A stretch of DNA of 64,000 nt from Amphiura filiformis (lineage: Eukaryota > Echinodermata > Ophiuroidea > Amphilepidida > Amphiuridae): assembly GCF_039555335.1 (NCBI RefSeq), contig NC_092647.1, positions 12,779,094-12,843,093 on the forward strand, read 5' to 3'. Position 1 is the stretch's first letter. Every line of letters begins with the position of its first letter. A program made the position numbers and the translations under genes. Below the pieces are notes generated by a model. That model was given only the letters and a program-made list of their open reading frames with translations, was not told the origin of the DNA and did no database searches. This document shows, piece after piece, positions 1 to 64,000 of this stretch.

Positions 1-79
1 GACTGAGGAAATTCTGACCAAAAAATGGTCATTCAGTGAGACTGGGAACAATTTTTGGTCAAGATATAAAAGTTGATAC

Positions 80-645
80 AAAACTAATGAAAAATAATGA
101 AAAAATGGGGTCATCCAGTGAGAGATTATCAGAAATTGTCCCAACATTTTTGAAAAAGGGGGTCTTTTGGTGTAAGGAAAACAAAAAAGGGGGTCATTGG
201 GTGAGAAGGAGTTCAGTAAAACAAGAAATGGGGTCATTGGGTTAGAGGGAGTTGAAAAATGCGGGTCAATGTGAGAGCAAACTGTAAAAAATATGGGGTC
301 ATTGGGTGAGAGCATTATTTTTGGCATTTGGTGAGAGCAAGATATAAAAAATATGGGGTCATTGGGTGAGAACATAACCTTTTTTTATGGAATCTTTGGG
401 TGAGAGCCGAAACAGCGCAACACAAACCTCTAGTTCAAAATGGCTTCAAATTTCTTTGTTTGATCAAAATAAGTGACAACATCAGTGATAAATGAAAGTT
501 GCTGTTCAAATTGAACAAGTAAGGGTCTTTGGGTGACAGATCAAATGAAAAAATAAGGGGTCTTCGGGTGACAGAACATGTGTTCGTAAAAAAATATGGG
601 GTCTTTGGGTGACAGCGATGCTAAAAAAGGGGGTCTTAACAGCCC
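80..645. repeat. degenerate minisatellite, GGGGTCATTGGGTGAGAG-type
   Basis: About ten imperfect copies of a 30-60 bp unit containing GGGTCATTGGGTGAGAG, separated by A-rich tracts. In the last copies the core changes to GGGTCTTTGGGTGACAG. A 69-codon open frame here is a by-product of the repeat. Related GGGGGTCATAAATTTTT repeats lie at 47.4-47.7 kb. Confidence 0.75.
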
Positions 646-2667
646 TACATACGCGTCACCTCCAAAGTTGGAGTGTCCCCGGGCACTGATGAGTAAAAAA
701 AATCCTACCCAGCTCTGTGAAGGTATAGGCTACATTTAAATTTAAAAAAAAAACCAACAACTTCATTGAAAAAAATTATGATTGCCCCCAAAGGCGGCAA
801 AAGAAAAAAGAGAAGAAGTTTGCCTGTCCCTAACTCCCTAGCCCCCCCCACAAAGGAACCAAAATAACCGTTGCATAAATGTGCAATTTTTTTTCTAATA
901 ATTCAAAATCGTTGAATGCATTCGTATTTTTTGTCAAATCGATGTAAAAAATAAAGTGTCGTGGACATGATAAAATATTTACTAGTTTAATTTCATTTTG
1001 TTTCTAAAATTGATTTTATTATCGAAATATGTCAAAGCCTTTATTTAAAACGCATGTTTGAGAAGCACAGTTTGATTCCTTAGACCTATTTACTAGTATT
1101 TACTTCAGTCAGAAAAAAGTTCCACCTGTTCGATTATTTTTTTTTAAAATCCAGGGGCCAACTACATCAGGCCCCGCCCAAAACATACTTCCAACACGAG
1201 ATCACGACGTATTAATGGTCACGTGGTCATTTTTGATGAATGAATGAGAGAAAATAAACTCATAGTCATAGCGCGATGTTATTGCGTAGTGATTAGAAGT
1301 TTCAGAGCTCATTAATTATTAATCATGCCTGCCGGCACCATTTCCCGCAGAATATGTATTAACAGAAAGTCACGTTAACTTTCGAAATTTTCTTTTTTAT
1401 GCTCTAAATTTTAATTCCAATCCACATATTCGAATGCTCTAGATATTGGTTGGCTAATTGGTTATACATGTATGATATTGGCGCTGAGACAAGCAGGAAG
1501 AATTTTACAAAAAAGAAACAAGAAGAAACTGAATATTGATAAATCTGTGATAACGGTCATGCGTGTATATAAAATTCGGGAGATGTCTGATATCTGTAAA
1601 TAAAGATCAATTATCAGATCTTTATCATTTATAAGGCCTATAAAAATTGAAATTATTATTGAGAAAGTAAATAGATGCAAAATAAATTGGAATTGGAGAG
1701 GAAAGGCAAGCATTTTTTGGCAGGCCGATGGGGGGGGGGGTGATTTTTGGCAAGCCGTTTGGAAATCACCCTCGGGCTCATAATTATTATTGTCCAACCC
1801 TATAGATAAGAGGCTATCATTTCCTTCGGGGGAACTTTTCCAAAAGTTAGCGTCAATAAAATTGCGTTCCCCCTATTTCGGCAAATGACCCCACCCACCA
1901 GAACCGATAGGCCTACACCTTACCCCAATAACCATGTTAACAGGTTAAAATTGTATTGAAACCAGTCTTTTTGTGACTCCCTCCATAAAATATTATGACC
2001 CCCCCCCCCCCATATATTTGTGACAACGTTAACCCCACCTCCCTTTCCGAAGAAAATGACAACCCCGTTATTGGCCAGGAACATTGGCGGAAACTATAAT
2101 TATGAAACAACGTGGCTGCCTATGACCCCCGTAATTATTTATTTATAAGCCTGACACCCAACCCCCGGGACCCCAACCCGGCACTCCAACAAGCTGGTCA
2201 ATTGAGACACAGTATTCATTAATCGAATACCCCGGGATCGAGTAACATGTTGACAACAGGCCATTCATAAAATTATAATAAGGTGAACTTGTTTCAGCTA
2301 AGCGCTGTGATTGGTTGTATGCGTCGTATACCAGACATTGACCACAAAGACCGTCGTCCCGTGTTACCATGGTTACAACTAGATGTCTTGGTACACTAGT
2401 CTCGGGGTAAAGGGTATGTTGGCAACATTCCAGAAATAATATAATCAACTGTTGCCATGGTAGGCTACTAAATTATTGGCCTAGATGGCAAGGAAGTAAA
2501 TAGCCCGCTACATATTCTCCCGTTCTCGGAGACATGTTTTCAAATTTTCAACATGTTTTTTCCGATGATCATGTAAAGTGGTTTTATGAAGCACCTGGTA
2601 GTGAAACTTCTCCAAAATATTAATCGGACCAAGGGCCAGGTCTGGGCAGGCAGATATCTCTGACCAG
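646..2667. other. intergenic, no gene recognised
   Basis: AT-rich spacer with homopolymer C/G tracts near 1730, 2000 and 2800. The short open frames lack conserved protein features or paired splice sites. I see nothing functional here. Confidence 0.5.
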
Positions 2668-3365
2668 GCTAGTGCAGAAGTCCGTCGTACTGCGGTGTAC
2701 CGCGACTGATGCCACTACTAGTAGTGACCATTGATTTTATCGGAAAACTCAAGAGGTGCCAATTGCTACTTACTTGTGGTTGAATATCGCCTACCCCCCC
2801 CCCTACCCCGGTATGAGAGGAATGACGGTGATTCGTTCAACAAAATAGGCCTATGAGGAAATAACATCCTGTGTGTTTCTTTTTTTGTGAAACTTTGACT
2901 TGACATGAAGAAGTGTAGATTGTATATGCCTTACCCGTAAAAAAGATCGACGTGCAGCGGTATTAGTATTATTAATACAATCGGTAAATCAAAGTATCAA
3001 ACCCAATTTTTGGACATATCTTATAAACAGAGCTCAAACACGGATTTAATACATCGCACAGCACCATGCTAACACAATACTAGTGCCGCCCGTAAAGCAA
3101 AAATCACTAGCTACCAATACCATCAACAATAGCTGGTTAATACTGTAACAGTAAACAGTTATATTCATCCATTATCACACACTCCCTAGAATCTGTGTAT
3201 AGTTATATTGACCCATGATTTAAACCAGAGTAAACAATGAACATTGTTTATTCAATGTGCACTAGTGCAGAAGTCCGTCGTACTGCGGTGTACCGCGACT
3301 GGTGCCACTACTATTAGTGACCATGGATTTTATCGGAAAACTCAAGAGGTGCTAATTGCTACTTA
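2668..3365. repeat. pair of ~105-bp direct repeats (2668-2775 and 3260-3365)
   Basis: Both copies begin CTAGTGCAGAAGTCCGTCGT and end GCTAATTGCTACTTAC or GCCAATTGCTACTTAC, with only a few mismatches. Each contains short inverted repeats, for example CACTACTAGTAGTG in the first copy. They are about 590 bp apart in the same orientation. Confidence 0.75.
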
Positions 3366-3464
3366 CAGAAGTGTGACAAAATGGGATGAGGTACGCCCCA
3401 TTTGCGGGATCCTGCTAAAAACCGCAGTGCGACTGGGTAGGCTTTATAAATAATATTGTCAGCT

Positions 3465-3711
3465 TACCCTAAGTACATATCATTAGATTTTTAAAGTTTA
3501 CTATATGAGGACTGTTATATATCAAAAATTTTAAAACTATCAAATTTTAATAATTTGTCATAAAATTTGTGTTGTATCACAAATGTCAAAAAATGAAAAT
3601 TATTTGATATCAGAAGGACTTTCTTCGTATTCAGAATGCAGTTCGATATGTCTGATGTGCTCTCATATCCCACAAAAAATACTGTCGAAACGCTCATTCT
3701 ACATCCCTTAA
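3465..3711. mobile_element. decayed TTAA-type fold-back element, right half
   Basis: Matches the right arm of the complete elements at 36777-37979 and 53425-54092, including TTTGATATCAGAAGGAC and the end AAACGCTCATTCTACATCCCTTAA. No matching left arm is seen, so the copy is truncated. Confidence 0.7.
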
Positions 3712-4001
3712 TAGCAAATTCAGCTTAATTTTGAGATGAAATCATTTCAAAATCAGGAACATTAGTCTTTTGGAGTCTCTTTTTTTTCATCAAATTTGAT
3801 ACATTTTCGGGGTTAGTTTTCCGAACCCCTGCTGTAGAGCTGGAGTGTGCAATCCATCCAAACTCAATTTACCCCCCCCCCCATGGGTAAGCATGTCAAT
3901 GACAAAGCAATGCCTGTAGAAGTATAGGACCTTAAAAATGGTAATATAAATAGAACTACATGTATTTCCATCAAACTACTACCAGAGAGAGTCAATTCAA
4001 T

Positions 4002-4027
4002 TTTATTAGTCCAAGGGTTTGTTTATT
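4002..4027 (-). promoter_or_regulatory. candidate poly(A) signals of the HEPN-DED gene
   Basis: TTTATT at 4002-4007 and again at 4022-4027 reads AATAAA on the minus strand, about 640 bp beyond the stop at 4664. The spacing suits a 3'UTR. Assignment is by position only. Confidence 0.3.
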
Positions 4028-4663
4028 TATTTATATATTTAATCTTTCTTTAACCAGGGTAGCCCCTTCAGTACCTGGTAGTGATCTTCAAGATGGGGGA
4101 AATACTTATTTGTCCCAAATAGTAATATAGTAAAGGGATGGAAGTCACATTATAGCCACCAAATAATAGATATGCTTATCGACTTCAAGAAAATGCTGTT
4201 GTCATTTGAAGGGTTCATCAATAACTGCACAATATGAAGTTGTTCTATTACAGGTATCACAGTAAATTATTCTAACAATCTGAACAGTAACATGTGCCCA
4301 CACATAAATCATATTAAATACCGTAAAGGTTAGCCTAATGGCGCACATGGGCTCCTTTGCCTTGGGGTAAATTTCATGTATAAAAAGCCCTCCTCTGAAA
4401 ATCCCCACAAGAATTAAGGGTATGTGCCCTTATTTGCTGGTGGGATTTTTACGGGAGGGTACTTTTAGATTGTGCCTAAAATTCCAGTTAGGTCAAGGCA
4501 GCCAATAGCGCCATAATCTTTATGGTATGTGTATTAGTGCACAGAGACAGGTCAATGCATGGTCTGTCACCTTTCAACCAGCCTAAAATGTATGATACCA
4601 TCCACACTTAAAATTGACAGTGCCCAAGACCTGCAAATACCATATTCTTATCTACAAAAATAT

Positions 4664-5049
4664 CTAACCTTCTGTCTTTGTCTCCACGGCATCTGCATCT
4701 GTCTCCATGTCGACACCCTTAACATCATCGTCTTTGACAGATGTCAATGGTGCACTACTGGCAGTTACTTCTGCTGCAGGTTCACTGCCTTTTGATGCAT
4801 CATCACCATGATCTCTGCTAGTTTTGTCAACATCTATGTTGGTCCCATCACCAGCTTTACAAGACTCGTCAGTAGTCTCCTTGCCAACTTCCTCATGAGA
4901 TTCCTGGGAGTCTGTTTTTGTCTCTTCTTCACTTGTTCTTCCTTCTTGGGTCTTCTTTTCCTCCACTTGTTTCTTTTTTGCTTCCTCTTCTTTCTGTCTT
5001 TCCTCACTCTCTGCTTCATCAAGCTCTTTATGGGATGCTAGCAATGGGC
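4664..5049 (-). CDS. HEPN-DED gene, coding exon 8, charged C-terminal tail
   Basis: The last coding exon; acceptor TTATTCAG, phase 1 in, stop TAG at 4664-4666. It encodes a Glu/Lys-rich coiled coil (ELDEAESEERQKEEEAKKKQ) followed by an acidic Ser/Thr tail. AAG|GTTAGA overlaps the stop and could act as a weak phase-1 donor, so further exons cannot be fully excluded. A 62-codon basic frame inside it is an overlapping shadow. Confidence 0.7.
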
Positions 5050-8000
5050 CTGAATAAGATTTGAAGAAACAATTTATTTAAAAAAATACCCCCTCCATGT
5101 GCTTTGCATATTTCTACACATTCTTTCAGTTTTTAGGGTCATGGCTTAGGATTATGGTGGGGTACACAGAATACTACTAATTTGTGTTATCCACCCAAAT
5201 TAACTTTGTTGTATAAGTGCCCTATATGCTAAAGGGAATGAACACTGAACAAACCACCTGTTCTAAAACACACAAACGTCAAACAAAAACCACACACATA
5301 AAAAAACTGAAGAAAATTTCATTTTCGTTTCAAGAAGAAACTGAAATAAAGAATTTAGAGATTGGATTTCAGAGAAAATTATCAATGTGTATATATCCAT
5401 ATCAAAACGATGCACTTGTCGGCTGCTACTTGTGTCTCATTTCACATAATAGCTATAGGAATAAACACCAGACTCATTTCAAGTGGAGGTCACTTCAAAT
5501 CATCCTCAAGTCACATGGTTTAGGAATACAGAGAACAATCCATGTGACTTGAGGATGATTTGAAGTGACCCCCACTTGAGATGAGTCTGGTATTTCTAGC
5601 TATTATGTGAAATGAGACACATGTAGCAGCCGACAAGTGCATCGTTTTGATATGGATGTACACAAATCTGATATTGCCTTGTTTTTAGATTTGACATTTT
5701 TGTGGAGCTGTACTCATTCACAAATTCAGCTCATCCTAGTTAATGCCAAGATCTGAGGCATTTAGATGATTTTCCAAAGAGCACACACATGTATAAAGGC
5801 AAAAAGTCAAAGACAGGCAAAGATATTGAAAAGAAATGCCTTGATGAAATGCTATACCTTAATTGAATTAATTCTCTTTCATGTGGAATTTACTTTGGCA
5901 GTCCAGAAATTAAATCGAAAGTTGGTTAATAACCTCTCCAGCAAACATTCTGAATGTGAATATTGATAAATTGATCTTCTTGAATTATGGTTAAACAAAA
6001 CGTACATGAGCCGCACATGAGGTCTTCAGAGTGTTCCTGAAAGAACTATACCAACAGAGCTGTCAATGTCAACATTCAATATTGTATCAAGTGTGCGATA
6101 GCTGGTTTATTTCTCAACAACATCCAACAATTTAGTCCTGTCTGGTTCGGGCATTAAAATATCCAAAAATAAAAGTTTCATATGGCACAATTTTTGGCAG
6201 AGCTCTAATTTCACTCTGGAACAACACATTGTAATTATATTTACATGTAAATTTCTCTTCTGTTGGAGACTATTATTTATCTACAGTGTCAAAGGGGAGG
6301 GGCATTTCCCCCCACAAACTTGGACTTTTCCCCCAGTTAGAACAAAAAAAAAACTTGGTGCCGCTACTGTTTACCTACAATGTACTTTTGACGTTCTGTG
6401 TGATTAAAGACAGACGTATCAGGAACCAGATCATGATCAAAAATATTATGTGTTATTAGTTTTGCAGTGTGCAGTTTCAAAATGAAGGCACTTAAAATCA
6501 AAGTGTTGAAGGAAAAATAAGTACAAATCATTTGTTTGAAAATGGTCCACTACATTACAGTGTGCGTCATGTTTTTGTGACATGGAAGAGTTATTAATTG
6601 AGGCCCAATTAATTGAGACATAATTATTTAAATGGTCTTTCAGGTGCTAATTAGTCAAAGATAGCGAGTCCTAATTTATAAGATGACATACCTGCTTTAA
6701 CATCCTGCACAGAAATGTACTCTTCACCTTCTACTTGAACACCAAAAATGTTCATTTCTGTAAGCCAGCTGCTGTTATTTTTGTTTGCTGTTATCATATC
6801 TTTGGCCGATTCTGGAGGTATTAGAAACACAACCACAATGCATCCTTCATTCAGAGCTGCAAATCTCACTTGCTGTGGTTTGAGTCCTAGCATCTGCACC
6901 AATTTCTCTCTGTACTTTTCTACATCTTGCTGTAAAAAGTGCTTCACGTCCCCTTCAATCTTAAGCTCCACAAATACATACTCATTATCTGTTACACAAA
7001 ACAACACAAAAATGTGACAGTAGACAGTCAAGTACATAAACTGGTCCCAAAAAGTAACTTACCAGGTAAGAAATTCGTCTGTCAAGTTCAAACGACAAAT
7101 CGTATTATACTGAATAGCATATGAGTGGAAGCGGTGTACATTTACGCTGAGTTTGACACCTCATTTGTCGCAAACAGATCAAAACTTTTGAAGTTATGCT
7201 CATTTGAACAAGCCTACTATCAAATTTGAAAGTTGCAGGTCCGCCCCAATGAATTCACACAATAAACAGACACATGAAAGGATGTTCAGAACTTTGATCA
7301 TTCTTCATCCTCACAAGAAGCAATAGGAAAGTTAGTCATGCAAAGAAGAAGAGGAGAGCACTGATTACACCTGTATACTGCCAACCATCTCAAGTGGTAT
7401 GAGTGCAACTTTCATTCCAGTGGATAGGTTCGGTTAAATAAGCATAACTTCAAAAATACTCATCCGTTTGCAACAAATGAGGTGTAAAAATTCGCGTCAA
7501 TTAACACTGCTTCCACTCATATCCCATTTAGTGTAACACAATTTGTCGTTTGAATTTGACAGACAAATTTCTTACCTGGTAAGTTTCTTTTTTGGAGCAG
7601 TTTATAAAGCCATCAGTAATATCAGAGAAGATGACCAAACAACAAAAAACCACAGTTCACAAAGCATATGCACAGGCAGGTATCACATGTGATGCGATTA
7701 AGCGTCATCATGCGAACAGTCACATGGTCACGAAAGCTTGGCGGGCAAGCCACTCCCCGTGGCAAGGTAGGCCCGCACGTGTCTGGCACCAAGGGTCGGT
7801 GGTTCTAAACCGCACCCGAGAAAAAAGTTTTCTCTTCTTCTTTGTTTCTTCCTTCCTTCTTTCCTTCCCCCTCGCCAAAAAGCAGCTAGGGCGTTAGGGT
7901 TAATATAGCCTTGTAAAAATTTGTTATAATAATTATTAAGGGGTACTACACCCTGTGGTAAATTGTGACTATTTTTGCATTTTCTCAAAAATAATAACAC

Positions 8001-11000
8001 ACTGGTAACAAGAGTTATGTATATTATTGGGGCAAGGAATCCAATTACTACACTGAAATTTCAGTGACCCAAGACAAGCGGTTCAGTATATATGATAGGA
8101 AATGAGGTACACCCTAGCGGTACCTTATTTCTTGTCATAAATAACGAACCGCTTATCTTGGGTCACTGAAATTCCAGATAACTTTTGTTACCACTGTGTT
8201 ATTAGTTTTTGAGAAAAATGCAAAAATAGGCACACATTTATCGAGGGGTGAAGTACCCCCTTAACAACATTTTACTCATAGTTAGGCTATCTTTTGAATA
8301 AAGTGCTCAATCCCAAAAGGGAGAGCGTATAAAAATTCAAAGAACAGACCTTCCAGAATAGGTAGTCGTTACTCTGAGTTTCATGCCTAAAAGGCAATCG
8401 TCAGACGACACGATGAAATGCTTTGAGTGGACATGGAACAATATCCTGGAAACGGCAATAGCTCATTTGCATGAGCCGCACTGTTATGTAAATAACGTAT
8501 TATTATTCAAATTTGCTCCTGGTCTTATAGTCGGCGCTATTCATAGCATGCAGGCGGAGCCTGTCCGAACTAAATGGAAGTGTGCAGGCATGTTAAATTG
8601 ATGCGTAATATCACCTTTCTGTGTTATGTATAAGCTAGTATATTTCGTGCACCTTGGTTATATAAAACAGAATGTAATATTCAATGTATTGAAGTGTAGG
8701 ACATTTGACATATAGTAGCCTTGTTATTGTCTGAAATGCAGAGCTCTGGCGACTTAAGCTGGGCGATGTATGCAACGTGTCCGTCCCTGGCTGCATGTAG
8801 AATTCAATTCCAATAATATTGAATTATATCCGATAAATTTGAAGCAATCACAATTGGCCTGCATTTAAAAGAAATGTTAATTCCTAAAGATATATAATCG
8901 AGCATCACGATGTCATTCAATCATGTTAAAGCAGCTATAGATCTTCAAAAGTTCAAGGACATGGGTTACGTAATTTCCACAGCACGCGTTTGATGATAGA
9001 CCTATGAATAAGGGATAAAGTACTCTTCATTTATGATCCGCTACTGAACAACGCCGCCATCACTGGCACAATAATTAAGGATTAAACCTACAAACTTACA
9101 TCCCTGTTAGTGTTAGCTCATGTTCATGAGAATGAGCCTTGGGTAGGCATATGCTTTATATTACACAATGAATCGGTGATTCTGATATTTAGACTCGGGT
9201 ATTTTAGGCCGAGATTTGTTTGTGGGTAGGGCCCTAGCCTATACTTGCTTCCTTTTAAAATTTTGTTTTTATTTCCTATGATTATGATCACACGCGTTTC
9301 TCTCGATCGGCATAGAATCAATCACAGATAGATTTGTCAACAGTCTGCACTGACACGTAGATAGTTGGCGTACATCATGCATCAAGGTGTGCAATGACAC
9401 AGTTAGTAGATCCTCTTTTGTTCTGGGGTCTGTACAAATGTAGCTGAAGGCGTCGACCTATCTGCTCACCTATGCCCTAAAGCAGACTGTGACCAATCAG
9501 ATTTTTGGTCCATTGGTGCTGATATACATAACTAAAATGGCAATATGATGTAAATTTCTTTACATACTTGTAAAAACATTACTTCACGCCCATAGCCGCA
9601 AGCACCAATATGTCTGATTATTGCAGATTGATAATTTTTTAATGAGAATAGGAAAGGAATACAAACACACATACAATACCCCCGTACAAGCTAATATATC
9701 GCCATGTTGAAAGGTCAGATGTCATGTCAAAGGTTTTATTGACTTGAAATACTACTTGTATTTCATACCTTGCATCTGACACGCGCTTTCATCGCATTAT
9801 TGACAGCAAGTCCTTATTTCAACATTACTTTTGTAAAAAGTCATTCCCGACTCAAACTAGTAGACTTTCTGGAAAAAACAAATCACTGGTGCCTGATGGG
9901 AAATACTAGTGCGCCATCACCGGATTGCTCCCTGCTCTGCTAGCTGGCGCTCTTTCAAGCTTGCTACTCGCATTGAACAGGCAGAGTTCGCAAAACTAAC
10001 GGCGTCGTTATTTGCCAACCCTAATTAAACATGATCAAGGGATCGAAATTAATTATTCATAACCGATCGATAACTGGCCTCATTTTCTAACGAGCAAACC
10101 AGCGGGGTTTGTCATAGGTTTGCGTTGGGAATAGAACAACCGTGAATTTAGTGTCACCCCTTGGAGTGGACTACCATCTCTTAGGAATGTGAAAGAATAT
10201 ACATTCCATGGTGTCAACACAGCCAAAGCAAGTCTATCCCAGAGAGAGTAACGACTACCTATTCTGGAAGGTCTGTTCTTTGAATTTTTATAATAATTAT
10301 TATAAATATCCACGCCATATATTTATAGGATTACAGATGAATGAGCAAACAGATAGATATGAACAGAAGGAAAAAGAGCTGTTTGGTTTGTGGGGAACAA
10401 TTGGGTCCCAAATAAAACATAAAAGGGATGGCAGTCCCAAATAAATGATTCCTAAAAAGTAACACCCCCAAGACATTTCGGTATAATCCAATAAGGCGGT
10501 TCTCGAACCACGAGTCTCGCCTGCTTTCGCGATCGCCTGCTTTTACGATTACTTTTGGTAGAAGTAAATGAACCTGCAACAACCCATGGCGATTTGCCTG
10601 TTCAATTTGAGCTTGATTGGACCAATATTGGAATTTGACCTTTGATCCCTAAATTTTGGTGGGTCTCGGCTGGGCACAATTACCTGGCTGATGGTGACTG
10701 TACCCACCAAGTCTCATGCCCATCCGACAATTTTACTAATTTGACCTCAGATGACCCCTACTGACCCCAAAATGACCTTCCAAAATTGGGCTCTAAATGT
10801 TGACTGTACATGTCATGCCCATACAAGTTTTTAGTCATTTGACTTCAGATGACCTCTGAGTGACCTCAGATGACCTTGCAATGACTGTCCAAAAATTTGG
10901 CTCTAAATGATGACTGTACCCACCAAGTTTCATGCCCTGTGAGTTTTTAGAAATTTGACCACAGATGACCCATGGGTGACCGCAGATATCCCTGAAATGA

Positions 11001-14000
11001 CCTTCCAAAAATTTGACTTTAAATGTTGAGTGTCATGCCCATGGATGACCTTTGATGATCCCAAAATGACCTTCCAAAAATTTGGCTCTAAATGTTGACT
11101 GTACCCACCAAGCTTCATGCCCATACAACAGTTTTTAGTAATTTGACCTCAGATGACCCCTGGGTGACCCTGAAATGCCCTTCCAAAAATTTGACTCTTA
11201 ATGTTGACAGTGACCACTTAGTGTCATGCCCATACGACAGTTTTAGTAATGTGACATCAGATGACCCTGAGTGACCTTGGATGACCCTGAAATGACTTTC
11301 CAAAAAACCCCGAAATAATCTTCCGAACATTTTACTCTAAATGTTGACTGTACCCACCAAGTTTCATGCCCATACAACAGTTTTTAGTAATTTGACCTCA
11401 GATGACCCCTGGGTGACCCCGAAATAATCTTCTGAACATTTGACTCTAAATGTTGACTGTACCCACCAAGTTTCATGCCCATACGACAGTATTTAGTAGT
11501 TTGACCTTAGATGACCCCTGGGTGACCTCGGATGACCCGAAATAATCTTCCGAACATTTGACTCTAAATGTTGACTGTACCCACCAAGTTTCATGCCCAT
11601 ATAACAGTTTCAAGTAATTTGACCTCAGATGACCCTGGGGACCTTAGATGACCCAAAATGACCTTCCAAAAATTTGGCTCTAAATGTTGACTGTACCCAC
11701 CAAGTTTCATGCCCATACGACAGTTTTAGTAATTTGACCTCAGATGACCCTGGGTGACCCCGAAATGCCCTTCCAAAATTTGACTCTTAATGTTGACTGT
11801 AACCACTAAGTGTCATGCCCGTACGACAGTTTTAGTAATTTGACATCAGATGACCCCTGGGTGACCTTGGATGACCCTAAATTAGCTTCTGAAACTTTGA
11901 CTCTAAATGTTGACTGTACCCACCAAGTTTCATGCCCATATAGCAGTTTTAGTAATGTGACCTCAGATGACCCCTGTGTGACCTTGGATGGCCCCGAAAT
12001 TACCTTCCGAAACTTTGACTCTAAATGTTGACTGTACCCACCAAGTTTCATGCCCATATGGCAGGTTTTAGTAATTTGACCTCAGATGACCCTTGGGTGA
12101 CCTCGGATGAACCCGAAATAACCTTCCGAAAATTTTACTCCAAATGTTGACTGTACCCACCAAGTTTCATGCCCATACGACAGTTTTTAGTAATTTGACC
12201 TCAGATGACCCCTGGGTGACCTCGGTTGACCCCGAAATAATCTTCCGAGCATTTTACTCTAAATGTTGACTGTACCCACCAAGTTTCATGCCCATACGAC
12301 AGTTTTTAGTAATTTGACCTCAGATGACCCCTGGGTGACCCCCGAAATAATCTTCTGAACATTTGACTCTAAATGTTGACTGTACCCACCAAGTTTCATG
12401 CCCATACGACAGTTTTTAGTAGTTTGACCTTAGATGACCCCTGGGTGACCTCGGATGACCCCGAAATAATCTTCCGAACATTTGACTCTAAATGTTGATT
12501 GTACCCACCAAGTTTCATGCCCATACGACAGTTTTAGTAATTTGACCTTAGATGACCCCTGGGTGACCTCGGATGACCCCAAAAGAATCTTCCTAACATT
12601 TTACTCTAAATGTTGATTGTAACCACCAAGTTTCATGCCCATACGACAGTTTTAGTAATTTGACCTCAGATGACCCCTGGGTGACCTCGGATGACCCCGA
12701 AATAATCTTCCGAACATTTGACTCGATGTAGCACCCCAACAGAGACATTTTTGACATAAAAACCCGTTTTAGACATTTTTTTGAAAAAATGCTTCCTTCA
12801 CCCTAAAAAGGTGGTTTTAAATATTCAGTTTCCTATCCTTTTGTACATGAGAGACATTCTTCAAAGTCTTTTTTTGGCCTAATAACTTGGCCTACATGCC
12901 CGAAATTGATATATATAATGCGCAATATAAAACATTATTTCATTAAATTTTGACCCCCCCCTCAACTTCGAGTGTGGGAGGGGGCCACATGGGGGGGTGC
13001 TAATGAACATTTGACTCGATGTAGCACCCCAACAGAGACATTTCTGACATAAAAACCCGTTTTAGACATTTTTTTGAAAAAATGCTTCCTTCACCCTAAA
13101 AAGGTGGTTTTAAATTTTCAGGTACCTATACTTTTGTACATGAGAGACATTCTTCAAAGTCTTTTTTTGGCCTAATGACTTGGCCTACATGACCGAAATT
13201 GATATATGTAATGCGCAATATAAAAACAATATTTCATTAAATTTTTGACCCCCCCCCCAACTTTGAGTGTGTGGGAGGGGCCACATGGGGGGGGGGGTAC
13301 TAATGTGCATCCTCTCGTCATACTACCCCCTACCACATTATGTTGACCGTACCCACCAAGTATCGTGCCCATATGACAGTTTTTAGTCATTTGACCTCAG
13401 ATGACCCCTGGATGACCTTGGGTGACCTTGACGCACTAACCAATACAAACTTGTTCTGTCTGGGGTGAAGATGCACCCACCCACCAAGTTTGAAGAACGT
13501 ATGCGACCCCTAGTCTCCGAGAAAATAGGTTTTTGCATTTTATGCATAAATTATGCAAATTAGGTACTTAATTACCATATTTTTCGCTGAAAATCGAATC
13601 GGGTTGAGATCCTCTGGTCATACTACCCCCTACGAATCCCCCAGATACAGCTCCACAAGGCGGATTTCTTCAGATTTCCAACCATATTTGTAGAATCGTT
13701 CCGCATAAATTATGCAAATTAACAACTAAATGCGCATACTTTTCAGCGAAAAACTAATCAGGTGATCAGCAGATGTGTATCATAGCTGACACCCGGTTTC
13801 GTTACCATGCGCCCAACGGATCTTGAGATAGTCTGTCCCCAAACTCCGCTATCAATTTGCGCTGATTTGCGCATAAATTATGTTAATTTGCATATTTTTC
13901 CCGAAAACATACGGTTACGAGCAAACTTGGATACCCTTCCTCCCACCAAGTAGCGTCGCCGTAAGTCTTACGGACCCAGATACAGCTCGGACGGACACAC

Positions 14001-17000
14001 ATACATACACACACACACCCCCCCCCCCACACACACACACACACACGCACGGACAGACAGAAATAGTGATTACTAAGTCCCATCCTGAACAAAGTTCAGG
14101 CGAGACAAAAACGGATTGATCGATTCTCTTCTTTTAAAGTTTGGAACATAGACTGATTAGTTATGCATCGATTGAGCAGGTTTTGTTGCTACTTTTTATC
14201 ATCTTCATTGCAAAATACAGCCATTCATGAAATTTTCGACCAAAAAAAAGTTGCATTTTTCTACATAGGCTTTTTATGCTTCAATTTGTGTTTGACCATT
14301 TTTTCCCATTTAGTGAGTATTTTAATCAAAAAGAAGCATCTTTAATTTAATTAAATTTAAGCTTTTCCTGATTTAGGTGTCTCACATTCAAAAACAGTTT
14401 TTATGGTTCAGTGAATAATTACAATGAATGCTGCAGCTTATTAATGTCTTTCAATAATGAAAAGGCCTTCCTTCGTGTGAGATGGCTTCCAAGCATGTTC
14501 TTCTCTGCTGTTGGTCAAGCTGGTTCCCCGCATGCATGCTGCAGGATTTGCTGCAATGTCCTTTAAGGTGGTGTTGTCCCTCAATTGTACGCTTGTAAGA
14601 AGTTGAGTCTTGATAACAGCCACCCATATAATGATTTTTGAACCATTCAAGGAATGACCAATGAATTAAGTGTACTGGGATCCAGCATAAAAGATTTAAC
14701 CAAAAATCTGTTGGTCCATTGGTTAAATTAATCAATGAACACAAGATTTATCATTGAAGTTACAGTTGTACCTTCCTAATAAATTTAATTAGAATGAAAA
14801 ACTTGTTAAATTTACGCATGTTTAATGCATACAAAGAGTCAATTTAGAAAAGTATGCCTCCATGATTTCTCACTAAAACCATAAAACATGTTTGAAATGT
14901 GTAAAAATTAATTCATGAACATCTAATTCTAAACTTAAGTTATTTTGATAAAAAAACAAAAATATAAAGAAACATTCCTTTTTGATTAATTTGCTTAAAG
15001 TGGAAGAGGTCTGAAACCAAACGTGATGCATAAAAAGCCTATGTAGAAAAGTACAACTTTTTTTGGTCAAATGGCAAAATTTCTCAGTGAAGATGGTAAA
15101 AGATAACAACTAAACCCTGTTCACTTGATAACTAATCAGTCTATGTTCCAAACTTTAAAACAAGAGAATTGATCAAGCTGTTTTTGGATTATACCAAAAT
15201 GTCTAAGGGGGGGGGGCTTACTTTTTTTGTACCGTTTATGTTGTCTATATGGGTAGTGAACACCATATAGAGTGCAGCTATGACCAAGTTTGATATCAAA
15301 TTGGATAAATTGAGTGCAATGCACATATTGGTTCAACTTTTGCAAAATAGCATCCCCTAAATGCAGTCTCTGTTTTACGCAGCCTCCATTTCAGCTTAAA
15401 ATTTATTCAACCTACCTGGGTCTCTCTTGACATATCTGATGCATAATGGTTGCCGTTCTTGTATTGCCTTGCCATATTTTTTAACATGTTCCACAGAATC
15501 ATCATCCTCTCCATATTGTAGGGTAAGTATCATGGTTATGAAAACCAAATTATTGCAGTTAAACAATTTGAAGCTCTCAAGGCACTTTATTAAACTGTCT
15601 ACATCATGGATTGCATCAATTCTCTTTTGATGAATACCTGTGTCTGTTGTGAAAGTAAGTAAGACTTAAGTAAGTAAGTGAATGTTGGATGTCATCAATT
15701 CCAAACTTTTTGAACAAATCATCAGTGGCGTAACTAGGGGGCAGGGGGAAACGTGCCCCGGGCGCCACCAAAATTAATTAGTGGTAGGCCTTATTTGTCC
15801 AAAATTTTGTGCTCCACGCGTAATTGTTTCAAGAATGGGGGCGCCATTATGTATGGGTGGGGGGTAGGGGTGCCAATTTTGTTTCTTGCCCCGGGCATTA
15901 CCAACCCTAGTTACACCACTGCAAATCATATAATAAAAAATGTGTCTGGCTATAGTTTGAGATAATCATCATCACCAAATATTTCTTTGAAAATATGTTC
16001 TCCTAAGTCAAACTGTTTATATTTTGAAAGCCATTATAATAGTATACTAATTTTCAAATGGTATAACTGGTGTAATCAGCATGAATCCATGGGTAACACG
16101 CATGAAAGTATCATAAACTTCATTGGTTCCTATTATCTTTCAATCCAATAAATCTTGCACACTAGAGATTCCCTAAATATGTTCTTCTTACCCGACAAGT
16201 CAAGACGAATAAAAACGGGACAATGTTACTCACAAGTCAAGAGGAGAATTTTGTTGTGTTTTTGCTGGAATCGACCATTAACACTTATGCGTTGTGCATG
16301 TACATGTATGTGCATTAGCAAATACATGCGTTGTATGTGCATGAATAATTTTTGGGGACAAATAATGTTTTAATGTTCTGACACTAAAATCACTTATAAT
16401 TTTTAAGTCCCGGTACTCTTGCAGCAAAATTAACAGTTTCAGTTCAGGTTTAAGCGCAACTTTGGAATCTGCATTTTTTTTTTGCATCAATAGCCCAAAT
16501 ATTTTTGCCAAGGTGATCCATTGAATGAAAAAGATGCAGATTCCAAAGTTACACTTAAACCCATTGAAAATGTTAATGTTACTGAGAGTACCATGTGATG
16601 TTAGTGTTATATAGGCTCAGCCTTTCAATTCAACTTTGGAATCTGCATCTTTTTTTCACAAACAGGGTTCAAGGGGCTATTGACACACATACAGAGTGTA
16701 TCAAAATGATTGCTACCCATCAATATGCAGTGAGCATGACCAGGGACAAGTGATTTGTGCAGAAAAAAATAGCCAATTGCGCGGAGATTGCGCAGAACTT
16801 TTTTTCAGTGCAAATCATGTATCCCTGCCTATAGGAAAAAAATAGCCAATTGCGCGGAAACAAATTTCCACTCAAATCACTTGTCCCCGAGCATGACCAA
16901 GACCGCCACATCAAAATATAGTATAACATCCATCTAATTTGTTCATTTATGTTATAAATGGTTTGTAAGGTATTAATCCATGCAGAACATAACTTTTTTT

Positions 17001-20000
17001 TGTTATTTCAATTTGAAAATTTGGAACAATTCTGGAATTCTGGATTTCCGCAAACTATACCCCAAACTCTGACCGATCCTAACTCTAATCTAGCACACAG
17101 GGTGTGTGGGGCAAACCAGAATTATGCAGGAAATTTGGATGCAGGCACAGATTTTTAGTTACTATCTTCCAACAGCGGGTATGTTTTGTGATGTGTCTAA
17201 AAATTGTTTTAAAACTCACCAATTTCTAATAGAGTTTTCATATCCACAACATCTGCTTTAGAAATGCGTTTCTTTAGATTCCTTTTCAACATATTGTAAG
17301 CTAGATTTGATGGCATCGCATCAGCACCTTGTGGTAGCTCTTCCACTTCATTTGTTGCAGATTCTGCAATGTGAAATTGTAAATTAAAATACAAGTTATC
17401 TCTTTGGTTTCTGCAATTAATTGTTTTAAAAAGAGGCATTCAGAGATTTTTGAGTTTAAAAATTTGTTCCCATAATTTGTTTTTATGGAGACTAACGCCC
17501 TGCGGGGCAACCCGAAAATACACAATTTATGCCATGGACCGATCGGGACCGACTCGGACCAGAAGCGGATCAGATTGAATTTTTTTTAAATTTACAGATC
17601 GGGGTGGATCGCCGGGTCAGGGCGGATTGGGGTGAGTTCTCGCTGAGTTGAAATGGACCGGGGTTTTTACTATCGGCTTGATGAGTCAAGATCAGTGATG
17701 AGTATCGCCAGAAGTATTACACAACAGCGGTGTTGTTTTCACCAATTTCTTTATTCACAGTAATATTTCACTTCAGGTGAGTGCAAGTGCCCGTAATATA
17801 ATTTTATAAATCCATAATTATTATGAGTATGGGTGAGTGCATACATGTAGATCATTCTTAGTTTTCATTCAACATTGATTGGATCCGATTTGAAACTTCG
17901 GATTTGGAAAAACCAGAATTGATCGGAATGAGGTTTTAAAACATCATTTATAACACATTTATTAGTTTGTTCCAAAAATGCTAAGATTATAATTTTGACA
18001 AATTACTTGACTCACCAGTTTCTGCTGCAGCTTTGGATCCATTAGCATAGTAATTCTGTATAATATATACATCTCCACGTCCACCTCTTTGTAGCTCTGT
18101 TTTTAATTCTTTTATCATCGCCTCTGTAATAGTCATGCTACGGATCTGGATATTGAAAATTCAAAAGAATCTCACATGTTCTTTAACTGCAACAATTTAG
18201 TATAAATGTAAGAAATAATATTTTACATTATGTACTCCCAATTCCAAAAAACAGCAATCAATTGAAAAAAAAAGTACAGCATTTGACCTATTTAATAACC
18301 AGACACTATAAGTTGTTCACCTCCGGGGCCCTTACATGTATCAAAGACTTGCTCATCTGGATATCAAATTAATCACTGGCCATTTTATTTGTCACTGATG
18401 TATACATGAAAGATAAATAATCATTTTCAGGTTTTCATGACTTTTTTTAACATTTTCCTAAATTTTCAGCAACAATTTCCTAATTTTCAAGAGTCAACTT
18501 ATATTATTCCAAAAATACTTAAATAGCATACTTTGTGCTAAAAATCTAGAATCAGATTGAGAACCTCTGGCCATGCTACCCCCTACCAATTCAAGTAACG
18601 TCACTGTACTCCATACGTGTATGTATCTTCAGATATTGGGGGAAAATAAAAGCCTTTAGCCACACATATAACTTAAGCAAATCAGCTACTTAATAAGCAT
18701 ATATTTTGTGCTGAAAATCTAATCAGGTTGAGAACCCCCGTACACCCCCACATGTAATCACCTCCAAACGTGGACGCTGTTTAGGACTATATAATATGCA
18801 ATCATGGTCGTCTGAATCTGTACTCATTCGACATACCGAGGTCGTTTTCTGTCATTTTGTTTGTGTATTTTTGTGTGTATGGAATTTAACCTAGCAACTG
18901 CGGAAGTTATATTTCACATACGATAGAGAATGTTATTCGCAAATACATTAGACATAAAATTGGGCTCATTTGCAGACCTCCTTGAACCAAGGATGGTCCC
19001 CCATTGCAGAGTGGTCCACGGTTTAATTGTGAAGTGCGAGTGTGTGTCCTGTCTACTGGCATACACCTACAAGATCCTCATCATGTCTAAACACAGGGTT
19101 TGGGTAAACCACATGCCACATTAAATTTGCCAACTTCTCATCAGCTTTGAGGCACTATCTTCTTTTCTTTGGCTTAATCACAATTTAAAGACACAATGCC
19201 ACCTTAACATTTCTACAACTGTACCTCTTTCAGTTCGTCACTGAGTGTGTTTGCTTCTACCTCCGTGAAATGACCCAAGTCTATCATCAGGTTTACAAAG
19301 GCCTCAATTTGTTTGAAATATGTTTCAAGTTCAGTTGAGTCCACCTTAAGTTGATGTCTAACGGCTAAATGATCCAAATCACACCGTATCTCAAATGCCT
19401 GTATAATATAATAAAGCAACAAACTTTTTTTTAAAGTGAAGGTTATACAAAACTAATTAAACAAGCAACTAATACCATCTTATGTACTTACATGTAAAAT
19501 TACTATTGTTGTTTATTATCTTTTGATGGTGAAAATAAACTTGAGAACTTAAGATGACAAGTTCTACCAAGCAAGTCAAGTAAATCTATCATTGCTACAT
19601 GCATTATTAGGCCTGTTATCGACACATGATTTCTAATTCTAATTGGTGACAAAAATATGACAATCGACACGTTTCGAAACTCGTAATTAGATTTAAAAAT
19701 GCTGAAAAAAGTTGATAGATAAGCTTAAAATCACGCCGATATGAGTTACGATTGTTCGTTCTACTTCCGGGTTCAGGTCAACTTTGGGAGGTAATTTTCG
19801 ACTTTCCAATGTAAATGTGATTCGGACAAAATAGCATGGAAATTTCATTTTTTTCTTTTTGATATGTGTCGTAAAGTGTTGAAAAAGGACTTTATTTGTG
19901 TTGAAAAAGGATTTATTTTAACATGTTGGATTTAGGGTCATAACGATAATACGTCAGTCGATAACAGGCCTATGCATTATACATGTATAATATATGTACA

Positions 20001-22279
20001 TTGTATAATACAAACCAAGCCTGCTTGTAACCAGTCTAATCTCTTTCTAGTGCCTCCATGAGTAATAAATGTACAGGTGGTGCCATTTCGCAAACACATT
20101 AAACAAAGAAATAATTGCTTTGCTTCTGTTCCTCATCATTAAGCCTATGTATTGTAACAAAATTTAGTTTTACCAAAAACTATATACAGTACATGTACAT
20201 CATGTACATGTAGCAATTGCGATTATAATTTTCAAGCACATAATATGTTATCTATTATAATATTATCTGTTCACTACCTGCTGTATGATCTTCCCATATT
20301 CTTCTTGTTTCTCTTTATCTTCAGGTTCAGGGTTGAGCTGTGGATTTAAATACAATACAATCATGTTCAAAACAGAAATTTCAAAGCTTAAAATCAAATT
20401 TAATCAATTGAAATGCAATAATCATGCAGGTGCTCAATTTCATCAAACTTTGCAGGAATCAGCTAGTATAATAAGGTTTTCAAAATGCACATGGATGAAA
20501 ACCATTTGTGACATGATCAAGGGGAATGAGTCGGATGTCGCTAATATTGTTTTTGAGATATTGGCAAAAACAGTATTCAAATTCTTTTGCTTTATATTGT
20601 TTTTAGCCATTGATAAATTGCTCACAACTTGTTAACCAGATGTCTGATTTTGATGGGGTTTGCAATCAATATGTAGCATTCGCAAACTGCCAGAAAATAC
20701 AATTGGCGACATGTGACTCACTCCCCTTGAGAAATTATTGGTTCTTAGTCTTGTTGCTGCCATGGTGCTTGTACAGGCCAAACCAACTGACCAATAGGAG
20801 TCATCATTTGACCGGGTCAGTCATCTAGTCATTCATGTTTTGGTTCCATTCAGTCATACAAAATTTTTCTCACCCACCTCTCCCAATGAGAAAGGGTAAT
20901 TAATTGGTGGTTAATAATGAAATTATATTTAATCTTGTATCTATTAAGATCGTGCTGCAATCATTTTTGTGAGGAGTATGAACGTTAATATTGCAAAAAG
21001 GAAAATATAGTACCAGGCTGCAGTTTTTATCCTTGGGCTTTTGAAAATTAACTTTCTCTCACATTCATTCTTTCAGTCATTGCAACTTCCAAGTCATGAA
21101 TACATGCATGTACCTTGAGGCTTCTCCCGGGAATTTTGCAGATGGAGCAACTGAATGTACGCACTTATCATAGAATGAAAAAATTTTATTGTTTCATCAC
21201 AAATTTTGCACATTCTTTTTTTTTAAAGCTTAAAAGCTCTCATGACAGAAGGTGAATTTCTCTACAATGACAACACAACTAACAGAAGCAACACTTTGAA
21301 GTATTGTACACTCATCTATGTGATATCCTGTATTTGTTGCAGGCATTGTGTATGATAGAGAAATAATTACCTTTGTTACGATTTTCTCTAACTTCTCCCA
21401 TGACCCACAGCATACGCTGTCATCTTTCAGTATCTGCTGGACCTGATGTTCTCTCCTTTCTTTACACACCAACAATGGACCAAAGTTCTTGATAACAAGT
21501 AGTAAGCTTCCTTCATCAAATTCATCGAATGAAGCCATCTGATGAAACTTCTTCAACTTATCCTTTGGTATTTTGAAGACAAATGCTTTGGCAATTTGAA
21601 GAGGATCCTTGTGGAATTCAAAGAGGATCAGATTTTCCCAATTTATATTTATCTTTTTTTTGCCAGACGAATACTGGTTTATGGCTGCTTTTACAGAATC
21701 TACCCACAGGAGACAATTGTCACAGTACCCTTTCTTTTCCATTGTGGGTCCCGATTGCTTCGTATCAAGTTTGCGACACACTTCGGGAGTTTCACAGGAA
21801 CCTATAACAGGTTTGACCAGATGATGCCATTGCTTGACAACTGCCTCTACACATGGGGCCGCCTTGAGGGTCACTTCCACCAAAGCTCTCTTAACTCTCA
21901 CAAAGTTTTCTATCGTTCCATCTTTGGCACCTCTGTTTATGTCATTATTATTTCCTACACCTGCTGGACTTCGCTCAGTTGTTGTGGAGGTGACAGTAGA
22001 ACCAGTTTCGCTACATGTACCTCTGCTATTGTTGTCAGTGCCTCGAGAGTTGAACGTAGAATTGGGTGTGTCATCTGCATGTACATCTTCCTCTTCAATG
22101 CCACCACTTGAGTTTGATGGTGCATCATTTATCTGGATGTCATTTAAGGAATTCTGCATCTCAGTGTCACCAAACAAGTCCAATGTATCACTTTTGTCTC
22201 CATCTTCAGATTGTGGTGAGTTGTCAGAAGAATCTGAGTCACTTTCATCACCCGGTTTTCTCCACATAGAGGAACTCAT
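4664..22279 (-). CDS. HEPN-like / DED-like multidomain protein, 775 aa, eight coding exons
   Basis: I assembled this gene from eight minus-strand exons whose GT-AG sites and phases all agree: 22279-21371, 20337-20278, 19398-19225, 18145-18016, 17363-17220, 15643-15416, 6988-6692 and 5049-4664. Together they give 2328 nt. Residues 1-120 are acidic and Ser-rich. Residues ~122-380 resemble the DZIP3/hRUL138-type HEPN family: CDNC at 186-189, INWEN from 212, KDPLQIAKAF after it, and a later VRHQLK where active HEPNs carry an R-x4-6-H motif. Residues ~443-535 resemble a death effector domain (ISKADVVDMKTLLE, then a predicted helix around LIKCLESFKLFNCNNL). Residues ~549-647 form a small alpha/beta-like domain seen in invertebrate immune-type proteins. 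The tail (648-775) is Glu/Lys-rich coiled coil, then acidic. Known DED and HEPN proteins act in apoptosis, innate signalling and RNA/ubiquitin pathways; the role here is inference. Upstream coding exons are not excluded. Confidence 0.75.
5388..5665. mobile_element. long hairpin (fold-back MITE) in an intron
   Basis: The left arm around CAAAACGATGCACTTGTCGG is matched by the right arm around CCGACAAGTGCATCGTTTTG. The arms run about 130 bp with few mismatches and meet near 5530. It lies between coding exons 7 and 8 of the HEPN-DED gene. Confidence 0.85.
6692..6988 (-). CDS. HEPN-DED gene, coding exon 7, alpha/beta-like domain
   Basis: A 297-bp exon, phase 1 to 1 (GTGTAACAG acceptor, GCAG|GTATGT donor). 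It forms one self-contained module: a strand (YVFVELKIEGDV), a helix, a strand (RFAALNEGCIVVVFLIPPES), a helix, and a strand ending EGEEYISVQDV. I recall this fold from NLR- and TIR-like proteins of lancelets and echinoderms, but cannot name a Pfam entry with certainty. Confidence 0.75.
7049..7593. mobile_element. MITE with ~150-bp terminal inverted repeats
   Basis: The left end (AACTTACCAGGTAAGAAATT) and the inverted right end (AATTTCTTACCTGGTAAGTT) match well for over 100 bp; further in, CATATGAGTGGAAGC pairs with GCTTCCACTCATATC. The centre has no protein. It lies in the 8.4-kb intron of the HEPN-DED gene. The ends contain ACCAGGTAAG, a good donor consensus. Confidence 0.85.
7735..7830 (+). 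repeat. tRNA-like SINE fragment
   Basis: GGTTCTAAACC resembles a tRNA B box, preceded at tRNA-like spacing by GTGGCAAGGTAGG as a possible A box, and the 3' end is AT/T-rich. The cloverleaf is not intact, so this is a SINE-type relic, not a tRNA gene. Confidence 0.45.
7936..8264. mobile_element. TTAA-flanked MITE, GGGGTACTACACCC family
   Basis: TTAA sits on both sides. The inverted ends read GGGGTACTACACCC (left) and GGGGTGAAGTACCCCC (right). The arms (AAGACAAGCGGTTC against GAACCGCTTATCTTGGGTCA) fold into a hairpin. Relatives lie at 22448-22716 and 59891-60221. Confidence 0.8.
8265..10600. other. intron of HEPN-DED gene, no further feature
   Basis: Several open frames of 60-80 codons occur without conserved features. 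An octamer-like ATTTGCAT inside GCTCATTTGCATGAGC at about 8461 is the only notable short motif. I see no gene. Confidence 0.5.
10620..12711. repeat. tandem array of ~109-118-bp units rich in TGACC half-sites
   Basis: About 17 imperfect units share ATGTTGACTGTACCCACC, AAGTTTCATGCCCATA and TTTGACCTCAGATGACCCC. Early units (10620-11300) are more degenerate; those from 11340 are close to uniform. Starts of GTTGACTGTACC at 11343, 11452, 11570 and 11685 show the period. Each unit carries up to four TGACCT/TGACCC hexamers. The array lies wholly in the 8.4-kb intron of the HEPN-DED gene; open frames across it are repeat artefacts. Confidence 0.9.
12712..13306. repeat. two tandem copies of a 293-bp unit
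   Basis: Copy 1 (12712-13004) and copy 2 (13005-13306) both start GAACATTTGACTCGATGTAG and end in a G-rich tract before CTAATG. Mismatches are few. GAACATTTGACTC also occurs in the upstream 115-bp units, so the sequence arose inside or next to that array. Confidence 0.9.
13330..13430. repeat. residual unit of the half-site array
   Basis: GTTGACCGTACCCACCAAG, TTTGACCTCAGATGACCCC and GGATGACCTTGGGTGACC show this is a displaced array unit on the far side of the 293-bp tandem pair. Confidence 0.75.
13431..14110. repeat. dispersed repeat with TTATGCAAATTA words and (AC)n tract
   Basis: GCATAAATTATGCAAATTA-type words recur three times. GATCCTCTGGTCATACTACCCCCTACGAAT is repeated in altered form at 18560-18590. 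An AC microsatellite occupies about 13999-14047, followed by AAGTCCCATCCTGAACAAAG. It looks like the end of a dispersed retroelement-like repeat of unknown class. Confidence 0.55.
15416..15643 (-). CDS. HEPN-DED gene, coding exon 6, second half of DED-like domain
   Basis: A 228-bp exon, phase 1 to 1, with donor CCCAG|GTAGGT. Two acceptors six bases apart (exon from 15643 or 15637) both keep the frame, so two amino acids may be optional. It encodes RIDAIHDVDSLIKCLESFKL, FNCNNLVFITMIL and a charged helix ending RYVKRDP. The pattern fits DED helices 3-6. Confidence 0.75.
15723..15921. mobile_element. hAT-like MITE with 8-bp target duplication
   Basis: The ends are CAGTGGCGTAACTAGGG and CCCTAGTTACACCACTG, a common hAT-type terminus. 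CAAATCAT occurs immediately on both sides (15715-15722 and 15922-15929). The element is 199 bp with no transposase and lies in an intron of the HEPN-DED gene. Confidence 0.9.
16450..16655. repeat. inverted and direct copies of AACTTTGGAATCTGCAT
   Basis: The word occurs forward near 16457, inverted (ATGCAGATTCCAAAGTT) near 16535 and forward near 16630. This gives a small hairpin-like arrangement in an intron. Confidence 0.6.
17220..17363 (-). CDS. HEPN-DED gene, coding exon 5, first half of DED-like domain
   Basis: A 144-bp exon, phase 1 to 1 (ACATTGCAG acceptor, ATTG|GTGAGT donor). It encodes a linker and then NMLKRNLKKRISKADVVDMK, which matches helices 1-2 of a death effector domain. The domain continues in the next exon across a phase-1 intron. 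Confidence 0.75.
18016..18145 (-). CDS. HEPN-DED gene, coding exon 4 (aa 382-424)
   Basis: A 130-bp exon, phase 0 in and phase 1 out (TATCCAG acceptor, ACTG|GTGAGT donor). It encodes a helix (ITEAMIKELKTELQ) and a Gly-rich turn (RGGRGD). It is too short to stand out as an open frame; I recognised it from its splice sites and matching phases. Confidence 0.7.
18530..18760. repeat. second copy of the dispersed repeat at 13.6 kb
   Basis: GAACCTCTGGCCATGCTACC and the following CCCCTACCAAT match GATCCTCTGGTCATACTACC at 13610. A further AATCAGGTTGAGAACCCCCG follows at 18720. The copy is shorter and lacks the AC tract. Confidence 0.5.
19225..19398 (-). CDS. HEPN-DED gene, coding exon 3 (aa 324-381)
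   Basis: A 174-bp exon, phase 0 to 0, with acceptor ATTATACAG and donor AAAGAG|GTACAG. It starts AFEIRCDLDHLAVRHQLKV and continues with a long amphipathic helix. The DLDHLAVRH stretch sits where HEPN proteins usually carry the RN...H active motif; the Asn and the normal spacing are missing, so RNase activity is doubtful. Confidence 0.75.
20278..20337 (-). CDS. HEPN-DED gene, coding exon 2 (aa 304-323)
   Basis: A 60-bp exon encoding LNPEPEDKEKQEEYGKIIQQ. The acceptor is ATCCACAG and the donor CAG|GTAGTG, phase 0 on both sides. It is charged and helical, and links the two parts of the HEPN-like region. Confidence 0.7.
21371..22279 (-). CDS. HEPN-DED gene, coding exon 1 (aa 1-303)
   Basis: This is the longest exon. 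The start ATG is at 22279, seven bases inside an acceptor (TTTTTTTAG, exon from 22286), so a noncoding or upstream coding exon lies further out. The frame stays open through those seven bases. It encodes the acidic Ser/Asp N-terminus and the first part of the HEPN-like domain (CDNCLLWVDSVKAAI, ININWENL, DPLQIAKAFVF). The donor is AAAG|GTAATT, phase 0. Confidence 0.8.
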
Positions 22280-22447
22280 GCTGCATCTAAAAAAACAGAA
22301 TGGGGGGGGTTACAAGAAATACATTATTTTATTTTATGTGATGTATGTATGGGCATAGTAGTCAAGTTAGCTCAATCGATAAGGAGTTCGACTATAAATC
22401 ACTGCGCTTTTTTTTTTTTTTTTTAAATGCTTAAATAGCAAATTTGT

Positions 22448-22716
22448 TATCAAATGAAGGTGGCACTATATACACCCCTTGATAAATTTGTGACCATTTT
22501 TGCATTTTTCTCAAAAAATAATAACACACTGGTAAGATAGGGGCAAGGAATCCAGACTTTACTACACTGGACTTTCAGTGACTCAAGACAAGCAGTACAT
22601 TATTTATGATAAGAAAAGAGGTACTGCTATAGAATGTACCTCATTAAAACATAATAAACCACTTGTCTTGAATCACTGAAATTTCAGTGAAGTAATTGAA
22701 ATCCTTGCCCCTATAA
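22448..22716. mobile_element. diverged copy of the GGGGTACTACACCC MITE
   Basis: It shares TTTTTGCATTTTTCTCAAAA, AATAATAACACACTGGTAA, GGGGCAAGGAATCC and the TTTCAGTGACTCAAGACAAG hairpin arm with 7936-8264. The outer ends are worn and the right end is truncated. Confidence 0.75.
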
Positions 22717-22929
22717 TGGTCGTATGCCATGAACTGGGTACGCTAAAATGGGGGAGCCATTACAATTCAACTTTTTTTTTCAAGTTTCATTCTAGTTTAT
22801 TCTTTTAAGTACTTGACTGTGTTCAAAGTATTTGGGATCAATTTATTGCTAGAAGTCTGCTCTAAAAATAAAACCATTTCTAGTCCATTTGGACTATTTA
22901 TATTGTGAGAGTTATAGTAAAATGAGCCA

Positions 22930-23165
22930 GTCCCCCGGGGGGCCACTCAGCTATATTGGTGTACACATGCGTGAACAACGGTTTTAAAAACACCCCCTAA
23001 ACAGGTTCTACCCTGTTTTTCAAAATCACCCCCTTAACAGGTTTTTAGCGCACTTGCTTTCCCACCCAAAAGTACCCCCCTAACAGGTTCTGGTCAAAAT
23101 GGGACCCCTTAGCAGCTTTTTTATTAAGGTGGAATCCCCCCGGTTTGGGTGATCTGGAATCTAAA
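22930..23165. repeat. CCCCCTAACAGGTT repeat cluster
   Basis: Four imperfect copies of CCCCTAACAGGTT occur within 230 bp, beginning next to GGCCACTCAGCTA. The inverse arrangement (TAGCTGAGTGGCC) ends a similar block at 31090-31265, so the two are opposite-strand members of one family. Confidence 0.55.
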
Positions 23166-23713
23166 GCTTGTCTAGGTAAACTTAGTGAATGAAACTTCCC
23201 ATAACTACATTGTAGATGGCATGTATACCTTAAACAATTTCAAAATGGTCATATTCACCCGTTGCCATGGTAACGGTCGCCATATTGGATTTGGTAAATT
23301 TCAAAGGTAGATACCTTTGGAACATGATATCTCAAAAAGTGTTTTATCAACAGAAATGAAATTTTGGGAATGTGTTCTTCATAGACAGGACTCAAATTCA
23401 AAATTTAATAATTATTGTTGTATGCTATTTTGATGCTGCCATAGCAACAACATAGTTCCCAAGCTTGGAATTACAAACTTCTAGTTCAATTTATCGCCCT
23501 GCAATGCATATCAGCAACACTCAGTTCAAATTTGAAGTTCATACATGTACCTCAAATACTTTTTGAGATATCATGTTCCGTGTGGACATGTGTTCGCGAA
23601 AAAAAGTCTTTGAGATATCAGCAATTTAGTGAATTTTAGTCTAGAAACACTGTTTTTAGGATTTTTTATATTTTAGAAACACTGTGTTATTACAATTTTG
23701 ATTTGGAAAAGAT

Positions 23714-24007
23714 CAGGGCTGTCAACTTTTTGGAATTGCTTGGCGTGAGACACGCGTACCGGGATCTGCCGAATCCAATGTTCATTTTGTACCATGATTA
23801 TTTGAGCCACGGTGCTCGAGAATGTGAAAAGCGGGGTGGTAGGAGCAGCAAATTATTCATGACGATGCGTGAGATTTTACTCATTTTCCAGCTTTTTGCG
23901 TGAGGTTTACTACCTAGGCGTGAGATTATACGACCTTGGCGTGAGACCGTGAGAAAGTGACACAATGCGTGAGACTCACGGCCAATGCGTGAGAGTTGAC
24001 AGCCCTG
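23714..24007. mobile_element. hAT-like MITE, CAGGGCTGTCAACT family
   Basis: The inverted ends are CAGGGCTGTCAACTTT and AGAGTTGACAGCCCTG, flanked by AAAAGAT at 23707-23713 and 24008-24014. The inside repeats GCGTGAGA/TGAGATTTTAC several times. The same subterminal motif (GTAAAATCTCACA) appears in the element in the RNF113A 3'UTR. Confidence 0.85.
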
Positions 24008-24436
24008 AAAAGATATACTTGAATTAACACAAATAATAGTGAAGATTAGAGGTCAAAATCTTGATTATTTTTTGAGATATGATTTTTTAAAGAGAAAAAC
24101 GTTAAATATCGCAGCTTGAGAAAACAATCAAATACATAAGAATTAATTTTAAAAAAATTGCCTTGCGAAGTTACATTTTTGAATATAACTTTTGAATGGA
24201 AGCTCCGATTGTTGTCAAACAAAAAGCAAAAGAAAGGTATTTTTTTCCTTAATTCCAATTTATAAAGTTAATATTTTTGCCCACAACCGGGGGGATTCCA
24301 CCATTAAATTCAACAATACACTTTAATGGAGAGGGTCACAATGGCTTTCATAAACAGTAATCATCAATCCTCCTTTTGAAAAAAAAAATACCCTGGAATT
24401 TGATATCATAGATAAAAAAAAAGCTAGTAGTACAAT

Positions 24437-24652
24437 CAGCGTTCGAAAATTTGGTTGTCCGGTTGCCCGGGACAACTAAAAAAGTCACCGGACAACCAAA
24501 ATACTGATTCGGTTGTCCGCAGGACAACCATAAATCTGTAGCCACAAATCACCTTTGTACATACGGACAACCAAAAACTTAGACGGACAACCAGATATTG
24601 TAATCTGGTTGTCCGTGGGACAACCATTTATTTTTCCTTAATTCGAACACTG
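24437..24652. mobile_element. hAT-like MITE with GGACAACCA repeats
   Basis: The ends are CAGCGTTCGAA and TTCGAACACTG; the 8-bp duplication AGTACAAT lies at 24429-24436 and 24653-24660. The 216-bp body is made mostly of GGACAACCA in both orientations, typical of subterminal transposase-binding repeats. Confidence 0.9.
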
Positions 24653-25277
24653 AGTACAATAACTTTTAAGTACCATGAGCGAACTAGATGAAAGGATACA
24701 TGTATTCATTCATTCAAACAAAATATATAAATTCATACATTCACACAGCGGGAAACTCATATTCCGGTGCCAAAATATGCACCCGTGGCTAGCCTCTGTC
24801 ACATGCTGCTTGTTCTTACTTCGTCGACAGAGTAAAAAACGATCGAGAAAGATCGAGCATGTGGTGGAGGCAATGGGTGGAAAATTCATCTCGTTTCATG
24901 CAGAAATGAACGCTATACATGTAGGCCGTGTGTCTTGAACATTCCTTTGCGTTTCGTTAGTAAATTTCTAAGATCGCGCATCATTTTGCATTGAAACATT
25001 CATAACTTCCAAATTTTAGATCCTATCATAGCAAAAGTAAACATTTTCTGAATGGAAAAAGTCCAATCTTTCCAAAAATGGCATCTAATTTTCAGTAGGG
25101 GTAAGTCTAAATCAGGTAAAAATCCAAATATGCATTAAAAAGTTGTCAAAAAGTAGCACCTCCTCAAAAATATGTAACATCCAAACCATAGCACCTATCT
25201 AAAAAATAACCTTATTGGTGCAAAGTAGAGGCAATAGCCCACCCAAATATGTATACTTTGATAGGGTTACCCCTACT

Positions 25278-26591
25278 CAGGGGTGTCTATTCTTCCAGAA
25301 AATTGAAATTATTCCCTCACCCTACCGCGATGTGTCACATCCGTCCCCAGATTCTTCCCCAAGTGAGATCCCAAAAAATGGACCCTAAAGGGACAATTTT
25401 AGGCTGGTTGCTAACTATATACTTTTCCTTATTTTCTTGTTCCCTCCCTTCCTGCCTGAACATAGGTGTGTTGTCAGACCCAGAAACCTCTTTATACAAC
25501 TGTCTAAGTTGTGAGTTGTTCTATTCTGTGTCTTCCCTAAAAACATCACATTCTTTCCTAGATGGTACAGTCTGGACACTGAACCATTGCATCTATTAAG
25601 GACTAATGGTTCAAAGGGAAGACAGGCTGGCAAACACCTCTAGGCTCTTTATTATTTTCAGAGCTACCTGTGATTTATTATTTACAGGGGTGTGAGAGTT
25701 CAGCTTTTTTGTTTTGATTTTCAGCTTTTTTTGTACAAGTACACTTGCTCTGTACAAAAGTATAGGATCTTCCCAAATTTTTAGTTTTTTGCTAACTGTT
25801 TTCAGCCCTTTTATATATGTGGTGACTCACATGCCTCCGACTTATAAAGCCTTAGAATTAAAATTCTTCTATAGCAGAGTTCGGAGATTGCCACTGAACT
25901 ATTGCATCTAGGCCTAGGGAAGGATAATCAAGGAGTTGGATCTGAAGCGGAGGTTTAAAAGGGAAGATAAACTTGGACAATGCTGTTAACTAATTGATGG
26001 TTCTGTCTTCCCTTAGAATCCCAAATGCTTCCCTAGATAGGCATATGTCCAAACTAAAAAGAAAATGGATTTTTTTATGAAATATGAAAAGCAGAGCTCC
26101 CTTAATTTGTGTGCATTATTACCTATAGTATGACCACTAGTCATTATTGCCCAGGCAGGGAAGAATTACTGACCCAACTTTTCCCTGTTTTATGGCAGAG
26201 TCCATGGTTTCCCTCAAAATAATTATTTTTGGGATGGGAATGGGTAAAAGCCAAAGGACCACTACATGTATGCTAATGCTTTATGTACCCATTATAATTC
26301 TTCCCTAAATGACACTTGATGAATTAACCTACCCTGTAGAGCAGTCACTGCCAGCCAGTGACCATCTATTTCATTCCAAAAATAGCCATAAAACATAATA
26401 ATAATATTCCAGTTATACATTTTTCCCTAAATTAGTTAATTTTATTTTTAATCTTCCTTGAATCATGTTGACTTTCTTCTGTTTTTCCCCACTATTTTTT
26501 TTTCTTTTTCAAAATGCAAAATTCTTCCCCAAAGGGGTAAAATTATTCCCTCCCCTTTGGGGGGCGATTAACGGAAGAATAGACGCCCCTG
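25278..26591. mobile_element. 1.3-kb hAT-like element without transposase
   Basis: The ends CAGGGGTGTCTATTCTTCC and GGAAGAATAGACGCCCCTG are inverted, with duplication CCCCTACT at 25270-25277 and 26592-26599. The body repeats TTCCCTAAA or TTCCCTAGA many times in both halves. Open frames inside (to 116 codons) have no recognisable domain. Confidence 0.9.
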
Positions 26592-27289
26592 CCCCTACTT
26601 GATGTACTTTTTTGATACACAGAATGACACGTGACAAAATTTTCCATCAAAATTTGAGGAAAATACAAAAATAATACTTGAATTGCTAAAAGGGCCTCTT
26701 TATACTAAAATCTTAGTGTATTCTTAAAAACATTAATACATTTGTAAAGTGCAAGCAACAACCATCCTAAAAATGTAAAAATGTTTACTTTTATAAGGTT
26801 ACATGTACACCTAAATAGGGTACTTTCTGTGGAGTGATGTCACGGTACACCGAAACATGCCGACATAAAAAAATTAAATTTTGTTGAGTTTAATTAACAA
26901 TTAAAAGAACCAATCTCTTGTGTTGACTTCAAACATGAACTACATGTACATGGGTAAAACTACAAGTTTAACTCACTTCAGATTCTTTCTAGCAATACTT
27001 TCGGGCAATGTTGCTTTTATATACTATCCAGAGAGGTTGCACGCAACCAAGTCATACCAAATTCACCTGAATTTTTATTACTCTTACTCTTTAAAAGCTC
27101 ACATGCAGTGAGCAATTATAATATAATCATTTATAATATAAATGTGTGCGTATTATTTTAAATGTCCAGTTTTAAAATTCCAATATTATGAATGAGGCTG
27201 AGCAAATATTAAATTTTGGTCTGTACATGTAGCTATTATTTATCTATTTGGTCTGTAGCTATTATTTATTTACTTATTTATTCATTTTT

Positions 27290-27540
27290 ATTTATTAGTT
27301 AATTAATTAGATAATTAATTAATAATTAATTTATTAAATTAATTTAATGAGTATTTAATACAGGCCTGTTAAAATCAATTACAATTGATTTATGGCAGTT
27401 AAAAAAACCTGAGATGGTTGTCTTCAGATTTCGGTGTCCCAAGATCCGTGTTAATTAAAAAAATTAATTAATAACCGTCCGTAATTAATTAATTTTAATT
27501 AATCTCAATTAATTAATTAATTAAATTATCACAAAACAAA
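27290..27540. repeat. AT-rich TTAATTAA tract
   Basis: Dense runs of ATTAATTAATT and TTTATTTATT over 250 bp, directly upstream of the LINE fragment. It is a low-complexity, palindrome-prone sequence. Confidence 0.8.
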
Positions 27541-27741
27541 TAGATCTTTTAAGTAGAGCTTTAAAGACTTCATTCACTGTTGTAATGTAGAAAACCATGA
27601 TGACCTGATGAGTGCTTGTTTCTCCCATAGACTTTACATGGTGCCGTATCCCAATTTTGCACCACCCGGCGTAAATGGCACAAAAACCAAAATGACCGCA
27701 ACTATGAACTTTACCGCGAACAAAGCAAGATTGTCACAAAG

Positions 27742-29127
27742 TTGATTAATAATGCAAAATCTGCTTATTATAAGAAAGAACTTGACACAGCAGACACGAA
27801 GCAAGTGTTTCAGACACTCAATACTCTGTTGAACAGTGGCTGTAAGATCCTCCCTGCCTGTGAGTGTTTGAGTCAGCTGAGCAATGATTTTGCAATTTTC
27901 TTCAAAAACAAAATTGCTCTGATTCGTGATAGGCTTGATGGTCTCGAAACTGACACAACCGCTAGTGAAAGATTATTTCCGGATGAAAACCCAAGATTGT
28001 GCTCTTTCAACCAAGTTTCTGAAGAGGAAGTATCAAAGATCATCATGAATCTTCCCAATAAACAATGCACTTTGGATGTTTTCCCTACTTGGTTGCTAAA
28101 ATCAGTTACTGACACGCTTATCACTCCACTTACGAGCATTATAAACAGGTCCCTTGTTCTGGGAAGTTTTCCAATGAACTTAAAATCAGCCATTGTGACA
28201 CCTATAATCAAGAAACCAAGCATGGACTCTAACGAACTCAAAAGTTACAGACCTGTTAGCAATATAAAGGTCTTTTCAAAGATCATGGAGAAAGTAGTTC
28301 TTCCTCAGATCAGATCTCATCTTGTTATTAATGACTTAGAGGAACCATTTCAGTCAGGATATAAACCATCGCACAGTACTGAAACAGCCCTACTCAGAGT
28401 AAGGAGCGATATTCTGAATGCCATCGACAGGAAGCATGCCGTCTTCCTGGTCCTCCTGGACCTACATGTAAGCGCGGCTTTCGACACGGTGGACTACCCT
28501 ACTCTTTTCAACAGACTAACCAGCGTTTATGGCATTACTGAAACAGCGCAGGCATGGCTTGCATCTTATCTCACCAAAAGAGATCACCAAGTTTGTGTGT
28601 CAGGAGCCATGTCTGAAAGCCTTCCTCTGCTTTATGGACTTCCACAGGGGTCTTGCATCAGCCCGGGAATTTTTACAATGTACACTTATCCAATGGGAGC
28701 AATCATCCGCCGTTATAACATCAATTACCATCTTTACGCTGATGATGTGCAACTTTATATTGAATTTGACCCTAAAATTCCGGGTGATGCTGCTGTTGCA
28801 GCTTTTAAGCTCCAGGCTTGTATTGCAGAACTTAAGAAATGGATGAGCACTAACAAGCTGCAGCTAAACGAAAGTAAAACAGAGTTCATGGTGTTAGCTT
28901 CAAAACACAATCTGAAAGACCTTTCTACTGTCACTTTGAATTTAGATAACACCACCATCATCCCTTCAACTGTCATTAAGAACCTCGGTGTCAAGTTTGA
29001 GTCTGACATGTCAATGACTGCTCAGGTTGCTTCCATATCTAGCTCCACTAACTATCATCTCCGCAATATCAACAGAATCCGTCGTTTCATTGACAAAGAC
29101 ACTTGCGAGCAAGCAGTCCGGCGCTAA
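27742..29127 (+). pseudogene. LINE reverse transcriptase fragment, 461 aa frame
   Basis: This open frame holds most of the reverse transcriptase. A KSYRPVSN motif lies near residue 168, the palm motif is LLDL...AAFDTVDY, then GLPQGSCISPGIF and LYADDVQLYI with the catalytic Asp pair. The usual LLDLSAAFDTVD is interrupted by two extra residues (His-Val) from a six-base insertion at about 28463-28469. Coding sequence continues upstream to at least 27665 (RRKWHKNQNDRNYELY). At ~29125 the frame shifts to 29103-29633. Confidence 0.9.
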
Positions 29128-29633
29128 TAACATCCAGATTGGACTACTGCAACTCTCTGCTTATTAACATCACAGCCAAAGACATACAGAAGCTTCAAAA
29201 GATCCAGAACCGCTCTGCACGCCTCATTTTCCGGACAAGCAGGCGTGAGAACACTTCTCCTCTGATTCAAGAGCTGCACTGGTTGCCAGTCAAACAGCGA
29301 ATCATCTTTAAGACCCTTCTGCTTGCTTACAAGTGCCTGCACAATCAAGCCCCATTTACCTCACTGAACTCCTTCACATTTACATCCCGTCTGTCAACCT
29401 GCGTTCCGGGCACGACCAACCTCGCCTTGTTGTCAACAGAACTTTCACTACTCAAGGGGATCGCGCTTTCACAAATGCTGCCCCAATGTTATGGAACACT
29501 TTACCAAATGTCATCAGAAACTCTATCACAGTTGCGTCTTTCAAGAGCCAAACAAAAACTCATTTATTCCCGGACTAATTTCTTCCCCCATGTTTCATGC
29601 TGCTCTGTTTATTTGTTTAAATTAGTAATGTAA
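29103..29633 (+). pseudogene. LINE C-terminal region after a frameshift
   Basis: It continues the retrotransposon protein in another frame: SRLDYCNSLL, IQNRSARLIFRTSRR, ELHWLPVKQRIIFKTLLLAYK. This is the usual post-reverse-transcriptase module of CR1-, L2- and Jockey-like elements. A second shift near 29350 moves the tail (APMLWNTLPNVIRNS) into the frame 29333-29578. Confidence 0.85.
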
Positions 29634-29780
29634 GATGTGTACATGTAGTTTAAGATATTTTTTTCTTCTGTAAAGCGCCGAGGTCGTGTTTTGCTCATGT
29701 TACGGCGCTATATAAAAGCTGCTTGTTGTTGTTGTTTGTTGTTCCCGCTAGCACCAACCTGGTGTTTTGAGCGCCCGATT

Positions 29781-30020
29781 GTGCAAATAAAAGCCGCCTA
29801 ACACCTAGAGAAGATGCAAAGACGAGGAGGGTTAATAGAATAATACAATAGAGATAGCAGGTAATCCTGTCGCATCTATTCATACATATTCCTTTTGTTC
29901 ATCCATTTGTACATCTATATGAATAGATGCGACGGGATTACCTGCGGAATTATCTCTATTGTATTATTCTATTAACCCTCCTCGACCTTCTCTAGGTGTA
30001 AGGCGGCTTTTATTTGCACA
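29781..30020. mobile_element. 240-bp hairpin MITE
   Basis: The arms at 29781-29885 and 29915-30020 are nearly perfect complements: GTGCAAATAAAAGCCGCCT against AGGCGGCTTTTATTTGCAC, and GAATAGATGCGAC near the loop. It lies 40 bp beyond the LINE tail. Confidence 0.9.
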
Positions 30021-30029
30021 ACTGTTGGA

Positions 30030-30803
30030 ACTGTGTTGTGTTGTAAACTTTAATCATTCTTTTGTCTACCTGTGTTTTCGCGGAAGGTGTAAAACGGGTG
30101 ATGGAATGCAGTTTAAAATTTCCGCCAAGGCCGAATCATTTCACATTTTGGATGCATTGTAGCCGACGGGGACCCAACTAAAGGCTGCTAGTCAGGTGTA
30201 GGAATGCGTGTATTTGGATTCGTCTATAGGCCTAGTAATATCCCGCATAAACAGCAAGAATATTATAAACTTGTCATATAACTTGTAAACCTGAGACGAA
30301 AATACACATCTCAGTTGAAAACGTTTATTTGGTGTGTTTTTTTAAAAAGCAGGATATTAAATCTTAGGTGTTTTCAAATTTATCTACATGTATAGAAAGA
30401 GTATGATAATACGTAATATGTATTTGTTTTTCATACATTTAGCAATATTATTATTGTTATTATTTTATATATTGTTTTATTCAATTTTGAATTAAATATT
30501 CAACTATGGTCTTTCAGACTTTCACATTAATGTAGATTATGTGGTATCTTAAATACTTTTACTTACCGTACCGGTACATAAATAAATGGCCAATGATTTA
30601 AAATAACTTTATAACATATAGTTTGAAAGTTTAAAATTTCAATATTTATTTTATATTATTAATATATTAATGATAATGATATAATAATAATATTTATGTC
30701 ATAAATTACAAACATGAAAAGACATTAAAAGCAATTTAGATGACAATCCAGGAAAGAAGAAATATAGACTAAACAGTCCAAACACAATGTGTTCTTCTTT
30801 CCT

Positions 30804-30863
<60 letters not shown>

Positions 30864-31989
30864 CAATGATGCTTATAGCCAATATTATTATTTTATATTT
30901 TATGACTTTATGTAGGTCTATGTTTTTGATATATATATGAAATAAAACCAGAATGAATGAATTATTTTAACATTGTGATAACTTTTCATTGTTGGATAAA
31001 CGTAATGGCGATGTCACTGGCTTTAACCTTTGGCGGACAATAGAATAACCATTGATTGACAAGGTTACCCCCTGCGTCCCCCTAGCCGCTTGTAATAACG
31101 CGTTTTGCTGACAAAAAAAAACACCCCTTTTTGATGAAAAACGGTGTTTTTAGACCCCTAAACACGGAACATGCGTTACGCGTTCGTCAAAAAAAAAAGG
31201 ACCCTTTTACGCTGCTTTTTGTTCACACATGTGTACACAAATGTAGCTGAGTGGCCCCCGGCCTGGGCCAGTCCATGCTAAAAATATCCCCACCCTAAAG
31301 TCAATCTTTAACAAGATGTAACTTTGCTACGGAAAGTGCTATGACAAAAAGGTTTTCAGTTTTGACTTTCTTTACTCAAGGGCTTTAATTTGATATATAA
31401 AATGATGCAATTTGATGGCAAATTTGAATTCACCTGGCTTATGTACAATGTCAATGATGTAAGGTAAGCTTAAATTTATTTAAAAAAATTATTATTATGG
31501 CATGCATACCATTATTACCAGATGACACTGACGATGATGATGTGGAGTTTCTGCAAGTATTGAACTATATTGTAGCTTACCATGGCCCCCAGTTCCAAAG
31601 AATAGTTCCTATTGAATTCTTACGATTCGGTCCAACACTTGGTATACCCCAACACTTGTCACTTTGGCAAAATTCTACGTTTAATGTTTCAAAACTTATT
31701 TAAAAATATTATATACCACCACTTCTACACCACTTCGGAAGATTATACATATTAATGAAGTGATGTCATACTCTTTGTGTGCATTGTTGAACCCAGAATC
31801 GCGCCACGCCTGCCCACGGCCTATGACAACTTCATCATTAATATTTATTAGTAATTCTACATCCGGGTGCCTATATACGTGCTGTGAATCGTCGAAATGG
31901 TGAAAAGAAAACATTACAAAATTCTGTAACTCAGCTGAGAGTTTACAATACTTTGGCTAATCATTTTGAATTCAGTTAACAGAGAAAAA
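30030..31989. other. spacer and presumed RNF113A promoter region
   Basis: AT-rich to 31000, then a repeat block at 31090-31265 (inverse of 22930-23165). No open frame with recognisable content. The RNF113A transcription start should lie close upstream of 31990, but I see no convincing TATA box or initiator. Confidence 0.4.
30805..30862. repeat. (GAT)n microsatellite
   Basis: About 19 uninterrupted GAT units, located in the spacer about 1.1 kb upstream of the RNF113A start codon. Confidence 0.95.
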
Positions 31990-52154
<20,165 letters not shown>

Positions 52155-52476
52155 CATCAAGGCTAGGCTAGAGATACTAAAGGAACAAATTATGTGCAAA
52201 TTGGCCAAGTCCAGCCTCATCTGTTAATGAAGGCCAATTCTGACCATGGAGTGTGCAAGACAAAATTGCTGCACCTGCCCTATTTTTAAAGGCGCTATCA
52301 TGATATCTGTTGTGTAAAAGCAGAGGAACGGAGCGTTACTTCTTGGATATGGGCAATAGAACAATTGGCCCTCAAGAATATGTTAGAAACTTTTATTCCA
52401 TACAAGTCAAGAGGAGATATTTCTTCAACAGTCGACTTGAACACTTTTGTTCGGTCAGGGAGCAGACGCTTTGTGA

Positions 52477-52777
52477 CAGGGTTGCCAACTCTCATGCATT
52501 CAGCGCGAGGCTTACACATTTGGGCACTTTTTCACACAAAGGTAGTAAAATCTGACACCAATTAGGTATCTCGCCATGATAGTAAAATCTCACACATCGT
52601 CAAAATAAAGGGAAATTTTTTTGTGTCCCTTTCCTACCCTCCTACCTCAGCTATTTAAGATTCTTGAGCTCCCAGGTGTAACATTGTAACATCTTTATTT
52701 GACAACAAATATATTTCTGTCCAGTACGCCCTGTACAATATCTCATGCCAAGCATTTCCTAAAAGTCTGCAACCCTG
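52477..52777. mobile_element. hAT-like MITE in the RNF113A 3'UTR
   Basis: Ends CAGGGTTGCCAACTCT and AGTCTGCAACCCTG; flanks CTTTGTGA (52469-52476) and CCTTGTGA (52778-52785), one mismatch. GTAAAATCTCACAC repeats inside match the element at 23714. The tandem copy is at 56842-57141, so it inserted before the duplication. Confidence 0.8.
52604..52609 (+). promoter_or_regulatory. candidate RNF113A poly(A) signal AATAAA
   Basis: First AATAAA after the stop codon, 450 bp downstream, within the hAT-like element. The duplicate copy has it at 56969-56974. Confidence 0.45.
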
Positions 52778-53424
52778 CCTTGTGAACTGCAAGAAGACTA
52801 GGCTAACGATGCAGTGGAGTCGTGTGTAGTTTGGCAAGGATGAATGTAAGCTGCACAGCCCGACAAGCACAGATGCCACTTTTCAGGTTTTAGCGAGTTC
52901 AAATTCCAGTGTTTTTTATTTATTTTCAGTAGTTTGTTTTGCCACAGAAGGACAAAGGTATTTAAAAGGGGACGGTGTGAAGTTAAGCATTTTGTGTGCA
53001 CTTTGCTGGGAGTGATGCAAGTATTATGTATAATGCATTCTACATTATCATTATTATTTATTGTTGCTTTTTTGGATTTTCACACAAAAGTGTACATTCT
53101 GAGCATTGTGTCAAATGTGATTGTGCGCATAATTCCTGAAAGCTCGGACCTTGTTGACTGGTTGCTTAGCAACAACAATGCGTAGCATGATTTCTTTAAT
53201 TTATTTCGAGTTGCGTGTAGTTTACAATGTCATAATGCATGTGGAATACTCGTGGTCCCACTCTTTACTTTCAAATTGTACATGTCATGTCTGAGAATCA
53301 AAATAAAGCAACAGTAGTAGGCATTATACATAATTATGCTGGTGACAAAAAATACAAAATAAAATGTATACTGGTGTTTACCAATTGGAGCTGATGGTCT
53401 GCGTAATTGACGAAAAAAGCAATC

Positions 53425-54092
53425 TTAAGGGAAGGGGTATGGATGTTTGGACAGTATTTATTGTGGGACATTAGAGCACATCAGACATATCGAATCACAT
53501 TCTGAATACGGAGAATGTCCTTCTGATATCAAATAATTTTGATTGTTTGAAATTCGCAATGTAATACACATTTTATGGCAAATCATTAAAAATTGATATT
53601 TTTGATATTTAACAGTTCTCGAAGTTAACTTTATAAATCTAATGATTTATACTTAATGTATGTAGGTGGGAACAAAAGCCGACGATCAATTGAAAATTTT
53701 GACCTTTCGTATTGAAGATATGGATTTTTTTTCCCAAAACACAAAAAAAAATTAGGTCTTTTGGGGAAAAAAATCCATATCTTCAATATGAAAGGTCAAA
53801 ATTTTCAATTGATCGTCGGCTTTTCCTCTCAGCTACATACACTTTAAGAATATATCATTAGATTTATAAAATTTACTTCGAGGACTGTTATATATCAAAA
53901 ATTTGAAAAATACCAAATTTTTATAATTTGTCATAAAATTTGTATTATATCGTGATTTTCAAAAATGAAAATTATTTGATATCAGAAAGACATTATTCAT
54001 ATTCAGAATGCAATTCGATACGTCTGTGGTGCTCACATGTCCCATAAAAAATACTGTCGAAACGCCATAAACGCTCATTCCAGATCCCTTAA
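53425..54092. mobile_element. solo TTAA fold-back element
   Basis: TTAA lies at 53425-53428 and 54089-54092. Long inverted arms meet at about 53755. It lacks the LINE insert seen at 36777-37979, so it shows the empty form of the loop. It is absent from the matching place in segment B (~59245). Confidence 0.85.
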
Positions 54093-55978
54093 GCAGATCA
54101 AGTTCTCTTGAATTTTATTTATAAACTTGTTTAGCAGTGACGTCGCCATGTTACATATAAATTGGAAATAAGAAACCGATGAACCATGTGCATTATATGG
54201 AAAGCCTACAGTAGAAATAAATCCACTGACTTCTACATCATGTAAAACCTGCATCAGGAGTGACTTTTATTATGTGATCTGTTTGCATTGCATGTAAGAG
54301 TGTGTGTACTACCAGTCCCTGAACCAGTCATAAAAATTACCGTATACACAAATGAAAGTTTTTCAACTGAGTGTTTATTTTCATTTACAAAGCAACTACA
54401 GATATAATTATGACATTAAAATTATGTTCCATTTCAATAAAAATGATAGCCTTTTTTTATTCAATGCTCATTTGCAATTTCCTTTTCTACATTTGACAGG
54501 TGAGCTATGATCAATAATGTATGGCCAAAGAGTACAGACTCCGCTATGTTTGCAAGTCATTCATGAAGGGCAAATAGTGTACTTCAGGATAATTTCACAA
54601 TCCACACGGCAAATTTTGATTCAAATCATGTTAATCGTGTTAGGCGCGAACCTGTTGTGCCCAAAATGTGCCCCATTAGCGCTTCAGTTCACAAACCTCT
54701 GAAATGCTCAAGCTTTTATGCTAATTAACATTCAGTTCAAAGTTCAGGCTTGTGCTAAAATAATGACAGAGGTACAAATCCTCCATGAGCGACACAAAAC
54801 CAACATAGCATATTTACCATATAATATCGTTACACACAGAGTAATTATGAGTCGGAAATATAATCTCTTTGCCCACAATAAAATATCGACTTAGCCATAA
54901 ATAGTTGGCAAGTTCATCGAAAAGAATTTTGTATTATTATCGACTTGGGTCACGATTGCATTGGATTATGTCACATAATTATGATCCTCTTTATATAGCC
55001 AAAGATCAGTTATCATTTACATTAGGGAACAATCCAAAACAAGACATATTCTGTCATCGTAATAGTTTTCATAAAAGGTTGAGCTCCGTCCCCATTTGTA
55101 ATGAAACAAAAGGTGAGACATAAAAATCATTATTAAAAAAGTGTATACTATGGGGGATTATATTAACATACAGTAACAACCAGTTATATAACCAATCTTC
55201 CTGGTGAATACTTCCAATTCATAGGACTTCACAAATGTTTAGGTTTGTTCCCTTTCATTAGCATGAAATTGGAAATGTTAAAAATCACCACTAAAATGAT
55301 CAATTTTTTAAACAATTGTAAAGTAAAAAAAACCCACAATTTGACCCAAATTGCTCAACTATTTTTGGTGAAGTTAGTAAAAATCGGAAAATAATAAAAA
55401 ACAAAAATAATGGCTTCCTTCATGTAGATCTTCGTATCTAGTTTTTGAAAATAATTAAGAAAAAAAATTTCCTGAAGATTTTTTTATGCTGTCCACACAA
55501 ATTTGGGTCAAAATCAAGACTGAGCCTATTTATACATAAATCGGACATCACGGTTGGATTCATCCATTCTAAATATGTTACTACATGCTTCAGACAACCA
55601 TTTATATACTTTTAACCAACAATTTAGTAGCAATCGGGCCCTAAACTTTCCATAATTCCATGGTTCATACCAACCTCAAATACATCATGGATTTATATTG
55701 TGATTTATAGTACCCTATGCCAAACCCACATGTACTTGCAGTTAAGAAGAGCTGCTCACTGGGTACATGTACCAAAATGCTCATGAAGTTAAAAACATCA
55801 AATTCCCCTACTTGCAAGCCTATACTCTAGTGGAGTGTATAAGAGACATCTTACAACAAGAGGGTTTTGAAACATGTATACCCATCACTAAAATTTGTAC
55901 ACTTAAATGTTATGCCAAGTCCTTTTTAAGCGCAAGTCTTCACATATATATGTAAGCACACAACGTCAAGCGTGTGCA

Positions 55979-56137
55979 TTAGGCTGCGATCACATAGAAG
56001 TATACTGTATACAGTAAACACTATACAATATACGCTCATTTTATCAGGCTGAGTTCACATATTATACTCCTGTGAAGTCAGCCTGATCGAATGAGCGTAT
56101 AGCAAATACAGTATACTTCTATGTGATCGCAGCCTTA
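55979..56137. mobile_element. Harbinger-like MITE at the duplication junction
   Basis: GGCTGCGATCACATAGAAGT and its inverse ACTTCTATGTGATCGCAGCC form the ends; TTA flanks both sides (55979-55981, 56135-56137). A 3-bp TTA duplication and GGC ends fit PIF/Harbinger. Segment A ends at its left flank, and segment B starts ~35 bp beyond its right flank. Confidence 0.8.
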
Positions 56138-56443
56138 TGCCACAGCAAAAATATGTGCTGGACGGTTTATAGCAAATTTCAGTATGTGCATAAATTTGGT
56201 CATTTCTCAAACTTGTATGTTAAAAATTTTGAATTCAGTTGGAGGTAGCAGCCGCTGAAGCTACCCTCGCAATGTAAACCATGCAGTGCAGGCAATGCGG
56301 AACGAATCATTGTCAAACGGTGATGAATAACAGTGAATCATGATTAAATCCTTAAAGATTTTCTGATAGTGATTTTATGTGTATCACAGTAGTGTTTGTA
56401 AAAACTCATTCTTAATTTTTTTTTTTTTTTTTGTTTGTTCCAG

Positions 56444-56529
56444 AATTAATTTCCAAACTAGACAAATACAAAGCTAAAGAAGCGCAAAAAGAAGACCAGA
56501 GTAGTGACGACTCGGATGACAATGGATAA
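56444..56529 (+). pseudogene. RNF113A: duplicated RNF113A terminal exon (9b)
   Basis: 86 bp with intact acceptor (TTGTTCCAG), the same phase and a stop codon. Against exon 9 it has three changes: one replaces Leu with Gln (KEAQKED) and two are silent. Exon 8 could splice to either copy, so 9b may be an alternative last exon. No copy of exons 1-8 is present with it, so it cannot be a separate gene. Confidence 0.8.
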
Positions 56530-56841
56530 CATCAAGGCCAGGCTAGATACTAAAGGAACAAATTATGTGCAAATTGGCCAAGTCCAGCCTCATCTGTTAA
56601 TGAAGGCCAATTCTGACCATGGAGTGTGCAAGACAAAATTGCTGCACCTGCCCTATTTTTAAAGGCACTATCATGATATCTGTTGTGTAAAAGCAGAGGA
56701 ACGGAGCGTGACTTCTTGGATATGGGCAATAGAACAATTGGCCCTCAAGAATATGTTAGAAACTTTTATTCCATACAAGTCAAGAGGAGATATTTCTTCA
56801 ACAGTTGACTTGAACACTTTTCAGGAGCAGACGCTTTGTGA

Positions 56842-57141
56842 CAAGGTTGCCAACTCTCATGCATTCAGCGCGAGGCTTACACATTTGGGCACTTTTTCAC
56901 ACCAAGGTAGTAAAATCTGACACCAATTAGGTATCTCGCCATGATAGTAAAATCTCACACATCGTCAAAATAAAGGGAAATTTTTTTGTGTCACTTTCCT
57001 ACCCTCCTACCTCAGCTATTTAAGATTCTTGAGCTCCCAGGTGTAACATTGTAACATCTTTAATTGACAAGAAATATTTATGTCCCAGTACGCCCCTGTA
57101 CAATATCTCATGCCAAGCATTCCTAAAAGTCGGCAACCCTG
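56842..57141. mobile_element. duplicated copy of the 3'UTR hAT-like MITE
   Basis: Starts CAAGGTTGCCAACTCT (terminus mutated from CAGGG) and ends GTCGGCAACCCTG. It belongs to segment B and was carried there by the duplication. Confidence 0.8.
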
Positions 57142-57992
57142 CCTTGTGAACTGCAAGAAGACTAGGCTAACGATGCAGTGGGGTCGTGTGTAGTTTGGCA
57201 ATGATGAATGTAAGCTGCACAGCCCGAGATCCCACTTTTCAGGTTTTAGCCTGAATTCAGGTTTTATGCGAGTCCAAATTCCAGCGTTTTTATTTATTTT
57301 CAGTAGTTTCAGGTTTTTTGAGTGAAACTGAGTGGCATCTCTAGACAAGGGGAAAGTGTGAACCCTGTAATGCATATTTTGATGCATATTTCTTGACTGT
57401 TGATGGCATAATGATAAAGCATCTTGGACCCAAGGAATTCCTTGCTTGATTTTTGGTTTCAGTGTGGATGTGCAGCTGAAAACTAAACCTGAAAATGCCT
57501 TATACTAATGGTGTGGACTTGATATTATTTATGTTCAACATGAGGTTAATTTACAAATTTAAACTATTATTAACCAATTTTGACATTGCTTCAAAAAAAA
57601 TGTGCACTTCCAGATTTTTTGGAGAAACTTTGATTTAAAATATATATCATCCCATCTCTACATCAATTTTCTGAAATTTGTGACACATCATTCCAGTACA
57701 CATCCTGAAACTGCCTCCTTACTTAAATCCCTATATAGTCCATAAGTTTGATGGTCCCAAGGGAATGTGGCTATAGCATAGCTTTGCCAATTATGAAGAC
57801 CTTTGCTGTCACTGGTGCATTGTGTTTAGGGTTATAACTAAAGTAAAGTTAAGTTTAGTTGAGGTCTCAAGACATTGTTGGATTCCATGAATAATTAATT
57901 AATTATGAATTCATCATGAACTTTGAAGAAACAATTTCTTTGGACCTTGGAAATTTCAGAGAAATAATTTTTCAACCAAGAACCACTGTGAT

Positions 57993-58370
57993 GAGGGCAG
58001 GATTTACCATTATTGGGCCAGATGGGCCGGGCACAGGGCCCCCAAAATTTTGGGGCCCCAAAACTTGCCCTGCGCATCCTTTCATATATAGCAATTTTTG
58101 TGTTCACTTTTGGTTAAAATAGTCAGAAATTGATTTGTTTTGCTCGCTTGGCACGCATATTAATTGTAAAATCTGAACAATATATGCTCGTCTTCATCTA
58201 AATTAAATTTAATGTATCCGCCGCCACTGTCGATAGTATACGTAAACCAAAACTTGGCCACTTGACATGCTTGAGTGCACAATCTGAACATTTGCCTTCC
58301 TCACGGTGACTGTGGGGGCCTCCAAATTTGGGCCTGGCCCAGAGCCCCCAAAAAGCTAAATCCGGCCCTG
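57993..58370. mobile_element. hAT-like MITE, GAGGGCAGGATTTA / TAAATCCGGCCCTG ends
   Basis: ACTGTGAT lies at 57985-57992 and 58371-58378. The ends are imperfect inverted repeats (GGCAGGATTTA against TAAATCCGGCC). The body is rich in GGGGCCCC. It is part of the block present only in segment B. Confidence 0.85.
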
Positions 58371-59890
58371 ACTGTGATCTTGTTTTGGATCATAATTGTT
58401 AGGTGTGGGCTAAAACACCCTAATCCACACTCTGGATATGATCTAGCACTAAAGTGGCAAGGTGGAACTCAACTTCTTATGTCGGTCAAAATATATTTAA
58501 AAAAGACAGCAAAAAACAGCAAATGGTAACCAGTGGATCAACATTTTAGAAATACCTATGATCTTAGATCAAGCAGAAGTAATTTTTCAATAGTTTGTTT
58601 CAAAATTAGGTTGTTTTGCCACATAAGGACAAAGGTGTTTACAAAGGGACAGTTTGAAGTTAAGCATTTTGTGTGCACTTTGCTGGGAGTGATGCGAGTA
58701 TTATATATAATGCATTCTACATTATCATTATTATTTATTGTTGCTATTTTTAATTTTCACACAAAAGTGTACATTCTGAGCATTGTATCGAATGTGATTG
58801 TGCGCATAATTCCCGAAAGCTCGGACCTTGGTGACCGGTTGCTTAGCAACAACATTGCGTAGCATGATTGCTTTAATTTATTTTGAGTTGCGCAATAAAG
58901 CAACAGTAGTAGGCATTATACATGTGCTGGTGACAAAAAAATACAAAATGAACTGTATACTGCAGCTGGTGTTTACCAATAGAGGTTATCCACTTTACTC
59001 ATGTGTGACAAAAGGTGCCGATTCCCGAAGTATTCCTCATTCAAACCAATTCACTGCACGACCTCGGAGTTACCTGAATTACTTTGGCGGGCTATATTTG
59101 AAACAGTCATGGTTGCACATGCAGGTACTTCTTTTGAAAGTCCTGAACAAGGTATAGCAGTCGTTGATAGGATATGCAGCTTATAGAACACGGATAACCT
59201 CTATTAGAGCTGCGTAATTGATGAAAAAAGCAATAAAAGTTCTCTTGAATTTTATTTTGAAGCACACTGTATACTTGTTAAGCAGTGACATCACCATGTA
59301 ACAGTGACATCACCATGTAACAAATAAATTGGAAATAAGAAACCGATGAACCTTGTGCATTCTATGGAGAACCTACTGTAGAAATAAATCCACTAACTTC
59401 TACATCATGTAAAACCTGCATCAGGAGTGACTTTTTATTATGTGATCTGTTTGCATTGCATGTAGGGGTGTGTGTACTACCAGTCCCTGAACCAGTCATA
59501 AAAACTACCGTATACACAAATGGAAGTTTTTCAACTGAGTGTTTATTTTTCATTTACAAAGCAACTACAGATATAATTATGACACTTTAAAAATTATGTT
59601 CCATTTCAATAAAAATTACAGCGTAAACTTTTTATTCAATGCACATTTGCAATTTCCTTTTTTTAAATTTGAAAGGTGAGCTAGCCATGATCAATGAGGT
59701 GTGGCCAAAGAGTATAGACTCTGCCATGTTTGCAAGTCGCTCATGAAGGGCAAATAGTGTACCTCAATAGTGTAATCACTATCTGCTTGACAAATTTTGA
59801 TTTATGTTATTTGCATCAGGCGTGTGAGCCGCTGGTGCTAAAATTGTGCCCTATTAGCACTGAGTGCGCAAACCTCTGTAATGCTCAAGC

Positions 59891-60221
59891 TTAAGGGGGT
59901 ACTACACCCATTGTATTTTTTTATGCGTTTTTTTTGCATTTTGTGAAGAAATGAGAAAACAAAATTGGACAAAGTGGTATGCAAAATGAAGGGGCAAATC
60001 TTCTCGATCTATTGGTGGCATCGGTATCAATGTAGCTACATGACTGATGTACCGCTTTTTGGCTTCTACCTTGAAAAGGATGTAAGCTACATTGATACCG
60101 ATGCCACCAATAGATCGAGAAGATTTGCCCTTCATTTTGCATACTATTTTGTCCAATTTTTTTTCTTTTTTTCAAAAATGCAAAAAATGCAAAAAAATGC
60201 AATGGGTGTAGTACCCCTTAA
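59891..60221. mobile_element. TTAA-flanked hairpin MITE, GGGGTACTACACCC family
   Basis: TTAA lies on both sides; the ends are GGGGGTACTACACCCATTG and AATGGGTGTAGTACCCC. The arms pair through ATTGGTGGCATCGGTATCAA with a loop at about 60055. Segment A lacks it at about 54713. Confidence 0.9.
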
Positions 60222-60652
60222 AGATGCTAATTATCATTCAAGTTCAGGCTTGTGCCAAATCAATCCTCCATGAGCGATAAAACCAACATAGCATATTTAC
60301 CATTATATTCTTAGTCAGTGGGAGTGGTCTATTACGTAGACACATAATCTGATTGGACAATCGCATGCTTTTGGATGTCATCTATCAGGCTGTAGACAAC
60401 CCCACGTCATCATGGGCATTGATAATGCATAACACGCTCAAAGAGGTGCACGTATGTATCGCGTTGTATGCGTAGACGCAGTGCGGAATACTCGCTAGCA
60501 GTATGCGCAACAAAAGATGTGAAGTTGTAAACAAGTTTCGTTCATTTTAAAAAAGGGGAGTTTTTATGTCGGTAACTTAATTTTTGCTTAAAAAAATAGT
60601 TTACAGTTATTAAAATAATATTTAACTGACTAAGAATGAGAATAACGATAGG

Positions 60653-60771
60653 AATTTTTATTTTGATTATCTCACCTATGATAGACGACAGGCAGGTCCA
60701 ATATTTTTATCGTAGTATTGGACCTGCCTGTCGTCTATCACACGGTAGAGGATAGTCAAAATAAAAATTTA
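60653..60771. repeat. 119-bp palindrome
   Basis: GACGACAGGCAGGTCCAATA pairs with TATTGGACCTGCCTGTCGTC. Outer bases AATTTTTATTTTGA and TCAAAATAAAAATT also pair. It occurs only in segment B. Confidence 0.85.
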
Positions 60772-61960
60772 TTCTCTAAATAGTGTTACACACAGAGCAA
60801 TTATGAGTCGGTATTCTTCAAATATAATCTCTTTGCTCACAATAAAATATCGACTTGGCCATATATAGTTAGCAAGTTCCCCGAAGAGGATTTTTGATAA
60901 TTTCTTTATTATTACCAACTTGGGTCAGATTGCATTGGATTATGTCACATAATTATGATCCTCTTTAAGGCCAAAGATCAGTTATCATTTAAATTAGGGA
61001 ACAATCCAAAACATGACATATTCTGTCAGCGTAATAATTTTCATAGAAGGTTGAGCTCCGTCCCCACTTGTAATGAAACCAAAGGTGAGACATAAATATC
61101 ATTATTAAAAAAGTGTATACTATGGGGGATTATATTAACATACAGTAACAACCAGTTATATAACCAATCTTCCTGGTGAATACTTCCAATTCATAGGACT
61201 TCACAGATGTTTAGGTTTGTTCCCTTTCATTAGCATAAAATTGGTAATGTTAAAAATCACCACTAAAATGATCAATTTTTTAAACAATTGTAAAATAAAA
61301 AAAAAACCACAATTTGACCCAAATTGCTCAACTATTTTTGGTGAAGTTAGTAAAAATCGGAAAATTATAAAAAACGAAAAGAATGGCTTCCTTCATGTAG
61401 ATCTTCGCATCTAGTTTTTGAAAATTATTAAAAACAACAATTTCCTGAAGATTTTTTATGCTGTCCAAACAAAATTTGGGTCAAAATCAAGACTGAGCCT
61501 ATTTATACATAAATCAGACATCGCGGTTGGATTCATCCATTCTAAATATATTACATGCTTCAGACAACCATTTATATACTTTTAACAATTTAGTAGCAAT
61601 CGGCCCTAAACTTTCCATAATTCCATGGCTCATATATACCAACCTCAAACACATCATGGATTTATATTGTGATTTATAGTACCCTATGCCAAACCCACAT
61701 GTACTTGCAGTTAAGAAGAGCTGCTCACTGGGTACATGTACCAAAATGCTGACTGAAGTTAAAAACATCAAAATTCCCCTACTTGCAAGCCTATAGACTA
61801 GTGGAGTGTATAATGGACATCTTACAACAAGGGGGTTTTGAAACATGTATAGCCTACCCATCACTAAAATTTGTTCACTTAAATGTTTTGCAAAGTCCTT
61901 TTTAAGTGCAAGTCTTCACATATTTTATATGTATGCACACGATGTCAAGCGTGTGCATTA

Positions 61961-62998
61961 CATGTATGGATAGTTAGCAGTACGCTTATTTATAAGGAAT
62001 TTGGCAAAACGTTTTAATAAACTGTCGCCAGCCAAGCATCACTTGCACTTGTGTATTCTTTCTCAAATCTGCGCTGCTTGCCGACACCAAGAAGGATCAC
62101 ATTGCATAATTAATAAAACACACAAACAAATTTTCCCCACTTTCTTTCATCTTCATACATGTAAGAATTTCAATTTTCAATGGCTTATGAAAATCATATT
62201 ACAGATTTCTCCAATACTTGTCAGCAAAAGAATGGACACACTTACCTTGGACAATGGTAACAAATTAGTTTGATCTTTTTGATCGACCATCAATGGTTGG
62301 TCGATCCTTACTATCTATGAAATCAATCAATTGACTATTGTTAATTGTGATAACATATGAATCGTTGCCCGTATTGATTTTAACAAATACATGAATAAAT
62401 TTAGCATGATTAATTAGGTGTTACTAATAACAAGCATCAAAGCAGCATTGACGATCCAAAGATTGAACAAATGTGTTTCTGGTGCCTTACAAATGATTGG
62501 CAAAGATCTTAAATATTTACAATATATACACTATAATAAAGCAGCAGTCATCTAATGTCTGCCTGGATGAGATAAAAACATGACAATATCTAAAACGCAG
62601 ATTATACACAATCATTGCACTCCGCATACTTTTCAAACCGCACTTCTGTTTGGTTGCTTTGATATAGGAGTATGAAAGGGTACTCTCAGCTAAATGATTG
62701 GCACCAACAAAGAAAGAACATTTTGCATAAAAATCCATAAGGGAGCAAGTACTGTAAAATGTCTCAAAATACCTTAGCAAGTCAAGTATTTAATTTTGCT
62801 ATGCCAAACAAAATAAAAAGTGATGATGTAAATGAATCATTTGTTACGCAATATCCATATTCAGTTTTTAAAAAAATATTCTTGCCGGTGTCCACGTTTT
62901 GATAACATGCTAAAATCCCATCAAATTGAACTAAAAACAACAAGAACCAAAAACGCTGATCTCAAAAAATTCCAATTCAGTTGAAATCATACAACCCC
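61961..62998. other. spacer between duplication and RS-protein gene
   Basis: AT-rich with short open frames of no recognisable content. GATCGACCATCAATGGTTGGTCGATC at 62281-62306 is a short perfect-looking hairpin. I see no gene. Confidence 0.5.
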
Positions 62999-62999
62999 T

Positions 63000-63145
63000 A
63001 TTATATAGTGGAAGATATGACCTCAATTGCCCACACATGGGTTATAGATTTCAAATAAGTCACCCATTCAGGTAACCCCATTTGAAATTCAAACTAACTC
63101 CCTGCGTGGAAGATTAAGGTCATGTCTTCCATAGAGGGTGACTAC
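63000..63145. mobile_element. small TIR element, TGGAAGATATGACCT type
   Basis: TGGAAGATATGACCTCA on the left pairs with TAAGGTCATGTCTTCCA on the right, and inner ATTTCAAAT/ATTTGAAAT words also pair. Confidence 0.6.
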
Positions 63146-63337
63146 TGGTATTGGGACAATGTATGCTTAACCTCACAAATTGCTCTGCGTAAAATTTGCA
63201 TGCTTCATTGCGTTCCCTTTGCATTCAAAGCCCATTATTTCAAATATAGTGCTTACATGTGACGCGCTTTAAGAAATCACAGTGCGTGATTTCCAATAAT
63301 GGGTGGCAAGAGTAATAGTACAACTTCTAATCTAAGG

Positions 63338-63668
63338 CAATGTGCACTTTTTAGTAGAAGCATGAGAGTTTCCACACATGAAGTTCAAGAAGCCCAAAAA
63401 TGAGGTGTTTGTATGACAAGTCCATAACGATAGGTCGTAGATAGCACAAACTATACATTATTTTAACCCTTGTGATTAGATGAGTAATTTCGTATGTCTC
63501 TCAACAAGATCGGAGCATTTTCAACTTTATATCCTGTATGATATTCTGTTATCTTTATTAGCGGTCACCAGTGGTCAAATCCAAAATGGCTCCAAGTCTT
63601 AAAATCAACATTGGATGTTGAATTTCATGTGTAGAAACTCTCATGCTTCTACTAAAAAGTGCACAATG
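63338..63668. mobile_element. TIR element near the RS-protein 3' end
   Basis: TGTGCACTTTTTAGTAGAAG and CTTCTACTAAAAAGTGCACA are perfect inverted ends that extend about 46 bp (CATGAGAGTTT against AAACTCTCATG). The body has no protein. Confidence 0.85.
63554..63559 (-). promoter_or_regulatory. candidate poly(A) signal of the RS-rich gene
   Basis: TTTATT on the plus strand reads AATAAA on the minus strand, 297 bp beyond the stop at 63856. It lies inside the TIR element at 63338-63668. Confidence 0.35.
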
Positions 63669-63689
63669 GTGCCCCTGTTTGGGAGCTTA

Positions 63690-63855
63690 GCAGCTCTACT
63701 AATAGAATGTATGATCTGCTACATTGACGGACGGATGAATAGCTGGATCATTCTACTTTGGGAACGGCTCACGTTATTATTGCTGCTTCTCAACTTCTAC
63801 TATACGATCTGCTACAGCAACATTTCAATCTATTCATACTCCGGAAAGGTCAAAG
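63690..63855 (-). repeat. decayed RS-repeat copies in the 3'UTR
   Basis: CTACTATACGATCTGCTACA and GTATGATCTGCTACATTGAC mirror CTACTGTACGACCTGCTACG of the coding part. CTACTTTGGGAACGGCTCA mirrors CTACTTCGGGAGCGGCTCA. The frame is broken by stops, so these look like old copies of the coding repeat left outside the gene's current end. Confidence 0.6.
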
Positions 63856-64000
63856 TTATCTGCTGGATCTCGATGAAGAGCTACTGTACGACCTGCTACG
63901 GCGACGGCGACGGATCGATCTACTTCTACTTCGGGAGCGGCTCAGCGACCGACTGGATCTTGATGATCTTGACCTGGATGAGCGCGATGATGAGCTTACT
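63856..64000 (-). CDS. arginine/serine-rich protein, C-terminal 48 aa (partial)
   Basis: Read on the minus strand from the window edge, the frame runs VSSSSRSSRSRSSRSSRSLS, then RSRSRSRSIRRRRRSRSYSS and ends SSSRSSR, with a TAA stop at 63856-63858. This is an RS domain, typical of SR-family splicing factors and related nuclear proteins, where phosphorylated RS dipeptides mediate protein contacts and nuclear-speckle targeting. The rest of the gene lies beyond 64000, so the family member cannot be named. Codon use (TCA, TCG, CGC, AGA mixed) looks like real coding, not simple repeat. The exon's acceptor is not in the window. Confidence 0.7.
   Translation of the reverse strand, partial: VSSSSRSSRSRSSRSSRSLSRSRSRSRSIRRRRRSRSYSSSSSRSSR

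What the first reader, a model, noticed from the sequence alone, without database searches (positions are those of the whole stretch)
4664..22286. Undescribed HEPN-DED protein architecture
Seen: eight exons with agreeing phases give 775 residues. Known: DZIP3-type HEPN and death effector domains each occur in immune and death-signalling proteins. Inference: the combination HEPN-like, DED-like, small alpha/beta domain and acidic coiled coil in one chain is not one I recognise. It could be an adaptor linking RNA or ubiquitin sensing to caspase-8-like recruitment.
Basis: partly seen in the sequence, partly recalled or inferred. Interest (0 to 1): 0.85.

Follow-up and report, generated by a model that had tools for sequence, protein, structure and literature searches.

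The report
HEPN-DED-TRADD-N immunity-type gene
An eight-exon animal gene that probably joins an RNA-cutting domain to two cell-death signalling domains; it looks like one more member of a described, highly variable family of marine-invertebrate immune proteins, not a new kind of protein.

Summary
The gene model holds: on the MINUS strand, eight GT-AG exons with agreeing phases give 775 residues; exon 4 lacks independent coding support. The domains differ from those named. Residues 122-264 match Pfam DUF4559/CXorf38 (6.8e-8), a described HEPN family, not the DZIP3 type. Four cysteines fit its inserted Zn ribbon. The only Rx4-6H in residues 111-400, R328-CDLD-H333 (exon 3), aligns with the HEPN motif of (recalled) human CXorf38, so an active RNase is plausible. 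The 'small alpha/beta domain' is a TRADD-N domain (exon 7, NCOA6_TRADD-N, 7.1e-6, above cutoff). The DED is plausible by position and a weak profile match (7 of 2000 shuffles reach it) but has no Pfam hit. DED-TRADD-N proteins, some with HEPN, are described in oysters and cnidarians; echinoderms and hemichordates have TRADD-N expansions (PMC8195603). CXorf38-type HEPN fused to DEATH/CARD was described in 2013 (PMC3710099). The exact CXorf38-HEPN + DED + TRADD-N chain was not named in the text I read. Verdict: new member of a known kind; function predicted, not shown. No structure prediction could be completed.

The parts
21371..22286 (-). exon 1: disordered acidic/Ser-rich N-terminus (aa 1-118) and the N-terminal part of the HEPN domain; ATG at 22279
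   Evidence: 303-aa exon matches PF15112 DUF4559 6.8e-8
21488..21916 (-). DUF4559/CXorf38-type HEPN, profile-matched part (aa 122-264)
   Evidence: Pfam 32.8-35.8 bits in three pieces, cutoff 27; not listed when all 775 aa were scanned
21713..21796 (-). four cysteines C162, C168, C186, C189 (Cx5C-x17-Cx2C), candidate Zn ribbon inserted in the HEPN
   Evidence: cysteine positions; Zn ribbon described for CXorf38 in PMC3710099
20278..20337 (-). exon 2 (60 nt, phase 0-0, aa 304-323), with E315xxxK319 that fits the Ex3[KR] feature of HEPN
   Evidence: 11 of 3000 null pieces as coding-like; feature from PMC3710099 section 6
19225..19398 (-). exon 3 (aa 324-381): C-terminal part of the HEPN
   Evidence: 0 of 3000
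19369..19386 (-). Rx4H catalytic-type motif R328-C-D-L-D-H333
   Evidence: only Rx4-6H in aa 111-400 and BLAST-aligned with RNEIMH of recalled CXorf38; 6 of 2000 shuffles of exons 2-3 score as well
18016..18145 (-). exon 4 (aa 382-424), linker; least certain exon
   Evidence: 611 of 3000 null pieces as coding-like
17220..17363 (-). exon 5 (phase 1-1); first part of the DED-like region
   Evidence: 0 of 3000
15416..15643 (-). exon 6 (phase 1-1); rest of the DED-like region (aa 443-535 spans exons 5-6)
   Evidence: 58 of 3000; DED profile best place aa 449-512, 7 of 2000 shuffles as good; no Pfam hit
6692..6988 (-). exon 7 (phase 1-1): TRADD-N domain, aa 549-647
   Evidence: PF13820 NCOA6_TRADD-N 7.1e-6 (26.3 vs cutoff 22.5) and PF20694 TRADD-like_N 7.9e-5 (22.8 vs 23.7)
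4664..5049 (-). exon 8: charged, acidic C-terminal tail and stop
   Evidence: 39 D+E and 18 K+R of 128 residues; 0 of 3000

Best explanation
The gene encodes an intracellular immunity/cell-death protein of the TRADD-N class of marine invertebrates: a CXorf38-type HEPN RNase domain with an inserted Zn ribbon, then a DED-like death fold, a TRADD-N domain and a disordered acidic tail. Shown here: the exon model, HEPN-family and TRADD-N profile matches, an Rx4H motif and four ribbon cysteines. Inferred: TRADD-N holds its neighbours inactive; on an invader or stress signal the death fold assembles with like domains, which brings HEPN domains together and lets them cut RNA, either self RNA (to kill or silence the cell) or invader RNA. 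The TRADD-N step follows the model proposed in PMC8195603, RNA as target follows PMC3710099; that HEPN RNases act as dimers is recalled.
For: PF15112 match in three pieces, and the model is the CXorf38 family (recalled human CXorf38 scores 262.9 bits). Rx4H retained and aligned with CXorf38. TRADD-N match above cutoff. Order DED then TRADD-N, with a HEPN upstream, is described for C. gigas and HEPN N-terminal to DEDD2-type TRADD-N for cnidarians. CXorf38-type HEPN fused to DEATH, CARD, NACHT. Exons 5, 6 and 7 are all phase 1-1, which would suit exchange of the DED and TRADD-N modules.
Against: PF15112 was not listed in the scan of all 775 residues, where PF13820 also fell just below cutoff (22.2 vs 22.5). 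Residues 255-400, which hold the Rx4H, match no Pfam family, and about 45 extra residues precede the motif. The residue after R is C, not the usual N, D or H. The DED has no Pfam hit, hhalign gave it 1.3 % in another register, and it lacks RxDL. Direct comparison of exon 7 with TRADD and DEDD2 alone is weak (54 of 2000 shuffles as good). No structure, transcript or relative was obtained.
Confidence: 0.58

Rival explanations
1. A non-catalytic adaptor: the HEPN only binds RNA or protein, and the DED and TRADD-N recruit other effectors.
For: Cys in place of the polar residue after R and no Pfam support for the C-terminal HEPN half; PMC3710099 allows non-catalytic HEPN domains; classic TRADD is an adaptor.
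Against: R328 and H333 are both present and align with CXorf38's motif.
Confidence: 0.2
2. Two genes joined by error: a CXorf38-like HEPN gene (exons 1-3 or 1-4) and a DED-TRADD-N gene (exons 5-8).
For: No profile match spans the exon 3-5 link; exon 4 has no coding support of its own (611 of 3000).
Against: Exon 4 has good splice sites and the phases agree; HEPN joined to DED-TRADD-N has precedent. Poly(A) signals do not help: 29 in the gene body, 34.7 expected.
Confidence: 0.12
3. A nuclear regulator of the NCOA6 type in which the TRADD-N serves transcription rather than immunity.
For: Exon 7 scores best with the NCOA6 model; acidic tail.
Against: PMC8195603 treats death-fold-TRADD-N fusions of that clade as immunity proteins and says NCOA6 itself carries no conflict-related domains.
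Confidence: 0.05
4. A decayed or silent copy that makes no protein.
For: No transcript data; long repeat-filled introns.
Against: No stop or frameshift in 775 codons and all splice sites intact.
Confidence: 0.05

Closest known systems
DED-TRADD-N proteins of marine invertebrates (Kaur et al. 2021, PMC8195603), above all the Crassostrea gigas set with N-terminal HEPN RNase, immunoglobulin repeats and DED-TRADD-N, and cnidarian DEDD2-type TRADD-N with N-terminal HEPN
   Same: HEPN upstream, then DED (Crassostrea) and TRADD-N in one chain
   Different: Here no immunoglobulin, WD40, macro or PARP domain was found; the HEPN is CXorf38-type, a word absent from that paper's main text; its source tables were not read
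CXorf38-family HEPN proteins (Anantharaman et al. 2013, PMC3710099)
   Same: DUF4559 profile match, four ribbon cysteines, Rx4H; described fusions to DEATH and CARD
   Different: TRADD-N is not among the listed partners; about 45 extra residues before the motif; Cys after R
DEDD2/FLAME-3 and TRADD
   Same: Death-fold domain and TRADD-N in one chain; PF20694 recognises both (recalled sequences) and, just below cutoff, exon 7
   Different: No HEPN; exon 7 scores better with the NCOA6 model; DED here lacks a PF01335 match
RNase L (recalled)
   Same: Possible mechanism: assembly-activated HEPN-type RNA cutting
   Different: Different HEPN family, no ankyrin 2-5A sensor seen; analogy only

Membership tests
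CXorf38-type HEPN (PF15112) | match to the family profile above cutoff | tested here: met
   32.8-35.8 bits vs 27 in three pieces; profile positions 6-134 (or 8-134) of 305 only; not listed in the 775-aa scan
CXorf38-type HEPN (PF15112) | Zn ribbon inserted in the HEPN (PMC3710099) | tested here: inconclusive
   C162, C168, C186, C189 are suitably spaced; metal binding and fold not shown
CXorf38-type HEPN (PF15112) | Rx4-6H motif | tested here: met
   R328-CDLD-H333, only one in aa 111-400, aligned with recalled CXorf38 RNEIMH; 6 of 2000 shuffles score as well
CXorf38-type HEPN (PF15112) | polar residue (mostly N, D, H) right after the R | tested here: not met
   C329; PMC3710099 calls this typical, not invariant
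CXorf38-type HEPN (PF15112) | RNase activity | not testable with these tools
   needs an assay
DZIP3-type HEPN (PF18738) | match to the family profile | tested here: not met
   not listed at E up to 10
Death effector domain (PF01335) | match to the family profile | tested here: not met
   0 families for aa 438-548 and no DED hit for aa 400-660; controls FADD and recalled DEDD2 hit it
Death effector domain (PF01335) | similarity to a small DED profile | tested here: inconclusive
   best place aa 449-512; 7 of 2000 shuffles as good; hhalign 1.3 %
Death effector domain (PF01335) | RxDL motif (recalled) | tested here: not met
   absent from aa 431-548
TRADD-N domain | match to a TRADD-N profile above cutoff | tested here: met
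   PF13820 26.3 vs 22.5 for exon 7 and 23.7 in a 261-aa piece; 22.2, just below, in the 775-aa scan
TRADD-N domain | tiny residue + Ser (sometimes Cys) in the beta2-beta3 turn | tested here: inconclusive
   G597-C598 lies before a hydrophobic strand, but the small alignment did not pair it with TRADD Ser67
TRADD-N domain | RRM-like fold | not testable with these tools
DED-TRADD-N immune proteins | death-fold domain beside TRADD-N with variable flanking domains | tested here: inconclusive
   TRADD-N and flanking HEPN met; the DED itself is not confirmed
DED-TRADD-N immune proteins | lineage-specific expansion in the genome | not testable with these tools
   no whole genome held; no second copy in the 64 kb by tblastn

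The most novel reading that the evidence does not exclude
A one-chain, death-fold-switched RNase: DED assembly, rather than a small second messenger as in RNase L, would pair CXorf38-type HEPN domains and turn on RNA cutting, with TRADD-N as the lock. This would give the human CXorf38 family, whose molecular function is unknown, a testable mode of action.
Probability: 0.25. Interest if true: 0.6.

Novelty: new member of a known kind. Interest (0 to 1): 0.33.

Why it matters
It adds a CXorf38-type HEPN to the partners of the DED-TRADD-N pair and so links two published predictions that, in the texts I read, have not been joined. Human CXorf38 is called largely unknown in function in 2025 (passages of PMC12196990). 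A natural fusion suggests what that family may do: RNA cutting under death-domain control.

Tried and rejected
Rejected: DZIP3-type HEPN (no profile hit). Rejected after a check: my first reading, made before any alignment, that the HEPN had lost its catalytic motif; BLAST placed R328/H333 in exon 3 opposite RNEIMH of recalled CXorf38. Looked for and not found: further domain exons; 10 minus-strand ORFs, nine in introns 5-6 and one beyond the stop, and one more ORF of intron 6 gave no Pfam match above cutoff; shorter ORFs were not scanned. Led nowhere: relatives by close-match scans, 0 confirmed in viral contigs (exon 7; HEPN part of exon 1) and 0 in genome contigs (exon 7), both collections without animal genomes; NCBIfam (3 pieces), PADLOC (2), PHROGs (2), 0 families each; PDB by sequence: best E 0.35 for the DED region, for exon 7 one chain named Hax3 at 1.4e-4 with no stretch passing on its own, taken as chance, 0 for the HEPN region; poly(A) signals uninformative; Rfam 0 and tRNA 0 in the window. 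A dsRNA-apoptosis paper, PMC11251625, was searched for passages: HEPN, RNase L and TRADD do not occur in it. Structure prediction never completed.

Full report
Observation. The gene lies on the minus strand. I read the sequence and joined the eight exons: every intron is GT-AG, introns 1-3 are phase 0 and introns 4-7 phase 1, and the product from the ATG at 22279 is 775 residues, with the stop ending at 4664. An in-frame stop lies upstream at 22312. As an independent check I scored each exon's codons against stop-free intron pieces of up to 60 codons, training on exons 1 and 7 (exon 1 on exon 7 alone, exon 7 on exon 1 alone): 11, 0, 0, 58, 0 and 0 of 3000 null pieces reached exons 2, 3, 5, 6, 7 and 8; 171 of 3000 reached exon 1; 611 of 3000 reached exon 4, so exon 4 rests on its splice sites and on being needed for the phase change.

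N-terminal domain. Pfam gives DUF4559 (PF15112): 35.8 bits on a 263-residue piece, 32.8 on exon 1 (residues 122-264) and 34.6 on the last 189 residues of exon 1, cutoff 27; 0 of 2 shuffles of residues 119-303 give the family. The family was not listed when all 775 residues were scanned; I take this to be HMMER's filtering of a long, biased sequence, which is inference. A recalled human CXorf38 sequence scores 262.9 bits with the same model, so the model is the CXorf38 family. PMC3710099 (passages; section 6) describes CXorf38 as a HEPN family with an inserted Zn ribbon, predicted active, seen in vertebrates, Saccoglossus, Branchiostoma, Ciona and Nematostella, with fusions to dsRBD, NACHT, ankyrin, CARD and DEATH. 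Here C162, C168, C186 and C189 could form a ribbon, and the only Rx4-6H in residues 111-400 is R328-CDLD-H333 in exon 3. The stretch of residues 319-359 aligns with the RNEIMH segment of recalled CXorf38; 6 of 2000 shuffles of exons 2-3 score as well, and of 60-residue windows along the protein the best are those starting at 301-316. The N-terminal stretch alone does less well in the same pairwise test (69 of 2000). Residues 255-400 match no Pfam family, and about 45 extra residues precede the motif; PMC3710099 reports inserts up to 60 residues in certain HEPN families. The residue after R is C rather than the usual N, D or H; E315xxxK319 fits the Ex3[KR] feature of that section.

DED-like region. 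Residues 438-548 match no Pfam family and no PDB sequence credibly (best E 0.35). A profile of seven DEDs (FADD checked against PDB, six recalled) has its one reported match in the 775 residues at 449-512, at only 0.9 bits; on the cut-out segment it scores 5.9 bits and 7 of 2000 shuffles do as well. hhalign on the single sequence gave probability 1.3 % in another register. The RxDL motif (recalled) is absent. The strongest argument is contextual: it lies right before a TRADD-N domain.

Alpha/beta domain. Exon 7 alone encodes residues 549-647 and matches NCOA6_TRADD-N (PF13820, 7.1e-6, 26.3 vs 22.5 bits) and TRADD-like_N (PF20694, 7.9e-5, 22.8 vs 23.7); in the 775-residue scan the scores are 22.2 and 18.7, below both cutoffs. 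0 of 2 shuffles give either family. Controls: recalled DEDD2 and PDB-checked TRADD hit PF20694, and TRADD hits PF09034. G597-C598 resembles the tiny-plus-Ser (or Cys) turn described in section 8 of PMC8195603, but a small alignment did not pair it with TRADD Ser67, and a two-sequence TRADD/DEDD2 profile gave little (54 of 2000 shuffles as good).

Known context. Of PMC8195603 I read the abstract, sections 8, 10, 11, 12 and 13 and passages. It describes death-fold plus TRADD-N units with variable flanks in marine invertebrates; a C. gigas expansion with N-terminal HEPN RNase, immunoglobulin repeats and DED-TRADD-N; cnidarian DEDD2-type TRADD-N with N-terminal HEPN; DEDD2-clade expansions of 18-23 copies in echinoderms and 22 in hemichordates; links of DEDD2-clade genes with retrotransposons; and a model in which TRADD-N holds its neighbours inactive until a signal. 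Literature searches: 'HEPN'+'DZIP3'+'death effector domain', 0 papers; 'TRADD-N'+'HEPN', 4; 'DUF4559', 2, seen as a listing; 'CXorf38'+'HEPN', 1; 'HEPN'+'death domain'+'sea urchin', 3, two listed; 'DEDD2'+'TRADD-N', 1; 'DED-TRADD-N', 1. I saw no description of this exact chain in them, but I did not read all of them, and the library holds open-licence papers only. PMC9646362 (passages) describes large expansions of DZIP3-type HEPN proteins, often with NACHT, in pearl oyster, a related theme. PMC7159879 (passages) first reports bacterial TRADD-N.

Mechanism. Most likely an RNase effector under death-domain control: TRADD-N as lock, DED as assembly module, HEPN as RNA-cutting head. Shown: the parts above. 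Inferred: every functional step. No result here supports caspase-8 or ubiquitin in particular.

Limits.

Noticed in passing
27631-29124 (+), with a second frame 29094-29630: Reverse-transcriptase ORF (RVT_1, 3.3e-31), about 5 kb upstream of the gene's 5' end. PMC8195603 notes retrotransposons near DEDD2-clade TRADD-N genes, but a chance neighbour is as likely.
   Followed up: partly
11307-12724: Minisatellite in intron 6: 118-base unit, about 11 copies at 11418-12724, 88 % matches; also readable as a 466-base period.
   Followed up: no
7036-7605; 5385-5667; 8328-10292: Inverted-repeat elements in introns 6 and 7 (arms 181 nt at 83 %, 71 nt at 94 %, and 48 nt at 100 %, the last about 1.9 kb apart), which look like foldback or DNA-transposon remnants.
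   Followed up: no
8023-8250 and 22473-22717: Two related copies, in opposite orientation, of one dispersed palindromic element: one in intron 6, one just upstream of exon 1 (arms I4, I5, I7).
   Followed up: no
15638-15643 (-): Exon 6 has a second possible acceptor six bases in (ACACAG|GTATTC, sequence) that would keep the frame and drop two residues.
   Followed up: no
52850-53182 and 58530-58859 (+); 38614-39060 and 40909-41274 (+): Pairs of ORFs that share long, similar stretches, probably copies of dispersed repeats; not identified.
   Followed up: no
37080-37652 (+): ORF with a sub-cutoff DUF6451 match (1.8e-4, 21.8 vs 28 bits), perhaps the tail of another retroelement.
   Followed up: no
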